Source: Arcobacter arenosus (GTDB lineage Bacteria; Campylobacterota; Campylobacteria; Campylobacterales; Arcobacteraceae). Taken from it: a stretch of 64,000 nt of DNA. Positions 1 through 64,000 of the stretch are shown here, piece by piece. The position numbers and the translations under genes were made by a program. Within the stretch, counting starts at the first letter, position 1; each line of letters starts with the position of its first letter. Location of the stretch: NCBI RefSeq assembly GCF_005771535.1, contig NZ_VANU01000003.1:62001-126000 (forward strand), read 5' to 3'. The notes under the pieces are model-generated. The model searched no databases and was not told the origin of the DNA. It was given only the letters and a program-made list of their open reading frames with translations.

Positions 1-2
1 AA

Positions 3-1142
3 CACAAAGACGGAAGTTTAAGTTGTGGGGGAAATTTAAGAAAAGGGGATATAGTTAGACTTGGGTTTGGTGATGCTGAATCTATTATGAATAATCCACT
101 AAGTGCTTTAGATACAAGTTTTGATCATCCAATAGAAACTTTTTTCTTATATTCTTGTATGGCAAGAAGAAGATATCTAAGGGAATTAATAAAACTTGAA
201 ACTCAACCCTTTGCAGTAATTGCTCCAACTTCTGGATTTTTTACTTATTCTGAATTTTTCCATAGAGATGGACATAATGAATTACTAAATCAAACATTAA
301 CAGTAGTAGCATTAAGTGAATATGATGAAAAGGTTAATGCATTAGAGATTTATCCAGAAAAACAAACAAGTTCAAAAAAAGATGCTGCCTTTGCTAGGAC
401 TTTAAAATCTTTAACTCACTTGGTACAAAAAAGTACCGATGATTATCAAGAGCAATCAAAAAGTTTAAAGGAATCAGAAGTATATGCACAAAATCTGCTA
501 ACTTCACAAAAACAATTTTTAAAACATGCAGTTCATGAAACAAATACTCCACTTTCTATAATAATGGCAAATATTGAATTATACGAAATGGAAAATGGCA
601 AAAATAAATATTTGTCAAATATTGAAGTTGCCATGAAAAATCTTTTTTCTATATATGATGATTTAAGCTATTTAGTAAAAAAAGACCAAATAGATTATCC
701 TGAACATAAAATCGATTTTAAAGATTTTGTTAGAAGTAGAGTTGAATTTTTTAATCAAGTTGCAACAAAGGTTAAATCAAAATTTGTTTTTAAAGCACCA
801 AAAGAAAAAATGATACTTTTTTTCAATGAATCAAAACTACAAAGAATAATTGATAACAATCTTACAAATGCAATAAAATATACCTATGAAAACGAAGATA
901 TTTTTGTAACATTAAAGAAAGAAGAAGATTATTTAAAACTTATGGTTTCAAGCCATTCAAAAAAAATCCAAGATCCAGATAAAATATTTAAAGAATATTA
1001 TCGGGAAGAAAAATCAAAAGATGGATTTGGATTAGGATTAAATTTAGTAAAAAGAATATGTGATGAAGAAGGTGTTGAAATATATTTAGAATCTAATGAA
1101 TATTTCACATCATTTGTTTATCTATTTAAAGGGGAAAGATGA
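3..1142 (+). CDS. FIST-domain sensor histidine kinase (5' end outside window)
   Basis: The reading frame is open from the first bases of the window, so the gene starts upstream; the ATG at 87 is internal. The first ~110 residues resemble the C-terminal half of a FIST sensory domain (SCGG near the start, then a C-terminal part ending TLTVVALSE). A coiled linker follows. The kinase core has an H-box HETNTPL at about nt 531-551, an N-box NNLTNAIKY and a G-box DGFGLGLNL. No membrane segment is visible, so it is probably a cytoplasmic sensor. It overlaps the downstream response regulator by 4 bp, which supports a cognate pair. FIST domains are thought to bind small metabolites; the ligand here is unknown. 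Its position beside the pqq genes suggests, but does not prove, control of that locus. Confidence 0.85.
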   Translation, partial: HKDGSLSCGGNLRKGDIVRLGFGDAESIMNNPLSALDTSFDHPIETFFLYSCMARRRYLRELIKLETQPFAVIAPTSGFFTYSEFFHRDGHNELLNQTLTVVALSEYDEKVNALEIYPEKQTSSKKDAAFARTLKSLTHLVQKSTDDYQEQSKSLKESEVYAQNLLTSQKQFLKHAVHETNTPLSIIMANIELYEMENGKNKYLSNIEVAMKNLFSIYDDLSYLVKKDQIDYPEHKIDFKDFVRSRVEFFNQVATKVKSKFVFKAPKEKMILFFNESKLQRIIDNNLTNAIKYTYENEDIFVTLKKEEDYLKLMVSSHSKKIQDPDKIFKEYYREEKSKDGFGLGLNLVKRICDEEGVEIYLESNEYFTSFVYLFKGER

Positions 1143-1801
1143 AAATTTTATTATTAGAAGATGATATTATGTTAAATGAGGCAATAACTCAATATTTAGG
1201 AACAATAGGTCATTCTGTTCAATCTGTAAAAGATGGAGATGAGTGTCTAAAAAAATTAGATGAAGAGAAATTTGACCTTCTAGTTTTTGATATTAATGTT
1301 CCAAGTATTGATGGTCTTACTATTTTAGAAGATTTACACAAAAAGAAAAGAATGGTACCAACTATTTTTATCTCTGCACTTATAGACATTGAAGATATCT
1401 CAAGAGCTTTTGATATTGGATGCCATGATTATTTAAAAAAACCTTTTCATTTAAAAGAGTTAAATCTTAGAATAGAAAAAATCCTAAAAACACGAACTGC
1501 ACCAATGAGCCATAAAAGATTATCAAAATCGTATAGTTTTGATAGTGAAAGTATGACTTTATATTTTAACAATGAACCTCATATTTTACCAAAAAGACAA
1601 CTTCAAATTATTGAACTACTTACAAATAATAGAAGTTTAGTTTGTAACTATGATATGTTTAGGGATTATGTTTGGAATGATGACTTTATTGATAATGCAA
1701 CAATTAGAGCCGAAGTAAATAGAGTTAAAAAAGTTTTAAAAGAGGATTTTATTGTAAATGTTAGGGGTATTGGATATATGGTTGAAAGACCTAGTTCTTA
1801 A
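1139..1801 (+). CDS. OmpR/PhoB-family response regulator
   Basis: 220 residues. An N-terminal receiver domain has the acidic pair D8/D9, phosphoacceptor D51 (in DINVPSIDG) and conserved K101. The C-terminal winged-helix DNA-binding domain spans about 125-217 and ends in the usual NVRGIGYM hairpin. It starts inside the end of the FIST kinase (ATGA overlap), so the two are co-translated partners. Members of this family bind direct repeats with an 11-bp period. That is exactly the spacing of the GCTA repeats in front of five promoters of the neighbouring PQQ/alcohol locus, so this is the leading candidate for their activator (inference). It converges with pqqE across a shared hairpin. Confidence 0.93.
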   Translation: MKILLLEDDIMLNEAITQYLGTIGHSVQSVKDGDECLKKLDEEKFDLLVFDINVPSIDGLTILEDLHKKKRMVPTIFISALIDIEDISRAFDIGCHDYLKKPFHLKELNLRIEKILKTRTAPMSHKRLSKSYSFDSESMTLYFNNEPHILPKRQLQIIELLTNNRSLVCNYDMFRDYVWNDDFIDNATIRAEVNRVKKVLKEDFIVNVRGIGYMVERPSS

Positions 1802-1818
1802 GTGAAATACTTAAGAAC
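1794..1818. terminator. Bidirectional hairpin between response regulator and pqqE
   Basis: A perfect 10-bp inverted repeat (GTTCTTAAGT / ACTTAAGAAC) with a 5-nt loop contains both stop codons of the convergent genes. The U-tract on the plus side is weak (GGTTTTATTTT further on). Confidence 0.6.
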
Positions 1819-2941
1819 AACAGGTTTTATTTTCAATAAATTTTAAAGAGTTTTGTTTATTTCTATAAATTGGTAATTTATCACTTTTATTTGCATTTTC
1901 AACTATTTTTTTAACAACTCCATGATATGCTGACTTATCACAAACAGGATCAGCTTCATGCATATCTTTAGTTAAAGCATATGCTTGACATCTACATCCA
2001 CCAAAATCTTTCTCTTTTTCAGGGCAAGATCTACATGTTGGATTCATCCACTCATCACCTCTAAAAAAATTAAAAGCTTTTGATTCATACCAAATCTCTT
2101 TTACAGAAGATTCCTTTACATTTGGAAATTCAATTGGTAAAGTGTTAGCAGTATTACATGGTAGGGCTAATCCATCTGGATTAATTGTTAAAAAAGTTGT
2201 TCCCCAACCATTCATACATGCCTTTGGTCTATTTTCATAATAATCTGGTACTACAAAAAATACCTTCATGTCTTTTCTTTTTTCCCTATAAAAGTTGGTT
2301 ACTTCCATAGCCTTATCAAGCTGTTCTTTACTTGGTAAAAGGGCATCAACATTTTCTAATGCCCAACCATAATATTGAATATTTGCAATCTCTAAATAGT
2401 TTGCCCCAAGCTCATCACAAAACTCAATTATCTCACCAACTTGCTCAATATTTTGTCTTGTGATACAAGTATTCACAATAAGTTGCATACCAAGCTCTTT
2501 TACCTCTTTAGCAAAGGCAATTTTATCTTTCATAGCTGATTTATTATTAGTAATTAGAGTCATAGTATTTTCATCATGGGATTGAATACCTAATTGAACA
2601 GTTTTAAGTCCAGCTTCTTTTAACTTCTTTAAAACTCCCTTTTCGCCACCAACACCAGAAGTGATTAAGTTTGTATAAAATTTTAAATCATTTGCATATC
2701 TTACTATCTCAACAATATCTTTATTTAATAAAGGTTCACCACCTGAAATTCCTAATTGAACTGCACCTAAAGCTCTTGTTTCATCTAAAACTTTAAACCA
2801 ATCTTCTTTACTCATACCATCTTTTGTATTTGCAAAATCAAGTTGGTTATAACAATAAGTACACTCTAAAGGGCATTTGTGAGTTAACTCTAAAAGTACC
2901 CACAAAGGTGGTTTAATTGCTGACTTTTCATTAGTTGACAT
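1811..2941 (-). CDS. pqqE: PqqA peptide cyclase (radical SAM/SPASM)
   Basis: 376 residues, normal length for PqqE. It forms the Glu-Tyr carbon-carbon crosslink in PqqA, the first committed step of pyrroloquinoline quinone synthesis. Radical-SAM cysteines are C23, C27 and C30 (CPLECTYC), followed by the SAM-binding GGEPLL. The C-terminal SPASM region has the expected cysteine set (ALPC, CRSCPEK, GGCRC, VCD) for auxiliary iron-sulfur clusters. The chain ends in TCCS, an extra vicinal Cys pair I cannot explain. It is the last gene of the adh-pqqABCDE block and overlaps pqqD by 11 bp. Confidence 0.97.
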   Translation of the reverse strand: MSTNEKSAIKPPLWVLLELTHKCPLECTYCYNQLDFANTKDGMSKEDWFKVLDETRALGAVQLGISGGEPLLNKDIVEIVRYANDLKFYTNLITSGVGGEKGVLKKLKEAGLKTVQLGIQSHDENTMTLITNNKSAMKDKIAFAKEVKELGMQLIVNTCITRQNIEQVGEIIEFCDELGANYLEIANIQYYGWALENVDALLPSKEQLDKAMEVTNFYREKRKDMKVFFVVPDYYENRPKACMNGWGTTFLTINPDGLALPCNTANTLPIEFPNVKESSVKEIWYESKAFNFFRGDEWMNPTCRSCPEKEKDFGGCRCQAYALTKDMHEADPVCDKSAYHGVVKKIVENANKSDKLPIYRNKQNSLKFIENKTCCS

Positions 2942-3200
2942 AACTTACCCACTTTCTATCAAAGGCTTCATCAAAAAATGCCTCAATATCATTTGATAGA
3001 TTTGGCATATTAAACTTCTCTTCTAATGTTGAAACTATTTCATTAAAATTTTTAGTTCCATCACATTGATTCATAATTTCACCAGCACTTTGGTTTAGTT
3101 GAACCATACCTTCAGGGTATAATAAAACAAAACAATCTTGTGCCTGCTCAAATTGTAACTGAAAATGTTCATTCACTACAATTAATTTTTCTTTGTTCAT
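2931..3200 (-). CDS. pqqD: PQQ biosynthesis peptide chaperone PqqD
   Basis: About 89 residues with the RiPP-recognition fold; PqqD presents the PqqA precursor to PqqE. The frame also has starts at 3215 (TTG) and 3206 (ATG). I chose the ATG at 3200 because GAAGG lies 7 bases before it and the homologous region begins there. The gene starts inside the end of pqqC and its end overlaps pqqE, so pqqC-D-E are translationally coupled. PqqD is fused to PqqC or PqqE in some bacteria; here it is separate. Confidence 0.93.
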
Positions 3201-3927
3201 TTTCATAACCTTCAATATTGAAATATGGTGGTCTTTTTAATTCGTATGCCAAATATAAAGCATCACACATAGTCCAAAGTATATCAAGTTTAAACTGTAA
3301 AATTTCAAAAGCTTTATTTTGAAGTTCAACTGTATTAAACTCTTCTAAAGTGATTGAAAGTCCATGTTGAACATCTCTTCTTGCTTCACTTAATCTTTTT
3401 TGAAAATATCTTAAACCTTTTGCTTCAATCCATGGATAATTATCTGGCCATGTATTTAATCTTTGTTGATGAATTTGAGGTGCAAACATCTCAGTTAAAG
3501 ATGACATTGCAGCTTCTTTCCAAGGTCTTTGTTTTGCAAAGTTAATATAAGCATCTACTGCAAATTTAACTGCAGGTAAAACATATTTATGTGAAATTAA
3601 ATCCTCTTTATTTAATCCCACTGCTTCACCTAATTCAAGCCAAGCTTCAATTCCTCCACCAACACTATCATGGTCAGTAATTCTATCAATCCATTTTCTT
3701 CTATCTTCTAGTGGTGGATTATTTGACATAATCGCTGCATCTTTAATTGGTATTGCTGTTTGATAATAAAACCTATTTGCTACCCAACCTTGAATTTCCT
3801 CTTTTGTACACTCGCCTTTATACATTCTAATATGAAAAGGATGGTGAATATGATACATATCACCCATACCTCTTAGTTTTGCTTCAAACTCTTCTTTACT
3901 TAATAATTCACTCATTTTTTTTGTCAT
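3169..3927 (-). CDS. pqqC: Pyrroloquinoline-quinone synthase PqqC
   Basis: 252 residues, the normal length for this cofactorless oxidase, which carries out the final ring closure and eight-electron oxidation to PQQ. The family-typical stretch [12 protein letters not shown] and the helix [13 protein letters not shown] followed by [12 protein letters not shown] are present. It is preceded by an AGAAGAAG-type ribosome binding site. The enzyme needs oxygen, so PQQ synthesis in this organism should require at least microaerobic conditions (family knowledge). An ~80-bp gap separates it from pqqB. Confidence 0.97.
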
Positions 3928-4007
3928 TCTTCTTCTCCTTTTTTATTAATCCCTTTTAAAATGCAAATTTTAAAAGATTAAGCTTTTGGGCTTTAAGAAT
4001 AAAGCCT

Positions 4008-4940
4008 TTATATATCTATTCTCATTCCATCATAAGATACTTCAATCCCATGGGAAATAAGCTCTTTATATTCAGAACTTTCTTCATCTAATATTGGATT
4101 TGTATTATTAATATGAATTAATATTTTTCTAGGTTTCTCTAAGGTATCTAAAACTTTAATCAAACCCTCATCTCCACTTAAAGGGATGTGTCCCATATCA
4201 GTTCCTAATTTTGTAGAAAACTCACCTTTTATCATCTCATCATTTGTCCAAAGTGTACCTTCTATTAGAAGAACGTCTGCATTTCTCATTTCATCAAAAA
4301 CATGATCTTCCATTACACCAAGACCTGGAAGGTAAAATAATCTTTTTCCAGTATTTTTATTTACAACTGTAATTCCAATATTATCACCACGTCTAGGCTT
4401 ATCTCTATATAATGAGTATGGAGGTGCATTTGAAATAAGTGCATGGGCATAAAATTCATAAGAAGGCATTACAGGAATTTCAAATTTTGTAGTTGAATCT
4501 GGCAATATTTCATGCCAAACTGTTCCACCACCATCCCAATGTTTTAACATTTTCATAGTTGGAAATGATGAATTTAATTCTTCATTTACCTCTTTTGTGC
4601 AATAGATTTGGTGAGGACAACCTTCCCTTAACATAAGTAATCCAGTTGTATGATCAATTTGTGCATCATTAAAAATGATTGCTTTAATTTTTGTTTCTCT
4701 TTTTTTTGTTGGATGTAAAAAAGGTGAATTATGAATTTGCTCTAATATATCTGGGCTAGTATTAAGTAAAACCCAGTTTTCACCATCTTCACTAATAGTA
4801 ATTGAACTTTGAGTTCTTCTTTTTATACTTTTTTTACCATCTCTGTAACCTCTACAATTGTCACAGTTACAATTAAATTGTGGTAAACCACCACCTGCTC
4901 CTGAACCTAGAACTTGAATCCTCACAACATATCCTTTCAT
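4008..4940 (-). CDS. pqqB: PQQ biosynthesis protein PqqB (metallo-beta-lactamase fold)
   Basis: 310 residues. The N-terminal region reads VLGSGAGGGLPQ followed by the zinc-site motif CNCDNC, typical of PqqB; the family oxidises the Glu-Tyr intermediate. The ATG at 4940 has a GAGG-type site. A GTG at 4925, six bases after AAAGGA, would give the usual N-terminus (M)RIQVLG, so the true start may be 15 bp downstream. It lies just after the pqqA terminator hairpin, so its expression probably depends on readthrough. Confidence 0.96.
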   Translation of the reverse strand: MKGYVVRIQVLGSGAGGGLPQFNCNCDNCRGYRDGKKSIKRRTQSSITISEDGENWVLLNTSPDILEQIHNSPFLHPTKKRETKIKAIIFNDAQIDHTTGLLMLREGCPHQIYCTKEVNEELNSSFPTMKMLKHWDGGGTVWHEILPDSTTKFEIPVMPSYEFYAHALISNAPPYSLYRDKPRRGDNIGITVVNKNTGKRLFYLPGLGVMEDHVFDEMRNADVLLIEGTLWTNDEMIKGEFSTKLGTDMGHIPLSGDEGLIKVLDTLEKPRKILIHINNTNPILDEESSEYKELISHGIEVSYDGMRIDI

Positions 4941-4985
4941 TTTTCCTCAAAGAAAAAAATTCCCACATTTTTTTCTTTGAAAAAA

Positions 4986-5009
4986 AGACTAGAGCCTAAG
5001 CTCTAGTCT
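4986..5009 (-). terminator. Intrinsic terminator/attenuator between pqqA and pqqB
   Basis: A perfect 10-bp stem (AGACTAGAGC / GCTCTAGTCT) with a 4-nt loop is followed on the minus strand by a run of six or more T. It begins about 12 bases after the pqqA stop and lies before pqqB, so it should release most transcripts after pqqA and let a minority through to pqqBCDE. Confidence 0.85.
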
Positions 5010-5020
5010 AGTTTAAAGAA

Positions 5021-5095
5021 TTACTTTGTACAAATATACATAGTAACTTCAAAACCAAATCTGTTATCTACGAATGTAGGTGTTTCCCATTTCAT
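5021..5095 (-). CDS. pqqA: PQQ precursor peptide PqqA (24 residues)
   Basis: A 24-codon gene read directly from the sequence: it starts MKWETPTF and ends TMYICTK. Glu16 and Tyr20 are in the E-x3-Y arrangement that PqqE crosslinks and that becomes the backbone of PQQ. The N-terminal MKW start is typical of the family. A very strong ribosome binding site (AAGGAGG, about 6 bases before the ATG) fits the need for large amounts of precursor. It lies 31 bp after the alcohol dehydrogenase stop and just before a terminator hairpin. It is short enough to be missed by gene callers. Confidence 0.96.
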   Translation of the reverse strand: MKWETPTFVDNRFGFEVTMYICTK

Positions 5096-5126
5096 TTTAG
5101 TTACCTCCTTTTTTGATTTTCAAATA

Positions 5127-6905
5127 CTATTTTTTAAATAGTTTAAATACGTGAACAGTTCCACCTTGGTTGATGTTCTTAATAAGTTTTGCAACTTCAC
5201 CACCCCATAAAGGAACAGCTCCACCCCAACCTGAAACGATTGCTATGTATTGCTCACCATTTTGCTCCCAAGTAATTGGAGAAGAAACAATTCCTGAACC
5301 AGCATTGTATTTAAATAAAATTTCACCAGTTTCATCATCAAATGCTAAGAATTTACCTTCAGGAGTTCCTGTAAATACAAGTCCACCAGCAGTAGTTAAA
5401 ACTCCACCCCATAGTGGTGCAGGGTTTTTATATTCCCATTTGATTTTTCCAGTTAAAGGCTCAATTGCTTTAAGTGAACCAATGTGATCTTCGAAAATTG
5501 GTTTAATTGTAAATCCAGCACCTAAGTAAGCAGCACCTTTTTTATACGAAATTGGTTGATTCCAAATATCCATTCCCCACTCATTTGAAGGAACATAGAA
5601 TAATTCAGTTTTCTTAGAATAAGCCATTGGCATCCAGTTTTTACCACCTAAGAATGAAGGAACAGAGAATACTGCCTTACCTTTTGAAGCATCACCAGGA
5701 TTTCCAGGTCTTCCATCAGGAGTTAACATTGGTCTACCGTTTTTATCAATTCCAGTTGCCCAAGTAATATTTGAAACAAATGGATTTGCAGTAATAAACT
5801 TACCATTAGTTCTGTCTAATACATAGAAGAAACCATTTCTATCTGCAGTTGCAGCATATTTTTTACCATCTTTATTAAATGAAACTAACTCATTAACACC
5901 ATCGAAATCCCATCCATCATGTGGAGTTGTTTGATAATGCCAAACAATTTTTCCTGTATCAGGATTAATTGCTAATCTTGAAGAAGAGTATAAGTTATCC
6001 CCTGGTCTATTGTGTGAATTCCATGGTGCAGGGTTTCCTGTTCCGAAGAATAATAAATCAGTCTCAGAATCATATGTTCCACCAAGCCAAGTTGCAGCTC
6101 CACCAGTTTCCCATAAATCTCCAGGCCATGTTTTACCAGCTTCACCACCAGTAATTCCATTTTCTTTTCCATTTAAGTAACCCATGTGACCTTCAACAGT
6201 TGGTCTAGTCCAAATAAGTTTACCAGTTTTAGCATCATACGCTTCAACTTTTCCAACAATACCAAATTCACCACCAGCTACACCAGTGATAATCATATCT
6301 TTAACAACTAATGGAGCAGCAGTAATTGAGTAACCATCTTTATATTCTGCTACTTTTTTCTTCCATACTGTTTTTCCAGTTTTTCTATTTAATGCAACTA
6401 ATTTAGCATCTAATGTTCCAAAAATTACTAAATCACCATAAATTGCAGCACCTCTATTGATAACATCACAACAAGGTAAAATTCCACTTGGAAGTCTTGC
6501 ATCATATTGCCATAACTCTTCACCTGTAGCTAAATCAATTGCATACATTCTAGAATAAGAAGCAGTTACATACATAACACCATCTTTTACTAGTGGTTGA
6601 GATTCTTGTCCTCTTTGTTTTTCTCCACCAAATGAGAAATTCCATACAGAAACTAAATTTTTAACAGTCTCTTTATTCACCTGAGTCAGAGGTGAAAATC
6701 TTTGACCATTTTGTCCATGTCCATATGTTAAAACATCCCCAGTTGTTTTATCATCATTTAAAATTTCATCATATGATACAGGTGCATATGATGGTTTTGT
6801 AACCATAGATTTGTCATTCATCGTAGTGTTACTAGTTGCACATCCACTAATTAATGCAGAAAGTGTAACAGCTACTGCACTAGTTAGTAAAAAACTCTTT
6901 TTCAT
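5127..6905 (-). CDS. PQQ-dependent alcohol dehydrogenase, lipoprotein, lanthanide-type metal site
   Basis: 592 residues. A lipoprotein signal peptide ends at C22 (LISGC), so the enzyme is anchored and periplasmic. An eight-bladed quinoprotein propeller follows, with the vicinal disulfide C145-C146 (LPCCDV). By alignment to methanol dehydrogenases the metal ligands are E213 (GGEFG), N291 (GTGNPAPWN) and the catalytic D333 in HDGWDFDG. The additional D335 two residues later is the hallmark of lanthanide-dependent XoxF/ExaF/PedH enzymes; calcium enzymes have Ala, Ser or Thr there. There is no cytochrome domain, so electrons probably go to the PedF-type cytochrome encoded at 18531. The substrate (methanol, ethanol or a longer alcohol) cannot be read from sequence. 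Its promoter carries the shared GCTA repeat. Confidence 0.93.
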
Positions 6906-6950
6906 GCTATCTCCTTTTATAATTGTCAGACTGAAAATTGTCTTAAGAGA

Positions 6951-6982
6951 AGTATATATGAGAAAAGTAGCAACAGTTTAGC
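6951..6982 (-). promoter_or_regulatory. adh promoter with 11-bp GCTA direct repeat
   Basis: On the minus strand: GCTAAA-N5-GCTACT-N9-TATACT. The half-sites are at 6977-6982 and 6966-6971 and the -10 at 6951-6956. The distal half-site overlaps the end of the upstream permease gene. No -35 consensus is needed because the repeat occupies that position, as at PhoB-type promoters. About 45 bases separate the -10 from the dehydrogenase start. Confidence 0.75.
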
Positions 6983-7760
6983 TATTATTAACTTTTTTTG
7001 ATTTGAACCCTAAAAATGCCATAATTAAAGTTATAACTAGAGATATTACTAGTACTAGAAGTGCCTGTACATCGACCTTTAAGTAAAGTGAGAACCTAAT
7101 AGATTCTACTATATAAGTAAAAGGATTATATGAAGAAATTTCATATAAAAGTATAGAAGAATCTTTAATTTTCCAAAGTGGGTATAAAGCTGAACTTAAA
7201 AAGAACATTGGAAAGATAACAAAGTTCATCACCGTTGCAAAATTTTCCAATTGTTTTATAACTGAAGAGATAAAAAGTGCAAAAGCATTAAGAATTATAG
7301 ATGAGATTATAATAATAGGAATGGTTACTACTATTGCTAAATATGAAATATCCACACCATAAAATTTTGCAATTAATAAAAAAGTGATTGCTTGTATTGT
7401 TGAAACAATTGAGGTTGCAAACATTTTACAAAAAAGTAAGAAATTTCTATTTATATAAGAAGATAAAAGTATTTTCATACTTCCCATTTCCCTATCAAAT
7501 ATCATAGTTAAACTACTTTGCATACCATTAAAAAGTAACACCATCCCAACAAGTCCAGGAACTATATATGTTTCATAGGTAATATAAGTTTCATATGGAG
7601 GTGTAATTGCAAGGCCTAAAGCTGTTTTAAACCCAACGGAAAAAATAAACAACCAAAGTAAAGGTCTAACAAGAGCTGAGAAGAATCTACTTTTTTGTTT
7701 AACAAATCTAATTAACTCTTTGTAGATAATACCTTTCATACAATTAAAATATATATTCAT
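6978..7760 (-). CDS. ABC-2 type transporter permease, quinoprotein system
   Basis: 260 residues with six predicted membrane segments and the ABC-2 permease pattern (IVPGLVGMVLLFNGMQSSLTM, then an ...SFNPFTY-like SSYNPFTYIVESIR motif near the end). It pairs with the ATPase gene immediately upstream, which ends 2 bp before it. Such ABC-2 exporters are conserved beside PQQ alcohol dehydrogenases in proteobacteria, and the transported substrate is not established. An internal Met at 7739 (MKGIIYKE) could be the true start. Confidence 0.88.
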   Translation of the reverse strand: MNIYFNCMKGIIYKELIRFVKQKSRFFSALVRPLLWLFIFSVGFKTALGLAITPPYETYITYETYIVPGLVGMVLLFNGMQSSLTMIFDREMGSMKILLSSYINRNFLLFCKMFATSIVSTIQAITFLLIAKFYGVDISYLAIVVTIPIIIISSIILNAFALFISSVIKQLENFATVMNFVIFPMFFLSSALYPLWKIKDSSILLYEISSYNPFTYIVESIRFSLYLKVDVQALLVLVISLVITLIMAFLGFKSKKVNNS

Positions 7761-7762
7761 GG

Positions 7763-8485
7763 TTATTTTACAATTTGATTGAAAGTATCAACCAAATTCT
7801 CCTTTTGATATTTTTCCATAATAGAACTAACAATGCCATTTTCTACAATTTTACCATTTTTGATAAATGAAATTTCATCATCTTCATTTACCTCATCAAA
7901 AAGGTGGGTAATCCAAAGAACACTTAATTTTTCCCTTTTTACTAAATCTCTGACATACTCTAAAATATCAAATCTACTTTTTAAATCAAGTCCAACTGTA
8001 GGTTCATCAAGTAAAAGTAGTTTTGGCTTGTTTATTAAAGCTCTTAAGATTTCAACTCTTCTTCTATGTCCACCGTTTAGTTTTCTAGCTGTAGTATCTA
8101 AATGTGGTTTTAGTTCAAGTCTTTCAATCTCATTTTCAATAGATTTTATTGTTTGAACAAAACCTAATCCTTTTAAAGAACCATAATAATACAAATTTTG
8201 TCTAACAGTTAAATCTAAATCTAAAGTTGGTTCTTGAAAAACAATACCTATATTTTTTAAAGCTTCACTATAGTTTTTTATGGAGTGATTATTTATATTG
8301 ATTTCACCAACTTCAAGTTTAAGTAGTCTAGTTATAAGTGAAAAGATAGTTGATTTTCCAGCTCCATTAAGTCCTAATAAAACCGAAAATTCACCTTTTT
8401 TTATATTAAAAGAAACCTTATTTAATACTTGTTTTTTTCCATAGGAAAACTCTACGTCTTTTAATTCTAAAATCTTTTCACTCAT
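7763..8485 (-). CDS. ABC transporter ATPase, PQQ-dependent alcohol dehydrogenase system
   Basis: 240 residues. Walker A is GLNGAGKST and Walker B is LLLLDEPTVGLD. The signature is LNGGHRRRVEI instead of LSGGQ; I recall this variant as characteristic of the ATPase subfamily tied to PQQ alcohol dehydrogenase clusters. It lies between the beta-propeller gene (16-bp gap) and its permease, so the three form one operon. It energises export of an unidentified molecule or assembly of the oxidation machinery. Confidence 0.9.
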   Translation of the reverse strand: MSEKILELKDVEFSYGKKQVLNKVSFNIKKGEFSVLLGLNGAGKSTIFSLITRLLKLEVGEININNHSIKNYSEALKNIGIVFQEPTLDLDLTVRQNLYYYGSLKGLGFVQTIKSIENEIERLELKPHLDTTARKLNGGHRRRVEILRALINKPKLLLLDEPTVGLDLKSRFDILEYVRDLVKREKLSVLWITHLFDEVNEDDEISFIKNGKIVENGIVSSIMEKYQKENLVDTFNQIVK

Positions 8486-8501
8486 ATTTATCCAAGTTTT
8501 T

Positions 8502-9464
8502 TTATTTTGAAGGAATTACTGCTAATCCCCAAGGATATCTTCCAACTTTTATTGTCTTTTCTACTTTTAAAGAATCAACATCTATAACAGATACATCACC
8601 ACTTACACCATTTGTAGTATAAAGTTTTTTCTCATTTTGAGCAAAATCTAATTGCCAAACTCTTTTTCCAACTAATAAATATTTAATTACTTTATAAGTT
8701 TTTGCATCAATTACAGCGACATGATTAGCTGGTCCTAAAGCTACAAAGGCATATTTTCCATCACTTGTTAGTTTAATACCAACTGGCTGAATTAAATCTT
8801 TAAAAATTCCAGGTATTTTAAAACCTAATTTTGCAACACTCTCTTTTGTTTTTGTATTTACAACAACAATAGTTCCACCAATTTCAGATGAAGCCCATAT
8901 CATATCACCATTTTTTGAAAATTCAATATGTCTTGGTCTTTGATCAACTAAAGTATTATGAATGATTTTTTTTGTTTTTGTATCAATCCAATGTAAAAAA
9001 TTTGATGTTTCAGATGTATTAATAGCTACACTTCCATCTGGACTTACAGCCATTCCTTCAGGTTCTAAACCAACTTCAATTTGAGAAATAACAGCTTTTT
9101 CAACAGTATCTACAACTGTTACAATTCCATCATTTTCATTTGATATATAAAGCTCTTTCCCATCTGGATGAAGTGCAAATTGTTCTGGGTCTTCACCCGA
9201 TGGTAAATTATATAAAATCTCACCTGTTTTAGTATCCATAGCTTGAACTGTGTCATCATCACTAGCACAAATATATAGTTTTGAGTAATCTTTTGTAAGT
9301 AAAATACCTCTAGGTCTTTGCCCTACTTCATATGTTTTTACAACTTTGTTTGTAACTGAATCAATTACACTAATAGTGTTATCTTTTTCATTTGATACAA
9401 ATATTGTGTCTGCATTCAAAATAGACGCAGTTAAAATAGATGTTAAAATTAATTTCTTCATCAC
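8502..9464 (-). CDS. YVTN beta-propeller protein of PQQ alcohol dehydrogenase cluster
   Basis: 320 residues with a signal peptide (MMKKLILTSILTASILNA). At least six repeats of the pattern V-I-D-xx-T-xxV-xxxxxVGxxPxGxxxxxDGxxxY build a seven-bladed propeller in the periplasm. Proteins of this type are recurrent neighbours of PQQ dehydrogenases together with the ABC-2 exporter, and their role is not established. No PQQ- or heme-binding motif is visible. It is second in the operon starting at 9905. Confidence 0.9.
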   Translation of the reverse strand: MMKKLILTSILTASILNADTIFVSNEKDNTISVIDSVTNKVVKTYEVGQRPRGILLTKDYSKLYICASDDDTVQAMDTKTGEILYNLPSGEDPEQFALHPDGKELYISNENDGIVTVVDTVEKAVISQIEVGLEPEGMAVSPDGSVAINTSETSNFLHWIDTKTKKIIHNTLVDQRPRHIEFSKNGDMIWASSEIGGTIVVVNTKTKESVAKLGFKIPGIFKDLIQPVGIKLTSDGKYAFVALGPANHVAVIDAKTYKVIKYLLVGKRVWQLDFAQNEKKLYTTNGVSGDVSVIDVDSLKVEKTIKVGRYPWGLAVIPSK

Positions 9465-9485
9465 GAATTCCCTTTTAATAAAAAT

Positions 9486-9905
9486 TTATTCAACAATAAA
9501 TGTAGCTCTTTCTCTATCACTTTTAGCTGATGGTAAGCCTAATGTATAAGTTCCTGGTTTAATAGGGATAAAAGTCATTTCAATTTCACCTTCATCATCA
9601 AATTCAAATCCATCTAAACCTAATGGTCTTACTTCAATATCATTAATAGATACTTGATTTACCCAAATATTTCTAAAAAATTCTGCCCCTACAATTGGAA
9701 TTTCCCTTGAACCATCACTTTTTAAAACAAGTTCATAATATTTACCAGCTTCTAACTTATATGGTTCACTTGCAAGTGGTTGACCTACACTAATAGTAAT
9801 AGGAGTCAGTTTAGTTTTAGAATGTAACAAACCCTTTAAATTTTTTGCAAATGCAAACTCCCCTGATATAAGTAGCATAGCTACTAGTAATAGAATTTTC
9901 TTCAT
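9486..9905 (-). CDS. Small secreted beta-rich protein, quinoprotein cluster
   Basis: 139 residues with a clear signal peptide (cleavage after AFA). The mature part is rich in beta strands and the C-terminal pattern PIKPGTYTLGLP resembles cupredoxin-like or immunoglobulin-like folds, but the Cys/His/Met copper ligands are missing. I do not recognise the family. It is the first gene of the operon with the propeller and ABC-2 transporter, and is driven by a promoter with the shared GCTA repeat. A structural or chaperone role in the periplasm is possible. Confidence 0.75.
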   Translation of the reverse strand: MKKILLLVAMLLISGEFAFAKNLKGLLHSKTKLTPITISVGQPLASEPYKLEAGKYYELVLKSDGSREIPIVGAEFFRNIWVNQVSINDIEVRPLGLDGFEFDDEGEIEMTFIPIKPGTYTLGLPSAKSDRERATFIVE

Positions 9906-9934
9906 ACATAATCCTTTTTTAATTTAATTTTTAA

Positions 9935-9966
9935 ATTGTAATGAAGCTTTATAGCTAGAATATAGC
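9935..9966 (-). promoter_or_regulatory. Promoter with GCTA direct repeat, leftward operon
   Basis: Minus strand: GCTATA-N5-GCTATA-N9-TACAAT, half-sites at 9961-9966 and 9950-9955 and -10 at 9935-9940. It drives the secreted protein, propeller and ABC-2 genes. It is divergent from the next site and mirrors it. Confidence 0.75.
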
Positions 9967-9989
9967 ATATTGATTTTTATTCTCATTTT

Positions 9990-10021
9990 GCTAGATTGAG
10001 GCTATACTTCTTATATATACT
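9990..10021 (+). promoter_or_regulatory. Promoter with GCTA direct repeat, rightward operon
   Basis: Plus strand: GCTAGA-N5-GCTATA-N9-TATACT, half-sites at 9990-9995 and 10001-10006 and -10 at 10016-10021, 30 bases before the start at 10052. A second TATAAT at 10029-10034 could act as an alternative -10. Confidence 0.75.
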
Positions 10022-10051
10022 TCTAGAATATAATCAAAAAAGGAATATCAA

Positions 10052-11197
10052 ATGAAACAACTATTTAGTTTATTTTTAATGTTAAGCTTCGTAAATGCCT
10101 TTACATTAGAAGTAAATATTTTATACCTAGAACAAAAGATAAAAAAACCTCCTGTGCTTTCAAATATAATTGAAGATCCTGAAGATTTAGGTCTAAAAGG
10201 GGCACAAAAAGCGATAATTGATTCAAATAAAAGTGCAAGATTCTTAAATCAAAAATATAATCTAATTGAAAAAATTTCATACGATAAAGAACAATTAAAA
10301 AAAGATTTTGAAGAGTTTATAAATGCAGGTAACTCTTATGTGGTATTAAATGTTGAAGATGATTTTTTAAAAGTGTTACTAAACAACCCACTTTCAAAAA
10401 AAGTTTTAATGGTAAATGCAAGTAGTCCAACTACATCTTTGCGGCAAAACTATTGTTTACCAAATTTACTTCATACAGCTCCTTCAAATGCTATGCTTTA
10501 TGATGGCTTAGTACAATTTTTAGTAAAAAGAGATTTTAAAGATATCTTTTTAATTAGTGGAGAAAATGAAAAAGATAAAGAGATATTAAAAGATATAAAA
10601 AGAGCAGTTAAAAAGTTTAATGCAAAAATTGTAAAAGAAAAGATTTGGGATAATAATAGTGATATCAGAAGAAAAGCAAATGCAGAATTTCCAGTATTTA
10701 CACAAGCAAATGATTATGATTTAATTGTTTTAGCTGACCATTATGGAGATTTTGGTGAGTTTATGTATTTTAATACCTGGCTTCCAAGACCAATTGCAGG
10801 AACACAAGGATTAACTCCAACTGCTTGGCATAAAGTTATTGAAGCATGGGGAGCAGCTCAAATGCAAAGTAGATTTGAAAAGTTTGCAAAAAGATGGATG
10901 CAATCAAAGGATTATACAAACTGGACAGCTGTTAGATCAATCATTGGTGCCATTACAAAAACAAATAGTGCTGATTTAAAAACAAATTTAGATTTTATTC
11001 ACTCAGATAAGTTTGATTTAGCAGCTTATATGGGAAGAAAACTATCATTTAGAGAATATAATGGACAATTAAGAATGCCTATCTCATTAGTTCAGCCAAG
11101 AGCTTTAATCACAACTTCACCACAAATTGGGTTTTTACATCCTAAAACAGATTTAGATACTTTGGGTATTGCACCCTTTGAGATGAAGTGTAAATAA
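10052..11197 (+). CDS. Periplasmic binding protein of PQQ alcohol dehydrogenase system
   Basis: 381 residues with a signal peptide (ending VNA). The fold is that of ABC substrate-binding proteins of the branched-chain amino acid type (about 20-260: ILYLEQK start, NDYDLIVLADHYGDFGEFM), extended by a C-terminal part with WTAVRSIIGAIT and LSFREYNGQLRMPISLVQ. This combination matches the substrate-binding-protein family defined by its association with PQQ alcohol dehydrogenases. The family has no dedicated importer here; it probably works with the ABC-2 pair encoded divergently. Its stop overlaps the start of the DUF302 gene by one base. Confidence 0.88.
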   Translation: MKQLFSLFLMLSFVNAFTLEVNILYLEQKIKKPPVLSNIIEDPEDLGLKGAQKAIIDSNKSARFLNQKYNLIEKISYDKEQLKKDFEEFINAGNSYVVLNVEDDFLKVLLNNPLSKKVLMVNASSPTTSLRQNYCLPNLLHTAPSNAMLYDGLVQFLVKRDFKDIFLISGENEKDKEILKDIKRAVKKFNAKIVKEKIWDNNSDIRRKANAEFPVFTQANDYDLIVLADHYGDFGEFMYFNTWLPRPIAGTQGLTPTAWHKVIEAWGAAQMQSRFEKFAKRWMQSKDYTNWTAVRSIIGAITKTNSADLKTNLDFIHSDKFDLAAYMGRKLSFREYNGQLRMPISLVQPRALITTSPQIGFLHPKTDLDTLGIAPFEMKCK

Positions 11198-11652
11198 TGA
11201 TTAAATCTTTTTTTACACTTATCATTCTTACTTTAAGTATAAATGCTTATGAGATAATAGATAATGATAATAACTTTATAGTGAAAATACAAAATAAAAA
11301 TTTTTATGAACTATATGTGAATCTAAAAGATGAAATAAATTTTAATTCATATGTAATAGTTCATGAATTAAATTTAGCAAAGTCTACTAAAGCTGTTGCT
11401 GATGCATTAGAAGAAAAAGCTGTTGTAAAAAATGGGATAAATCTTCTAATTTGCAAAACCTCATTTACCCTTAAAATGCATCAAGAAAATATTCATAATA
11501 TGAGTTTTTGCCCGATGGTCATTTCTGTATATGAAGATAATAATTCAAATTATATATCTTTTAGGAAATATCACCCACTAAATGAAAATGACAAAATAGC
11601 ACTTACTATAAATAAAAGATTAAAAACATTAATTTTAAACTCCCTTGATTAA
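11197..11652 (+). CDS. DUF302-family secreted protein
   Basis: 151 residues with a signal peptide (MIKSFFTLIILTLSINA). The DUF302 pattern is recognisable: a FVIVHELNLA-like strand (here YVIVHELNLA), a KNGINLLICK stretch with one Cys, then CPMVISVYE. DUF302 proteins have an alpha/beta fold without known catalytic activity and are frequent beside sulfur-carrier and quinoprotein genes. It is translationally coupled to the binding protein upstream (TAATG). Function unknown. Confidence 0.8.
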   Translation: MIKSFFTLIILTLSINAYEIIDNDNNFIVKIQNKNFYELYVNLKDEINFNSYVIVHELNLAKSTKAVADALEEKAVVKNGINLLICKTSFTLKMHQENIHNMSFCPMVISVYEDNNSNYISFRKYHPLNENDKIALTINKRLKTLILNSLD

Positions 11653-11738
11653 AAAACTTTCACTTTAATTAGAAAATTACTTTAAATTACTATTTAAATA
11701 TATAATAATATAATAGTTCCAGTCATAGGGAGAAAATT

Positions 11739-13865
11739 ATGAAAAATAATTTAATAATACTATTAATAATTATTAGCTTCTCGATATTTTTATTTCTAAC
11801 TTTAAATATAGAAAAAAATAATGTAACAAATATAGAAAAAAAAGTTACTAAACCCAAGATTGAATTAAAACTTGCCCATAATCTACCAGAGAATAGTGCC
11901 TTACATGAAGCTTCTGTTTTATATGCAAAAAAAATTGCTGAACTTACAAACAATAAAGTAAAAATCAATATCTTTCCTAAACAAGAATTAGGAAATGATT
12001 ACCAAATGATAGAACTTGCAAGTCAAGGTAAAATAGATATTATAGTAACCCCAACTGCAAAAATGAGTGTATCAGTTCCCTCAATGCAATATGCAGACTT
12101 GCCATTTTTATTTCCAACAAGAGAGGATGCCTATGAACTTTTAGATGGGGAAGTGGGTAAAATGATTCTAAAAGATTTAGACAAAATTGACCTTTTAGGA
12201 GTTGCCTTTTGGGAAAATGGTTTTAAACATTTTACTGCAAACTCAAAATTAATTAGCCCAAAAGATTTTGAGGGTAAAAAAATTAGAGTTATGAAAAGTA
12301 GAATTATAATGGAACAATTTAAAGCTTTGGGGGCACAAGCAATTCCTATTGATTTTCATTCTACAAAAAAAGCCTTAGAAGATAAGGTTGTAGATGGTCA
12401 AGAGAACCCTTTAGTTGCAATTGTAAACATGCAATTTCATAAGGTTCAGTCACATTTAACAATTAGCGAACATGCTTATTTACCATACGTATTTACAATG
12501 AGTAAAAAAAGTTTGCGAAAAATGCCCATAGAGATTCAAAATATTTTAACTACTAGTTTAGATGAAATTACAAAATGGGAAAGAGAGGAAACCCAAAGAA
12601 GGGAAAAAGAGTTTCTTGAGACAATAAAAAATGAAGGTGTAAAAATACACTATTTAACAAAAGAAGAGAAAGAAGTTTTTAGAAAAAAAACTAAATATAT
12701 TATAAAAATGTATGAAAGAGTAATTGGTTCACATATAATTTCAAAAACAGAAGAGATATTGAATAAAAAATATGGTGAAACAGAAGATATATATTTTGGT
12801 TTAGATGTAAATCTTTCAGTTGGAAATAAAGACTCAGGATTATCTTTAAAAAGAGGAGTAGAGTTAGCAATTGATGAGATTAATTCAAATGGTGGATTAT
12901 TGGGTAAAAGGGTCAATCTTTTAGCTAAAGATAATGAAGCAATTACTACTAAGGCTTTGAAAAATTTTAAAGAGTTTTCAGAAAATGAAAATGTGAAAGT
13001 AGTAATAGGTGGCAAAAAAAGTTCAATAATTTCAAAAGAATTAGAAGATATTCAAAAAAGTAAAAAACCTTATTTTTCACCTTGGGCATCTGCTGATAAA
13101 ATAGTTAATAATGGTTATGAAGAAAACTATATTTTTAGAGTTTCTACAAATAATAAATTTATTATAAATAAACTTTTAAATGAATCTTTAAAAGAGGATA
13201 AAAACCCAATAATAGTTGTTGAAAATTCTATTTGGGGAAGAGGTGCCTTGGAACTTATAAAACAAGACAAGAAAGAGTTTAACTTTCTTATTATAAACCA
13301 AGGTCAAACTAATTTTAGTAATTTGATATCTCAAATAAAACAAAATAATATAAAATCAATGTTAATGGTTTTAAATACTTTAGAAGCATCAAATATTTTA
13401 AAAACCCTAAATGAAAATAAAATAAAGATGTCAATATCTTCACATTGGGGTATTTTAGGTGGAGATTTTTATGAAAAAAATAAAGAGTATCTTACAAATA
13501 TTGATTTGAAATTTATTCAATCTTTTAGTTTTTACAAAAATAAATCAAAAAAAGCAAAAGAGTTTGGATTTAGATATATAAAAAAATATGCAGAAAACTC
13601 AATTTTTGATATATTATCTCCATCCTCTGTTGCACAAGCATATGATTCTACTATGCTAATTGCACAAGCAATAAAAGATGCTAATTCCTTTGATGGAGAA
13701 AAAATAAAAGATGCCTTAGAAAATTTAAAAGAGTATAATGGCTTAATAAAAAAATATATAAAACCATTTAGTAAGACTGACCATGAAGCTTTAGAAAAAG
13801 ATGACTTTTTCTTTGCAAAATATAATGAAGAAGGGAAAGTGATTCCAATAGGTAAATTAAAATGA
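11739..13865 (+). CDS. Fused TRAP (DctP) and ABC type-1 solute-binding protein
   Basis: 708 residues. After an N-terminal membrane/signal segment (about 5-23), residues ~45-335 are a TRAP-type DctP binding domain (LAHNLPENSALHEAS, GKKIRVMKSRI, DGQENPL). Residues ~345-700 are a Peripla_BP_6 domain of the branched-chain amino acid binding type (GVELAIDEINSNGGLLGKRVNL). No TRAP QM subunits or ABC permeases are nearby. It overlaps the following histidine kinase by 4 bp. I infer a periplasmic two-ligand sensor partner of that kinase and not a transporter component. Its promoter region (11653-11738) lacks the GCTA repeat. Confidence 0.88.
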   Translation: MKNNLIILLIIISFSIFLFLTLNIEKNNVTNIEKKVTKPKIELKLAHNLPENSALHEASVLYAKKIAELTNNKVKINIFPKQELGNDYQMIELASQGKIDIIVTPTAKMSVSVPSMQYADLPFLFPTREDAYELLDGEVGKMILKDLDKIDLLGVAFWENGFKHFTANSKLISPKDFEGKKIRVMKSRIIMEQFKALGAQAIPIDFHSTKKALEDKVVDGQENPLVAIVNMQFHKVQSHLTISEHAYLPYVFTMSKKSLRKMPIEIQNILTTSLDEITKWEREETQRREKEFLETIKNEGVKIHYLTKEEKEVFRKKTKYIIKMYERVIGSHIISKTEEILNKKYGETEDIYFGLDVNLSVGNKDSGLSLKRGVELAIDEINSNGGLLGKRVNLLAKDNEAITTKALKNFKEFSENENVKVVIGGKKSSIISKELEDIQKSKKPYFSPWASADKIVNNGYEENYIFRVSTNNKFIINKLLNESLKEDKNPIIVVENSIWGRGALELIKQDKKEFNFLIINQGQTNFSNLISQIKQNNIKSMLMVLNTLEASNILKTLNENKIKMSISSHWGILGGDFYEKNKEYLTNIDLKFIQSFSFYKNKSKKAKEFGFRYIKKYAENSIFDILSPSSVAQAYDSTMLIAQAIKDANSFDGEKIKDALENLKEYNGLIKKYIKPFSKTDHEALEKDDFFFAKYNEEGKVIPIGKLK

Positions 13866-15586
13866 TTAAACTTAAACCGATAAAAAATAGTATAAAAAAT
13901 AAAATCATAATTCAATTTACCCTTATAATATCTGTTTTTTTATTGCTAATCTCTTTTTCTATAGGATATTTATTTATCAAAAACACAGAATCCCATGCAC
14001 AAGATTTATTAAAAAATAGAGCCTTATTAATTGAGGAAAAAATACAAGAAAGACTTTATTATCTTATAGAACAAACAAAACTTCTTGCAAAAAATTCACT
14101 GATGATTAATTCTTTAATCGATGATGATAATAAAGAAGAATACCTTTTACCATTAGCTTTAAATTTTATGGAAGATAAAAATGTAAAATATCTAAATATT
14201 ATAGATTTTGATGGAGAGATAATATTTAAAACTACAGAAAATATTCCAAAATATAATAACTCAATATACATTAGAAATGCACTAGCCTTAGGACAAACAA
14301 CATTTTATTTAGAAAAAAATAAAAATGAATTTATTGTAGTTTCACCTGTAAAATATTATGAAACAACGCAAGGAGCTTTAATAGCTACTTTTAATCTTGA
14401 TAAAATTTTAAGTAAATATATAATTAACTCAAATGATGAATATATTGAGATACTAGATACGCAAAATGACAAACTTTTATATATAAATAATCATGATAAA
14501 AATCAAAAATATTACTCGTATAGTCTAAAAAATCAAAATTTATCACTTTTTGATGAATTAAATATTACTTTAAATATCGGGAAATTAGAATCAACATACT
14601 TATTTCCAATACAAGATGCTTTAAAAAAAGTGATTATTATGAGCTTTATCCTAATTTTAATAGGAACTTTACTCTCTTATTTATTAGCTGAATCAATCAC
14701 TAAACCTATTATAGAACTATATAAAAAGATAGAAAATAATGAATTTAATGAAAAATATCAACCTTTAGGTACAAATGATGAGTTAGAGGTTTTATCTTTA
14801 GCTTTCCATGAAAAAGTAAAACAATTAAATCAATTTAAAAATGAAGAATTAGAGAACCAAAAACTTTTACTTGAACAGTCAAAAATGGCAGCATTGGGTG
14901 AAATGATTGGAAATATTGCCCATCAATGGAGGCAACCTTTATCTGTTATATCAACTGCTTCAAGTGGCTTGAAAATGAAACAAGAATATGGAATTTTAGA
15001 AGAAGATGAGATGTTTTCTGTTCTTGATTCTATTAACGAAAACACTCAATACCTATCAAAAACAATTGATGACTTTAGAAACTTTATTATTGGGAAAAGG
15101 GAAAAGAGACTATTTAATTTAAGTGAACAAATAGATAGTTTTTTATCTTTAATGATAGGCAGTATAAAAACACATGATATACATCTAATACGTAATGAAC
15201 AAACAAATATTGAAATCAATGGATATCCAAATGAATTAACACAATGTTTAATGAATATAGTTAATAATTCAAAGGATGCTTTTGAAGAAAAAGGGATAAA
15301 GGAAAAGTATATTTTTATAAAAACATATACCAAAAACTCTTCAATATTCATAGAGATTAAAGACAATGCAGAAGGTATTAAGGAGGATATAATCCCAAAA
15401 ATATTTGAGCCCTATTTTACAACAAAACATAAATCTAGGGGTACTGGATTAGGACTTAGTATGACATATAGATTAATTACAGAAGGGATGAAAGGGAATA
15501 TAAAAGTAAAAAATACATCTTTTAAATATAAAGACAACAATTATAAAGGGGCAGAATTTACTATTACTCTACCCATAATAAGCTAG
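13862..15586 (+). CDS. Membrane sensor histidine kinase (Cache-like, HAMP, HisKA)
   Basis: 574 residues. Two membrane segments (about 17-40 and 254-276) enclose a ~210-residue periplasmic sensor of Cache type. A HAMP-like linker, a phosphoacceptor box NIAHQWRQPLSV typical of Campylobacterota, and a HATPase domain (NIVNNSKDAFEE, GTGLGLSM) follow. It is coupled to the fused binding protein upstream, which probably delivers ligand to its sensor domain. No response regulator is adjacent, so the partner is elsewhere; the regulator at 1139 already has its own kinase. It ends in a 4-bp overlap with the convergent DUF411 gene. Confidence 0.92.
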   Translation: MIKLKPIKNSIKNKIIIQFTLIISVFLLLISFSIGYLFIKNTESHAQDLLKNRALLIEEKIQERLYYLIEQTKLLAKNSLMINSLIDDDNKEEYLLPLALNFMEDKNVKYLNIIDFDGEIIFKTTENIPKYNNSIYIRNALALGQTTFYLEKNKNEFIVVSPVKYYETTQGALIATFNLDKILSKYIINSNDEYIEILDTQNDKLLYINNHDKNQKYYSYSLKNQNLSLFDELNITLNIGKLESTYLFPIQDALKKVIIMSFILILIGTLLSYLLAESITKPIIELYKKIENNEFNEKYQPLGTNDELEVLSLAFHEKVKQLNQFKNEELENQKLLLEQSKMAALGEMIGNIAHQWRQPLSVISTASSGLKMKQEYGILEEDEMFSVLDSINENTQYLSKTIDDFRNFIIGKREKRLFNLSEQIDSFLSLMIGSIKTHDIHLIRNEQTNIEINGYPNELTQCLMNIVNNSKDAFEEKGIKEKYIFIKTYTKNSSIFIEIKDNAEGIKEDIIPKIFEPYFTTKHKSRGTGLGLSMTYRLITEGMKGNIKVKNTSFKYKDNNYKGAEFTITLPIIS

Positions 15587-15978
15587 TATTTCCCATACTC
15601 TTTGTAACTTTTATCCTCAAAAAGGATATAAACAGTTTTAGGAGTTTTATCATTTTCATAAGCTGGAAGTGATAATCCAATGGCATTTTTAGGTTTTTCT
15701 TTTAAAAAATCTTTTATAGCTTGATAAGGAACATTCCCCTCAAAAACATAATCACCCATTATTGAAGTATTACAAGATTGAATATCATAGGGAATTCCTA
15801 TTTGTCTTTTTAAATTTTTCACATTCATAACAGTAATAATATCAACCTCATTAGCAACTTTTTTCATATCTGTAAACCAAGATTTAGGGCAAGTACTTGT
15901 TGGCGGTTGAAAAACTTGGAGTTTTAAGTCACTTGCAAAAAGTGAAACTGTCAATAAGCAAAAAGCTAAAATTTTCAT
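15583..15978 (-). CDS. DUF411-family secreted protein
   Basis: 131 residues with a signal peptide (ending FASD). It matches DUF411: an N-terminal TCPKSW element, IGIPYDIQSCNT, GDYVFEGNVPYQAIKDFL and KNAIGLSLPAY. Family members usually carry CxCC at the first motif; here only one Cys is left (STCPKSW), so any metal or thiol chemistry would use C of TCPKSW with C of QSCNT. DUF411 proteins are often near copper handling genes. It is the last gene of the SsuABC-like operon and follows the ATPase without a gap. Confidence 0.82.
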   Translation of the reverse strand: MKILAFCLLTVSLFASDLKLQVFQPPTSTCPKSWFTDMKKVANEVDIITVMNVKNLKRQIGIPYDIQSCNTSIMGDYVFEGNVPYQAIKDFLKEKPKNAIGLSLPAYENDKTPKTVYILFEDKSYKEYGKY

Positions 15979-16676
15979 TATAATTCCCCTTTTAAGATAT
16001 TAGGATATTTTTCCAATAGATTATTTTTTATTTGGTCAATATTTTTTATATCAAAACTTTGATTATTAGGATTATTAAACTCTAAAACTATTTTCGCTGG
16101 CTTATTAGAAAAAAACAAAATTCTATTAGAAAATAAAATTGCTTCACTAATATCATGTGTTACTAAGATAACAATTGGTTTAAACTTATTGCATAGTTTT
16201 AGAAACTCTTTTTTTAATTCTTGAGAAGTAGGAAAATCTAAAGAGATAAAAGGTTCATCTAGAAATATCACCTCAGGCTGATTTATAAATGCTCTAGCTA
16301 AGGCTACTCTTCTTTTCATACCACCAGATAAAGCATTGGGATACTTATCTAAAACATCTTCTAAAGCAACTAATTTTAAAATATCATTTATCTCATTTAA
16401 ATCATTAGATTTTGAAACTAATAAAAGGTTATCTTTAATACTAAGCCATGGAAGTAATCTATCATCTTGAAACATAAAAGATATATTTTTATAAGGCATT
16501 GAAATATCACCTTTAAAATCAGTTTCTAGATTAGCTAATAAATTTAAAAAGGTACTTTTTCCACAACCACTAGGCCCTACAATTGATATAAATTCCTCTT
16601 TTTGAATTTTAAATTCTATATCTTCTAAAACTTTTAATTCATTAAAACTTTTATTTTGAATATTTATATTTATCAT
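15978..16676 (-). CDS. ABC importer ATPase, nitrate/sulfonate/taurine type
   Basis: 232 residues. Walker A is GPSGCGKST, the signature LSGGMKRRVALARAF, Walker B VIFLDEPFISLD. The family (SsuB/TauB/NrtD) powers uptake of sulfonates, nitrate or small organic molecules. It lies 1 bp from the permease gene and is coupled to the DUF411 gene. Inclusion in the GCTA-repeat regulon suggests a substrate linked to alcohol oxidation or its metal cofactor, but the substrate is not determined by sequence. Confidence 0.9.
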   Translation of the reverse strand: MININIQNKSFNELKVLEDIEFKIQKEEFISIVGPSGCGKSTFLNLLANLETDFKGDISMPYKNISFMFQDDRLLPWLSIKDNLLLVSKSNDLNEINDILKLVALEDVLDKYPNALSGGMKRRVALARAFINQPEVIFLDEPFISLDFPTSQELKKEFLKLCNKFKPIVILVTHDISEAILFSNRILFFSNKPAKIVLEFNNPNNQSFDIKNIDQIKNNLLEKYPNILKGEL

Positions 16677-16677
16677 C

Positions 16678-17409
16678 TTATTTCCATTCTAACATCTTAT
16701 TTTCTAAGGGTTTTAAAATAGCCATCTCTATAAACATAACAATAAAAATAAAAGCTAAAGAATAAGCTAATATAGAAGTTATATCAAAAAACTGGAAAAA
16801 CATTGAGATTTTAAAACCTATCCCATCACTTCTTCCAAGCAATTCAACAACTAAAACTATTTTCCAAATTAATGATAAAGACAATCTAGCAGAAGCCATC
16901 ATATATGGATAGATTTGAGGTAAGAATACTTTAAAAAACACTTGTTTTTTTGGAACTTTATAAACCTTTGCTAAATCCATATATTTAGTTTCTATTGCTC
17001 TAGTTCCCTCTCTTATATTAACAATTACAATTGGAACTTTATTTATAATCACAGCTAAAAGTGCTGCAAAATCAGTTAATCCAAACCAAATATAACAAAT
17101 AACAATTACAACTAAAGCAGGAATATTTAAACCTAAAACTAATAAAAAATCAAAAACATCATCTATTTTTTTTGATATTCCCATTATAATTCCAATAAAT
17201 ACTCCAATTATCATAGTGATGAAAAATGTTATTACAACTCTAATTAGTGTAATTTTTAAATCATCTAAAAGTTCCCCTTCTACTAAATGTTCAAATAGTT
17301 TTATACCTATATCAACTGATGAAGGGAAAACTTGTGATGCAAGGACAATTGATAAAGCTTGCCAGATAATAATAAAAGCACAAATTGATAATAATCTAGT
17401 TTGTAACAA
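16678..17409 (-). CDS. ABC importer permease, SsuC/TauC type
   Basis: 243 residues with six predicted membrane segments and the EAA-type cytoplasmic loop (LAKVYKVPKKQVFFKVFLPQIYPYMMASARLS). It forms the channel for the binding protein encoded at 17427 and the ATPase at 15978. Confidence 0.9.
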   Translation of the reverse strand: MLQTRLLSICAFIIIWQALSIVLASQVFPSSVDIGIKLFEHLVEGELLDDLKITLIRVVITFFITMIIGVFIGIIMGISKKIDDVFDFLLVLGLNIPALVVIVICYIWFGLTDFAALLAVIINKVPIVIVNIREGTRAIETKYMDLAKVYKVPKKQVFFKVFLPQIYPYMMASARLSLSLIWKIVLVVELLGRSDGIGFKISMFFQFFDITSILAYSLAFIFIVMFIEMAILKPLENKMLEWK

Positions 17410-17426
17410 TACTTTTCCTAATATTT

Positions 17427-18386
17427 TTATTTATTAATTTCCCAAAAAGTTTTAGGGTCTAACTCTTTGCTATTTTTAACTAATTTTTTTCCACCTTGTT
17501 CTTGTAATACCTTAAATATTTTTTTTGAATCTTCAATATTTTTTTCATCAAATTTAAGTATCACACCATTTTTATAACCCTCTTTTAATGAGTTAAAAGT
17601 TGCTTCGTCCTTTACCTTCATAAGTGGTTTTATTCTATCCCATTCTTTATCATCTTTTAACAAGATTTTTTTAGCACTTTTACTTGCATTTATAAATGAA
17701 TCATATAGTCTTGGATCCATGAGAGCTAAATCTCTTCTAAATGTCCATCCAATTAAAGGTATATCTTCAACTATTCCAAAACTTTTAAAAACCTCTTCCA
17801 TTTCAATAAGTGCTCTTGCTCCTTTTGCCTTTGCTTTTGCATTAAAATGCCAAAAGTTCAATGCCCCGTCTAATGAGCCATCAAGTACTTTTTTTAGAAG
17901 TATTGGAGGGGCAGCGAAGGTTGGATTAATAATATCTTTGAAATCTTTGCCATATTTTAATTTACTGTATGCCCTTAAAATAAGCCATGTTTTATCAACA
18001 GGACCTCCAGCAACTCCAATATTTTTTCCTTCTAAATCTAATAAGGTTTTTGCATTATTATTTTTACTAAGATATAAAGTCCCTGTTGCCTTTGAATAAG
18101 GGTAAAGTGTATAATCTCCCCCATTTGCTCGTTGAGTATTTACCCAAACCCAATCTGTAACTATAATATCAACACTTCCAGATTGAAGAGCTATTGATGT
18201 AGCATTTTTTGAAGCTAATTTAACAACTTCAAGTTCAAAACCATTTTTAATATCAAGTTTATTATGTTTTAAAACATCTAATTCCCAATTAACAGTTCCA
18301 AAGGCTAAAACACCCACTTTTAATTTTTCCAAAGCATGTAAATTTGTAAACAAAAAACAAATTGTTAAAAATATGATTTTAAACAT
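17427..18386 (-). CDS. ABC substrate-binding protein, NMT1/SsuA type
   Basis: 319 residues with a signal peptide (ending LHA). The fold is of the NMT1/THI5-like or SsuA type (LKVGVLAFGTVNWELDVLKHNKLD, SGSVDIIVTDWVWVN, GKNIGVAGGPVDKTW). It captures the ligand of the importer in the periplasm. The residues that define sulfonate or nitrate specificity cannot be assigned by eye. It is the first gene of a four-gene operon whose promoter carries the GCTA repeat, divergent from the cytochrome operon. Confidence 0.88.
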   Translation of the reverse strand: MFKIIFLTICFLFTNLHALEKLKVGVLAFGTVNWELDVLKHNKLDIKNGFELEVVKLASKNATSIALQSGSVDIIVTDWVWVNTQRANGGDYTLYPYSKATGTLYLSKNNNAKTLLDLEGKNIGVAGGPVDKTWLILRAYSKLKYGKDFKDIINPTFAAPPILLKKVLDGSLDGALNFWHFNAKAKAKGARALIEMEEVFKSFGIVEDIPLIGWTFRRDLALMDPRLYDSFINASKSAKKILLKDDKEWDRIKPLMKVKDEATFNSLKEGYKNGVILKFDEKNIEDSKKIFKVLQEQGGKKLVKNSKELDPKTFWEINK

Positions 18387-18412
18387 CTATCTACCTTTTA
18401 ATTATTTTTTAT

Positions 18413-18444
18413 ATTGTATATCAAGTAAATAGCATCAATTTAGC
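18413..18444 (-). promoter_or_regulatory. Promoter with GCTA direct repeat, SsuABC-like operon
   Basis: Minus strand: GCTAAA-N5-GCTATT-N9-TACAAT, half-sites at 18439-18444 and 18428-18433, -10 at 18413-18418, 26 bases before the start at 18386. The -10 is identical to that of the 9905 operon. Confidence 0.75.
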
Positions 18445-18465
18445 ATAAAAAAAGTTTTTTCAATT

Positions 18466-18497
18466 GCTATAATCAAGCTATAGAAACACCTTATAAT
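18466..18497 (+). promoter_or_regulatory. Promoter with GCTA direct repeat, cytochrome operon
   Basis: Plus strand: GCTATA-N5-GCTATA-N9-TATAAT, half-sites at 18466-18471 and 18477-18482, -10 at 18492-18497, 33 bases before the chosen start at 18531. This is the best match to the consensus among the five sites. Confidence 0.8.
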
Positions 18498-18530
18498 TCC
18501 ATCATGCAAAAAATTTCGCAAAGGATATAC

Positions 18531-18950
18531 ATGAATAAAATCGAAAAATTAACACTTGCAGTTTTGTTTTCTGCAATAACTGCATTTGGGCATGGAAGTG
18601 TTACACCACAAAAAGTTGACACAACAGGTTTAAAACAATTAGGTGATACTTGGGTATCAGAGAACCCATATAGTACAGATAATCCAAAAGCTGTAGAGAT
18701 TGGAAGATCTGGATATAGTGAAAACTGTGCAAGATGTCACGGACTTGACGTTATCTCTGGTGGTATTGCACCTGATTTAAGAGAATTAGATAAGTTTGAA
18801 GATGAGTACTTTTTAGGAAAAGTATTAAGTGGTGTTACAAGAAATGGTAATGTTTATATGCCTTCGTTTGCTGATGTTTTAAGTCAAGAAGCAATTTGGG
18901 CAATTAGAACATATATTATGGATAGAAGAGCAAAAGACGGCATAGAGTAA
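18531..18950 (+). CDS. Cytochrome c-550, PedF type
   Basis: 139 residues from the ATG at 18531, preceded by AAAGGAT; an upstream in-frame ATG at 18504 would add nine residues and sits too close to the -10. A signal peptide ends around AFGHG. One heme site (ENCARCHGLD) is present, with GGIAPDLR after it and a distal Met in VYMPSFADVLS. The N-terminal VTPQKVDTTGLKQLGDTW is characteristic of PedF, the electron acceptor of quinoprotein ethanol-type dehydrogenases. It should take electrons from the dehydrogenase at 5127 and pass them to the respiratory chain. First gene of a four-gene operon. Confidence 0.93.
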   Translation: MNKIEKLTLAVLFSAITAFGHGSVTPQKVDTTGLKQLGDTWVSENPYSTDNPKAVEIGRSGYSENCARCHGLDVISGGIAPDLRELDKFEDEYFLGKVLSGVTRNGNVYMPSFADVLSQEAIWAIRTYIMDRRAKDGIE

Positions 18951-18954
18951 TATC

Positions 18955-19824
18955 ATGAAAATTCTTAGATTATCAGTTTTATTTGCACTTTTAATAGTTT
19001 TTGCAAATGCAAGAAGTATTGAAGAGATTCAAGAAAGTGGTTATATAACTATTGCCGTTTATAAAGATTTTCCACCTTACTCATTTACAGAAAACAATGA
19101 GATAAAAGGGATAGATGTAGAGTTAGGTAAACTACTTGCAAAATCTCTTAAGGTAGAAGCAAAATGGCAATTGACAGGTTCAGATGAATCCTTAGCTGAT
19201 GATTTAAGAATTAATATTTGGAAGGGCAATCTAATTCATAAAAACTATGCAGACGTAATGTTTAGAGTTCCATACGATTATGATTATTTAAGATTAAGAG
19301 ATAAACAAACAGGTGAACTTGAAACAGATATGGTTTCTATTAAAGGGCCTTATCATAGTGAAAAATGGGTAATAGCAACACACAAGGAAAAAATTCCAAA
19401 GATAACAACTTTAGGAATTTTTGCTTACCATACCATAGGAGTTGAATTAGATACCCTTGCAGATAACCATTTAACAGGATTTGCAAGAGGTTTAATTAAT
19501 AAAAATGTTAAACACTATTTTCACTTTAAAGATGCAATAAAAGATTTCAAAGAGGGAAAACTTGATGCAATTGCTGGATTAAAATCTCAATTGGAGTATC
19601 TATTAGATTTTAACAACAATAAAGATAAGTTTTATATGACAACAAAAATTCCTCAAGCAAAATCACACTGGGATATTGCAACGGCAGTTCATACTAGTTA
19701 TAGACCACTAAGTTATCATATTGATGGATTAATTTCTGAAAATTATGAGAATAGAAATATTAAAAAAATATTTGAAAAGTTTGGAGTTAATTATTTACCC
19801 CCAATAGCAAGAACACAACAATAA
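18955..19824 (+). CDS. Quinoprotein-associated binding protein (MxaJ/XoxJ-like)
   Basis: 289 residues with a signal peptide (ending ANA). It is a family-3-type solute-binding fold (ITIAVYKDFPPYSFTENNEIKGIDVELGK) with the long insertion and C-terminal pattern of the MxaJ/XoxJ group found with PQQ dehydrogenases (DVMFRVPYDYDYLRLRD). These proteins are thought to help activate or assemble the dehydrogenase and not to transport solutes, though this is not settled. It starts 4 bp after the cytochrome stop. Confidence 0.9.
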   Translation: MKILRLSVLFALLIVFANARSIEEIQESGYITIAVYKDFPPYSFTENNEIKGIDVELGKLLAKSLKVEAKWQLTGSDESLADDLRINIWKGNLIHKNYADVMFRVPYDYDYLRLRDKQTGELETDMVSIKGPYHSEKWVIATHKEKIPKITTLGIFAYHTIGVELDTLADNHLTGFARGLINKNVKHYFHFKDAIKDFKEGKLDAIAGLKSQLEYLLDFNNNKDKFYMTTKIPQAKSHWDIATAVHTSYRPLSYHIDGLISENYENRNIKKIFEKFGVNYLPPIARTQQ

Positions 19825-19837
19825 AAAAGGAGTTGTC

Positions 19838-20581
19838 ATGAAAAGTATACTCATTTTCGCTACATTAATTCTAACAATGTTAAACCTAGAAGCAAAGAAT
19901 CCTATAGTATCTCCCACTTTTGATGATATAATCAAAATTACTATTGGCGAGGATGAGTATACCTTTGATGACAAAAATATTCAAGTAAAGGTACCCTCTT
20001 TTGCTGATAATCCTGTCCAAGTTCCAATTTTTGTTGATGCATCAAAAATAAAAAATCCTAAAAAGATGATTCTTTTTGCTGATTTAAATCCTATACCTGT
20101 TATTTTAACAATGACACCAAATGATTTTCTACCAATTATCTCAACAAATATAAAAGTTGCACAAGAAACCCCTTTAAGAGCATTAGTTTTAGACGAGAAC
20201 AATTTATGGCATGTAGGAAGTGCAAATATTCATAGTAATGGTGGAGGATGTGACGTAACAAGTTTAGCTGCTGCTAATGGAAATGTTTCAGAAAACATAG
20301 GAAAAAGTAAAGGGAAAATATTTGATAAAAAAGATCAAAAAAGAGTTAAATTCTCAATATTTCACCCTATGGAAACGGGATTAGTTTTTGGAGCTAGTTC
20401 ATTTTTTATAAATAAGATTGAGATAAAAGATGAAAATGACAAACTTTTAACTACATTAGATACAAGTGCAGCAATCAGTGAAAATCCAAGAATAACATTA
20501 GAAACAAAAAAAGAATTTAAAGAATTAAATATTAATTTTTTAGATACTGATGCAAATCATTTTGAGTTAAATATAAAATGA
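19838..20581 (+). CDS. Quinoprotein-associated SoxYZ-like carrier
   Basis: 247 residues with a signal peptide (ending LEA). The N-terminal half resembles SoxY, including a swinging-arm-like GGGC (SNGGGCDVTSLA); the C-terminal half resembles SoxZ (VKFSIFHPMETGLVFG, FINKIEIKDENDKLL). In thiosulfate oxidation the SoxY cysteine carries sulfur; in this fused, quinoprotein-linked family the cargo is unknown. The arm Cys is followed by about 95 residues, so it is internal and not C-terminal as in SoxY. Overlaps the metallohydrolase gene by 4 bp. Confidence 0.9.
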   Translation: MKSILIFATLILTMLNLEAKNPIVSPTFDDIIKITIGEDEYTFDDKNIQVKVPSFADNPVQVPIFVDASKIKNPKKMILFADLNPIPVILTMTPNDFLPIISTNIKVAQETPLRALVLDENNLWHVGSANIHSNGGGCDVTSLAAANGNVSENIGKSKGKIFDKKDQKRVKFSIFHPMETGLVFGASSFFINKIEIKDENDKLLTTLDTSAAISENPRITLETKKEFKELNINFLDTDANHFELNIK

Positions 20582-21483
20582 AAATTTTATTTTTAATAAT
20601 ACTATTTTTAAATTCACTTTTTGCCTTTGAGTATAACTTAAAGCCAGAGAAATTAGCTGAAAACAGCTACTATTTTTATGGGAAAGAGGAGTATTTTTCA
20701 AAGCAAAATGGTGGAGACATTGCAAATTCTGCTTTTATAATTACCAAAAAATCTGTTATTGTAATAGATACTGGTACAACAGTTGATTATGCTAATAGTA
20801 TGAAAAAAGAGATTTCAAAAATCACTAAAAATCCCATAAAGTTTGTAATAAACACCCACCATCACCCTGACCATTTTTTAGGAAATAAAGCCTTTAAAGA
20901 TGCAAAAATTTATGCAACAGAACATACCATTGAAGATATAAAATTAAATGGGGAAAAATATGTTTCTAATATGGTAAATTTAATTGGAGAAGCTGTTTAC
21001 TCAACAAGAGCCTTAGCTCCTAATAAACTACTTGAAACAAAAAAACTAGTTTTGGATAACTACGAATTAGATATATTATATTTAGATGGTCATACAAAAA
21101 GTGACATTGCTATACTAGATAATAAGACAAAAATACTTTATGCTTCTGATTTAATTTTTAATCAAAGGGCTCTTGCTACTCCCCATGCAAATTTAAAAAA
21201 ATGGATATTAGCACTAGAAGAATTAAAAAAGCTTGATTTTAAAGTTTTAGTTCCAGGGCATGGAAAGGTTACTTATTCAAAAAATGTTATTGATGAAAAT
21301 ATAAGATATTTAAAATTTTTAGATAAAACATTAAAAGATGCTTTAGAAAATGGTCTTGATACCTTTGAAGTTTTAGAACAAGAGGTTCCTAAAGAATTTA
21401 AAAACTACTCAATGTTTAAAGAGGAATATGAAAGAAGTATTATAAATTTATATAAAAAATATGAACTTCAATTCTCTTATTAA
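20578..21483 (+). CDS. Quinoprotein relay zinc metallohydrolase (SoxH-like)
   Basis: 301 residues with a signal peptide (MKILFLIILFLNSLFA). Metallo-beta-lactamase fold with the metal motif HHHPDH, a second-site GHTKSD and PGHGKVTYS. SoxH-like enzymes of this branch co-occur with the SoxYZ-like carrier and PQQ dehydrogenases. They probably act on something loaded on the carrier cysteine, but the reaction is unknown. Last gene of the cytochrome operon; transcription should end at the hairpin right after it. Confidence 0.9.
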   Translation: MKILFLIILFLNSLFAFEYNLKPEKLAENSYYFYGKEEYFSKQNGGDIANSAFIITKKSVIVIDTGTTVDYANSMKKEISKITKNPIKFVINTHHHPDHFLGNKAFKDAKIYATEHTIEDIKLNGEKYVSNMVNLIGEAVYSTRALAPNKLLETKKLVLDNYELDILYLDGHTKSDIAILDNKTKILYASDLIFNQRALATPHANLKKWILALEELKKLDFKVLVPGHGKVTYSKNVIDENIRYLKFLDKTLKDALENGLDTFEVLEQEVPKEFKNYSMFKEEYERSIINLYKKYELQFSY

Positions 21484-21485
21484 AA

Positions 21486-21512
21486 GATAAATAGCCTTTT
21501 ATGCTATTTATC
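21486..21512. terminator. Bidirectional terminator, metallohydrolase / pepA
   Basis: A perfect 10-bp stem (GATAAATAGC / GCTATTTATC) with a 7-nt loop is followed on the plus strand by CCTATTTTTTT. It overlaps the pepA stop on the other strand. Confidence 0.85.
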
Positions 21513-22929
21513 CTATTTTTTTAATATATTCAACTAGTAATCTAACACTAGCACCAGTTCCACCAAAATTATTATACCCCCAAACCTTTTCTCTATAAGC
21601 AGCTCCTGCTATATCTAAATGAAGCCATTTATTTTTATTCTCTTTTTTTATAAATTTATCTAAAAATAAAGAAGCAGTTATGGAACTACCTGCCCTTGAC
21701 CCTGGAGAGTTTACTACATCTGCAATAGAAGATTTTAACATTTCAGGTAAATATCTATTATAGGGTAAAAATCCAACTAACTCGCCACTTTTATTTGAAG
21801 CTTTTTGTATTTGTTTTTTCATCTTTTCACTATGTCCCATAACACCAGTTGTATATTCACCTAAAGCAACAATGCAAGCTCCTGTTAAAGTTGCAACATC
21901 AAAAATAGAATCAATATCTTCTATCTCATCTTGTGCATAACATAAACAATCTGCTAAAACCAATCTACCTTCAGCATCAGTATTTGTAACCTCAATAGTA
22001 ACACCATTTTTTGCTTTTAATATATCATCAGGCTTATAAGCATCACCGCCAATCATATTTTCAACTGCACCAATAATTCCATGAACCTCAACATCAAGTT
22101 TTAGTTTAGACACAGCTTCTAAAATACCTAAAACTGCACTCCCCCCACTTTTATCACATTTCATTGAAACCATATCTTGTTTTAAACTTAGTCCCCCTGC
22201 ATCATAAGTAAGACCCTTACCTACAATAACAACTTTAGCTTTTGCCTTTTTAGGCTTATAAGTTAAATGAACTAGCTGACTTTCATGTCTTGATGCACGT
22301 CCAACTGCAAGCATTGCATTCATGCCATTATCAAGTAAATATTCTTCACCATAAATCTTACATTCAAGATTATTCTTTAAAGCTATCTCTTTTGCTTTCT
22401 GTGAAAAACTTTTTGGATAAAAATCTTCAGGTGTAGTATTTACAATAGTTCTTACCATGTTTACACTATCGCATATTTTTTTAGTTTCTTCAAAATCTTT
22501 TTTTAACTCTTCTAAAGTTTTTTTAGAGCCTTTTACATCTATAAAAATATTTATTTTTGATTCTTTTTTTTCACTTTTATAATCTTGAAAAGAGTATGCT
22601 CCAAGAATTAGCCCTTCAGTTAAATCTTTAATATTTAACTCTTTTTCCCCTACTAAATTTATTAAAATATTTTTGAATTTTGTTTTTTGTATGCTTCTTA
22701 TTGCATTAGCAAAAGCAATTTTTAAATCCTCTTTTTTTAAACTTGTTGCACCAATATAAAGTTTATTTTCAAAAAAACATTCTTGAGATTCTTTCCCTTC
22801 AAAACCAATTTTTTTCAATTTTTTTGATATTTTTTTATCAATATTCTTTAGATTTTGTAAAACTATAAGTTCTAAATCATCATTAATATTTTTATTATTT
22901 GAATTAAATAATTTTATTTCCATTTCCAT
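21508..22929 (-). CDS. pepA: Leucyl aminopeptidase (M17)
   Basis: 473 residues, normal for this cytosolic metallopeptidase that removes N-terminal residues from peptides. The M17 signature NTDAEGRLVLAD is intact, and GKGLTYDAGGLSLK and MKCDKSGGSAV supply metal and catalytic Lys residues. Poly-A/T-rich N-terminal third, as is usual in this genome. It is monocistronic and begins a minus-strand stretch unrelated to the PQQ locus. Confidence 0.96.
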   Translation of the reverse strand: MEMEIKLFNSNNKNINDDLELIVLQNLKNIDKKISKKLKKIGFEGKESQECFFENKLYIGATSLKKEDLKIAFANAIRSIQKTKFKNILINLVGEKELNIKDLTEGLILGAYSFQDYKSEKKESKINIFIDVKGSKKTLEELKKDFEETKKICDSVNMVRTIVNTTPEDFYPKSFSQKAKEIALKNNLECKIYGEEYLLDNGMNAMLAVGRASRHESQLVHLTYKPKKAKAKVVIVGKGLTYDAGGLSLKQDMVSMKCDKSGGSAVLGILEAVSKLKLDVEVHGIIGAVENMIGGDAYKPDDILKAKNGVTIEVTNTDAEGRLVLADCLCYAQDEIEDIDSIFDVATLTGACIVALGEYTTGVMGHSEKMKKQIQKASNKSGELVGFLPYNRYLPEMLKSSIADVVNSPGSRAGSSITASLFLDKFIKKENKNKWLHLDIAGAAYREKVWGYNNFGGTGASVRLLVEYIKKIG

Positions 22930-23002
22930 CCCTTTACTTAAGAGAATAAGGATATCAAAATTGTTATTTTTTTTAGTTAAAGAATAAAACTAATTTTAAA
23001 CT

Positions 23003-24643
23003 TTATTTTGTTGGAATTATTATAGTAAATAAAGCTCCCATAAACTCTTCGCCATCATGTTCATATTTAACATTTTTTGCCAAGATATTACCTTTTAATT
23101 GTTTTACAATAATTTGATGACTCATATATAAACCTATACCTGTTCCTTGAGATTGATGTTTAGTAGTAAAATAAGGATCAAATATTTTTTCAATATTAGA
23201 AGAAGATATCCCTCCACCATTATCTTTTATACTCAATGTTGTATTAAAATCATTCTTTTTTACAGATATAAAAAGTAATCTTTTACCCTCTATTTCTTTT
23301 AATACATCAAGGGCATTGTTATAAATATTTATCAAGGCTTGAATTAATAAATTTTTATTTGCTAAAATAAATACTTCTTTTTCAATATCATAATATACTT
23401 GAACAAAATTGATTTTAAAAGAATCTTTTGTTAAATCATTTACTTTGTTAATTGCTTCAGTTATTTCAAATTCAAATACCTCAGACATATCTTCACTAAA
23501 AAAACCTCTAAAATCTTCTATTGTTCTTGATAAAAATTGTGTTTGAGAATTTATTTTTTCAAGGGATTCAATAGTTTCCTCTTTTGAAATCTCCATATCC
23601 ATTTCAAGTTGAACTTTTAATCCAGTTGAAGCAGTTGAAATTGCAGATAGTGGTTGTCTCCACTGATGGGCAATATTACCAATCATCTCACCAATTGCAG
23701 AAGTTCTTGCTTGTTGTAAAATCATTTTTTCTTGCTGCTTCAAAACTGAAACATCAGAAAAGATACCTATATAATTAATAACTGTACCATCATTATTTTT
23801 AATAGTATTAATATTTAAATACTCTTCATATAATTCACCATTTTTCTTTTTATTTGTTATTTCACCATGCCATGAACCATTATCTTTTAACTCTTGCCAC
23901 ATCTGTCTATAAAAATCAGACTCTTTTATATTTGATTTTAGGATAGAAGGATTTTTACCAATAACCTCTTCATAACTATAACCTGTAGTTTTACAAAAAG
24001 AATGATTTACATCTATAATCTCATTTTTTGAATTAGTAATCATAATACCTTCATTGGTATTTTCATAAACAATTAAAGCCTGTTGCATCTTAAATTCAGT
24101 CTCTTTTCTAAGAGTAATATCAGTATGAGTACCAATAAGTCTAGTAGGTCTGCCTTTTTCATTTCTTTGAACCACAATACCTCTATCATGAACCCATTTA
24201 TAAGAACCATCTTTACACATCACGCGATGTTCATTGGAATAAACTTCTGTTTCACCATTCATGTGAGAATTTATATCTTCATAAACTTTTTCTAAATCAT
24301 CAGGATGAACTCTTTTTTTCCACTCTTCAAGAGAACCTTGAATCTCATCTTCTTTAAATCCAAGCATCTCTTTCCAAGCTTTTGAGAAATAAACTTCATT
24401 TGTATCCACATTCCAATCCCAAAGTCCATCACCTCTTCCATCAACAGCAAATTTCCATCTAAATTCACTCTCTTCAAGTTGTTTTTTTTGTTTATTTAAT
24501 TGGGCTGTTCTTTTTTTCAATTCACTTTCTAATTCTTCATTATAATGTTCTAGAATTGCATTATTTCTAATAACTAGTTTTTCATATCTAAAAGCTAGAT
24601 ATGCAAATAAAAATGAAGCTAAAGTAATAAGAAAATATGCCAT
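23003..24643 (-). CDS. PAS-PAS histidine kinase (C-terminal part of a split CHASE kinase)
   Basis: 546 residues. One N-terminal membrane segment (about 2-17), a coiled coil (25-60), two PAS domains with PAC motifs (~65-185 and ~190-310), phosphoacceptor box NIAHQWRQPLSAI and a HATPase domain (GTGIGLYM). It begins with the membrane segment that normally follows a periplasmic sensor, but has no sensor itself. The preceding gene encodes a CHASE-like sensor in the same reading frame, separated by one TAA and four codons. The start codon has only a weak ribosome binding site, so the product may depend on re-initiation or readthrough. Confidence 0.88.
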   Translation of the reverse strand: MAYFLITLASFLFAYLAFRYEKLVIRNNAILEHYNEELESELKKRTAQLNKQKKQLEESEFRWKFAVDGRGDGLWDWNVDTNEVYFSKAWKEMLGFKEDEIQGSLEEWKKRVHPDDLEKVYEDINSHMNGETEVYSNEHRVMCKDGSYKWVHDRGIVVQRNEKGRPTRLIGTHTDITLRKETEFKMQQALIVYENTNEGIMITNSKNEIIDVNHSFCKTTGYSYEEVIGKNPSILKSNIKESDFYRQMWQELKDNGSWHGEITNKKKNGELYEEYLNINTIKNNDGTVINYIGIFSDVSVLKQQEKMILQQARTSAIGEMIGNIAHQWRQPLSAISTASTGLKVQLEMDMEISKEETIESLEKINSQTQFLSRTIEDFRGFFSEDMSEVFEFEITEAINKVNDLTKDSFKINFVQVYYDIEKEVFILANKNLLIQALINIYNNALDVLKEIEGKRLLFISVKKNDFNTTLSIKDNGGGISSSNIEKIFDPYFTTKHQSQGTGIGLYMSHQIIVKQLKGNILAKNVKYEHDGEEFMGALFTIIIPTK

Positions 24644-24655
24644 ATAAAAATCTTT

Positions 24656-25393
24656 TTATTTTTTTTCTAAGGTAAAAATCCATTTTCCATTAGGTACATT
24701 AACATCAAATTCTAAAGGATTTTTACCAGTAAAATAATCACTTTTACTAAATAAAGGTCTATTTTTAGCATCTGGGTTAAAACCTTCAAGTTGATACTCA
24801 AAGCCATTATCTTTAATCTTATCTTCTAAGGATTTCATAATACCATCAACATATATAATTACAGTAGAAAATCCCCAAAATTTTTCTTTACTATTAATCT
24901 CTTGAAAAACGGGTTTTCTAGCAATTAATGCATATTTTTCATTTTGTATTAATTTAATTGGGCCTACAAATGTTATATCTCTTTTTTCAATAGCTAAAAG
25001 TGCTCCATCATCTCTTCTTTTATCTTTTAAAAGATCATGTCCCATAGCTATTTTATGCTCTTCATAGGGGTAAATATTTGTTACAATACCATCCTTTGCT
25101 AACTGTAAACATGCAATTGAATCTTTCCCTTTCATTATTTCAAATGCCCATTTATCAAAATCTTTGGTATTATAATTATTTTGCTTAAGTAAAAGTACTT
25201 GTGAGTCTATTGCTGTTACACCTTGTGAGATTTTCGTTTGAATCTCATTTACAACATTTAACATCAAAAGATTTGCTTTATTAGATATCTCTTTATCCTC
25301 TTTTTCTTTATAAAACATATAAAAACTAAGTAGGGTAAAAAATACAATAAGAAAGGTAATAACAAAAGTTACTATTGGTTTATTAATTTTCAT
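24656..25393 (-). CDS. CHASE-like periplasmic sensor domain protein (N-terminal part of a split kinase)
   Basis: 245 residues: one N-terminal membrane segment (about 7-28) then a CHASE domain (GIVTNIYPYEEHKIAMGHDLL, RRDDGALLAIEKRDITFVGPIKLIQ, VIIYVDGIM). It ends WIFTLEKK just where CHASE kinases continue into their second membrane helix. That helix is encoded directly downstream in the same frame as the start of the next gene. As it stands the protein would be a one-helix sensor without output domain. Confidence 0.85.
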   Translation of the reverse strand: MKINKPIVTFVITFLIVFFTLLSFYMFYKEKEDKEISNKANLLMLNVVNEIQTKISQGVTAIDSQVLLLKQNNYNTKDFDKWAFEIMKGKDSIACLQLAKDGIVTNIYPYEEHKIAMGHDLLKDKRRDDGALLAIEKRDITFVGPIKLIQNEKYALIARKPVFQEINSKEKFWGFSTVIIYVDGIMKSLEDKIKDNGFEYQLEGFNPDAKNRPLFSKSDYFTGKNPLEFDVNVPNGKWIFTLEKK

Positions 25394-25479
25394 TTCTAAA
25401 ACTCATTATTTGTTTGAATTAATGTTATCATAATATGATTTAATAATCATTTTAAATAAAATCTCTTGATTATTTCTGA

Positions 25480-25830
25480 TTATATAAAATTAAATAATTT
25501 TTTTAACTCACTTTTATATGAAGATGAAATGTAATAATTAATTTGAAGTCCTTCTCTTTTTGAAATAAAAATACCAGCATCTTTTAATTTTCTAAGATGT
25601 TGAGAAACAGGGGACTGTTTCATTTTTATCATATCGCTTATATCGCATACACAAAGTTTTTCATGTTTTAATAGAAGATAAACAATTTTTAACCTAACCT
25701 CACTTCCTAAAAGAGAAAAAATCTTTGCTTCTTTTATGAATACATCATTTAATTTTGAAATCTCTTTTCTTTCATTTTCAATGAGTTCCTCATTTATTTC
25801 AGTTCTTAAACAGCTAGTATCGTTTTTCAA
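25480..25830 (-). CDS. ArsR-family metalloregulator
   Basis: 116 residues with a winged helix-turn-helix (ICDISDMIKMKQSPVSQHLRKLKDAGI). The ArsR-type metal site LCVCDI lies at the start of the recognition region, as in the CVC motif of arsenite sensors. It follows the permease gene by 8 bp. A perfect 10-bp palindrome upstream of the permease is a likely autoregulatory operator. Arsenite or another thiophilic ion is the probable signal. Confidence 0.9.
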   Translation of the reverse strand: MKNDTSCLRTEINEELIENERKEISKLNDVFIKEAKIFSLLGSEVRLKIVYLLLKHEKLCVCDISDMIKMKQSPVSQHLRKLKDAGIFISKREGLQINYYISSSYKSELKKLFNFI

Positions 25831-25838
25831 AATCTTCC

Positions 25839-27014
25839 TTATTTTTTACTAAAATCAATTTTTGTTGCTAAATTTGGTTTTGACATATTTGGGTTTAATG
25901 GACTAAATGAACTATTTTGAGTTGTTTTAAAACTTTCTTTAGGAGTATTAGTTTCACAACAAGATTTATTTTTACTAAACTTATCTTTTAATAGATGGTA
26001 TAGAATTAAAGCAATCATAATAAATGATGCTATCCAATTTATAATAGATATATCTTCATGATTTGTTACAATAGTTAAAACACTTAATTCTTTGAAAAAA
26101 GTATCATAAATAAAACCAAAAGCTAAAGATAAAACTGCAATAACTGATAAATATACTATTAATGCCCCTCTTCCTAACATCTTATAAACTACACTCATAG
26201 TTACCATACTTGTTGCAGGACCTGCTGTTAAAAATATAAATACAGCTCCAGGTGACATACCTTGCATCATAAAAGCAGCTGCAAAAGGTAATGATGCAGT
26301 AGCACAAGTATATAAAGGTATTGAAAAAAGCATAATTACAATATATGTCAAAAATTGGTTTTCAAATAACATTTGTGTATACTCTTTTGGAACAACCGAT
26401 ATAAAAAGTGCCCCTAGTATAAGCCCTATAATAAGAGCCTTTGCCATATCATTAAACAAAGTTACATATCCATATTTTAAAGCCCCTTGAAAAGAAAACT
26501 TTTTTGAAGCTTTTTTTGAACTGCAACAACTAGATGAAGAGCAACAAGAACTACTTGATTCTTCTTCAACATTTTTTTCACTAAATTTATTTTCTTTCTT
26601 CTCTCTAAACACAAAATTTTGTACTAGACCAACACTTATAGCAATAATTATTGAAGAGACTACTCTAAATGCTGTAAAGACAAAGCCAAATAAAGAATAA
26701 GTTGCCAAAATAGAATCAACACCTGTAATAGGAGTAGAAATTAAAAAACTCTGAACAGCACCTTTAGAAGCCCCCTCTTTTTTAAGACCTTGTGCTATTG
26801 GAATAACAGAACAAGAACAAACAGGTAAAGGAAGGCCAAAAATAGTTGCTTTCACAACAGAACTTGTTGAATCATCACCTAAATGTTTTGCCACAAAATC
26901 ATCGGGGATAAATTGTTTTAAAACTCCAGCTATAAATAAACCAGCAATAATATAAATTGACATTGCATTTAACAAAGATAAAAAGTTTTCAAAAAAATTT
27001 AATACAATTTCCAT
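25839..27014 (-). CDS. DUF318-family permease (SO_0444/ArsP-like metal efflux)
   Basis: 391 residues with about eight to nine membrane segments. Two conserved Cys motifs of the family are present: PLPVCSCSVIP (about 60-70) and YTCATASLPFAAAF. The central loop holds a cysteine-rich patch (CCSSSSCCSS) and the C-terminal tail another CC, suggesting a cytosolic soft-metal or arsenical relay. The family exports copper/zinc or organoarsenicals; which applies is not clear. Operon with the ArsR regulator downstream. Confidence 0.85.
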   Translation of the reverse strand: MEIVLNFFENFLSLLNAMSIYIIAGLFIAGVLKQFIPDDFVAKHLGDDSTSSVVKATIFGLPLPVCSCSVIPIAQGLKKEGASKGAVQSFLISTPITGVDSILATYSLFGFVFTAFRVVSSIIIAISVGLVQNFVFREKKENKFSEKNVEEESSSSCCSSSSCCSSKKASKKFSFQGALKYGYVTLFNDMAKALIIGLILGALFISVVPKEYTQMLFENQFLTYIVIMLFSIPLYTCATASLPFAAAFMMQGMSPGAVFIFLTAGPATSMVTMSVVYKMLGRGALIVYLSVIAVLSLAFGFIYDTFFKELSVLTIVTNHEDISIINWIASFIMIALILYHLLKDKFSKNKSCCETNTPKESFKTTQNSSFSPLNPNMSKPNLATKIDFSKK

Positions 27015-27026
27015 TGTAACTCCAGT

Positions 27027-27052
27027 AGTATATTAGAATATGCTAATATACT
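27027..27052. promoter_or_regulatory. Palindromic operator upstream of permease-arsR operon
   Basis: A perfect 10-bp inverted repeat (AGTATATTAG / CTAATATACT) separated by 6 bases lies 13 bp before the permease start. Location and symmetry fit an ArsR dimer site; a terminator is unlikely because it precedes the gene and no gene ends here. Confidence 0.55.
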
Positions 27053-27142
27053 ATAATTGCCTTAATTAAAAATAAGTTATCTCGTGTTTTAAAATAAATT
27101 TGACTTAATTTAGATAAAATCTAAAAAAACTAAAGGTAAGGA

Positions 27143-27343
27143 ATGAAATTAATAATAAATGGTGAAGCAAAAGAGTTTGAAGAAAACTCTACACTACAAA
27201 CCATAATTACAAATCTAAAAATTGAAGATAAAGTTATGGCAGCAGCTGTAAATATGGAAATAGTTAAAAAAGATGAGTGGAATACTTATGTAGTAAAAGA
27301 GGATGATAAACTAGAGTTATTGCAGTTTGTTGGTGGTGGTTGA
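27143..27343 (+). CDS. thiS: Sulfur carrier protein ThiS
   Basis: 66 residues with the ubiquitin-like beta-grasp pattern and a C-terminal GGG tail, the end that is thiocarboxylated to donate sulfur for the thiazole of thiamine. Length and the MKLIINGE start favour ThiS over MoaD. It is not next to other thi genes; 29 bp downstream is a molybdopterin oxidoreductase, so a MoaD-like role cannot be fully excluded. Confidence 0.85.
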   Translation: MKLIINGEAKEFEENSTLQTIITNLKIEDKVMAAAVNMEIVKKDEWNTYVVKEDDKLELLQFVGGG

Positions 27344-27372
27344 TTAGATTAATTTAAAGTAGGGAGAGGGAA

Positions 27373-29451
27373 ATGATTGCTGATATAAATTCAGTTTGTA
27401 CTTACTGTGGTGTAGGTTGTGACATTACAGGTCAAGTACAAGATAATAAAATTTTAAAAATTTATGCACAAAATGATGGATATGTTAGTCAAGGTAAACT
27501 ATGTATCAAAGGTGCAAAGGGTTTTGATTTTGTTCATAGTGAACAAAGAATTAGAAATACAAGAGTTAAAAAATCTTTTATTGAAAAAAACTTTGATGAG
27601 ATGCCAAGGGAACTAAAAGCAAGGGCTAAAACCTTAAAAGATTTTGATGAGGAGTATTTTGAAACTCCCTATGAGTTTACAACATCCCTTGCCGCATGGA
27701 AACTTAGTGAAATTAAAGAAAAATATGGAAGACATAGTTTTTGTGGTATGGGAGGAGCTAGAACTTCATGCGAAAGTTCTTATATGTTCCAAAAGTTTGT
27801 AAGAGAGGGGATGGATTCACCCCATGTTGATTGTTGCGCAAGGGTTTGCCATAGTCCAAGTTTAAAAGGGATGAAGCCACTTATTGGTGAAGGTGCTGCT
27901 ACAAACCCATTTGATGATATTTATAAAACTGAAAACATTATTATCATGGGTTCAAATACAACAGAAGCTCATCCAATTGTTTCAAATAGAATTATTAAAG
28001 CGTCTAAAGCAAAAACGGCTGAAGTTACAGTTATAGATGTAAGAAATATTCAAATAGGAAAATATGGTAAAGAGTTAGTAATTCCATATGAAGCAAATCT
28101 ACTTGTTTTAAATATGATGGCTTATGTAATTTTGTCTGAAAAACTATATGACAACAAATTTATTGATTCAAGATGTGAAGGTTTTGAAGAGTACAAAGAA
28201 TCGATTTTAAATGACCCATATGCAAATCCGCAATTTTTGAGAAGTATAAAAGGTTATGAAGAATTAGCTGATCAAATCCCTGAAGTAGCACGACAATATG
28301 CAAATAAAAAATCAATGTTTTTCTGGGGATTAGGAATAACAGAGCACCTTGATGGAAGTTTTGCAGTTATGGCAATTGTTCATTTAGCACTTTTAACAGG
28401 TAATATTGGAAAAGAGGGAACTGGACTTATGCCTTTAAGGGGACAAAACAATGTCCAAGGAGCCTGTGATACAGGTTGTTTACCATATTTTGACCCTGAT
28501 TATGCAACTCCAAAAGAGATAGGTCTTATGACACCAGAGCTTATTGATGAGATGTTAAAAGATAATATCAAAGCGATGTATGTAATGGGTGAAGATATTG
28601 CCCACATTCATCCAAATCAAAATAAAATTCACAAAGCATTAGAGCATTTAGAATTAATTATTTCAAATGAACTATTTATGAATGAAATCTCTAAAAAAGC
28701 AGATATTGTATTTGGTGTAAAATCAGCCTATGAAAAAACTGGTGTTTATGTAAATGCCATGAGAAGACTTCATCTATCTCAACCCCTTGTGGAGAGTGAT
28801 TTACCTGATGATTGGGAAGTATTAAGGGATATTGAAAATAAAATAAATGGTGAGTTTATTTATGAAACAAGTGAAGATGTATGGAATGAAACTAAAGAAA
28901 AGGTTTATTCTAGATTTCATGGGGCAACATACCATAAACTATCAAAAAATAGAAACAGAGGTATGCAGTGGCCAATCACAAAAGAAGATACTCCAATTTT
29001 ACACTTAGAAGAGTTTAGAACTGAAAGTGGAAAGGGATATTTTCAATACCACCAATATAAATTAAGAGAGCAAATTGAAAAACTAGTTAAAGATATACCA
29101 TTTGAAAAAAATGAATTTTATCTAACAACAGGAAGAACAATAGTTCATTATAACAATTCAGCCCAAACAAGACATAGTGATGCTCTAAATTCAAGATATG
29201 ACAAAGATGTAGTTTTAGCATCAAAAGAGGATTTTGAAAGAATAGGAAGTGATCAAATTATAATGAAAACCCAATATGGTGAAACAGCAATTTTACCAGT
29301 TAAATATACAAGTAAAATCAAACCTGGAACACTTTTTACGACTTTCCACCATCCAGAATCAAAGATTAATTATATCTTTGGTGATGAAGCTGATGAACTA
29401 ATTCTAACTGCTAGATTTAAATCTTTACGAGTAGAAGTTGAGTCGGCATAA
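27373..29451 (+). CDS. Formate-dehydrogenase-like molybdopterin oxidoreductase (Cys-type)
   Basis: 692 residues without a Tat signal, so cytoplasmic. A [4Fe-4S] site is formed by C9, C12, C16 and C44. The active-site stretch DCCARVCHSPS has C159 at the position of selenocysteine in E. coli FdhF and the following H160, which is diagnostic of formate dehydrogenases and not of nitrate reductases. The C-terminal molybdopterin dinucleotide domain is present (TGRTIVHYN, TTFHHPESKINYI). No electron-transfer subunit is adjacent. A role in formate disposal from C1 oxidation is conceivable but unsupported by linkage. Confidence 0.85.
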   Translation: MIADINSVCTYCGVGCDITGQVQDNKILKIYAQNDGYVSQGKLCIKGAKGFDFVHSEQRIRNTRVKKSFIEKNFDEMPRELKARAKTLKDFDEEYFETPYEFTTSLAAWKLSEIKEKYGRHSFCGMGGARTSCESSYMFQKFVREGMDSPHVDCCARVCHSPSLKGMKPLIGEGAATNPFDDIYKTENIIIMGSNTTEAHPIVSNRIIKASKAKTAEVTVIDVRNIQIGKYGKELVIPYEANLLVLNMMAYVILSEKLYDNKFIDSRCEGFEEYKESILNDPYANPQFLRSIKGYEELADQIPEVARQYANKKSMFFWGLGITEHLDGSFAVMAIVHLALLTGNIGKEGTGLMPLRGQNNVQGACDTGCLPYFDPDYATPKEIGLMTPELIDEMLKDNIKAMYVMGEDIAHIHPNQNKIHKALEHLELIISNELFMNEISKKADIVFGVKSAYEKTGVYVNAMRRLHLSQPLVESDLPDDWEVLRDIENKINGEFIYETSEDVWNETKEKVYSRFHGATYHKLSKNRNRGMQWPITKEDTPILHLEEFRTESGKGYFQYHQYKLREQIEKLVKDIPFEKNEFYLTTGRTIVHYNNSAQTRHSDALNSRYDKDVVLASKEDFERIGSDQIIMKTQYGETAILPVKYTSKIKPGTLFTTFHHPESKINYIFGDEADELILTARFKSLRVEVESA

Positions 29452-29770
29452 GGGTGATATTGCTGAAAAAAAAGCTTGCGATTATTTAAAATCGCAAGGC
29501 TTTATTATTATTGAACAAAATTTCTATGCTAAAAAGCTAGGAGAGATAGATATCATTTGCAAAAAAGAAAAGGTATATCACTTTATTGAGGTAAAATCAG
29601 CAGATGATTATGAAATTGCTATAAACAATGTTACACCTTCTAAACTTTCAAAGTTAAAAAGAAGTGTTGATTATTATTTACAAAAAAAATCTTTAGATAC
29701 TGATTTTTGTATTGATGTTATAATTGTAGTAAAAGAGAAAATAGAACTTTTAGAGAATATTACCTTTTAA
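29438..29770 (+). CDS. YraN family (UPF0102) endonuclease-like protein
   Basis: 110 residues starting at a TTG that overlaps the molybdoenzyme gene by 14 bp; the start gives the family-typical MSRHKGDIAEKKACDYLKS. The Holliday-junction-resolvase-like fold has its acidic site in GEIDIICKK and HFIEVKSA. Widely conserved, physiological role unknown. Confidence 0.9.
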   Translation: MSRHKGDIAEKKACDYLKSQGFIIIEQNFYAKKLGEIDIICKKEKVYHFIEVKSADDYEIAINNVTPSKLSKLKRSVDYYLQKKSLDTDFCIDVIIVVKEKIELLENITF

Positions 29771-29804
29771 TAAAGCACAATTATTAAAAATCATTCTAAA
29801 GAAT

Positions 29805-31232
29805 TTAAAGTTTAGAGTCACTATCTCTTCTTCTTTTTTTCCTTATAGAAGACCTTTTTGATTTTATATATAAAATTCTAATTATTCTTTTTACATTTAT
29901 AAAAAATCTAGTTGTATAAGAAGCTTCTGTATGTTCAATCTCTTCACCTAAATTTACATTTAAAGCATCACTTTTTTTAACAGATAAGATTTGTGAAGGG
30001 AAAACACTTCTATGACCTGTCATTAAAAAAGCAATAATAATTGATAAAGCTGCATAGTGAGCTACATTAATACCAAATAACTCAACAGCCATAATCATAG
30101 CAGCAATTGGTGCACTTGTTGTTCCTGCTAATACACTAACAAATCCTAAAGCAGCAAATAAAGGGATATAACTATCAACTAAACTTCCAAAGAAATTACC
30201 ACTTGTAGCACCCATATAAAAAATTGGAGTAATAACCCCTCCACTTCCACCAAAACCTAATGTTAAAGCAGTAAATAAAGTTTTTAAAATAAAAGCATAC
30301 CAAGGAACACTTTCATGGTCCATTGAGCTTGCGGAAATAGAATCTTTTATAGTTTCAAAACCTAAACCTAGATATTCATCTCCAAAAATTAAAGCAAGAA
30401 TTACAATTAATACTCCACCTAAAAAAGCTTTTATAATATAATGTAGATTAATCGATTTTGCAAGATTATGAATATATCTTAAAGTTGTAATAATAAAATC
30501 AGAAACTAACCCAAAAAATACACCTGCTAAGATAACTTTTGCTATTAAAACATAATCAAAATCAAAGCTTACATAATAGGCAATATCAAAGTAAGTATAA
30601 CTTATTCCAAACATTTTAGCCACAAAAAAAGCAGAAAATCCAGCAACTATTGAAGGTAACAAAATATCATACATTAAAGCACCAACAATAAGAATTTCAA
30701 CCCCAAAAATAGCTCCAGCTAAAGGTGTTCCAAATACAGATGCAAAACCTGCACTAATACCACAAATAACCATTTTTTTTCTATCTCTTTTAGAGAATTT
30801 AAACATCGTTGCAATAAATGAAGCAGAAGCAGCACCAATTTGTGCTCCAGGTCCCTCTTTACCAACTGAACCACCAGAAAATATTGTAATAACTGTTGCC
30901 ATTAGTTTAATAGGCACAACAGCAATATTCATTTTTCCTTGATTTTTATGAACTGCTTCAATAACTTTTTCAGTCCCATGTCCCTCAGCACTTGGCGCAA
31001 ATTTTTTTACAATTACCACTGTTAAAACTAAAGCAAAAGGTAAAGTATAATAATACTCAAAAGGTAATTCACCCCTTTGATTTTCAAAGTATTCTAGAAT
31101 TTTTAAAAACCCAGCAACAATCGCTCCAATGATGCCTCCAATAAGGGAAGATAGTAAAATCCATTTTGTGATTGATGCGAACATTACAGTTTGTTCTGTA
31201 ATGTGAGTTGTTACTTTTTTATTATTATCCAT
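29805..31232 (-). CDS. CLC-family chloride channel/antiporter
   Basis: 475 residues with the CLC membrane core. The gating glutamate motif GKEGP lies in GGSVGKEGPGAQIG, and further selectivity motifs GFGGSGGVITPIF and a GTTSAPIAA segment are visible. A basic C-terminal tail (KSKRSSIRKKRRRD) replaces CBS domains. Likely a Cl-/H+ exchanger in the inner membrane. No partner genes. Confidence 0.93.
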   Translation of the reverse strand: MDNNKKVTTHITEQTVMFASITKWILLSSLIGGIIGAIVAGFLKILEYFENQRGELPFEYYYTLPFALVLTVVIVKKFAPSAEGHGTEKVIEAVHKNQGKMNIAVVPIKLMATVITIFSGGSVGKEGPGAQIGAASASFIATMFKFSKRDRKKMVICGISAGFASVFGTPLAGAIFGVEILIVGALMYDILLPSIVAGFSAFFVAKMFGISYTYFDIAYYVSFDFDYVLIAKVILAGVFFGLVSDFIITTLRYIHNLAKSINLHYIIKAFLGGVLIVILALIFGDEYLGLGFETIKDSISASSMDHESVPWYAFILKTLFTALTLGFGGSGGVITPIFYMGATSGNFFGSLVDSYIPLFAALGFVSVLAGTTSAPIAAMIMAVELFGINVAHYAALSIIIAFLMTGHRSVFPSQILSVKKSDALNVNLGEEIEHTEASYTTRFFINVKRIIRILYIKSKRSSIRKKRRRDSDSKL

Positions 31233-31346
31233 ACTGTGTGCTTTTTATAAGAATCTTTAAAAGGATTCTAACATAAAAGTTTTAATTTTCCGTTATAAAA
31301 GTGATGCAAAAATAGCTTTTTTCTAAATCTTTTGGACATATGTTCA

Positions 31347-32018
31347 TTATTTACACTCTAAATGTTCCCCTAGTGTTTTATACTCTTCAATACACTTAGG
31401 TTCAACTTTTAAAATCTCAGGTAATGATTTTACTCCCATAGATAAAAGATATTGTAAATTTGAATCAAAAGTCGCCTCTTCTATAACCCAAATATTGTCC
31501 TTGTGTGTTTCAAACATATATCCACCATTTGGAATGGGAGTCATTGATAAAACAACTGTGTAGTGGTCTTTTACAATAGATTCTTTTGTAGAATACATAA
31601 GTCCAACATTGTATTCATTTTTTGAAAAACCACGAATTAAAACAACTAAAACCTTTTTCTCTCCAGATTTTGAAGTATTAAAAATATTTATAAGCTCTTT
31701 AATAGTCTCATACCCAGGGATTTTTGAATAAAGTTTTTGGATAAAATCCATCATACCAGTTTCTACAAAAACACCTAATACATATGCTAAAAAACCCAAT
31801 GAAGCTAAACCTATAAATGTCCATAATATTGGATAATTATTTGGTTCAAAACCAACTAAATGAAAAAGCTGTCCAGTTAATTGATTTACATTTTCATAAA
31901 GCCATAAAACAATCATTGTAATTGCAGCAATAGGAGCAAGCCAAAATAAACCTTTTAAAATAACAGTTATTATATGATCTTTACCATGGGCAAAAAACTC
32001 TTTTATTTTTTCAAGCAT
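31347..32018 (-). CDS. DUF502-family membrane protein
   Basis: 223 residues with two membrane segments (about 16-42 and 63-90) and a C-terminal soluble domain. The DUF502 motifs are visible (IPGYETIKELINIF and SMTPIPNGGYMFE). Function unknown; monocistronic. Confidence 0.88.
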   Translation of the reverse strand: MLEKIKEFFAHGKDHIITVILKGLFWLAPIAAITMIVLWLYENVNQLTGQLFHLVGFEPNNYPILWTFIGLASLGFLAYVLGVFVETGMMDFIQKLYSKIPGYETIKELINIFNTSKSGEKKVLVVLIRGFSKNEYNVGLMYSTKESIVKDHYTVVLSMTPIPNGGYMFETHKDNIWVIEEATFDSNLQYLLSMGVKSLPEILKVEPKCIEEYKTLGEHLECK

Positions 32019-32110
32019 TAAAAAACCTTTTTTTAAATTATATATTTGTATTATAACCTTTTGGTAACTGAATTTAATTAAAATCTATACAATATTAAAA
32101 AAGAGAGAAA

Positions 32111-32479
32111 ATGAGAAATCAACCTAGGTATCATTTTATAAAAAATACTACTTATGCTTTAAAAGGTTTAAAAGATATTATAAAAACAGAAAATTCTTTT
32201 AAAATAGAATTAATATTTTTTATTATTGCTCTTGTTTTGTTATTTTACATAGATACTACACTTACAAATAAAATTATACTTTTTTCAACAATTTCACTTG
32301 TGCTTTTAACAGAAGCTATAAACTCTGCCATTGAAAGGGCGATAGATTTAGTAACCTTAGAACATGCAGTTTTAGCAGGCAAAGCTAAAGATGCAGGAAG
32401 TGCAGCAGTTTTTATTTCAATAATAATAGCCTTAGTCTCATGGAGTTTAATCTTATTAGATAGTTTCCATTTAATATAA
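32111..32479 (+). CDS. dgkA: Diacylglycerol kinase
   Basis: 122 residues, three membrane helices and the family signature EAINSAIERAIDLV. It phosphorylates diacylglycerol to recycle it into phosphatidic acid at the inner membrane. The N-terminal region (AlKGLKDIIKTENSFKIE-like amphipathic segment) is as in E. coli DgkA. Confidence 0.93.
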   Translation: MRNQPRYHFIKNTTYALKGLKDIIKTENSFKIELIFFIIALVLLFYIDTTLTNKIILFSTISLVLLTEAINSAIERAIDLVTLEHAVLAGKAKDAGSAAVFISIIIALVSWSLILLDSFHLI

Positions 32480-32532
32480 AACTTATACAAAAAGCTAGAT
32501 TATTTTTCTATTTTTTTGGATAAAATCTATCC

Positions 32533-34134
32533 ATGGAAACAACACTATTAATAATATTTTTATCCCTTGCTTTAGCAACTGTATTAAATTTAATTTTAAA
32601 AAAATTATCAATTTCACATATTATTGGGTATATCTTAACTGGTGCCATAATGGCACCTATATTTGATATAGGGGCTCATAATGATGTACTTTTATTAATT
32701 GCAGAATTTGGTATTGTATTTTTAATGTTTACTATTGGATTAGAGATGCCAATTGATAAACTTAAAAAGATGAAAGAGCTTTTATTTCTTAATGGCTCAC
32801 TTCAAGTTGGTATTAGTGCTATTATAATTTTTCTAATCTCAAAGTTTATATTTGCAATTGATACAAACTCCTCAATTATAATTGCCCTTGCTTTTTCACT
32901 TTCATCAACGGCAATTGTTTTAAGTTACTTAAAACAATCAAAGGATATCTATACTCCATATGGAGAAAGTTCAACTGCAATTTTAGTTTTCCAAGATTTG
33001 GCAGTAATTCCAATACTTCTTTTAATCTCATTTTTATCAAATGAGACATTAAGTATGAGTGAAATAGTTTTAAAAACAGTTTTATCTGCTGTAATAATTA
33101 TAGTATTTATGTTTACAATTGGTAAAAAAGCCTCTACATGGTTATTACAATTTTCATCAAATAGTAGACTTGAAGAATTATTTCTTGGTTCGGTAATGTC
33201 AATTTTATTTGGAGCATCAATTTTAGCTCATTATTTAGGATTTACCTATTCTTTAGGGGCGTTTATAGCCGGAATGATTATTGCAGAAACAAAATATCAC
33301 ATAAAAGTAGAATCAGATATTGTTTCATATAAAGATTTACTATTGGGAACTTTTTTCTTTTCTGTTGGTACAAAAATTGATGCGAGTTTTTTAATTAGTA
33401 ATATCCACTATGTATTTTTAATATTTATTGCTGTAATGCTCATAAAAGCCTTGGTAATTTATGCCATTATGAGAAGAAAACTAAATAAAAGTGATTCAAT
33501 AAAATCTGCTTTAGCTTTGTGTCAAGTTGGTGAATTCTCTTTTGCAGTTTTTGCCTTAGCTAGTACCGATGGATTATTAGAAAATGATACTGCGAAATTT
33601 TTGATACTAGTTACAACTTTATCTATGATTTTAACCCCTTTTATTGTTAATAATATCTATAAATTAGCTTCATATTTTGTTGTTGAATTTTATGAATCAG
33701 ATAAAATCACACCTATTAATAAAAAAGACCATATTGTTATTTGTGGATACTCAATGCTTGGAAGAATTATTGCTATGCAATTAAATGAAAAAGGTAAACC
33801 CTTTGTAATAATTTCAGATAATTTAAAGCATGTATTGTTAGCAAGAAAAAATGGTTATATGGCTTATTTTGGACATATTGAGAAATTACCAGTTTTAGAA
33901 TCACTTAAAGTTGATGAAGCACAATCTATAATAGTAGCTTTATCAAATTTAAAAGAGAAAAGATTAATTTGTGAAGCGATTTTAAACTTTAAAGCAGATT
34001 CAAAATTAATTGTAAAAATTGATTCTTTAGATGAAAAAAAAGAATTAAGGGATTTAAACATCAATCAATTTGTTCATTCTCAACTTGAAACTGCAAAATT
34101 AATTGTTGATAAAGCTTTAGATATCCAAAATTAA
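32533..34134 (+). CDS. Kef-type cation/proton antiporter with RCK domain
   Basis: 533 residues: 12 membrane segments of the Na+/H+ exchanger fold (GHIIGYILTGA-like ISHIIGYILTGAIMAP, GLEMPIDKL, FSLSSTAIVLS) and a C-terminal TrkA-N domain (about 400-520; VICGYSMLGRIIAMQL). The nucleotide-binding RCK domain suggests ligand-gated K+ or Na+ efflux. It is followed by a strong terminator. Confidence 0.92.
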   Translation: METTLLIIFLSLALATVLNLILKKLSISHIIGYILTGAIMAPIFDIGAHNDVLLLIAEFGIVFLMFTIGLEMPIDKLKKMKELLFLNGSLQVGISAIIIFLISKFIFAIDTNSSIIIALAFSLSSTAIVLSYLKQSKDIYTPYGESSTAILVFQDLAVIPILLLISFLSNETLSMSEIVLKTVLSAVIIIVFMFTIGKKASTWLLQFSSNSRLEELFLGSVMSILFGASILAHYLGFTYSLGAFIAGMIIAETKYHIKVESDIVSYKDLLLGTFFFSVGTKIDASFLISNIHYVFLIFIAVMLIKALVIYAIMRRKLNKSDSIKSALALCQVGEFSFAVFALASTDGLLENDTAKFLILVTTLSMILTPFIVNNIYKLASYFVVEFYESDKITPINKKDHIVICGYSMLGRIIAMQLNEKGKPFVIISDNLKHVLLARKNGYMAYFGHIEKLPVLESLKVDEAQSIIVALSNLKEKRLICEAILNFKADSKLIVKIDSLDEKKELRDLNINQFVHSQLETAKLIVDKALDIQN

Positions 34135-34143
34135 AAGCAAAAA

Positions 34144-34169
34144 AAAAGAGCAAATCACTTTGCTCTTTT
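34144..34169 (+). terminator. Intrinsic terminator after Kef-type antiporter
   Basis: An 11-bp stem (AAAAGAGCAAA / TTTGCTCTTTT) with a 4-nt loop, ending in TTTTCTCT, 10 bp after the stop. Confidence 0.85.
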
Positions 34170-34316
34170 CTCTACTATGAAGGACGTTTAATTAGTAGGT
34201 GAAGAAATTATAATAAAGCATAATAGCAAAACAGTAGCATTTAAAATAAATTTAACAATTTTTAATAGCTTTTTCAATAAAATTACAAAATTTAACCAAA
34301 AAAAGAGATATCTGAC

Positions 34317-35411
34317 TTGTATTCCAAAGAGCTAAATTCAATAAAAAAATCAAACCGCTATAGAAAAAGAGAAATCTATGATGAAAACTTAATTGACCTT
34401 GCATCAAATGATTACCTTGGACTATCCACAAATAAAGAGCTTTTTGAAAATGCTTATAAAAAAATTTTAAAAGAAAAATACTCCTCGCCAAAAGCATCCA
34501 TGCTTGTAAATGGCTACTCGAAAATACATAAAGATTTTGAAGATGCTTTAAAAAAAGCAAATAATTTTGAAGATGCTTTAGTTGTAGGAAGTGGTTTTTT
34601 AGCTAATATCTCTATGATTGAAGCACTTGTAAGAAAAGGTGATGTTTTATTCCTTGATGAAGACTACCACGCAAGTGGGATGTTAGCAAGTAAATTACTA
34701 GATGAAAAACAAGTTGTTATTTTTAAACATAACGACCATAAAAATTTGGATGAAAAAATCAATTCAACTATAGTAAAGGGTAGAAAAATAATTGCCATTG
34801 AAGGTGTTTATTCAATGGGTGGAGATTTGGCTGCTAAAGAGATTTTTGATATTGCCCAAAAACAAAATGCACTTTTAATTGTAGATGAAGCACACTCCTC
34901 AGGAGTTTTAGGTGAAAATCTTCTTGGTATTTTTAGCCACTATAAAATTAAACCACAAAAAAATCATATTAAAATGGGTACTTTAGGTAAAGCCTATGGA
35001 AGTTATGGTGCATATATTCTAGCTTCAAATGAGATTATTGAATTTTTACTAAATCGTGCAAAGGCAGTGATTTATACAACTGCCCCATCACTATTTGATA
35101 TTGCTTTAGGGCATGAAGCTTTAAATTTTATTTTAAAAAATACTGATTTTTTAAAAAATAGAATTAATTCCAATTTACAAGTAATAAATGATATTTTAGG
35201 TATAAATTCAGATAGTTTAATTATTCCAATTGAAATTGCGGATAATAAAAAAGTTATTGAGATTCAAACCCAATTGAAAGAAAAAGGTTATCTAGTTGGT
35301 GCAATCAGGCAACCAACAGTTAAAAGTGCAATTATTAGACTTATTGCAAAAATTGATATTAGTACAGATGAGCTTGCAAAAGTTTGTAGATTAATTAAGG
35401 AGTTAAAATGA
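34317..35411 (+). CDS. bioF: 8-amino-7-oxononanoate synthase-like aminotransferase (BioF/Kbl family)
   Basis: 364 residues from a TTG start preceded by AGAGATA. A PLP fold of the alpha-oxoamine synthase family: NDYLGLS, DEAHSSGVLGENLLG and the PLP-binding lysine in TLGKAYGSYGAY. BioF condenses pimeloyl-ACP with alanine for biotin. The length and motifs fit BioF, but alternative family members (Kbl) cannot be excluded without alignment. Followed without gap by a small secreted protein gene. Confidence 0.85.
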   Translation: MYSKELNSIKKSNRYRKREIYDENLIDLASNDYLGLSTNKELFENAYKKILKEKYSSPKASMLVNGYSKIHKDFEDALKKANNFEDALVVGSGFLANISMIEALVRKGDVLFLDEDYHASGMLASKLLDEKQVVIFKHNDHKNLDEKINSTIVKGRKIIAIEGVYSMGGDLAAKEIFDIAQKQNALLIVDEAHSSGVLGENLLGIFSHYKIKPQKNHIKMGTLGKAYGSYGAYILASNEIIEFLLNRAKAVIYTTAPSLFDIALGHEALNFILKNTDFLKNRINSNLQVINDILGINSDSLIIPIEIADNKKVIEIQTQLKEKGYLVGAIRQPTVKSAIIRLIAKIDISTDELAKVCRLIKELK

Positions 35412-35650
35412 AAATATTATTACTTATCAGTTCTTTAGTTTTATGCTCCCTAGCAAATGAAAATTTTACAAATATGAAAAAATGTGAAGTGATTAAATTA
35501 TCAAAGTTTACAACTTTGGTATCTTGTCACAAAGTTGATTATTTGATTAAATATAAACATCAAGAAGATGAAGAAAAAGATAATATCAAAAAAATTACTG
35601 TTATAACAACAAAAGACCAAAAAATAATATTAGGTGAAGAGAGAGATTAA
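35408..35650 (+). CDS. Small secreted hypothetical protein
   Basis: 80 residues with a signal peptide (ending CSLAN). The mature ~60 residues contain two Cys (KKCEVI, VSCHKVDY) that could form a disulfide, followed by a charged tail. It overlaps bioF by 4 bp and abuts the carbonic anhydrase. I do not recognise a family. Confidence 0.7.
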   Translation: MKILLLISSLVLCSLANENFTNMKKCEVIKLSKFTTLVSCHKVDYLIKYKHQEDEEKDNIKKITVITTKDQKIILGEERD

Positions 35651-36307
35651 ATGCCTTTAGAAAAATTAATTGAAGGAAATGCTTACTTTGTAGAAAAGAA
35701 ATATCCCCATATGGAAGAAGAACTTTTAAACTTAGTAAAATATGGACAACATCCAGAAGTGATGTTTATTGGTTGTAGTGATAGTAGGGTAACTCCAGAC
35801 CTAATGTTAAATACAAAACCTGGAGATATGTTTATTTTAAGAAATGTTGGAAATTTTGTTCCACCATTTAAACATGATGAAGATTTTCATGGAAGTGCAG
35901 CTGCAATTGAGTTTGCAATTGCAGTTTTAAAAGTAAAACATATTATAGTATGTGGTCATTCACACTGTGGAGCTTGCAAATCTTTATATCAAGAGATACC
36001 TGAGAACGGATCGTATGTTCACATAAAAACTTGGTTAAAACTTGGTCAAAAAGCAAAAGAAAGAACCCTAAAAAATAAACAATTCACAACTGAAGAAGAG
36101 ATGTATAGAGTAACAGAGAGAAACTCTATTAGACATCAACTTGATAATCTAATGACTTATCCAGATGTAGTAAAATTAGTAAATACTGGGAAACTTCAAA
36201 TCCATGGTTGGTATTATGATATAGCAACAGGTATTATTAATTTTTACGAAAAAGAAACAGATACATTCAAACCATTAAGTGAGTTTAACTATGAGCCAAC
36301 AAAATAA
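35651..36307 (+). CDS. Beta-class carbonic anhydrase
   Basis: 218 residues. Zinc ligands C42, H103 and C106 with the catalytic dyad D44-R46 (CSDSR, HSHCGAC). It interconverts CO2 and bicarbonate; cytoplasmic, no signal peptide. Directly follows the small secreted protein gene without spacing. Confidence 0.95.
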   Translation: MPLEKLIEGNAYFVEKKYPHMEEELLNLVKYGQHPEVMFIGCSDSRVTPDLMLNTKPGDMFILRNVGNFVPPFKHDEDFHGSAAAIEFAIAVLKVKHIIVCGHSHCGACKSLYQEIPENGSYVHIKTWLKLGQKAKERTLKNKQFTTEEEMYRVTERNSIRHQLDNLMTYPDVVKLVNTGKLQIHGWYYDIATGIINFYEKETDTFKPLSEFNYEPTK

Positions 36308-36620
36308 TATAGAAGTTAGAAAACTACCAAAGAAAACTGTAATTATTATAGTAATTATGAGTGTAATTTGTTTTTTAGGTTTTCTTTTTATAATGTTTAC
36401 GAAAAATTTAAAGATGGAAGAGGTTTTACATGACCTTGGACATAAAAACATTACAAATGTAAAAGTAATTAATAAATTAAGTGTAGAAGATAAAGAAACA
36501 AAAGTTAAAAGTACAGTTTACAAAGTTATGTTTCTAGATAAAGATTTAAATAAAGAGTGCATAGGTTTCGTTCATAGAAGTAACCATGGAAAATATAATG
36601 AAGATTTTGACTGTAAATAA
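36291..36620 (+). CDS. Single-pass membrane hypothetical protein
   Basis: 109 residues if it starts at the ATG at 36291 (MSQQNN); an upstream GTG at 36279 would add four. One membrane segment near residues 16-40 (IIVIMSVICFLGFLFIMF) and a C-terminal soluble part with two Cys (KECIGF, DFDCK). It overlaps the carbonic anhydrase gene by 17 bp, so the two are probably co-translated. No family recognised. Confidence 0.7.
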   Translation: MSQQNNIEVRKLPKKTVIIIVIMSVICFLGFLFIMFTKNLKMEEVLHDLGHKNITNVKVINKLSVEDKETKVKSTVYKVMFLDKDLNKECIGFVHRSNHGKYNEDFDCK

Positions 36621-36634
36621 AAGAAGAGAAATTT

Positions 36635-37696
36635 ATGAGTATTTTAGAAAAATTAAAAAATAAAGAAAGATTATCATACGAGGACGCAATAAAGCTTTAT
36701 GATTTAGAGCTTTTTGAACTAGCAGAAATTGCAAATGAAATTAGATTAGAAAAACATGGTAAAAAAACATATTTTAATATCAATAGACATATAAATCCAA
36801 CAAATATTTGCAAAGATGTATGTCAATTTTGTGCCTATAGTGCAAGTAGAAAAAACCCAAACCCTTATACAATGAGCCATGAACAAATTTTAGATATTGT
36901 TGAAAACTCAAAGAAAAATGATATTAAAGAGGTTCATATTGTTTCAGCACACAATCCTGATACTGGATTAGAGTGGTATCTAGATGTATTTAGAAAAATC
37001 AAAAATAAATTCCCTGATATTCATGTGAAGGCATTAACTGCTGCTGAGATTCATTTTTTAGCCCAAGAGTATAATTTAACATATGAACAAATTATTGAAA
37101 AAATGATTGAAAGCGGTGTTGATTCAATGCCAGGTGGTGGAGCAGAGATTTTTGATGAAAAGGTGAGAAAAAGAATTTGTGGAGGAAAAGTAACTTCACA
37201 GCAATGGCTTGATATTCATAAACTTTGGCATAAAAGTGGACATCAAAGTAATGCAACTATGCTTTTTGGACATGTTGAAAATAGAGAGCATAGAATTGAC
37301 CACATGTTAAGATTAAGAGATTTACAAGATGAAACAGGAGGATTTAATGCTTTTATTCCACTTGTTTATCAAAAAGAAAATAACTTTTTAAAAGTAAAAG
37401 ATTTTTTAACTGGTCAAGAGATTTTAAAAACTATGGCTATTTCTAGAATTTTACTTGATAATATTCCACATATTAAAGCTTATTGGGTAACCTCAACAAT
37501 CAAGCTTGCCCTATTAGCTCAAGAATTTGGTGCAAATGATTTAGATGGTACTATTGAGAGAGAATCAATTCAAAGTGCAGCAGGTGCAGCAAGTAAACAT
37601 GGTATGCCACTTAGTTCTTTTGTTGATTTAATCAAAAATACTGGATTTGATCCAGTTGAAAGAGATTCAGTTTATAATGAAGTAAAGGCTTGGTAA
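36635..37696 (+). CDS. mqnE: Aminofutalosine synthase
   Basis: 353 residues. A radical SAM enzyme with cluster cysteines C59, C63 and C66 (ICKDVCQFCAYSA). It joins SAM to a chorismate-derived enol in the futalosine route to menaquinone, which Campylobacterota use in place of the men pathway. SMPGGGAEIF and ATMLFGHVE are typical of the MqnE/MqnC group; the length and VSAHNPDTGLEWY fit MqnE. Confidence 0.95.
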   Translation: MSILEKLKNKERLSYEDAIKLYDLELFELAEIANEIRLEKHGKKTYFNINRHINPTNICKDVCQFCAYSASRKNPNPYTMSHEQILDIVENSKKNDIKEVHIVSAHNPDTGLEWYLDVFRKIKNKFPDIHVKALTAAEIHFLAQEYNLTYEQIIEKMIESGVDSMPGGGAEIFDEKVRKRICGGKVTSQQWLDIHKLWHKSGHQSNATMLFGHVENREHRIDHMLRLRDLQDETGGFNAFIPLVYQKENNFLKVKDFLTGQEILKTMAISRILLDNIPHIKAYWVTSTIKLALLAQEFGANDLDGTIERESIQSAAGAASKHGMPLSSFVDLIKNTGFDPVERDSVYNEVKAW

Positions 37697-37710
37697 TCCA
37701 AGTCTTTACT
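37681..37710. terminator. Bidirectional hairpin at mqnE end
   Basis: A 13-bp stem with one G-U pair (AGTAAAGGCTTGG / CCAAGTCTTTACT) and a TAAT loop contains the mqnE stop and touches the stop of the convergent receiver gene. The following U-tract is weak. Confidence 0.55.
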
Positions 37711-38986
37711 TAAAAATACCACCTTTTTTTACTCTTAATTCACCATTTTCTTTTTGTAAATTTGAAACTAAATCCTTAAGCTCGTTTATTCTTTTTTGAT
37801 TTTCAATCTCTTTTTCTATTAGATTTGAAACCTCATTATTTTTTGAATCATACATTGCTTGCATAGTTTTTAAATCATTTTCTAACTTTAAGTTTTTAGT
37901 TTTTAAGGCATTTAAAGATTTATACATATCATCAAATTGTTTTGACTTATCTTGTTTTGCCATTATATCCATTTTATTGTGTTGTAAATTACTACTTTCA
38001 TATGCTTCTAACTGCTTTAATAATGATTTTCTTTTATCTTCCGAAACTCTTGCTTTTTCTTCTAGTACACTAAAAGTTTTTTGAGTTTCAATTAATCTTT
38101 TATCTAGATTTTCTTTATCTGTTTTTAATTTTCCAATTGTTTTTTTATACTCAGTTAACTGCTCAATAAATCTTTTAAAGTTTTTTCTTTTCTCTTGTTC
38201 CTCTTCAGTTACTAAAAATCTAACAGCCATATATTCAATAATATTTTTTCTATTTATATCAAAAATCGGAAAAATTTTTGTATTTACAAAATATGTAGTT
38301 CCATCTTTTGTTAAGTTTTTATGGGTACCATTCCAAATTTTACCCTCTTTTATAGTAGTCCACATATCTTCAAAAAAAGATTTATTTACATCAGGGTGAC
38401 GAACAATATTATGAGAAGCACCAATTAACTCCTCTCTTGTATATCCTGAAACCTCGCAGAAACCATCATTTACAAAGGTGATTTTCCCTTTCAAATCAGT
38501 TTTTGAAACTAATGCCTCTTGGTTTATAATATCTAAGTAGTTGTCTAATTCTGACTTTTGAGCTTTAAATTTTTTCTCTAAATTTAGATTATTGCAGATT
38601 TTGTCTAATTTTTTAGTAATCTCTTCTAGGTCAATAGGTTTTAAAATATATTCAGTAACTTGTAAAGAGATAGCTTTTATAAGGTTTTCACTCTCATTTC
38701 TTGCTGTAATAAAAGCGCAAGGGATTTCATTATCAAACTCTCTGATTTTTTCAAGCATCTCAAGGCCATCCATTTTTGGCATATTAATATCACTTAAAAT
38801 TAAATCAAATTTTTTTCCACTAGTAAATGCTTCTTGAAATTTCAAAAAACCATCAAGTCCATTTTCACATAATTCAACTTCCTCAAATCTACGTCTAAGA
38901 AATTTCCCTAATTTTTGTCTAGCTAAATCTTCATCTTCTACAAATAAAACTTTTATATTTTCTTTTTCTAATTTAAATTCTTCCAT
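37706..38986 (-). CDS. Receiver-PAS protein with long coiled coil
   Basis: 426 residues. A receiver domain (phosphoacceptor D66 in SDINMPKMDG), a PAS domain (about 145-250; VSGYTREELIG) and ~160 residues of coiled coil to the end. There is no kinase, DNA-binding or cyclase domain, so output is probably through protein contacts. It overlaps the upstream OmpR-type regulator gene by 14 bp. Confidence 0.88.
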   Translation of the reverse strand: MEEFKLEKENIKVLFVEDEDLARQKLGKFLRRRFEEVELCENGLDGFLKFQEAFTSGKKFDLILSDINMPKMDGLEMLEKIREFDNEIPCAFITARNESENLIKAISLQVTEYILKPIDLEEITKKLDKICNNLNLEKKFKAQKSELDNYLDIINQEALVSKTDLKGKITFVNDGFCEVSGYTREELIGASHNIVRHPDVNKSFFEDMWTTIKEGKIWNGTHKNLTKDGTTYFVNTKIFPIFDINRKNIIEYMAVRFLVTEEEQEKRKNFKRFIEQLTEYKKTIGKLKTDKENLDKRLIETQKTFSVLEEKARVSEDKRKSLLKQLEAYESSNLQHNKMDIMAKQDKSKQFDDMYKSLNALKTKNLKLENDLKTMQAMYDSKNNEVSNLIEKEIENQKRINELKDLVSNLQKENGELRVKKGGIFK

Positions 38987-39713
38987 CTTTCATCCTTAGC
39001 TTGTATCCAAAGCCATACATATTTTCAATATTTAAATCTGGCATTTTAACCCTTAATCTTGAAATAAGATTTTTCAAATTTGCTATTGCAGATTCAAAAT
39101 CTTTTATCTCATCCCAAATAAAGTTAATAATATCATCTGTATTAACTACTCTATTAATATTTTTACACAAAATATCAATTAGTTGTAACTCTTTTTTTGT
39201 TAATTTAACTGTACTGTTATTTTTATATAAAACTTTTTCTTCAATATCCCATTCAAAACCATTTTCTAATAGTATAGAACTTTTCTCCCCTATTAAAAAA
39301 TTCTTTTTGTAGTTTTTATTCAAAACTTTTTCAATACTTTGAAGTAAAGGCTCCACATCAATAGGTTTTAGAATATAATCATTTATATCAAGTTTTACTA
39401 CATCTAATAACTGTTTAACATCAAGTTGAGCAGTTAAAAAGATAAAAGGCAAAAGTTCATCAATATGTCTTACATTTTTTAGTAAATCAACGCCATCCAT
39501 TATTGGCATATTAATATCACTAATCACCAAGTCAAAATTTTTACCTCTTAAATAGAAGTCTCTAATTATCATTAAAGCATCATCACCATTTTTTGCTACA
39601 ATAATATTATTATAAACTCTATTTAGAATCTTCAACAACTTAGCTTGAGTTTCATATTCATCTTCCACAAGAAGTATTCTTGCATTTTTTTTGTAACTTT
39701 CTATATTTTCCAT
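38973..39713 (-). CDS. OmpR-family response regulator
   Basis: 246 residues. A receiver with D66 (SDINMPIMDGVDLL) and conserved Lys in DYILKPIDVEP, then a winged helix (about 155-240; VKLTKKELQLIDILCKN, ENMYGFGYKL). Co-transcribed with the receiver-PAS gene. Target unknown; the sequence around shows no GCTA repeat. Confidence 0.92.
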   Translation of the reverse strand: MENIESYKKNARILLVEDEYETQAKLLKILNRVYNNIIVAKNGDDALMIIRDFYLRGKNFDLVISDINMPIMDGVDLLKNVRHIDELLPFIFLTAQLDVKQLLDVVKLDINDYILKPIDVEPLLQSIEKVLNKNYKKNFLIGEKSSILLENGFEWDIEEKVLYKNNSTVKLTKKELQLIDILCKNINRVVNTDDIINFIWDEIKDFESAIANLKNLISRLRVKMPDLNIENMYGFGYKLRMKDGRI

Positions 39714-39756
39714 AACCTAATTCTATTAATAAATCGTACTATAATGGTATCATAAA

Positions 39757-40440
39757 TCAGTAAATTTTATAATCATTAATTATATATCCTTGATTTGATA
39801 TATTTTTTATTATTTCATAGTATGATTTTTCTCTAATTTTATTAACAACATTTCTCATACTATAAATTGAACATTTTTTTCCTTCCCATACACTTTCTAT
39901 TATTTTTTCATAGGGAACAATTCTATTTTTATTTTCAAGTAAAACTTTTATAAAGTTAGTTTCAAGACTTGTTAAATTAACTTCTTTGTATTTAAAATAA
40001 AATCTATTTTTTCTCATACAAAAAGAATAATCATGATTAAAATATATCTTGCTATTTTTTTTCATTGTTATAGCAATGTAAATATCAATATATTCTAATT
40101 GTTCATTTTTCAAGATAATATTGTTTAAAGGGACATTATCAATATATTCTAATATTGAAAACTCTAAATCAGAAGAGATATAAATAATTGGTATATTAAA
40201 ATTCTTCAGTTTATCATTAAATAATGAACTATCAAGATATTGAATATCAAAATAATCAATATCAATAATAATCATATCATATAATAAAAAATCAGAATTA
40301 TAAATAGAATTATTAATATGAAAACTTTTTAATAATGGAGTAAGTTTTTCATTCATTCTATCTATTACCTTATTATCTTTTGTTAATAAAAGTACCCTCT
40401 TTGTATTTAAAAAATTAGCATTATAAATTTTTTTAGTCAT
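39757..40440 (-). CDS. Degenerate receiver with winged-helix DNA-binding domain
   Basis: 227 residues. The C-terminal winged helix is intact (VNLTSLETNFIKVLLENKNRIVPYEKI). The N-terminal receiver is degenerate: the acidic pair is missing (LLLTKDNK) and the Lys motif is not clear, although an Asp stays in IIIDIDY. It may act without phosphorylation. Very AT-rich and rich in Ile/Asn/Tyr. Confidence 0.8.
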   Translation of the reverse strand: MTKKIYNANFLNTKRVLLLTKDNKVIDRMNEKLTPLLKSFHINNSIYNSDFLLYDMIIIDIDYFDIQYLDSSLFNDKLKNFNIPIIYISSDLEFSILEYIDNVPLNNIILKNEQLEYIDIYIAITMKKNSKIYFNHDYSFCMRKNRFYFKYKEVNLTSLETNFIKVLLENKNRIVPYEKIIESVWEGKKCSIYSMRNVVNKIREKSYYEIIKNISNQGYIINDYKIY

Positions 40441-40613
40441 AAAAACTCCTAATTATTTTAGATTATTATAACAATAAAAGATATTTTAATAATATCTTTA
40501 GATATCTTAAAATAATACTTTTTTAATACCTTTATAAATTAAATCAATACAAAAATACAATGATACTATTAGAATACCCTTTTATTCTATAATTGCATTA
40601 TAAGGAGTATAAA

Positions 40614-42410
40614 ATGATTGAAAATAATTATTTAAAAAGTTTGAATATATTATATGTAGAAGATGAACCTACTACTGCAAAAAAATTTTCATCTATTTTA
40701 AAAAAAATATTCAATGAGGTTTTTTATGCTCCAAATGGAAAAGAAGCCCTTGATATTTTTTATAACAATAATATTAATATAGTTATAAGTGATATCAATA
40801 TGCCAATTTTAAATGGTTTAGAATTAGCAAAAGAGATTAGAAAAACAGATATAAATCTCCCTATAGTATTAATTTCTGCTAGAAATGAAAGTGATACACT
40901 TTTAGAAGCAATTGATTTAAATATTGATAGTTATATTTTAAAACCAATCTCTTTAGATGCTTTTATAGAAAAAATCAATTCTATAAGTAAAAAAATTGAA
41001 GCAAAAGAGAATCAAAAAATATTAGACCAATATAAACAAGTTATTGATGATGCTTCAATTGTAGTAAAATTTGATTTAGATGGGAAAATAACATATACAA
41101 ATAATCTATACTCAAAAGTAACTGGTTTTAATTTTGATGAAGTAAAAGATAAATATTTTAATTTTAATCAGCATATTGAAGAAAAATCAAGTGTATATTT
41201 AGAACTTTGGGAAAAATTAAGAGATAAAGAGCAATGGAAAGGTAGATTAAGAAACTACACAAAAGATAAAAATGAATATATTATTGACTCAATTATTATT
41301 CCAATAATAGATATTAACAACAATACTAAAGAGTATATTTCAATTTCAAATGATGTTACTGACCAAATTTCATTAAATAATCTTTTAAATATTGAAATAA
41401 AAAACTATAAAGATAATCTTACAAGTAAAAGCCATTTCTTAACAGAATATCAAAGGGGATTAAATGAAATTACCTCTATTGCAAAAACAGATAAAGACTT
41501 TAATATCATTACTATAAATACAAAATTTTTAAAAATTTTAGAATTACAAAGAAAAGAGTTAATAAACAGAAACTTTTTTAATTTTATTAATTTAGAAGAG
41601 AATAATTGTGTTGAATTTTTAGAAAATCTAAAGAACAAAAAAGCTTCTGAACAAATAATCATCTTTGATACAAAAAAAGAGAAAAAACATATTGATATTA
41701 ATATTTCACCAATTCTAGATTCTAATAAAAATATTATTGAATATTTAATTGCTGCAAATGATTTAACTTCAAGTATAAATTTACAACATGAGATTGAACT
41801 TACACAAAAAGATGTAATTTTAACCTTAGGAGAAATAGGTGAACAAAGAAGCAATGAAACAGGGAATCATGTAAAAAGAGTTTCAAAATACTCATATCTT
41901 TTAGCAAAAAAACTAGGATTTACTGAAGAGGAAGCAAACTTAATACAATTGGCAGCACCTATGCATGATATAGGGAAAATAGGTATTCCTGATTCGATTT
42001 TACATAAAAAAGGGAAACTAACTAAAGAGGAGTTTGCGATTATGAAAACCCATACAACAATTGGGTTTGATATGTTAAAAAACTCTAAAAGAAAGATTAT
42101 GAAAGCAGCTGCAATTATTTCCCATGAACACCATGAAAAATGGGATGGGAGTGGATACCCTAGAGGTTTAGCAGGGGAAGAGATTCATATATATGGAAGA
42201 ATTTTATCAGTTGTTGATACCTTTGATGCTTTAGGGAGTGAAAGATGTTACAAAAAAGCTTGGGAATTAGATGATATTATAGAGTATTTAAAAGAAAAAG
42301 CAGGAAAAGATTTTGACCCAAAAGTTGTAGATATCTTATTAAATAATATTGATGAATTTTTAGAAATAAAAGAAGAACTTACTTTTGAAGTTCAAGGAGA
42401 AGTGGCATGA
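40614..42410 (+). CDS. Receiver-PAS-PAS HD-GYP cyclic-di-GMP phosphodiesterase
   Basis: 598 residues from the ATG at 40614, six bases after AAGGAG; a TTG at 40593 in the same frame would place the ribosome site inside the gene. A receiver (D60 in SDINMPILNG), two PAS-like domains (~135-260 and ~285-385) and an HD-GYP domain with HDIGKIGIPD and HHEKWDGSGYPRGL. The intact HD and GYP motifs predict active c-di-GMP hydrolysis. First gene of a signalling operon with FIST and kinase genes. Confidence 0.93.
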   Translation: MIENNYLKSLNILYVEDEPTTAKKFSSILKKIFNEVFYAPNGKEALDIFYNNNINIVISDINMPILNGLELAKEIRKTDINLPIVLISARNESDTLLEAIDLNIDSYILKPISLDAFIEKINSISKKIEAKENQKILDQYKQVIDDASIVVKFDLDGKITYTNNLYSKVTGFNFDEVKDKYFNFNQHIEEKSSVYLELWEKLRDKEQWKGRLRNYTKDKNEYIIDSIIIPIIDINNNTKEYISISNDVTDQISLNNLLNIEIKNYKDNLTSKSHFLTEYQRGLNEITSIAKTDKDFNIITINTKFLKILELQRKELINRNFFNFINLEENNCVEFLENLKNKKASEQIIIFDTKKEKKHIDINISPILDSNKNIIEYLIAANDLTSSINLQHEIELTQKDVILTLGEIGEQRSNETGNHVKRVSKYSYLLAKKLGFTEEEANLIQLAAPMHDIGKIGIPDSILHKKGKLTKEEFAIMKTHTTIGFDMLKNSKRKIMKAAAIISHEHHEKWDGSGYPRGLAGEEIHIYGRILSVVDTFDALGSERCYKKAWELDDIIEYLKEKAGKDFDPKVVDILLNNIDEFLEIKEELTFEVQGEVA

Positions 42411-43531
42411 AAAATATAAAACTATATAAAAGTCTAGAAGAGTTTATATCTTCTAATCAAAGTAGTAAAAAAGAGTATTATCTTCTTGTAGCTGAAAATT
42501 GTGAATTTGATTATAAAAAACTAAAAGAAACAAATATTTCATTTTATGGGGCAATTGTTACTCAAGTAATTTTTAATGACTCAAATTATGATAATGGTTT
42601 AATTTCCTGTGAACTTGAAGATGAAAAAATAAATTTAATTGAAGACCTAGAAAATCCACAATTAAAGGAAAAGGATTATAAAGATGCTAATTCATTAATG
42701 GTTTTATTAGATGGTCTAAGTTCAAATATAAGTACGTTTCTTGATTCACTATTTAATGTTTTACCTTTAAATGTTGAAATTTTAGGTGGAGGAGCGGGAA
42801 AACTTACACTAAAACAAGAGCCAGTAATATTTAGCAACAAAGGTATATATGAAAATGCTGCTTTAACTATCTCAAAAAAATCAAAACTGTTTATTGGTGT
42901 AGAAAATGGTTGGGAGTTTTTAGAAGGCCCTTTTATGGTAACCTCGTCAAATAAAAATATTTTAAAATCTCTTAATTTTATGGATGCCTTTGAGGTTTAT
43001 AAAAGTGTTGTAGAAGAAGATTCAGGACTTAAATTTAATAATGCCTTTGAAACCTATAAAAATGTTGTTGAAAAAGAATCAGGGAAACAAATTACAGAAG
43101 ATAATTTTTTCGATATAGCAAAATCATATCCCCTTGGAATTGTAAAATTTAATAAAGAGATAATTGTCCGTGATCCAATAGCAAAAGATGAAAAAGGGAA
43201 TATGATATTAGTTGGTGATTTAGAACAAAATTCAACTATTAATATTTTAAAAGGTAATAAAAAATCTTTAATTGCCTCATCAAATAATGCCATTAAAAAA
43301 GCACTAGAATCAAATACTGAAAAATTAGAAATTAAAAATGTAGTATTATTTGATTGTATTTCAAGATGTATTTTTTTAGAAGATGATTTCAAAAAAGAAC
43401 TTAATGAAATTAAAAAACAAGTTAATGATGAAACATTATTTGGGGCTTTAACTTTAGGGGAAATTGCAAATAATGGAAATGAATATATTAACTTTTATAA
43501 TAAAACTTGCGTAGTAGGTGTATTATGTTAG
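42407..43531 (+). CDS. FIST-domain sensory protein
   Basis: 374 residues covering FIST-N and FIST-C: ILGGGAGKLTL in the middle, a C-terminal ALTLGEIANNGNEYINFYNKTCVVGVL (split here by its conserved GEI and NKT elements). It has no output domain, unlike the FIST-kinase at the left end of the window. A 19-residue stretch is tandemly duplicated near residues 194-230. It overlaps the HD-GYP gene upstream and the kinase gene downstream, so it probably supplies ligand sensing to the neighbouring kinases. Confidence 0.88.
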   Translation: MKNIKLYKSLEEFISSNQSSKKEYYLLVAENCEFDYKKLKETNISFYGAIVTQVIFNDSNYDNGLISCELEDEKINLIEDLENPQLKEKDYKDANSLMVLLDGLSSNISTFLDSLFNVLPLNVEILGGGAGKLTLKQEPVIFSNKGIYENAALTISKKSKLFIGVENGWEFLEGPFMVTSSNKNILKSLNFMDAFEVYKSVVEEDSGLKFNNAFETYKNVVEKESGKQITEDNFFDIAKSYPLGIVKFNKEIIVRDPIAKDEKGNMILVGDLEQNSTINILKGNKKSLIASSNNAIKKALESNTEKLEIKNVVLFDCISRCIFLEDDFKKELNEIKKQVNDETLFGALTLGEIANNGNEYINFYNKTCVVGVLC

Positions 43532-45084
43532 TACAAAACCTCGCCATAACATACAAATGTTATAGTTCCATTGGAAACTCTTTAGACTTAAAAGAGATGA
43601 TGGATGAAACGTTAAAAACCTTTGTAAGTGAGACTTATGCTATTTTTGCTCAATACTGTATAAAAAACAAAGATGGCTTTTTAGAAAAACTCTCTTCATT
43701 TGGTAAGATTGACGATTTTAATCCAAATGATTATTCTCACTATGAAGATGAAATTAAATTAATAGTTGAAGAGAATAGAAAAATACTTATAATAAAACTT
43801 CATTTTGGTTCTTTATTTCTAGTTACAAAAAATATGGAAGTTCAATGTTCATTTTTTATCTCAATGTTTGAAAGTTTTTTACAAAAATTAAATATGAGTG
43901 TACAAGCTTGTTTAAATGTTGAAAAACTAAAAGAAACAAATAAACTTTTAAAAGAGCAAAAAAAAGCATTAAGGGAAGCAAATAAAGCAAAAGATGATTT
44001 CATGGCAAATATGAGTCATGAATTAAAAACACCCCTAAACTCAATTAATGTAATCTCATCGGTAATGAAAAAAAATAAAGATGGTTCATTAAATGAAAAA
44101 CAGATTAAAAATCTAGAAATTATAAATAGTTGTGGGAATTACCTTCTGACATTAATAAATGATGTCCTTGATATTTCTAAACTTGAAGCAGGAAGAATTA
44201 ATACAATTTTTACAAAAGTAATATTGAAACAAACCTTAACAGAAATTTATGAAATGTTTTTACCTCAGGCAAAAGAGAAAGGTGTAAAACTATTTTTTAA
44301 TTTTGATGATTCAATCAATCATATTTATAGTGATGACCATAAAATTAAACAAATAGTAAAAAACCTTTTAAGTAATGCCTTAAAATTTGTCGGAGATGGT
44401 TCAATTTATTTAGATGTAAAAGATGAAGATAAATATGTGACTATAAGTGTAAAAGACGAAGGTATTGGAATACCTAAAGAAAAACTTGAAAATATTTTTG
44501 ACAGATTTAAACAAGCAGATAATACTACAACCAGAAAATATGGTGGTACTGGACTAGGTTTAGCAATATGTAAAGAGTTACTTGACCTTTTAAAAGGTAC
44601 TATTTATGTAAAAAGTGAAGTTGATGTTGGGACAACTTTTTATGTAACTATTCCTAAAAATTTAGATAACTTAGAACATATGGATTTGTTAGATTTAAAT
44701 AATGACCATGATTTAAATAACTCAACTCTTCCTTTAAATATTGATAAGTCAACTGAAAATGAGATTAAAGAGAAAGTTATAGTTTATAATACAAATCCCT
44801 CAGAGTTTTTCAAAATGATAATTGACCTACAAAAAGATTTTGAGATAATTCAAGTTTTCAAAAAATATGAAATTCAAAAAGTAGCAAATAATGAGATTAA
44901 AAAAATTATTATTGATATAGATACAGTTGATAAAGATGAATTAAATGGTATTATTTTAGAATATAGTGAGAAACTGATTATTTTAACAGAAGATGAAAAT
45001 CTCAAATTTTCAAATGATATTGAAATAGATGTTGCTTTAAAAAATGAAATAAATTCTATAAATAAGAAAATAAAAGGAATATAA
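43525..45084 (+). CDS. Soluble histidine kinase with C-terminal pseudo-receiver
   Basis: 519 residues from the ATG at 43525, which overlaps the FIST stop by 7 bp; the frame also opens at a TTG at 43507. The N-terminal ~130 residues are an unrecognised input domain, then a coiled coil, H-box MSHELKTPLNS, and HATPase (NLLSNALKFV, GGTGLGLAI). The C-terminal ~100 residues look like a receiver that kept an Asp (IIIDIDT) but lost the acidic pair. No membrane segment. Confidence 0.88.
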   Translation: MLVQNLAITYKCYSSIGNSLDLKEMMDETLKTFVSETYAIFAQYCIKNKDGFLEKLSSFGKIDDFNPNDYSHYEDEIKLIVEENRKILIIKLHFGSLFLVTKNMEVQCSFFISMFESFLQKLNMSVQACLNVEKLKETNKLLKEQKKALREANKAKDDFMANMSHELKTPLNSINVISSVMKKNKDGSLNEKQIKNLEIINSCGNYLLTLINDVLDISKLEAGRINTIFTKVILKQTLTEIYEMFLPQAKEKGVKLFFNFDDSINHIYSDDHKIKQIVKNLLSNALKFVGDGSIYLDVKDEDKYVTISVKDEGIGIPKEKLENIFDRFKQADNTTTRKYGGTGLGLAICKELLDLLKGTIYVKSEVDVGTTFYVTIPKNLDNLEHMDLLDLNNDHDLNNSTLPLNIDKSTENEIKEKVIVYNTNPSEFFKMIIDLQKDFEIIQVFKKYEIQKVANNEIKKIIIDIDTVDKDELNGIILEYSEKLIILTEDENLKFSNDIEIDVALKNEINSINKKIKGI

Positions 45085-46199
45085 TGGAAAATAGATTCTC
45101 TATACTAATAATTGATGATGTTGAAGAAAACATATATTCATTAAAACTTCTTATTGAAGAGTTTGATGTTGATATTTATAGTGCCTTAAGTGCTAGTGAA
45201 GGGATTTCTGTTTTAACAAAACACCCCGTAGATTTAATCCTTTGTGATATTCAAATGCCAGATATAGATGGTTTTCAATTTGCTGAATATATAAAAGGTA
45301 TAGAGAATCTAAAAAATATCCCTATTATTTTTGTTACGGGGATATATGATAAAGACTCATACCAACAAAGAGGTTATGACCTTGGGGCTATTGAATATAT
45401 TACAAAACCTATAGATGATGTTTTATTAACTTCAAAACTAAAAGTCTACATTGACCTATTTAATAAAAATAAAGAAACAAAAGAATCTCTAGAATTAGCA
45501 AATAAACTTGTTGTTCATAATACAAAAATGGCAAGTATAGGGGAGATGATTGGAGTTATTTCCCACCAATTAAAACAACCATTAAATGTCCTTTCTTTAT
45601 ATTGTGAAGATATTAAATATTCATATGACTATGGTGATTTAGATAAAGAAACAATTGATGATTTTTCTGTAAATACAAAAAAGCAAATTCATCATATGAA
45701 AGATACAATTGATGGGTTTTTAGGTTTTTTCAATCCAAATAAACCAAAAGAAAACTTCTCTGTTATAGAGTCTTTGAAAGATTCATTGGCACTAATGCAT
45801 TCACATTTAGATAAAAATAAAGTAATACTTCATGAAAAATTTGAAGATGATTTTTTATTAAATGGTATTACTATGGAACTTTCTCAAGTGGTGATGAATT
45901 TTATTACAAACTCTATCCAAGCTTTCAATGAAAGAGAAATTGAACAAAGAAACATAGAGATTAGATGTTATAGTGAAAATGGTAAAAACTATATCACTTT
46001 TACAGATGATGCAGGTGGAATTAAAGAGGATAATTTAGAGAAAATCTTTGACCCATATTTCACAACAAAAAGTGAAGGTAGTGGGATTGGATTATATATG
46101 GTAAAACTTGTAATTACAAAAACATTTGGTGGAAAATTAAGTCTTGAAAATTTTGAGAAAGGTGTAAGATTTATATTAGAATTTGACAAAGTAGATTAG
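45084..46199 (+). CDS. Receiver-histidine kinase hybrid
   Basis: 371 residues: an N-terminal receiver (IIDDVEENIY acidic pair, Asp in LCDIQMPDIDG, Lys in YITKPIDD), then an H-box SHQLKQPLNVL and a HATPase (NFITNSIQAF, GSGIGLYM). Receiver-before-kinase order suggests that it is controlled by phosphotransfer from the kinase encoded upstream, with which it shares one base. End of the HD-GYP/FIST/kinase operon. Confidence 0.92.
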   Translation: MENRFSILIIDDVEENIYSLKLLIEEFDVDIYSALSASEGISVLTKHPVDLILCDIQMPDIDGFQFAEYIKGIENLKNIPIIFVTGIYDKDSYQQRGYDLGAIEYITKPIDDVLLTSKLKVYIDLFNKNKETKESLELANKLVVHNTKMASIGEMIGVISHQLKQPLNVLSLYCEDIKYSYDYGDLDKETIDDFSVNTKKQIHHMKDTIDGFLGFFNPNKPKENFSVIESLKDSLALMHSHLDKNKVILHEKFEDDFLLNGITMELSQVVMNFITNSIQAFNEREIEQRNIEIRCYSENGKNYITFTDDAGGIKEDNLEKIFDPYFTTKSEGSGIGLYMVKLVITKTFGGKLSLENFEKGVRFILEFDKVD

Positions 46200-46210
46200 T
46201 TTCTACTTTG
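46187..46210. terminator. Hairpin at convergent gene ends
   Basis: A 9-bp stem (CAAAGTAGA / TCTACTTTG) with a 6-nt loop includes the stop of the hybrid kinase and the stop of the opposing gene. No strong U-tract on either side. Confidence 0.45.
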
Positions 46211-47786
46211 GTTGATGAAATTGTAATATAAACTCCACTTCAATTCCAGCTTCAGTTTTAATAAAATTAATAGGATATGAGATATTTATTGAATATAACT
46301 CATTATTTAATCTATTAATCAATTCAAAAAACTCCAATGGCTTTTGTATAACTACATTAACTAAATAATTAAAAGTTACAACCTCAGATTTAAAACTTGA
46401 TTTAAAAGTTACAATTGCATTTTCAGGGAATAAAATTTTTATTTGTTCTGTAACTCTAATAATTGGCATAAACTCATTTTGAATATAAATATCTTTATAA
46501 TCTTTTAATATAACTTTCTCTTTTTCTTTTAAGCCCTCTGCACTAAGTGTAGCTTCTAAGATAGGTGATTTATTTTCCTCTTTAAATTCAATTTGTGAAA
46601 TATTATAAGATTTTAGTAATTCAGGCTGTAAAATTTTAATATAAGTGTCTTTATTTAAAAGATTTATATCCATTTTTAAATAATTTCGTTCAAGGCTTAA
46701 TTCATTTAAAACAACATCATAAGGGATTAATTCTAAAGCTTTTAAAACCCTTGTTTCTACATATGAATTTTTTTCAATATGATCAGGTAAATTTATTGGC
46801 TTAATAGTAGGTACATTTTGTTCTTTTATATTCTCTTGAATATTTATTTTTGAAATTTGATTATATAACTCTTTTACAGGTAAAAAGTAATATCCTACAC
46901 CTAAAATTAGTGCAATCATAACAATAGATATAAAAAAAGTTTTTAAAGAGCTTTTAGGTTTAACTCTAGGTTTTATAAAACTTTTTGAACCGTGTGAATC
47001 CTTAGAAAGTTGAAAAAGTTCTTCATCAACAGAGATAGGATGATAAGAAAGTTCTATCATAAAATCATCACTCATTTGTTGAATTTGTTCTTCAGAAATA
47101 AGTTTTAAATTATAAAGGATAGAAATCTTTTCTATAAATACATTTTTAGTAATAGAATAAAACTCTTCAATTGTGTTTTTAATAAGTTCATAAATCTCTA
47201 AAGCATAAACCTCATCATAAAGTTTTTGCCCCATAATCTCATTTTCATAAAATTCACTTTGTTTTATCTCTTCAAAGGCTGTAACATCAACCCTTTTATT
47301 AAATATAATTTCGCCCTTTGAATTTAAAATAAAACAAAAAGCTTGGTTATTAAATAAAAGAATTACAAGATTATTTTGGCAAGGGTTTTGCTCAATATGT
47401 AGATTTAAAATATGATATGCTGAAAAGATATAATCAATACCACATTTTTCAAAGAAATTTTTAGATTCAAATAATGTGTTTTTAGATACAGCTATATTAT
47501 ACTCATCATTTAATGGTGAAACCACATAATCTTTTGGTTTAGGTTGATTTTTTTTAATTAGTCTTGTTTCATCTTGTAAAAGAAGTGTTGAGATAAAACT
47601 GTTTTCAGTCTCTTCTTGTTGTGCATTAATCTTTGTTGCTATATCTCGACCAAGAATATCATCTTTTACAACAAAGGTTGAACTATTGGTCTCAACTATA
47701 TCATTATTACTTAATTTTTTATAATTTATTTTTAGTTGAGTTTTATATTTTATAGCATTTATATACAAAGACTCTTTAGCAAACAT
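46203..47786 (-). CDS. Bitopic membrane protein, PilM/PilN- or GspL-like layout
   Basis: 527 residues. The first ~260 residues are cytoplasmic with alternating beta strands and a LVILLFNNQAFCFIL segment reminiscent of actin-like PilM/GspL domains. One membrane helix lies at about 283-302. The periplasmic part (~310-527) ends in an alpha/beta pattern with INRLNNELYSINIS, as in PilN/PilO-type ferredoxin-like folds. I infer an inner-membrane assembly protein of a pilus or DNA-uptake machine, but no companion genes are adjacent and no diagnostic motif is certain. Confidence 0.6.
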   Translation of the reverse strand: MFAKESLYINAIKYKTQLKINYKKLSNNDIVETNSSTFVVKDDILGRDIATKINAQQEETENSFISTLLLQDETRLIKKNQPKPKDYVVSPLNDEYNIAVSKNTLFESKNFFEKCGIDYIFSAYHILNLHIEQNPCQNNLVILLFNNQAFCFILNSKGEIIFNKRVDVTAFEEIKQSEFYENEIMGQKLYDEVYALEIYELIKNTIEEFYSITKNVFIEKISILYNLKLISEEQIQQMSDDFMIELSYHPISVDEELFQLSKDSHGSKSFIKPRVKPKSSLKTFFISIVMIALILGVGYYFLPVKELYNQISKINIQENIKEQNVPTIKPINLPDHIEKNSYVETRVLKALELIPYDVVLNELSLERNYLKMDINLLNKDTYIKILQPELLKSYNISQIEFKEENKSPILEATLSAEGLKEKEKVILKDYKDIYIQNEFMPIIRVTEQIKILFPENAIVTFKSSFKSEVVTFNYLVNVVIQKPLEFFELINRLNNELYSINISYPINFIKTEAGIEVEFILQFHQPK

Positions 47787-47799
47787 AAAACTTTTTATC

Positions 47800-48414
47800 C
47801 TAATTTATGGCATTAATGAGCATTTTGTTTTTTATAACCTCTTTAGCTTCTTCGTTTTCAAGATCACTAACATCCAAAGGCTCACTTATAAAAAATTCCA
47901 ATGTACCAAATGGCTTTGGCACAACAAACTTGTCCCAAGAGTTAAACTGCCAATATTTTGTACACTTACAATTAAATATCAATATTTTAGCATTTGTTTT
48001 CTTATGAATAGCGACTATTCCATCTGCAACAGAATGTCTAGGTCCTCTAGGGCCATCAGGAGTAATAGCTATATCATCTCCACCTTTAATCTCTTTAATT
48101 GCAGCAATTAGTGCTTTTGCTCCACCCTTTGAACTCGAACCTCGAATTGAATCAATTCCTAAATACTCTACTGTTTTTGTAATTGCTTCACCATCTTTAT
48201 GCTCACTAATCATAGCACTTACTTTTCCCGATGGTTTTAATTTTTGATAGTTAAAGGGTTGCATAAGAAGCTCTCCGTGCCAAAAGGCTACGATGAAAGC
48301 TTCATTTTTATCTATATTTGGATGGTGGTAAACTTTTTTACTAGTAAGGTAGATTATTCTTACGATAAGTTGCATTATAAAAGGTACAACTTTTGTTACT
48401 AAAAAAAGTTTCAT
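47800..48414 (-). CDS. DUF374 lysophospholipid acyltransferase-like protein
   Basis: 204 residues with an N-terminal membrane anchor and the acyltransferase pattern FWHGELLMQPF and TPDGPRGPRHSVADG typical of DUF374. It probably transfers an acyl chain to lipid A precursors or a lysophospholipid at the inner membrane. It overlaps the miaB stop by one base and is part of the same operon. Confidence 0.87.
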   Translation of the reverse strand: MKLFLVTKVVPFIMQLIVRIIYLTSKKVYHHPNIDKNEAFIVAFWHGELLMQPFNYQKLKPSGKVSAMISEHKDGEAITKTVEYLGIDSIRGSSSKGGAKALIAAIKEIKGGDDIAITPDGPRGPRHSVADGIVAIHKKTNAKILIFNCKCTKYWQFNSWDKFVVPKPFGTLEFFISEPLDVSDLENEEAKEVIKNKMLINAIN

Positions 48415-49730
48415 TAATTTACCACATCACCTTTTAAAGCAGTCCTTGTTGCATCTGTGATTTTTACATCTACAAGTTTTCCTAGAAGTTCATCACTTCC
48501 TTTAACAAAAACCTGACAATAGTTATCTGTAAATCCAGAAACTTCTCCATTTGGTTTTAAACTATCAAATAAAACCGTTACAGTTTTACCAATATTTAAA
48601 TCCATCAGTTCACTTTGATGCTCTTTATGAAGTTCAATCACATCAATTAATCTTTTACTTCCAATATCATCAGGAATCTCTAAATCTTTTAATTCTAAAG
48701 CTTCTGTATTTGGTCTTGGAGAATATTTAAAGTTAAAAATTTGGTCAAATTTAACTTCTTTGATTACATCAATTGTATCTTGGAAATCTTCTTCAGTTTC
48801 TCCCGGAAAAGCTACAATAATATCAGTTGTAATTCTAACATCTGGTACCATTTCTCTAATCTTTTTTGCTCTTTTGATAAAACCTTCTTTAGAATATCCT
48901 CTTTTCATAGCTTTTAAAATAGATGTTGAACCACTTTGTAATGGCATATGAATACATTTTGAAATCTTTGGATTTTTTGCAAACTCTTCAATAAATTCAT
49001 CATCCATATGTAATGGGTGAGGAGAAGTAAATCTAATTCTTTCAAGTCCTTCAATTTTTGAAACCTCTTGAAGAAGTTTAGTAAATGAAGTTTTTTCTCT
49101 TTTATCAGAGAATCTTTTACCATAAGAATTTACATTTTGTCCTAATAAAGTAACCTCTTTGGCTCCTTTAGCAACATCCTTTTTAACTTGTTCAACAATC
49201 ATTTCTGTAGGGATTGAAATCTCATCACCCCTTGTTGCTGGAACAATACAAAAAGTACACTTCTTATCACATCCAATAGAGATGTTTACAGAAGTTTTAT
49301 ATAAATTGTGTCCACTTTGTGCAAATTGGTAAGTTGAATCATCATAATCAATATCAATCTCAACTGCACCTTTTTTATCAACAACATCTTTAATCTTTGA
49401 AATATTTCTAGCACCTAAAACAAAATCAACATAAGGTGCTCTTTTCATAATATCTTTACCTAAATGTGAAGCTGTACAACCACATACTCCAATTTTGGCA
49501 TTCTCTTTTTTCTTTACATTAAATTGACCTATTTCTGAAAAAAGTTTAGAAACAGGCTTTTCTCTAACTGAACAAGTATTAATAATAATTAAGTCTGCTT
49601 CTTCCATATTGTCAGTTGTAGAATAATTTTTATGCTCTTTTAATTCAGCAATAATATGTTGGCTGTCAGTATCGTTCATCTGACAACCAAGTGTTTGTAT
49701 AAATAGTTTTTTCTCTTCTTGTTTACTCAT
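48414..49730 (-). CDS. miaB: tRNA-2-methylthio-N6-isopentenyladenosine synthase MiaB
   Basis: 438 residues, standard length. An N-terminal UPF0004 domain with cluster Cys (TLGCQMND, NTCSVREK, GVCGC), radical SAM Cys in CDKKCTFCIVP and a C-terminal TRAM domain. It thiomethylates A37 of tRNAs that read codons starting with U. Confidence 0.96.
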   Translation of the reverse strand: MSKQEEKKLFIQTLGCQMNDTDSQHIIAELKEHKNYSTTDNMEEADLIIINTCSVREKPVSKLFSEIGQFNVKKKENAKIGVCGCTASHLGKDIMKRAPYVDFVLGARNISKIKDVVDKKGAVEIDIDYDDSTYQFAQSGHNLYKTSVNISIGCDKKCTFCIVPATRGDEISIPTEMIVEQVKKDVAKGAKEVTLLGQNVNSYGKRFSDKREKTSFTKLLQEVSKIEGLERIRFTSPHPLHMDDEFIEEFAKNPKISKCIHMPLQSGSTSILKAMKRGYSKEGFIKRAKKIREMVPDVRITTDIIVAFPGETEEDFQDTIDVIKEVKFDQIFNFKYSPRPNTEALELKDLEIPDDIGSKRLIDVIELHKEHQSELMDLNIGKTVTVLFDSLKPNGEVSGFTDNYCQVFVKGSDELLGKLVDVKITDATRTALKGDVVN

Positions 49731-49751
49731 TAAGTTTTTTAATTCCTTATC

Positions 49752-49994
49752 TTATAAAGCATGAACCTCATACATATACTCATCGTCTGCAAGTCCATAT
49801 TTAACTTCTCTAAAATACACATTAAAACCTTCATCTTCCAAAGAGTCAACAAGCGCCATCATGTCTTTATGAGAATTATCTTTATCAAAATAAAATATTT
49901 TTTCACCTAAGTTTTTTAATTCTTCTTTAACTTTGTCTAGTTGTACTTTTTTTGGCTTTTCACTTAACTCATTTCTTGCAAGTAATAATTCCAT
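49752..49994 (-). CDS. HP0268-family small protein
   Basis: 80 residues matching the Campylobacterota-specific HP0268 family, reported for Helicobacter as a small nicking endonuclease/nuclease-like protein; the C-terminal MYEVHAL end and the KIFYFDKDNSHKDMM stretch are recognisable. It sits 21 bp upstream of miaB and is probably in its operon. Confidence 0.8.
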   Translation of the reverse strand: MELLLARNELSEKPKKVQLDKVKEELKNLGEKIFYFDKDNSHKDMMALVDSLEDEGFNVYFREVKYGLADDEYMYEVHAL

Positions 49995-50148
49995 CTCAAT
50001 AAACCCTTATCTTTTTAAATTAGCTAAATAGTTTATCTTAAAATTGCTTTAATTTCTATAAAAGCTGTTTTTAGATAAAATATCATCCTACTCTCACATT
50101 GAAAATCAAAACATTACATTTCAATGTTAAAAAAACAGAAGGTTACTA

Positions 50149-51324
50149 ATGGACAAAATAATAGATATTTTAGACTCTATTGCCTATGAAAAAGGTCTAA
50201 AAAATGAAGATGTTGAAACAGCATTAAAAGAATCGTTAATTAAAACTGCCGAAAAAATGGTTGATGCAACTCTTAGATATGATGCAGAGATTGACAGAAA
50301 AAATAAAAAATTAGAACTATTCCAAAAAATTGAAGTTGTTGAAAATGGCGACGAAAGATTACTTGAAGATGGAGTTGATGAATATGATAACATCATCAGT
50401 AAAGAAAATTATATCTCAATTGATGAAGCAAAAGAGATTGATGACAGTCTAGAAATTGGAGACTTCGTAAACTATGATTTAGAATTTGAAAATATGGGAA
50501 GAAACGCAGCAACTATTCTTCACAATAATTTTGAATACAGAGTTCAAAGATTTTTGGAAGAGTCACTATTAAGCAAATATAAAAATAAAATTGGAAAAAC
50601 AATTAGTGGTACAGTAACAAGGGTTGATAGACAAGAAAATACCTTTGTTGAAATTGGTGAAGTTAAAGGTATGCTTCCAAGAAAATCAAGAATTAAAGGT
50701 GAATCTTTTAGAGTTGGAGATACAGTAAAAGCTGTTGTTAGAGCTGTAAATATAGATAAAACAAATGGTTTAATTGTTGAAATTTCAAGAACATCTCCAA
50801 AATTTTTAGAGTCACTTTTAGCTTTAGAAGTTCCAGAATTAAAAGATGGAATTATCTCAATTGAAGCAAGTGCTAGAATCCCAGGAAGTAGAGCAAAAAT
50901 TGCCCTTTTATCAACAGATTCAAATGTAGACCCAATTGGTTCAATTGTTGGGGTAAAAGGTGTTAGAATTGGTGCTGTTTCAAAACAATTAAGTGGAGAA
51001 AATATTGATTGTGTTGAATACTCAACTATTCCTGAAATGTTTATCTCAAGAGCTTTATCACCTGCAATTATTTCAAGTGTAGTTATTGAAAAATACGCTG
51101 AGGGTAATGAAAAAGGTAAAGCAATAGTTACAATACCAAGTGATCAAAAAAGTAAAGCTATTGGAAAAGCTGGTTTAAATATCAGATTAGCTTCAATGCT
51201 TACAAAATATGAAATTGAGTTAAAAGAGATTGGTGGAGCTAGTGTTCAAAGTGGAGAACAAAACAATTCACTAGAACAAGAAAAAGTAACAGATACAGCA
51301 AGTTTAGAGGCACTATTTAAATAA
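50149..51324 (+). CDS. nusA: Transcription termination/antitermination factor NusA
   Basis: 391 residues: N-terminal RNA-polymerase-binding domain (about 1-125), S1 domain (~135-200; GTVTRVDRQENTFVEIG), KH1 (~205-280; EASARIPGSRAKIA, GSIVGVKGVRI) and KH2 (~285-350; IPSDQKSKAIGKAGLN). No C-terminal acidic repeats, as usual outside gamma-proteobacteria. Translationally coupled to cysS (one-base overlap). Confidence 0.96.
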   Translation: MDKIIDILDSIAYEKGLKNEDVETALKESLIKTAEKMVDATLRYDAEIDRKNKKLELFQKIEVVENGDERLLEDGVDEYDNIISKENYISIDEAKEIDDSLEIGDFVNYDLEFENMGRNAATILHNNFEYRVQRFLEESLLSKYKNKIGKTISGTVTRVDRQENTFVEIGEVKGMLPRKSRIKGESFRVGDTVKAVVRAVNIDKTNGLIVEISRTSPKFLESLLALEVPELKDGIISIEASARIPGSRAKIALLSTDSNVDPIGSIVGVKGVRIGAVSKQLSGENIDCVEYSTIPEMFISRALSPAIISSVVIEKYAEGNEKGKAIVTIPSDQKSKAIGKAGLNIRLASMLTKYEIELKEIGGASVQSGEQNNSLEQEKVTDTASLEALFK

Positions 51325-52724
51325 TGAAAATTGAAATCTTTGATTCAGTAAAAAAAGAAAAAGTTCTATTTGAACCAATTAAAAATGATGAAGTAAGAAT
51401 ATATGTTTGTGGTCCAACAGTTTATGATGATTCACACTTAGGACATGCAAGAAGTGCAATTGCTTTTGATTTACTTCATAGGGTTTTAAAAGCTAATGGC
51501 TATAAAGTTATAATGACAAAAAACTTCACTGATATTGATGATAAGATTATCAAAAAAATGCACGAAACAAAAAGAAGTTTAGAAGATATTACAACTCTTT
51601 ATATCAATGCTTATAAAGCTGATATGGAAACTTTAAATATCTTACCAAACTCACTTGAACCAAAGGCAACACAAAATCTTCAAATAATGATTGAGATGAT
51701 TGAAGATTTGATGTCAAAAGATATCGCCTATAAAATCTCAGATGGTGTTTATTTTGATGTTTCAAAAGATGAAGAATATGGTTCTTTATCAAAAAGAGCA
51801 AGTGATGAAAACTCAATTGCTAGAGTTGAAGCAAATACTGAAAAAAGAAACCCTAGTGATTTTGCACTTTGGAAATTTGAAAAAGCTGAAGATGTTGCCT
51901 ATGAATCTCCTTTTGGAAAAGGAAGACCAGGGTGGCATATAGAGTGTTCAGCTATGATAAATAAACATCTAGCCTATAAAGATGAGCCTTTTCAAATAGA
52001 TATTCATGGTGGTGGTGCCGACCTTCTATTTCCTCACCATGAAAATGAAGCTGCTCAAACAAGATGTTCAACAAAGTCACATCTAGCAAAATACTGGATG
52101 CACAATGGATTTGTAACTATTGATGGAGAAAAAATGAGTAAATCTTTAGGAAACTCATTTTTCCTAAAAGATATTTTAAAATCTTATTCTGGTGAAGTTG
52201 TTAGATTTTATTTATTAACTGCACAATATAGAGCAAACTTTAACTTTAATGAAGAGGATTTAATCTCTTCTAAAAAAAGACTAGATAAATTATATAGAGT
52301 TAAAAAAAGGGTTTATGGTGGTGGAAAATCTGCTGTAAATAAAGAATTTAAAGAATCACTACTAACTGCATTAAATGATGATTTAAACTCTGCAAAAGCA
52401 ATGGCAACTATTGATGAGTACATCAATAAAGCAAATGAAACACTTGATAAAGAACCAAAAAATAAAGCTTTCAAAAAAGAGCTTGTAGCTACTTTAGAAT
52501 TTATTGATGAAGTTATTGGAATAGGTGGAAGTGATGCTTATTCTTATTTTCAATTTGGAATTTCAGAAGATGATATTTCTAAAATTGAAAAGCTTATTGA
52601 AAAAAGAACTGAGGCTAAAAAAGAAAAAGATTTTGAAACTGCTGATAAAGTTAGAGATGAATTAACAACACTTGGGATTTCTGTAATGGATACGCCAAAT
52701 GGTGTTGTTTGGGAAAAACTATAA
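51324..52724 (+). CDS. cysS: Cysteinyl-tRNA synthetase
   Basis: 466 residues. A class I synthetase with the HIGH motif as HLGH (SHLGHARSA), KMSKS in GEKMSKSLGNS, and zinc ligands in YVCGPT, IECSAM and the DIHGGGADLLFPHHENE region. It charges tRNA-Cys. Immediately downstream of nusA. Confidence 0.97.
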   Translation: MKIEIFDSVKKEKVLFEPIKNDEVRIYVCGPTVYDDSHLGHARSAIAFDLLHRVLKANGYKVIMTKNFTDIDDKIIKKMHETKRSLEDITTLYINAYKADMETLNILPNSLEPKATQNLQIMIEMIEDLMSKDIAYKISDGVYFDVSKDEEYGSLSKRASDENSIARVEANTEKRNPSDFALWKFEKAEDVAYESPFGKGRPGWHIECSAMINKHLAYKDEPFQIDIHGGGADLLFPHHENEAAQTRCSTKSHLAKYWMHNGFVTIDGEKMSKSLGNSFFLKDILKSYSGEVVRFYLLTAQYRANFNFNEEDLISSKKRLDKLYRVKKRVYGGGKSAVNKEFKESLLTALNDDLNSAKAMATIDEYINKANETLDKEPKNKAFKKELVATLEFIDEVIGIGGSDAYSYFQFGISEDDISKIEKLIEKRTEAKKEKDFETADKVRDELTTLGISVMDTPNGVVWEKL

Positions 52725-52727
52725 GTT

Positions 52728-52748
52728 TTAGTTATTCCCTTAACTAAC
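52728..52748 (+). terminator. Hairpin after cysS
   Basis: A 7-bp stem (TTAGTTA / TAACTAA) with a 7-nt loop starts four bases after the cysS stop; the U-tract is poor. Confidence 0.4.
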
Positions 52749-52768
52749 ATTTGAGTTTACTGATAGGT

Positions 52769-53140
52769 TTACTTTTGGTGATAGAATTTGTTATCCAATT
52801 TTCTTAGCATATCATTGATGACTTTTTCAAACTCTTCAAAATCTTCTCCCAATGTATCCCATAAAACTTTGTCATCAACTCCAAAATAATGATGAGTTAA
52901 AACATCTCTCATTTTGGCTATTTCGCTCCATGGGATTTCAGGGTATTCTTCTGTAAGCTCTTTTGGTATATTTTTTACAGCTTCCCCTATATTTTAAAAA
53001 GCTTTTGCAACAGCATAAACCTTTTCAAGATTTTCTGTAAATTCATTGTAAGTTATATTTTCAACAAATTTTTTAATATTTTTACACTCATTAGATATGT
53101 CTTCAATATAAAGCTTATAACCTCTATTACTTTTAAACAT
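52769..53140 (-). pseudogene. hepT: hepT toxin gene broken by an in-frame nonsense codon
   Basis: A HEPN-family (DUF86) toxin frame read from the sequence: ATG at 53140, then 48 codons to a TAA at 52994-52996, continuing in the same frame with [13 protein letters not shown] and the catalytic HEPN motif [12 protein letters not shown] (R-x4-H) near codons 78-89. The stop falls in the AIEIIGEA-like helix where a coding residue is expected. The start overlaps mntA by 8 bp, the normal toxin-antitoxin arrangement. The C-terminal boundary is approximate (about 52745-52770). Without suppression the toxin is dead. Confidence 0.85.
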
Positions 53141-53429
53141 AACTAATATCTTTTTGAATATAACTTTTTATTTGCGGTTTTAATGTTTCGTCTCTTACTA
53201 GGTCAATTTTTTTGTGAAAAAAATCTTCAAGTTGTTTAGTAAGTTTAAGGTACTTAAACATTGAGAGCTTTTTATCTTTTTCGATTTTATATAAAATATC
53301 TATATCGCTATTATCATTTGCCTCATCTCTCGCAAATGATCCAAATAAACCGATAAATTGTATTCCAAATTGCTTTTGATAGTATTCTTGATTTGATTTC
53401 AAATAGCTTAATATATCTTTTTTGTGCAT
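53133..53429 (-). CDS. mntA: MntA-type minimal nucleotidyltransferase antitoxin
   Basis: 98 residues with the nucleotidyltransferase signature GSFARDEANDNSDIDILY (G30-S31 and D42-x-D44). MntA antitoxins add AMP units to HepT to inactivate it. The frame is intact and preceded by GAGGATA while its toxin partner is broken. It lies in a small accessory islet between cysS and an exonuclease gene. Confidence 0.9.
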   Translation of the reverse strand: MHKKDILSYLKSNQEYYQKQFGIQFIGLFGSFARDEANDNSDIDILYKIEKDKKLSMFKYLKLTKQLEDFFHKKIDLVRDETLKPQIKSYIQKDISYV

Positions 53430-53526
53430 TATTCTATATCCTCGAGATTTTTCAAAATTTCTTTTTATATTGTATCAAATTTAATTTCAGTAAATACTTT
53501 AGTAATATTTTGGATAACGTTTAAAT

Positions 53527-53561
53527 ACACTAATAAAGTGCCGCAGATACTTTATTAGTGT
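53527..53561. repeat. Strong hairpin with attC-like flanks at end of HNH gene
   Basis: A perfect 13-bp inverted repeat (ACACTAATAAAGT / ACTTTATTAGTGT) with a 9-nt loop. It is flanked by complementary ATAAC (53570-53574 on the minus strand, inside the HNH gene end) and GTTAT (53513-53517 region). Such an R-box/stem layout resembles an integron recombination site, but the L boxes are poor. It may simply be the terminator of the HNH gene. Confidence 0.5.
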
Positions 53562-53562
53562 A

Positions 53563-54366
53563 CTATGGTTTGTTATGTGCTTCATTTTCGTTTAAGTTTA
53601 CTTTTATTATTTCTTCATTATCTTTTCTTTTTATTAATAAAGTTGCAATGGAAAAATTTTTGACACCTCTATACTCTTCAACATTTTTTTCACCAAATAT
53701 AAAATAACCTTCCTCGTCAAGTTTTTTTATTTGGTTATCAAACTCTAAGCCTATATTAATTTTATCTTGAATTTCTAAATCACTACTGATTTCACCATAA
53801 TCAATAAATGTTTGTAATGTACTTCCAATATAGTCAGCTTCATCTTTTGAAATTATATTATCGTAATCGACCCTATATCCCATCACATCAGATAAGATAT
53901 TCATTAACTCTTTCCCAGATGAGATTCTTATTAAAAATTTTATTTCTTCTATATTTTTATTGCTATCAAGTTCTTTTTTTAAAGTCTTTTGTACCCAGTT
54001 TTCATGATTTTGTTTCATATATCTTAGTATTTCTTCTGGAAAAGAATCTATTAAAGTATCAATTTCTTTATGATGATTTCTACATAATAAAATCAAGTTA
54101 TCAAATGTATCATAGTCATTTAAATTCGGCTTATGTCTTGGTCCTTTTAATTTACTACTTATAATATGACATTCTTCACCAATATTTAGTTTACTATCTG
54201 TTTCTTGTTCTGTAATTAGTTCGATTTTACAGATAGCACATCTATTACCTGATTTTGCCCAAAGCATTTTTCTAGTTTTTTCTGATATTGCCAATCTACT
54301 AATTCCTATTTTATTTTTAAATCTCACATAACTATTTATTGAATATACATTATATAAATAAAGCAC
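53563..54366 (-). CDS. HNH endonuclease-like protein
   Basis: 267 residues from a GTG at 54366; the real start is uncertain because few start codons lie in the N-terminal region. A zinc-stabilised HNH core is formed by C43-x2-C46, H67 (ECHIIS), C95 and H98-H99 (LILLCRNHHKEID). The C-terminal ~150 residues are charged and unrecognised. HNH proteins with this ECHI...CRNHH pattern occur in phage defence and restriction systems, but nothing adjacent confirms that role. It ends (AHNKP) inside the attC-like R-box. Confidence 0.75.
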   Translation of the reverse strand: MLYLYNVYSINSYVRFKNKIGISRLAISEKTRKMLWAKSGNRCAICKIELITEQETDSKLNIGEECHIISSKLKGPRHKPNLNDYDTFDNLILLCRNHHKEIDTLIDSFPEEILRYMKQNHENWVQKTLKKELDSNKNIEEIKFLIRISSGKELMNILSDVMGYRVDYDNIISKDEADYIGSTLQTFIDYGEISSDLEIQDKINIGLEFDNQIKKLDEEGYFIFGEKNVEEYRGVKNFSIATLLIKRKDNEEIIKVNLNENEAHNKP

Positions 54367-54401
54367 TTAAATCCACTTATTTATTATATATTTTAAAAGA
54401 G

Positions 54402-54430
54402 CATATTTTAGGTATAACTTCTAAAATATG
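54402..54430. repeat. Inverted repeat upstream of HNH gene
   Basis: A perfect 10-bp inverted repeat (CATATTTTAG / CTAAAATATG) around a 9-nt loop containing GTATAAC. No T-run on the minus strand; it could be an operator or a relic of a recombination site. Confidence 0.4.
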
Positions 54431-54530
54431 GGCTTTAAAGACAATGGAAAATTCATATTTTTATTAAAATCAAGGCAAAGAGAATTTTTTATGAAGGAGT
54501 TTACTGTAGTAAATGACTGATTAAAAAATT

Positions 54531-55094
54531 TTATTTAACGCTGAGTTTATCAAAAAGATGAATTTTCTTTTCCCGATGCATGCATTTTAATATCTCATAA
54601 GTCTTAGACACATCATAAGTCGCACTATGATAACTCTCATCATCAAAATCTATATTATAAAAAATACAAGTCTCATCCAACTTTGGATTTTTGATTCTCC
54701 CATTTTTATTTAAAGCTTTTACAATATGCTTATTCTCTTTCATGGTACAAATATGATTTTCAAAAGAAGCCAAGCCTTCAACTCTTGCAAGCTCAAAACT
54801 TATATTATGGGCAACTAAAGTTTTTGCATCTTTACAAAACTCTACAAAGTCTTCATCCTCTTTAAAATAAGAAGCATATTTTTCTTCACTTTTATTTCTA
54901 TGTTCAAGTATTAACTCTGGAGTTAATCTATGTACTTGAAAGGCGTAATAATTAACTGGATATCTTGAAAGATAATACCGATGAAATTTATCTACTACAA
55001 CTAGTTCATTATCTTGAATCTTAATTTTTACAGCTGCAGCTTCTATAACATCATATGGATTTAAAGTGTTTGTTTCAAAGTCTAAAATAATCAT
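54531..55094 (-). CDS. DEDDh 3'-5' exonuclease (DnaQ-like)
   Basis: 187 residues: ExoI motif DFETNTL, central VAHNISFELARVE and ExoIII with H-x4-D (YHSATYDVSKT). A stand-alone proofreading-type nuclease, related to the DNA polymerase III epsilon subunit but too short to carry the polymerase-binding tail. Confidence 0.88.
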   Translation of the reverse strand: MIILDFETNTLNPYDVIEAAAVKIKIQDNELVVVDKFHRYYLSRYPVNYYAFQVHRLTPELILEHRNKSEEKYASYFKEDEDFVEFCKDAKTLVAHNISFELARVEGLASFENHICTMKENKHIVKALNKNGRIKNPKLDETCIFYNIDFDDESYHSATYDVSKTYEILKCMHREKKIHLFDKLSVK

Positions 55095-55258
55095 GTGGAA
55101 TTATAGTGTATGAATTTGTAAATATCTCTTTTAAAATTTGAAAAAAAACTATTTTTAATTTTCAATTTGATTAATTTTTGATTTTTTTTCACAATACTAT
55201 CCTCTTGTATTGTGCCTGACTAGCACCAATGGTTAAACAAAAAAGGAAAAGGACAATA

Positions 55259-55765
55259 ATGTATTATCAAACTGCAGACTTATGTGATATGAATCAAGAT
55301 AAAAAAATTCAGGTATTATCCCCAAACTTTAAATCTTTTGGAGGGAAAAAAGGTTTTCAAGGAAGGGTTATTACTATAAAACTTGATAAAAGCAATTGGG
55401 ATTTAATTGATATTTTAAAAAATGAAGATGGGACAGGAAAAGTAGTTGTAATTGATGTTGAAGAATCTTATTATGGTGTTGTTGGGGACAAGCTATCAGC
55501 ATTTGCAGTAAAAAACAACTATATAGCTATGATTATAAATGGATATGTTAGAGACACTAGAGAAACTGTTAAATTTGATATTGGTTTATATGCTTTAGGT
55601 ACATGCCCACTTAGAAACTTTGAAAAAACAAAAGGGATTAGAGATATTGAGTTAAACTTTGGTGGAGTAACTTTCAATAATGGAGATTATATATATGCCG
55701 ATGAAGATGGGGTAATTATCTCATCTGTTGAACTTGATACAAGTGATGTTCCTATAATCTCTTAA
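55259..55765 (+). CDS. rraA: RraA-family protein (RNase E inhibitor / aldolase-like fold)
   Basis: 168 residues from the ATG at 55259, which follows AAAAGGAC and gives the family-typical YYQTADLCDMN; an ATG at 55229 would add ten basic residues without a ribosome site. NFGGVTFNNGDYIYADEDGVI is split by the conserved DxDG element typical of RraA. The partner RNase E is absent from many Campylobacterota, so the role may differ from that in E. coli. Confidence 0.88.
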   Translation: MYYQTADLCDMNQDKKIQVLSPNFKSFGGKKGFQGRVITIKLDKSNWDLIDILKNEDGTGKVVVIDVEESYYGVVGDKLSAFAVKNNYIAMIINGYVRDTRETVKFDIGLYALGTCPLRNFEKTKGIRDIELNFGGVTFNNGDYIYADEDGVIISSVELDTSDVPIIS

Positions 55766-55849
55766 TAGTTTAAAAGAATTATTCAAGTTTTTCTTATTAA
55801 ATATAAAAATTTTTAGTATAATTCCAAAAAATTTTAATAGGACAAAAAC

Positions 55850-56647
55850 TTGGATAAAATCAAATCCCTTGTAGAAGCAAAAAAGTTTCAAAACTTTATT
55901 ATTATACTTATCATTTTAAATGGTATATCAATGGGTTTAGAAACTTCAAAATCAGTTATGGAAAGTTTTGGTAGCATAATTCATGCTTTTGATATCTTTG
56001 TAATTTCTGTTTTTACTATTGAAGTTACACTTAGAATAATTGCCCATAGAATCTCTTTTTTTAAAGACCCATGGTCTTTATTTGATTTTTTTGTTGTAAT
56101 TATCTCGTTAATCCCATCAAGTGGAAGTTTCCAAGTTTTAAGAATCTTAAGGGTTTTAAGACTTTTTAGACTTATTACAGTAGTTCCTCAAATGAGAAAA
56201 ATTGTTGCTGCTTTAATAAGTGTTATACCAGGGATGATTTCAATAATTGGACTTATGAGTTTAATTTTTTATGTTTTTGCCATCATGGCGACATCTTTGT
56301 ATTCAGAGACTTTTCCCCAATGGTTTGGAACACTTGGAGAATCATTTTATAGTCTATTTCAAATTATGACTTTAGAATCTTGGTCAATGGGAATTGTAAG
56401 ACCTCTAATGGAGCAACACCCTTTAGCATGGACATTTTTTATTCCATTTATATTTGTTGCTACTTTTATTATGATTAACCTTGTTGTTGCAATAATTGTA
56501 GATGCAATGAGTATCATAAAAGAAGAAGAGATTGAAAAAATCGAGGAAGTAAAAGTTTCTGAAAATGAATTAAAAAACGAAATTAAATCTTTACAAAATG
56601 AGATTCAAGAACTAAAACAATTAATTATAAAATCACATAGAAAGTAA
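55850..56647 (+). CDS. Voltage-gated sodium channel, NavAb type
   Basis: 265 residues from a TTG after TAGGAC. One six-helix domain. S4 carries R98, R101, R104 and R107 every third residue; the pore has the selectivity filter T174-LESWSM-M180 with E176, the same as in the structurally known Arcobacter channel NavAb. The C-terminal ~45 residues form a coiled coil for tetramerisation. It is a homotetrameric inner-membrane Na+ channel. The near identity in length and filter strongly supports an Arcobacter-group host. Confidence 0.95.
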
Positions 56648-56666
56648 GTTTAAGAGCTTACTTTCT
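56639..56666. terminator. Bidirectional terminator between sodium channel and AraC gene
   Basis: A perfect 10-bp stem (AGAAAGTAAG / CTTACTTTCT) with an 8-nt loop spans both stops. Confidence 0.65.
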
Positions 56667-57432
56667 TAATCAAAGATGGTGTATAACCTGAATATTTCCT
56701 AAAAACTTTTATCATATAAGACTGGTCAGAAAAACCACTTTCATAAGCAATAGTTGATAAAGACATATCAGTTTTTAAAAGTTCTCTTACTTTATTCACT
56801 TTTTTTATTTGAACAAAATGGGAAGGGGAAATACCAAAATTTCTTTTAAACTCCCTAGAAAAATGAAACTTTGACAATCCTGCATTTTTTGATAAATCAT
56901 CTAAGGAGATGTTTAAATCTCTTATATTTGCATCAATAAAATCTATTGTTGAAGAAAAACTTTTTGTTGTTTTTTTATCTTCAATTATTTGATTCTCTTT
57001 AATTGTTGAATGGTATTTTAATATATAATCTAAAAAATCAAATATTGCATTATCAACTGCTAAATCATTTATCTCTTTAGATTCAAAGGTTTCAAACATA
57101 GTTATAAACAAATATGAAGCTTTTTCATCATTTATAAAACTATTAAAATGAATCGTCTCTAAACTATCTTTTTTAAGTATATCTTTTGCAATAGAATTAA
57201 CCAAAGAAACAGTTGGCATAATATTTAGATGGGACCATGTACTATTGTTTGTAGTATGTATCTCATATGGATTTACAACTTGAATTATTCCAGGCACTAT
57301 TTTATGTTTTTCTTTTTCATTTGCAAAAAAATGTGCACCTTCATATACTAAACTAATAGTATATTCTTCATGAAAGTGCTTATTTAAAGTAACATTTTTA
57401 AAGTTGTTATTAACATAAAATATATCGCTCAT
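56650..57432 (-). CDS. AraC-family transcriptional regulator
   Basis: 260 residues: an N-terminal cupin-like sensing domain (HFHEEYTISLVYEG) and two C-terminal helix-turn-helix motifs (LSKFHFSREFKRNFGISPSHF; AYESGFSDQSYMIKVFRKYSGYTP). The acetyltransferase gene lies 6 bp upstream in the same direction, so the pair forms an operon and the regulator may control it. Confidence 0.92.
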   Translation of the reverse strand: MSDIFYVNNNFKNVTLNKHFHEEYTISLVYEGAHFFANEKEKHKIVPGIIQVVNPYEIHTTNNSTWSHLNIMPTVSLVNSIAKDILKKDSLETIHFNSFINDEKASYLFITMFETFESKEINDLAVDNAIFDFLDYILKYHSTIKENQIIEDKKTTKSFSSTIDFIDANIRDLNISLDDLSKNAGLSKFHFSREFKRNFGISPSHFVQIKKVNKVRELLKTDMSLSTIAYESGFSDQSYMIKVFRKYSGYTPSLIKKVSS

Positions 57433-57438
57433 GTGTTC

Positions 57439-58008
57439 CTATTTTTCTTTTAAAACTCTTTTTGAAGTATCAAATACAAATTCATAATAGTTATTATTGT
57501 TAAACTGAAACTCTTGGATAACTTCAAGTCCCATTTTTCTTTTGTGGGCTTCATATGACCTTGGATTTATTTTATTTACAAAGGTAACTAAAATCTCATA
57601 TTTTTTTGACATCTCTTCAATTGCAAAATCAAAAAGTTTTTCCAAAAGTCCTGAGCCTCTATATCTTTTATCAATACAAACTGGTCCATATTGGTATGAA
57701 TTATCAATTGTAATTTGTTTTCCTTGATATTGAAGCTTTGGCAAATCTTCAATCATAAATGCAAACATTGGCCATTTTGACCAATACTGCCAAGATGCAG
57801 ACATAACATATCCAACAACTTCATCATTATCAATTGCTACAAAAATACCTTTTTCTTTTTTTATAATATCTTCTAATTGTTCTTTTGTAAAAGAAGTTGT
57901 AACAAAACCATCTTTTTTGTCTTCTTCTTTTATAGTATCAACTTGATACTTACTGTGTAAATTTAAGATACCTTCTACATCATTATTGTCAGCTATTTTT
58001 AAAATCAC
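57439..58008 (-). CDS. GNAT-family N-acetyltransferase
   Basis: 189 residues with the acetyl-CoA loop in CIDKRYRGSGLLEKLFDFAIEEM, preceded by GYVMSASWQYW. Substrate unknown. In operon with the AraC regulator. Confidence 0.88.
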   Translation of the reverse strand: MILKIADNNDVEGILNLHSKYQVDTIKEEDKKDGFVTTSFTKEQLEDIIKKEKGIFVAIDNDEVVGYVMSASWQYWSKWPMFAFMIEDLPKLQYQGKQITIDNSYQYGPVCIDKRYRGSGLLEKLFDFAIEEMSKKYEILVTFVNKINPRSYEAHKRKMGLEVIQEFQFNNNNYYEFVFDTSKRVLKEK

Positions 58009-58074
58009 TGTAAATCTCCTCTAACTAAAAAAATATTATAGTGATTTTAAAATTTAATGTATAGTAATATTTTG

Positions 58075-59079
58075 CTATTTCCTAACTAGTTTTATATCTT
58101 TTATATCAATATCTAAATAACAAATTGAACTCTCTTCTAAACAATCAATACAAAAAGTTTTTACTATAATCTCTGTATTTTCATAATCATCTAAAATCAC
58201 ATCCAACTCATAAAAATCACCACAATAAGATACATCTAAAATAGTTGCTTTGATTTTAGATTTATCAGCTACAACTTTTATTTTGTCAATTGGAACAATC
58301 CCTACATAGTCTTTTGGAACACTACATCCAATTTTTTCAATCAATCTTTCTGGAAGTTTATTAATTTTATTTAAAAAATTTGCTACATAAAAAGAGTTTG
58401 GCTCTTCAAATAGTTTTTTAGGTGTTCCAAATTGCTCTACTCTTTTGTTGTTAATTATTGCAATTTTATCAGACATACTAAGAGCTTCTTTTTGGTCATG
58501 GGTTACAAGTATTGCACTAAGCCCTAACTCTTTGATTAATTTTTTTAACCAAACTTTTGTTTTATTTCTTAGAAGTGTATCTAAATTTGCAAATGGCTCA
58601 TCAAGTAATATAACCTTTGGTTCATAGGCTAAAACTCTAGCAATAGAAACTCTTTGTTGTTGTCCTCCACTTAATTCATGGATTTGTTTATGTCTATGGT
58701 CAACTAAATCAAATTGTTTTAAAAGTTTATCAACTCTTCTTTGTCTTTCTATTTTGTTTAGTTTATATAAGGCAAATTCAATATTTTGTCTTACGTTTAA
58801 GTGTGGAAACAATGCATAATCTTGAAAAATATAACCAATATCTTTGTGACACTCCCTTTTTCCATTTGCTATTAAGCAATGTTCATTGATAAATATTTCT
58901 CCGGTATAATTTTCTTCAAGTGATGCGATTGATCTTAAAATTGTACTTTTACCACAACCACTTGGTCCTAAGATAGTTACAATCTCCCCTTGCTTTACAC
59001 TTAAAGATACATCATTTAAAATTTGAGTATTACCAAAAGCAATTGAATAATTTTTTACACTAATACCTACGTTTGTCAT
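58075..59079 (-). CDS. fbpC: Ferric iron ABC transporter ATPase
   Basis: 334 residues. Walker A GPSGCGKST, signature LSGGQQQRVSIARVLAY, Walker B VILLDEPFANLD, and a C-terminal ~90-residue TOBE-like regulatory domain as in FbpC. Starts 1 bp from the permease gene. Powers uptake of Fe(III) delivered by the periplasmic FbpA proteins. Confidence 0.92.
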   Translation of the reverse strand: MTNVGISVKNYSIAFGNTQILNDVSLSVKQGEIVTILGPSGCGKSTILRSIASLEENYTGEIFINEHCLIANGKRECHKDIGYIFQDYALFPHLNVRQNIEFALYKLNKIERQRRVDKLLKQFDLVDHRHKQIHELSGGQQQRVSIARVLAYEPKVILLDEPFANLDTLLRNKTKVWLKKLIKELGLSAILVTHDQKEALSMSDKIAIINNKRVEQFGTPKKLFEEPNSFYVANFLNKINKLPERLIEKIGCSVPKDYVGIVPIDKIKVVADKSKIKATILDVSYCGDFYELDVILDDYENTEIIVKTFCIDCLEESSICYLDIDIKDIKLVRK

Positions 59080-59080
59080 C

Positions 59081-60661
59081 CTAATCCTTCACCATCTTTT
59101 TTACAAGTACTAAAACTGATACCATACCAAACAATACTATAAACATTGCAGGGACTGCTGATTCTATAACCTGAGCTTGAGTTACAAGTTCATGGGATAA
59201 TACAGGTAAAGTATCAAAATTAAATGGTCTTAAAATCATTGTTAGAGGTAATTCTTTTAATGTCTCAATAAAAATAACTATAAAACTTGTCATAATTGAA
59301 CCTTTTAATAAAGGAAAAATCACTTTAAAAAAAGTATAAAAACTACCAACTTGCATAGTTTTACATGCATCATCATAACTTTGAGGAATCTTACTAAATC
59401 CAGATTCATAATTATTTATTGAAATAGCAATAAACCTAACGATATAACCAAAAATTACAGCAATAACTGTACCACTTAATAAAATATCAAAACTTTTATC
59501 TATATATGAGAAAAAACTTAATACACCAACAGCTACAACAGCACCTGGAATTGAATAACCTAGTTTTGCTATTTGTACAAGATTATCTGCAATTTTACTT
59601 TTATGAATTCTCACATTATAAACAATTATAAAAGCTAAGGCAGTAATTATAATTGAACTAGAAATTCCTAAACCTAATGTTTGGTAAAGTATAGTTAAAA
59701 AGTCTTCATCAATAATCTCTTCATAAGAGATATAAAACCAATAACTCATTTGAGAAAAAGGTAATAAAAATCCAAAGAAAAATGGAATAAAACAGGCAAA
59801 AAATGCTAAAACTGCTTTAAATCCAGTAATTTTTTCTTTTACAATAGGTTTAAAATCTTTTCCACTACTTTTGTACCTTTTGTTTTTTCTTTGAAACCTC
59901 TCAAGAAAGATAAGTAGAAAAACAAAAAGCATCAACATAGATGCTAATTTTGAAGCATCTTCAACACTTCCCATTCCAAGCCATGTTCTAAAAATACCAG
60001 TTACAAAGGTTGAAACACCATAATAATCCATAACACCATAATCAGCAACTGCTTCCATAACTGCCAAAATTGCCCCAGCTACAATTGCAGGTCTTGATAT
60101 TGGTAAAATTACTTTATAAAAAATCTGGAAATTTGTTAATCCCATAGTTTTAGAAGCTTCTATAATTGAACTTGATTCAGATTTTAAATATGTTTTTGAG
60201 ATTAAATAAACATAAGGATATAAAACCAAAGACATTACTATAATAGCACCTTCAATAGACATAATATCAAAGAAATATACTTCATTTAAAGTTTTACCCA
60301 TTAAATCTAAAATAAAAGTTGTAACTGAACCGGTAATATCAAACATACCCCCATAGATATACGACATAATATATGTAGGGATTGCAAAGGGTAAAATTAA
60401 ACCGTAGTGGAAAAAATGTGAGCCAAAAAATTTAAAAAAAGTTGTTATATAAGCTGTTGTAAAACCTAAAAAAATCGTTAATATAGCAACTCCAAACATG
60501 ATATATAAAGAGTTATAAATATATTCAAAAAGTACAGTATCAACTAAATGTGTCCAGTTATTACTGTCCACAAAAACATTTGAAATTAAAATTAAACCTG
60601 GAATAGAGATGAATAGTGTTAAAAAAATACTACTTACTGTTAACTTATTAAAAATCTTCAA
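59081..60661 (-). CDS. fbpB: Ferric iron ABC transporter permease
   Basis: 526 residues with twelve membrane segments in two homologous halves, each with an EAA loop (SKTMGLTNFQIFYKVILPISRPA; YDDACKTMQVGSFYTFFKVIFPLLKG). This fused double permease is typical of FbpB/SfuB iron transporters. Between fbpA and fbpC in one operon. Confidence 0.92.
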   Translation of the reverse strand: MKIFNKLTVSSIFLTLFISIPGLILISNVFVDSNNWTHLVDTVLFEYIYNSLYIMFGVAILTIFLGFTTAYITTFFKFFGSHFFHYGLILPFAIPTYIMSYIYGGMFDITGSVTTFILDLMGKTLNEVYFFDIMSIEGAIIVMSLVLYPYVYLISKTYLKSESSSIIEASKTMGLTNFQIFYKVILPISRPAIVAGAILAVMEAVADYGVMDYYGVSTFVTGIFRTWLGMGSVEDASKLASMLMLFVFLLIFLERFQRKNKRYKSSGKDFKPIVKEKITGFKAVLAFFACFIPFFFGFLLPFSQMSYWFYISYEEIIDEDFLTILYQTLGLGISSSIIITALAFIIVYNVRIHKSKIADNLVQIAKLGYSIPGAVVAVGVLSFFSYIDKSFDILLSGTVIAVIFGYIVRFIAISINNYESGFSKIPQSYDDACKTMQVGSFYTFFKVIFPLLKGSIMTSFIVIFIETLKELPLTMILRPFNFDTLPVLSHELVTQAQVIESAVPAMFIVLFGMVSVLVLVKKMVKD

Positions 60662-60667
60662 TTTTTC

Positions 60668-61675
60668 TTATTTCCACCCTGCTTTATCAAATATTTTAAC
60701 AGCATTTATATTATATTTTCCCATAGTATTTATTGAAATATTATCTTCTTCAAAAGTTCCCCATGAAGATACTACATCATTTTTCTTAACACCCTTTGCC
60801 ACAGGATACTCAAAATTTCCATTTGCAAATAAATCTTGTGCTTCAGGACTTAATAAAAACTCTATAAATTTTATAGCATTTTCTTTATTAGGAGCATATT
60901 TAGCAACCCCTGCCCCACTAACATTTATATGTGTTCCACCATTTTCAAACTTTGGAAATATAATTTTAACTTTTTTAACAGCTTCACTTTCTGCAATATC
61001 TTTATTACCAATCATTTTACCAACATAATAAGTATTTGCAATAGCAATTTTTCCAATTCCATTTGCAACTGCTTTTACTTGGTATCTATCATTTCCTCTA
61101 GGTTTTCTTGCCATATTTTTTACAACACCTTGTGCCCATTTTAAAGCATACTCTTCACCATGGTGAGCAATAACAGCGGCAAGCATTGATTGGTTGTAAA
61201 CATGGTTTGAAGATCTAACCATAATCATTTTTTTATATTCTGGTTTTATTAAATCTTCATAAGTTTTAATCTCAATGTTACTATCAATTGGAACAATAAA
61301 AGCTCTTACTCTTTTTGTTAAAGCAAACCATTTATTATCTTCATCTCTCATATTTTCTGGTACAACTTCCATTAAATATTTTGACTCAATTGATTGAATT
61401 AATTCTTTTGATTTTGCTTGATAAAGTCTTCCTGCATCAACAGTGATTAAAACATCAGCAGGAGATTTTTCACCTTCACTTTCTAATCTTTTGATTAAGG
61501 CATTGGCATCTGCATTTACAACATTTACTTTAATACCCATTTTTTCTTCAAACATCTTATATAATTGTTTATCTGTATCATAATGTCTATGGGAATATAC
61601 ATTTACTTCACTTGAAGCAAAAACAAAACTTGTAAAAATAAAAAAACTTAAAATAATTTGTTTAATCATATTCAT
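60668..61675 (-). CDS. fbpA: Ferric iron-binding periplasmic protein (copy 1)
   Basis: 335 residues with a signal peptide (ending VFA). Transferrin-like binding protein: SHRHYDTDKQLYKMFEE at the start and the Tyr-Tyr iron ligand pair in ANTYYVGKM. It heads the fbpABC operon. The downstream-encoded copy 2 has the same length and very similar sequence. A -10 TATAAT and a Fur-like element lie upstream. Confidence 0.93.
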   Translation of the reverse strand: MNMIKQIILSFFIFTSFVFASSEVNVYSHRHYDTDKQLYKMFEEKMGIKVNVVNADANALIKRLESEGEKSPADVLITVDAGRLYQAKSKELIQSIESKYLMEVVPENMRDEDNKWFALTKRVRAFIVPIDSNIEIKTYEDLIKPEYKKMIMVRSSNHVYNQSMLAAVIAHHGEEYALKWAQGVVKNMARKPRGNDRYQVKAVANGIGKIAIANTYYVGKMIGNKDIAESEAVKKVKIIFPKFENGGTHINVSGAGVAKYAPNKENAIKFIEFLLSPEAQDLFANGNFEYPVAKGVKKNDVVSSWGTFEEDNISINTMGKYNINAVKIFDKAGWK

Positions 61676-61728
61676 TCCTTTTAAAAGTGTAAATTATACC
61701 ACTATTGAAGTAAAACATATCTTATAGT

Positions 61729-61741
61729 AATAATTGTTATC
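61729..61741 (-). promoter_or_regulatory. Fur-box-like element upstream of fbpA copy 1
   Basis: AATAATTGTTATC is a 6-1-6 imperfect repeat matching the Fur pattern GATAAT-N-ATTATC in the reverse sense; it sits 54 bp before the start. Iron repression inferred. Confidence 0.5.
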
Positions 61742-61763
61742 AAAATTATAAGAGGAGATAAAA

Positions 61764-61791
61764 AAAGGGAGTAGCAAAAACTATTCCCTTT
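61764..61791 (-). terminator. Terminator after fbpA copy 2
   Basis: An 11-bp stem with one G-U pair (AAAGGGAATAG / CTACTCCCTTT on the minus strand) followed by TTTTTTT. It is nearly identical to the rpsR terminator at 62928. Confidence 0.85.
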
Positions 61792-61815
61792 CTTTTTTAT
61801 AAATGTTAGATTATA

Positions 61816-62823
61816 TTATTTCCAACCAGCTTTATCAAATATTTTTACAGCTGCTGCATTGTTTTTTCCAAGTTCATTAATTGAAATTGTGTCATCTTCA
61901 AAAGTTCCCCAAGATTCAACTATAGGATTTCTCTTTACACCTTCAATAACTGGATATTCAAAGTTTCCTCCAGCAAATAACTCTTGTGCATCTTTGCTTG
62001 CTAAGAACTCAATAAATTTAATTGCATTTTCTTTATTAGGAGAATATTTTGCAACACCAGCACCACTTACATTTACGTGTGTACCACCATTTTCAAATTT
62101 AGGAAAGAAAATTTTAACTTTTTTTACTGCTTGGGCTTGTGATTCATCTTTGTTATCAACCATTTTACCAATATAATAAGTGTTTGCAATTGCAATTTCA
62201 CCGATACCATTTGCAATAGCTTTTACTTGATATCTGTCATTACCTTTTGGAGCCATTGCCATATTTGCAACTACACCTTTAGCCCAGTTTAAAGCATACT
62301 CTTCACCATGGTGAGCAATCATACCTGCTAATAATGATTGATTATATTCATTATTTGAAGATCTAACCATAATTTTACCCTTAAATTTTGGATCTGCTAA
62401 ATCTTCATATGTAGATAATTCTTTTTCTACTCCTGATCCTAATTTATAAACTGTAACTCTTGCTCTTTTTGTTAAACCAAACCATTGGTTATCTTTATCT
62501 CTTAATTTTTCTGGGATTGAACTTATTAATTTTTCTGATTCAATTGCTTGAAAAAGACCTTTTTCTTTTGCTGTATATAATCTTGCAGCATCAACAGTAA
62601 TTAAAACATCAGCTGGAGATTTTTCACCCTCTGATTCAAGTCTTTGTACTAAAGCAGAACCTTTTGCTTTTACAACATTTACTTTTATACCTGTTTTTTC
62701 TTCAAACATTTTAAATAATACTTTATCAGTATCATAATGCCTTGTTGAGTAAATATTAACCTCGCTTGCAGCATATATCGAACTTGTCAACATAAATGCA
62801 CCTAAAAATAATTTCTTTAGCAT
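61816..62823 (-). CDS. Ferric iron-binding periplasmic protein (copy 2)
   Basis: 335 residues with a signal peptide (ending IYA). It shares the STRHYDTDKVLFKMFEEKTGIKVNV start and the Tyr-Tyr pair in ANTYYIGKM with copy 1; most residues are identical. It is monocistronic, with its own Fur-like box and terminator. It may supply extra binding protein to the single fbpBC transporter or prefer a different chelate. Confidence 0.93.
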   Translation of the reverse strand: MLKKLFLGAFMLTSSIYAASEVNIYSTRHYDTDKVLFKMFEEKTGIKVNVVKAKGSALVQRLESEGEKSPADVLITVDAARLYTAKEKGLFQAIESEKLISSIPEKLRDKDNQWFGLTKRARVTVYKLGSGVEKELSTYEDLADPKFKGKIMVRSSNNEYNQSLLAGMIAHHGEEYALNWAKGVVANMAMAPKGNDRYQVKAIANGIGEIAIANTYYIGKMVDNKDESQAQAVKKVKIFFPKFENGGTHVNVSGAGVAKYSPNKENAIKFIEFLASKDAQELFAGGNFEYPVIEGVKRNPIVESWGTFEDDTISINELGKNNAAAVKIFDKAGWK

Positions 62824-62839
62824 ACCTATTTTCCTTATT

Positions 62840-62852
62840 GATAATTATTATT
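62840..62852 (-). promoter_or_regulatory. Fur-box-like element upstream of fbpA copy 2
   Basis: GATAATTATTATT fits the 6-1-6 Fur core; it lies between the start codon and a TATAAT -10 (minus strand). A further TGATTATC-type half is at about 62897-62905. Confidence 0.55.
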
Positions 62853-62927
62853 GAAATTATAATGATTGATTCCTTAATAATAACTTATACTAAGAATGAT
62901 TATCAAAATAGTTTTTGGGCAATAAAA

Positions 62928-62953
62928 AAGGGAATAGTAAAAACTATTCCCTT
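62928..62953 (-). terminator. Terminator of rpsF-ssb-rpsR operon
   Basis: A perfect 11-bp stem (AAGGGAATAGT / ACTATTCCCTT) with an AT loop of four bases, followed by TTTTTTATT on the minus strand, 30 bp after rpsR. Confidence 0.88.
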
Positions 62954-62983
62954 CAATTAAATTTTTATGTAAATATTTAAAAA

Positions 62984-63241
62984 TTATCTAGCGTAAGCTG
63001 CGTCAGTTACATCTTGAGTATCAACAATATATGGAACTAATGCCATATGTCTTGCTCTTTTAATAGCTTTTTCTACCATCTCTTGAGCATTTTTAGAGTT
63101 ACCTGTAAGTCTTCTAGGCATAATTTTACCTCTTTCACTCATAGATAGTTTTAATAACTCAGTGTTTTTATAGTCAATGAAATCAATTTTCATTTCGCTA
63201 TATTTACAAAATTTTTTTCCGTATTTTCTTCTTTCTGCCAT
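62984..63241 (-). CDS. rpsR: 30S ribosomal protein S18
   Basis: 85 residues with the S18 pattern [21 protein letters not shown] and [13 protein letters not shown]. Third gene of the conserved rpsF-ssb-rpsR operon. Confidence 0.97.
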
Positions 63242-63257
63242 CTTTAATCCTTATATT

Positions 63258-63806
63258 CTAGAAAGGTATTTCATCATCATCAATATCGATTTCAGGTATT
63301 CTATGTTCAGCTGCTTGACTAGCTTGATTATTCATACCACCATAATTATTTTGACCCATGTTGTTTTGAGGTGCTTGTTGCTGGTTGTATTGATTTGATT
63401 GAGGATTATAACCACCACCTTGGCTATTATAAGAGTTTTGCGCTCCTTGAGCTTGTGGCGCCCCCATATTTTGTGAATCTGCTTTAGAATCTAACATTTT
63501 CATACTATCTACTCTTAAAGCATGTTTACTTCTGTTAGTTCCATCTTGCGCAGTCCATTGTTCAAAAACCAGTCTACCTTCTAATAAAACTTTTGAACCT
63601 TTTCTTAAGTATTGATTAGCAACTTCAGCACTTCTACCAAAAATATTGAAATCTAAAAAACAAACCTCTTCTTTTTGTTCACCAGTTTGTGATTTATATC
63701 TATGGCTAGTTGCAATAGCAGATTTAGCTAATGCTGAACCATTTGGCATATATCTTAGTTCAATATCTCTTGTTAAGTTTCCTACCATTACTATTTTATT
63801 ATACAT
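63258..63806 (-). CDS. ssb: Single-stranded DNA-binding protein
   Basis: 182 residues: an N-terminal OB fold (KIVMVGNLTRDIELRYMP), a Gly/Gln/Asn-rich linker (about 115-165) and the acidic partner-binding tip DIDDDEIPF. Between rpsF and rpsR. Confidence 0.97.
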   Translation of the reverse strand: MYNKIVMVGNLTRDIELRYMPNGSALAKSAIATSHRYKSQTGEQKEEVCFLDFNIFGRSAEVANQYLRKGSKVLLEGRLVFEQWTAQDGTNRSKHALRVDSMKMLDSKADSQNMGAPQAQGAQNSYNSQGGGYNPQSNQYNQQQAPQNNMGQNNYGGMNNQASQAAEHRIPEIDIDDDEIPF

Positions 63807-63828
63807 AAGATGTTCCTACAAAATTTAA

Positions 63829-64000
63829 TTAGTTAGCTTTTTTAGCTGCCTCATCGCTCATTTTAGTCCATGCAGCGATCTCTTTTTTACTTTCATATTT
63901 AATGAAAATAAATCTCATGATATTTTCGTTGATTCTATATTGTCTTTCAATTTCAAGAATTCCAGAAGGCTCACCTTTGAAATATGCTACAAAATAGTAA
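63829..64000 (-). CDS. rpsF: 30S ribosomal protein S6 (C-terminal part, cut by window end)
   Basis: The last 56 codons are visible, ending EAAKKAN with TAA at 63829. The stretch [18 protein letters not shown] is the S6 core strand-helix, and the location before ssb is the standard order. The start lies beyond the window. Confidence 0.95.

Follow-up and report, generated by a model that had tools for sequence, protein, structure and literature searches.

Direct GCTA repeats with an 11-bp period, lying at the -35 position of a set of promoters, are very probably the operators of one two-component system, composed of a FIST-domain histidine kinase and an OmpR/PhoB-type response regulator (RR-A), that would activate genes for the use of alcohol and acetaldehyde. 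These promoters have a common architecture and are conserved among relatives, in which they co-occur with RR-A and are lost with it. They were studied in a 64,000-nt stretch of Arcobacter arenosus (GCF_005771535.1, NZ_VANU01000003.1, positions 62,001-126,000, forward strand), called the window here, in which RR-A, the proposed activator of the sites termed class A, is encoded at 1139-1801 (+).

Scanning the window for GCTA-N7-GCTA-N11-TANNNT yields 6 matches, compared with 0.01 expected in shuffled sequence, and all of its GCTA-N7-GCTA pairs have a -10 box at one common offset. An earlier note on this DNA had described five such promoters; all five are exact in position, strand, and spacing, but a sixth had been overlooked. 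The site at 6951-6982 (-; -10 box TATACT), which overlaps the 3' end of pedC, precedes the PQQ alcohol dehydrogenase and pqq genes, and its orthologues occupy the equivalent place in relatives G006, G007, G016, G047, G051, and G083. Two divergent class A promoters follow, one at 9935-9966 (-; TACAAT) for an operon encoding a small secreted protein, a beta-propeller, and an ABC-2 (Ped transporter-like) system, and the other at 9990-10021 (+; TATACT) for a PQQ-ABC binding protein and the next gene. A further divergent pair consists of 18413-18444 (-; TACAAT), before an SsuABC-like operon, and the class A promoter at 18466-18497 (+; TATAAT), before the cytochrome c-550 PedF/MxaJ-like/SoxYZ/SoxH-like operon. 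The sites at 6951 and 18413 are A/B hybrids, each with a proximal half like that of the second site class, B; orthologues of the latter are class A, unlike the copy in the window. The sixth site, found by the same scan at 34207-34238 (-), is of class B type and lies before a conserved small RNA for which an Rfam search of the window gave no match. It is a predicted target of the RR-A paralogue RR-B rather than of RR-A.

The genes behind the other five sites belong to a PQQ-dependent alcohol oxidation locus. The open reading frames at 1811-4940 (-), a target operon recognized also by synteny with its orthologues, are assigned by family as PqqE, PqqD, PqqC, and PqqB; they are accompanied by pqqA at 5021-5095 (-), encoding the 24-aa precursor peptide MKWETPTFVDNRFGFEVTMYICTK with its E-x3-Y motif, and by a PQQ-dependent dehydrogenase of the methanol/ethanol family (5127-6905, -) in which D-x-D (WDFDG) gives a lanthanide-type residue pattern. 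The remaining target operons encode the PedC permease, an ATPase, the beta-propeller, and the small secreted protein (6978-9905, -); the PQQ-ADH-associated ABC binding protein and a following small gene (10052-11652, +); the SsuABC-like ABC transporter and a small protein (15583-18386, -); and the PedF cytochrome with MxaJ-like, SoxYZ, and SoxH-like proteins (18504-21483, +). Just outside the window, divergent from the FIST kinase gene, the predicted regulon reaches an acetaldehyde dehydrogenase of ExaC type (822 bits with the ExaC model, slightly below its 900-bit cut-off), whose array in this genome comprises two class-B-like repeats and then two class-A-like ones. A further predicted member is an FAD oxidoreductase encoded at a separate place in the genome; its class A site adjoins pqqE in G013 but in other genomes is distant from the locus. 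Certain relatives add ethanolamine ammonia-lyase (EutB). The EutB, PedF, and ExaC-type identities support the proposed regulon. In G092, G093, and G099, no site stands directly before the alcohol dehydrogenase.

The same architecture emerges from 20 RR-A loci chosen via the regulator protein and not via the motif. Distances between GCTA pairs on the same strand peak at 11 bp, where 85 pairs stand against a background of about 4 for other distances. TANNNT starts exactly 15 bp past the first base of the final GCTA in 50 of the 58 arrays (1.9 expected); thus, the operator at the -35 position stands in fixed phase to the -10 box. Most arrays (45) have 2 copies, 11 have 4, and single arrays have 6 and 3. 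PhoB/OmpR-type activators use 11-bp head-to-tail repeats in place of the -35 element at pho-box-like promoters, and the spacing found here agrees with such activators, as the earlier note had proposed. Promoters of this bacterial class normally have weak -35 elements, and consequently the absence of one is no more than modest support for activation. In the whole genome (3.1 Mb), the same scan finds 11 matches and 0 for the pattern read backwards. Across the genus, all 16 genomes have 5 to 13 matches each, compared with 0 or 1 for the control; the match at G000:C2:229989 has no fitting gene start after it and is probably due to chance.

A survey of 104 Arcobacteraceae genomes found RR-A orthologues in 62. 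A strict class A site, by a pattern derived from the RR-A+ genomes themselves, is present in 52 of these 62 and in none of the 42 RR-A- genomes, which are counts uncorrected for phylogeny, with most RR-A- genomes falling within a few clades; the control pattern is at 0 throughout. The strict match is absent from ten RR-A+ genomes, several of which have relaxed matches at their loci. Furthermore, the acetaldehyde dehydrogenase promoter carries a GCTA array in 20/20 RR-A+ loci and in 0/10 RR-A- loci that have retained the gene; genomes that lost RR-A thus amount to natural knockouts. Where a genome has no PQQ locus, the FIST kinase, RR-A, and the array-bearing dehydrogenase still remain together. 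The sites are kept upstream of orthologues across the family and are not spread over unrelated genes, in agreement with the sequence-level checks set in the earlier note. The idea of a dedicated regulon driven by RR-A is supported by these comparisons, the sites vanishing with the regulator while a target gene stays, but GCTA repeats are not exclusive to it.

RR-A has a receiver domain (PF00072, E=2e-24) and a Trans_reg_C winged helix (PF00486, E=2e-9), and a domain search revealed no other DNA-binding domain. Its recognition helix, IDN(A/P)TIRAE(V/I)(N/S)R, is invariant at most positions across 28 orthologues; it is common to RR-B and unlike that of other regulators in these genomes. The kinase open reading frame previously listed at 87 is actually the 3' part (1-1142, +) of a longer gene that begins some 750 bp before the window and encodes a 630-aa FIST-FIST_C-HisKA-HATPase sensor kinase without a transmembrane segment. 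A second kinase in the locus, at 13862-15586, could also supply RR-A.

Binding, phosphorylation, and activation, like the nature of the inducer, are predicted from sequence in the following model. The cytosolic FIST kinase, encoded just before RR-A, would phosphorylate RR-A, which would then dimerise and occupy a pair of GCTA half-sites in head-to-tail orientation, with one half-site every 11 bp. Covering the position of a -35 element, the dimer would recruit RNA polymerase to a good -10 box, whose first base is 15 bp from the first base of the final GCTA; on the longer arrays, two dimers (4 repeats) or three (6 repeats) would line up in tandem. The targets would form a single pathway, comprising the PQQ alcohol dehydrogenase and its cofactor, the transporter, and the cytochrome genes, together with the ExaC-type acetaldehyde dehydrogenase, the FAD oxidoreductase, and ethanolamine ammonia-lyase in certain relatives. 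Since the breakdown of ethanol and that of ethanolamine have acetaldehyde in common, this compound, or a cytosolic signal closely tied to it, is the probable inducer.

By itself the motif is not diagnostic, because a second, paralogous regulon has the same 11-bp repeats. RR-B, whose recognition helix is nearly identical to that of RR-A, adjoins an exact GCTA repeat in 19 of 20 loci, and the class B sites beside it mark an acetate regulon of pta, a symporter, and the small RNA at 34207; its kinase, HK-B, has dCache_2/sCache_2, HisKA, and HATPase_c domains. The two classes diverge at positions 6, 10, and 11, with A at position 6 in 77/82 for class A and 0/41 for class B, and T at position 11 in 10/82 and 41/41, respectively. 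The shared helix, the repeats beside RR-B, and the two window sites with class-B-like proximal halves would all suit a scheme in which RR-B, answering to its dCache kinase, binds every GCTA repeat and RR-A is a local passenger or modulator. This is very unlikely given the divergence of the classes and the fact that many RR-A- genomes retain RR-B and class B sites yet have no class A site, and that arrays are lost at the retained acetaldehyde dehydrogenase. In a scheme that would refine the main model and not oppose it, RR-A prefers class A and RR-B class B, with hybrid arrays integrating alcohol and acetate signals; this is a real possibility, even if short of probable. The near identity of the helices, the mixed array of the acetaldehyde dehydrogenase, and the single GCTA in class-B-like context that several RR-A- genomes retain at this gene's promoter, with its distance to the -10 box unchanged, are consistent with such preferences, whereas arrays in many genomes are pure class A. 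More broadly, it is close to an even question whether the two paralogues read one half-site and period and are separated, or deliberately mixed, by a few spacer bases and array length, such that alcohol/aldehyde (A) and acetate (B) genes share a promoter code and promoters pass to the other regulator upon RR-A loss. RR-A and RR-B offer a clean case for asking what separates the targets of two duplicated regulators when helix and half-site are the same, the candidate discriminants being residues N194/S194 and A187/P187 and the bases at positions 6, 10, and 11.

Other explanations concern the role of the repeats themselves. Promoters in this bacterial class are AT-rich and periodic, which might suggest an ordinary housekeeping-promoter feature or a mobile repeat; the genomic site counts led to the rejection of this idea, which is left with almost no probability, and the sites precede the same genes at differing genomic locations with variable spacer bases. 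That RR-A is instead a repressor, whose operators block polymerase at the -35 position, would fit their overlap with the -35 region and the consensus TATAAT of some -10 boxes, and yet is improbable. The 15-bp phase to the -10 box is fixed in most arrays (50 of 58), as is typical of activators that contact sigma, and a repressor needs no such phase. In addition, PceP, a regulator with similar sites, has been argued to be an activator (PMC7755780).

PceP, an OmpR-type protein of Sulfurospirillum, binds CTATA direct repeats in gel shifts; these are present in three copies with an 11-bp period, overlap the -35 element, and have a reported consensus of CTATW-N17-CTATW (PMC7755780). The PceS/PceP system thus resembles that of RR-A in its regulator type, bacterial class, and 11-bp repeats over the -35 element, but it responds to tetrachloroethene through a membrane kinase, in contrast to the cytosolic FIST kinase. 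Class A GCTAWA/GCTATA is compatible with the CTATW repeats in a comparison at the level of the motifs. PceP is reported to be 46% identical to an unnamed Arcobacter ebronensis regulator, the one statement that bears on a possible kinship to RR-A (PMC7755780). The dehalogenase family PF13486, tried as a route to PceP, had no match in 298 genomes or in the controls, a negative that therefore carries no weight. Compared with PhoB/OmpR-type regulators in general, RR-A shares the receiver and winged-helix domains and the 11-bp direct repeats but differs in its GCTA half-site, its own recognition helix, and arrays of 2, 4, or 6. The orphan regulators CosR, CemR, and HsrA of Campylobacteria are likewise OmpR-type and occur in the same genomes, but do not share its recognition helix, which reads TPNVIEVAINQIRQKM in the CosR-like sequences of these genomes, probably CosR orthologues; CosR and CemR were rejected as regulators of the GCTA sites on this ground. 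The CemR paper gives no binding motif. CrbS/CrbR controls acetate-use genes, as the RR-B system would, but CrbS is an SLC5-STAC kinase, whereas HK-B is a dCache kinase, in which a domain search found no SLC5-STAC, and RR-B is OmpR-type.

A search confined to the open-access literature found no PQQ, FIST, or lanthanide regulon described for Arcobacter. For the metabolism of alcohols and aldehydes in Arcobacteraceae, and probably also for that linked to lanthanides, the present prediction would supply operators resolved to the base and name their regulator. In Pseudomonas, Ped/Exa regulation involves AgmR/ErbR and PedS2/PedR2, with regulators of LuxR type, and the ped/exa cluster also holds a NosP (FIST-family) protein and a soluble kinase (PMC12997753, PMC6115532). 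The cluster type is the same, and the target set seen here (PQQ-ADH, PedF, the Ped transporter, and the ExaC-type acetaldehyde dehydrogenase) matches it, but in Arcobacter FIST domain and kinase form a single protein, and the regulator belongs to the OmpR type; no LuxR-type regulator lies beside the locus, the adjacent one having Trans_reg_C. The FIST domain is a poorly understood sensor, and sensing alcohol/aldehyde metabolism in the cytosol would be a role for it that can be tested directly.

On re-scanning of the window, the five GCTA-repeat promoters that the earlier note had placed at 6951-6982 (-), 9935-9966 (-), 9990-10021 (+), 18413-18444 (-), and 18466-18497 (+) were recovered exactly, in both coordinates and architecture, and the pattern scan added a sixth, identical in architecture, at 34207-34238 (-). 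Each of the window's six GCTA-N7-GCTA pairs has TANNNT at one common offset, and the probable start codons of the targets here follow the -10 hexamer after 26 to 45 bases, as expected of real promoters. Extended to the genome, as had been proposed earlier, the scan gave 11 motif matches versus none for the reversed control; across the genus, all 16 genomes contained matches, 5 to 13 in each. PhoB/OmpR-type activators replace the -35 element, and the geometry of the GCTA sites is theirs. Among systems studied by experiment, the closest parallel is Sulfurospirillum PceP, which binds CTATA repeats of 11-bp period over the -35 in gel shifts and has been argued to be an activator (PMC7755780).

Spacing was also determined in 20 loci from many genera (324 kb), selected by the regulator gene rather than by the motif. 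GCTA pairs on one strand are most often 11 bp apart (85 pairs); the multiples 22 (38) and 33 (22) stand out as harmonics. In 50 of 58 arrays, versus 1.9 expected, TANNNT begins exactly 15 bp past the first base of the final GCTA. There are two repeats in 45 arrays, four in 11, six in one, and three in one; the prevalence of even numbers would fit head-to-tail dimers, the 4-copy arrays being mostly orthologues of one promoter and hence non-independent. A tandem array of six repeats (L145, 799-874) ends at the standard distance from TATAAT, upstream of a porin-like gene.

Genus-wide matches fall into two families. Class A (82 distinct sites, consensus roughly GCTAWA-T-CA-R-GCTATAWW) serves the PQQ locus and its partner genes; class B (41 distinct sites, roughly GCTAY--T--T-GCTAY) precedes phosphate acetyltransferase, a DUF4212/sodium-symporter operon, an amino-acid ABC binding protein, and a small RNA. 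The contrast is clearest at position 6 (A in 77/82 class A versus 0/41 class B) and position 11 (T in 10/82 versus 41/41), though slightly by construction, since four B-like sites had been taken out of class A beforehand. These include 6951 and 18413, both hybrids.

The proposed activator of class A sites is RR-A, the OmpR/PhoB-type regulator at 1139-1801 (+). Of 104 family genomes, 62 have an orthologue, and strict class A sites are present in 52 of these 62 but in none of the 42 others (Fisher 7e-20, kinship ignored). Such co-occurrence could also arise if target genes were lost along with RR-A, which was tested on retained genes: genomes lacking RR-A keep the acetaldehyde dehydrogenase in 14 cases and a close FAD oxidoreductase in 15, and none of the 10 and 12 respective promoters examined has a GCTA pair. 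With RR-A, all 20 dehydrogenase promoters have one; some of these loci were initially fetched via the motif, but each of the 12 retrieved solely by protein (L126-L145) has the pair too. The FAD oxidoreductase set from RR-A-containing genomes was motif-picked and is excluded from the evidence.

Class B sites appear to belong to a paralogue, RR-B, mostly 51-56% identical to RR-A. Its gene is preceded by a dCache kinase gene, and of 20 loci selected through the protein, 19 have an exact class B site next to this gene. The class B pattern has a mean count of 3.7 in G000-G051 and of 0.4 in ten genomes that lack both close regulators. The recognition helix, IDN[A/P]TIRAE[V/I][N/S]R[V/L]KK, is nearly common to RR-A (28 orthologues) and RR-B (24) and unlike that of the remaining OmpR-type regulators detected in the genomes; residues 187, 193, 194, and 196, which differ consistently between the two proteins, may be what discriminates class A from class B. 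Where RR-A is absent, acetaldehyde dehydrogenase promoters often retain a single GCTA, correctly spaced from the -10 and flanked by class-B-like bases, which suggests that the promoter may have been handed over to RR-B. One such acetate-type system (L082, 4444-8992, G000:C1) comprises the dCache kinase, RR-B, DUF4212, and sodium symporter; additional class B sites lie upstream of phosphate acetyltransferase and close to another symporter.

Conserved class A targets are the acetaldehyde dehydrogenase, the PQQ dehydrogenase, the small-protein/propeller/ABC operon with its divergent binding-protein operon, the SsuABC-like operon with the divergent PedF cytochrome operon, and the FAD oxidoreductase, which adjoins pqqE in G013 but in the window genome lies well away from the locus. 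Other genomes add NosR-like proteins, porins, and, in G016 and G045, EutB of ethanolamine ammonia-lyase. Because acetaldehyde is the product of both ethanol and ethanolamine, we tentatively infer that it, or a linked cytosolic signal, might be the cue for the cytosolic FIST kinase, at somewhat less than even chance. The ORF at 87 covers only the tail of this kinase, a 630-aa FIST-FIST_C-HisKA-HATPase protein in which no transmembrane segment was found. RR-A follows it, an ExaC-type acetaldehyde dehydrogenase being divergent, and kinase, RR-A, dehydrogenase, and GCTA array are kept in three genomes (G001, G002, G003) where no PQQ locus was seen alongside. Within the PQQ locus, 11739-15586 (+) encodes a DctP-Peripla_BP_6 domain fusion and then a membrane histidine kinase that has no partner regulator, an arrangement that none of the relatives' PQQ loci examined shows; this kinase might feed RR-A as a second input. 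A class A site also lies upstream of another FIST-domain protein (L174, G007:C16:5329), suggesting that the sensor family may itself belong to the regulon in some genomes. A second cluster, at 37706-46199, holds a FIST-like protein, kinases, and response regulators.

The PQQ dehydrogenase (5127-6905) has the D-x-D of the lanthanide-type pattern, and the locus also contains PedC-type transporter genes, whose Pseudomonas counterparts specify a lanthanide transporter (PMC12997753). A 24-aa pqqA, absent from the earlier listing, lies at 5021-5095 (-). In Pseudomonas, the same cluster type is under LuxR-type regulators, rather than an OmpR/PhoB-type protein like RR-A, and NosP and a soluble kinase are encoded next to it (PMC12997753). 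Thus, the kind of regulation is already known; no description of RR-A, its operator, its regulon, or the RR-A/RR-B pair was found in the open-access literature searched.

The sixth site is followed by a conserved small RNA (approximately 34137-34201 (-)) that lies between kefB-like and bioF-like genes and has no Rfam match. Its stem-loop, CACCUACUAAUUAAACGUCCUUCAUAGUAGA, is near-invariant across the genus, while the terminator after it varies in sequence. AAGGACG, the complement of the loop sequence CGUCCUU, occurs in the phosphate acetyltransferase leader of some relatives (L013, L021, L035).

Follow-up and report, generated by a model that had tools for sequence, protein, structure and literature searches.

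A DctP-PBP1 double binding protein encoded beside a predicted dCache-like receptor: a probable signalling pair in Arcobacter arenosus and distant bacteria

Introduction

A binding protein that signals to a receptor has usually been recruited from a transport system, with one fold and one ligand. The window analysed here, a 64,000-nucleotide stretch of the Arcobacter arenosus contig NZ_VANU01000003.1, contains a gene in which two unrelated binding folds are joined on a single chain, followed directly by a gene for a histidine kinase. Does such a double binding protein serve uptake or a receptor and, if a receptor, does it report one ligand or two? The evidence below favours reading the two genes as a binding-protein-driven transmembrane receptor of the LuxPQ or DctP-DctS kind, to which we assign a probability of roughly 0.78. 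The fusion, probably tethered to the membrane, is inherited with one sensor domain, and in many genomes it seems to have no connection with transport.

Architecture of the fusion protein

The fusion gene (11739..13865; + strand, as for all features below) begins with ATG and encodes 708 aa plus a stop, as called from the ORF and Pfam; a possible ribosome-binding site, AGGGAG, can be read at 11727..11732. On the 708-aa chain, Pfam assigns residues 46-326 to DctP (E 9.2e-77) and residues 362-696 to Peripla_BP_6 (E 4.1e-31). The corresponding scores lie above their cut-offs, at 258.6 bits for PF03480 (curated cut-off 23.4), 230.6 for TIGR00787 (175.05) and 109.3 bits for the Peripla_BP_6 profile (31.7). 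An AlphaFold2 model of the chain (mean pLDDT 92.2, pTM 0.88) is confident over both domains, with no disordered linker between them. When the model was compared with known structures, the TRAP-type DctP domain (residues 40-345; 11856..12773; PF03480) matched 4p47 with Z 40.0 and an rmsd of 1.5 over 307 aligned residues, and the Peripla_BP_6-like PBP1 domain (residues 348-708; 12780..13862; PF13458) matched 4q6w with Z 42.2 and an rmsd of 2.4 over 353. Pfam and the predicted folds thus bear out the initial annotation, which had placed a DctP and a type-1 binding domain on one 708-residue chain. Preceding both domains in the model is a hydrophobic N-terminal helix (residues 2-22; 11742..11804), a probable membrane anchor that is likely left uncleaved; a hydrophobic N-terminus is found in 41 of the 42 fusions compared.

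Residue conservation was counted over an alignment of 36 fusions. In the DctP half, R183, E222-N223-P224-L225 and W158-E159-N160-G161 are identical in 36/36. R183 and N223 align with an Arg and an Asn of both 4ovs and 7bbr, and we take them to be the ligand-coordinating pair, equated with R147 and N187 of SiaP. In the PBP1 half, R467 is kept in 36/36 fusions, and W449, W499, H569 and W570 in 35/36. The window copy departs from the family at conserved PBP1 sites, with N472 where 35 of the 36 rows have Asp and Q521 where 30 of the 36 have Arg; judging from these residues, it may sense differently or be decaying.

Distribution and linkage

That the fusion might be a sequencing or assembly error is ruled out, because independent genomes from distant lineages carry it at 37-52% identity. 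The fused architecture, which the initial annotation had thought worth seeking in other genomes, recurs in the Campylobacterota, the Gammaproteobacteria (beta lineages included) and the Magnetococcales. Among 397 Campylobacterota genomes, fusion and sensor occur in the same seven. A binding-protein gene lies directly upstream of the sensor in all 65 loci read, and encodes a DctP-PBP1 fusion in 54 of them, PBP1 alone in 10 and DctP alone in one. Loci found sensor-first also have the binding protein directly upstream in 27/27 of those fetched, with 15 of the 49 matches in two of the sensor searches having been fetched for locus reading. Outside these counts are 19 of the 54 loci from one fusion search (L045-L063), which are DctP matches without the PBP1 half; L118, which is the same place as L044, and L041 and L033, which have no readable sensor and lie at contig ends, were dropped beforehand.

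Distance matrices over 42 pairs correlate at 0.83 for sensor and PBP1, 0.79 for sensor and DctP, and 0.70 for DctP and PBP1, all of which are confounded by shared descent. Excluded from these pairs are L124, whose sensor is cut by a contig end, and L042, whose fusion is hidden from ORF calling by a longer antisense ORF, although the match reads through in the alignment. No match to the fusion was found among 72,556 plasmid records at E 1e-60, and no title or abstract found in the openly licensed literature treats a DctP-PBP1 fusion. Taken as a whole, the pair has the look of a signalling receptor, widespread but so far undescribed, rather than of a transporter.

A stronger form of the receptor reading would have the two pockets bind different ligands, with their combination (AND/OR or ratio) being reported. 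We hold this somewhat short of even odds. The residues conserved across the family are kept in both halves (36/36 in DctP, 35-36/36 in PBP1), the halves remain together in 54/65 loci, and the model is confident throughout with no disordered linker, all in favour of dual sensing; on the other hand, ten loci manage with PBP1 alone and one with DctP alone, and a Magnetococcia copy, L154, has a shortened PBP1 (562 aa). Accordingly, the earlier proposal of two folds for two ligands stands insofar as the folds usually travel together, but their pairing is not obligatory, 11 of the 65 loci being single-domain. Alternatively, only one domain senses and its neighbour has a structural, adaptor-like role, with DctP binding the ligand and PBP1 merely docking on dCache, say, or the reverse, a reading that we put at similar odds. 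The existence of PBP1-only systems with related sensors shows that a receptor can be served by PBP1 without DctP, and DctP is the better conserved half (mean pairwise identity of 0.55, compared with 0.39 for PBP1, over the 42 pairs), as if one half were freer to change; yet near-invariant residues occur in PBP1 as well. Two outgroup proteins added to root the PBP1-only group have branch lengths of 10 and are useless for telling gain from loss of DctP. The natural PBP1-only and DctP-only versions provide ready controls for working out the docking and sensing roles of the domains and for asking if the signals combine.

A conserved input half with exchangeable outputs

The histidine kinase gene (13862..15586; ORF call and Pfam) encodes 574 aa plus a stop and shares 4 bp, ATGA, with the fusion gene. 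Pfam detects HisKA, HATPase_c and a sub-threshold dCache_1 in the chain. The dCache_1 (PF02743) score of 36.1 bits falls below the curated cut-off of 45; 32 of 34 receptors match this profile at E 0.001. From the receptor model (pLDDT 88.5), the sensor fold is predicted to be dCache-like, with a long helix that carries two PAS-like modules, and it matches KinD (4jgq; Z 17.9, rmsd 2.8, 191 aligned) and DctB (3by9; Z 17.6). The 4-bp overlap with a Cache/HAMP kinase noted at the outset is therefore upheld. Residues 1-330 (13862..14851), consisting of a TM helix, dCache, a further TM helix and the HAMP region, are the part common to all partner receptors in an alignment of 35 rows. Residues 331-574 (14852..15583; Pfam) form the kinase output half with HisKA and HATPase_c. 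Within it, the motif HQWRQP, read by script, marks His354 (codon at 14921..14923) as the likely phospho-acceptor, and with this residue, an N-box and G-boxes the window protein qualifies as a histidine kinase.

Of 34 receptors, 16 end in GGDEF-EAL and 16 in HisKA/HATPase, with the output of the other two (cut or broken) unread. The kinds comprise GGDEF-EAL enzymes, hybrid kinases, which are often followed by a REC-HD-GYP gene, and the simple Arcobacter-type kinase of the window. The conserved partner of the fusion is the dCache/HAMP input half, and the output enzyme is swapped between lineages. A kinase as the partner, as first annotated, is correct for the window, but elsewhere this place is taken by GGDEF-EAL or a hybrid kinase. 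The window output half has 74 matches in its own genome (itself included), the best paralogue being 59% identical. A sensor tree, midpoint-rooted only and with long branches meeting at the root (L123, L125, L126, L122, L115), would make the window kinase a replacement for a GGDEF-EAL output, in which case the gene represents a natural swap from a c-di-GMP enzyme to a kinase on a conserved input. The third gene of the locus encodes a receiver protein in 13 of 16 scanned (seven REC-HD-GYP, six REC-kinase). No response regulator gene adjoins the window kinase, and the flanking genes confirm the initial annotation on this point; the nearest receiver-like proteins read from the ORFs of the window start near 37.7 kb.

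The sensor might instead bind a small ligand directly, with the binding protein only tuning it. Consistent with this, its nearest folds are KinD, solved in complex with pyruvate, and DctB, solved with malonate and succinate, and R138, Y166, T168 and Q170 are invariant in 35/35 sensors. Nevertheless, every sensor read is accompanied by a binding protein, which would be superfluous for direct sensing, and we consider this explanation unlikely.

Permeases and the case for transport

No DctQ/DctM or LivH/M genes were read in the immediate flanks of the pair, as the earlier remark on absent transport subunits had it. The genome itself has nine DctM matches, of which the only one on the contig of the pair lies at C3:276061, about 200 kb off, and nine BPD_transp_2 matches, those listed being on other contigs. 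Among the 33 fusion genomes, DctM is present in 30 and undetected in three. LivH/LivM-type permeases (BPD_transp_2) are undetected in 13, five of which are at least 99% complete, and transport by the PBP1 half is therefore unlikely in those 13. A scan of 94 proteins (93 of 250 listed neighbours and one PBP1-only binding protein) showed no recurrent transporter neighbours among its 25 commonest families.

It is highly improbable that the fusion works in transport, delivering to TRAP or ABC permeases encoded elsewhere, with the kinase a bystander or the regulator of the transporter: the host genome does encode both permease types and the DctP half may deliver to a distant TRAP permease in the 30/33 genomes with DctM, but the strict linkage is to the sensor and not to permeases, either permease type is missing from some fusion genomes, and a membrane-anchored double binder would be unusual for shuttling. 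An ordinary TRAP or ABC uptake protein is likewise made unlikely by the sensor linkage and the missing permeases.

Proposed mechanism and related systems

In the receptor reading, the N-terminal helix of the fusion product would hold it in the inner membrane, with the directly joined DctP and PBP1 domains exposed to the periplasm. The dCache input half would then detect, through a presumed contact, when one or both domains close on a ligand, and the signal would pass across the membrane and HAMP to the output of the lineage. In the window, this output is a simple kinase that would act through His354 in place of a GGDEF-EAL (c-di-GMP) output, and it probably phosphorylates an unlinked response regulator. 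More broadly, and with some reserve, we propose a modular family in which a detachable, membrane-tethered head with two binding folds would serve one conserved dCache receptor and inputs (PBP1, DctP-PBP1 or DctP) and outputs would be swapped independently. Such receptors would sense the coincidence or ratio of two metabolites, in most cases with c-di-GMP control as the end point.

The initial annotation invoked binding proteins that feed sensor kinases, and these are the right class for comparison; what the fusion is linked to is the sensor rather than transporter genes. LuxPQ pairs a type-1 binding protein with a dCache-like hybrid kinase. As in the present pair, LuxP of Vibrio acts beside a two-PAS (dCache-like) periplasmic sensor, and LuxQ (3c38) matches the sensor fold with Z 14.3 and an rmsd of 3.1 over 181 aligned residues; unlike LuxP, the binding protein here is probably anchored in the membrane and has a TRAP-type DctP domain in addition, and the outputs vary. 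In Rhodobacter sphaeroides, the TRAP binding protein DctP reportedly acts in the DctS/DctR sensor-kinase pathway. That DctP belongs to a DctPQM transporter, whereas the DctP half here is fused to PBP1 and has no linked permease. The solute-binding protein BctC of Bordetella pertussis activates the sensor kinase BctE; unlike the fusion, BctC is of the TctC family and part of a working citrate transporter. The cyclase CdgH and the kinase BvgS are fed by two tandem binding domains (PMC5431781), which are of one fold and built into the receptor, whereas the fusion joins two unrelated folds on a separate chain. The sensor fold also resembles residues 352-593 of 5ere, an extracellular ligand binding receptor from Desulfohalobium retbaense, with Z 15.8 and an rmsd of 3.3 over 181 aligned residues. 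Unlike the present pair, 5ere is a single chain, and its title and length suggest a PBP1 fold for the first half.

Genomic setting

The pair in the window is flanked by PQQ-associated, DUF411 and ABC-type genes, and the initial annotation placed it inside the PQQ locus. This PQQ context is not common to relatives. Because the flanks vary from locus to locus, the PQQ setting is no guide to the ligand and was dropped as such. By eye, the neighbours at the G036 locus look like ectoine-type genes.

A probable receptor driven by a binding protein

The DctP-PBP1 fusion and the protein encoded downstream of it form, with a probability of roughly 0.78, a receptor driven by its binding protein. The initial interpretation is partly supported; on a widened reading, the window pair belongs to a family of such receptors with swappable inputs and outputs. 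The fusion gene (11739-13865, + strand) is a single open frame of 708 residues, in which Pfam places a DctP domain at residues 46-326 (E 9.2e-77) and a Peripla_BP_6 domain at residues 362-696 (E 4.1e-31). Its stop overlaps by 4 bp the start of a 574-residue histidine kinase (13862-15586, + strand) with HisKA, HATPase_c and sub-threshold dCache_1 matches in Pfam. The AlphaFold2 model of the fusion, made with an alignment of 36 sequences (mean pLDDT 92.2, pTM 0.88), contains a hydrophobic helix at residues 2-22, a disordered stretch at residues 25-36, a DctP half ending at residue 345 and a PBP1 half starting at residue 348 without a low-confidence linker before it. By structure search, the DctP half matches 4p47 and further TRAP binding proteins (Z 40.0), and the PBP1 half matches 4q6w (Z 42.2), a Bordetella type-1 binding protein with 3-hydroxybenzoic acid in its title. 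Pfam, model and structural matches together confirm the initial annotation of two binding domains on one chain, as the reading frames do its 4-bp overlap. Compared with solved structures, the model of the kinase's sensor half has a dCache-like fold (KinD, Z 17.9; DctB, Z 17.6; LuxQ, Z 14.3). Two genes ahead of the fusion, 10052-11197 encodes the ABC-type binding protein of the PQQ system (TIGR03863, 415.6 bits vs 413.6), another type-1 binding protein close to the pair. A cluster of receiver-like proteins, its open frames judged by eye, lies more than 20 kb away at 37706-46199; within it, 40593-42410 appears by eye to encode REC-PAS-HD-GYP.

Linkage and distribution

Among 84,980 species genomes, the collection's stated size, 54 loci were confirmed: 34 carry both halves on one chain (L010-L043, with L033 and L041 interrupted by contig ends), one has DctP alone adjoining a receptor (L044), and 19 have a DctP match without PBP1. 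The downstream gene resembles the window kinase over residues 1 to about 330 regardless of its C-terminal part; the conserved partner of the fusion is the receptor input half. A sensor-only profile matched exactly the seven fusion-bearing genomes among 397 from Campylobacterota, and sensor-first searches were positive in 13/369 genomes of a gammaproteobacterial class draw, 26/48 of the Magnetococcales class and 14/199 of one beta family. All 27 loci first found by their sensor and fetched, in sets of 2, 10 and 15, had a binding protein upstream. These are the fair linkage test, as the total of 65 readable-sensor loci mixes fusion-found and sensor-found cases; it comprises 54 fusions, 10 loci with PBP1 alone and one with DctP alone. 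The 54 include L154 (3924-5612, genome G856), whose fusion is only 562 residues long with PBP1 mostly absent. The proposal that a binding protein feeds a sensor kinase thus stands as a linkage of binding protein and receptor (65/65 loci), but the kinase is only one of several outputs.

Fusion hosts are Campylobacterota, Amphritea, Oceanospirillum, Thiomicrorhabdus, Azoarcus and relatives, and Magnetococcales. The distribution is patchy, with 2 of 104 genomes in the window organism's family. In the DctP-domain tree, 45 fusion-family domains separate from 22 others (support 89). Of 42 fusions, 41 have a hydrophobic N-terminal segment, and the remaining one, L029, lacks a long N-terminus as called; judged by eye, an ordinary, cleavable-looking signal peptide takes the place of this segment in most PBP1-only relatives. 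One Campylobacterota genome (G160) holds two fusion-receptor pairs, L115 and L116, and a divergent second set of fusion and receptor (L113, L114, L155) occurs as second copies in Magnetococcales genomes; in L113 and L114 the domain scan found PAS alone beyond the sensor, and a REC-kinase gene follows.

No recurrent permease was seen among the 25 commonest families of 94 flanking proteins scanned. Because BPD_transp_2, the LivH/LivM permease family, was undetected in 13 of 33 fusion genomes and DctM in only three, PBP1 offers a strong argument against transport and DctP a weak one. One of the 33, G483, is the host of the DctP-only locus. Five of the 13 are Campylobacterota genomes with a completeness of 99% or more; BPD_transp_2 was detected in 12 of 14 control genomes.

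Receptor outputs

Of 34 receptors scanned, 16 end in GGDEF-EAL and 16 in HisKA/HATPase (REC matched in 14 members and Hpt in 13); one lies at a contig end (L032) and one is truncated (L029). The latter, from Hydrogenovibrio, ends at 342 residues and is followed in another frame by an ORF with GGDEF and DDFGT motifs (L029:12041-14315); the gene is either broken or frameshifted by the assembly. In the midpoint-rooted tree of 47 sensor halves, kinase-type receptors form a grade, and the readable members of a clade of 22 (99/89) are GGDEF-EAL, the window excepted and L029 left unscored; two output changes suffice to explain this tree. In the PBP1 tree, the window protein groups first with L115 (97/90) and next with L064 (100/99), both of which have GGDEF-EAL outputs (by Pfam and motif, respectively). 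Searched against its own genome, the kinase module of the window gives 74 matches, itself included, and the best of the others is 59% identical. Given these neighbors and matches, the simplest account of the window receptor is an old c-di-GMP receptor in which a local kinase module took the place of the enzyme. The L115 receptor (G160:C17, 2734-5799, - strand) is PAS-GGDEF-EAL with a C-terminal CZB zinc-binding domain.

Motif searches found GGDEF intact in 18 of 21 GGDEF-EAL receptors and both EAL motifs, in strict form, in 16. As the GGDEF motif was not found in L019, L022 and L037 while their EAL motifs are intact, these may act as phosphodiesterases only. In 16 chosen loci (15 non-GGDEF-EAL and L123, GGDEF-EAL), the gene after the receptor encodes REC-HD-GYP (seven), REC-kinase (six), a hybrid kinase, HDOD or a phosphonate-type binding protein (one each). 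Judged from this domain content, c-di-GMP turnover is a likely end point on both output branches.

Which half senses

In DctP, W158-E159-N160-G161, R183 and E222-N223-P224-L225 are invariant in 36/36 fusions, and PBP1 W449, R501, H569 and W570 are kept in 35; these residues probably line ligand pockets. Across 42 pairs, mean pairwise identity is 0.55 for DctP, 0.39 for PBP1 and 0.35 for the sensor. Distances correlate with the sensor at 0.79 (DctP) and 0.83 (PBP1) and between the halves at 0.70; the partial correlations are 0.51, 0.63 and 0.14. Both halves thereby appear to follow the sensor in evolution, to be read with caution given shared descent. As for the suggested tandem of two folds for two inputs, the halves stay together in 54/65 loci, but PBP1 stands alone in 10 and DctP in one, and true integration of two ligands is a tentative proposal, somewhat more doubtful than not.

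LuxP-LuxQ and the reported DctP-DctS link come closest in working mode, although both differ in architecture. BvgS and CdgH have known tandem binding domains, unlike those of the fusion in that they share one fold and are built into the receptor itself (PMC5431781). According to one review, SBP_bac_3 was the sole family of the binding-protein clan to have been studied in c-di-GMP networks (PMC8846402). No treatment of the DctP-PBP1 fusion was found in the openly licensed full-text literature. Among the 36 aligned fusions, the window PBP1 departs from the family at N472 and Q521.
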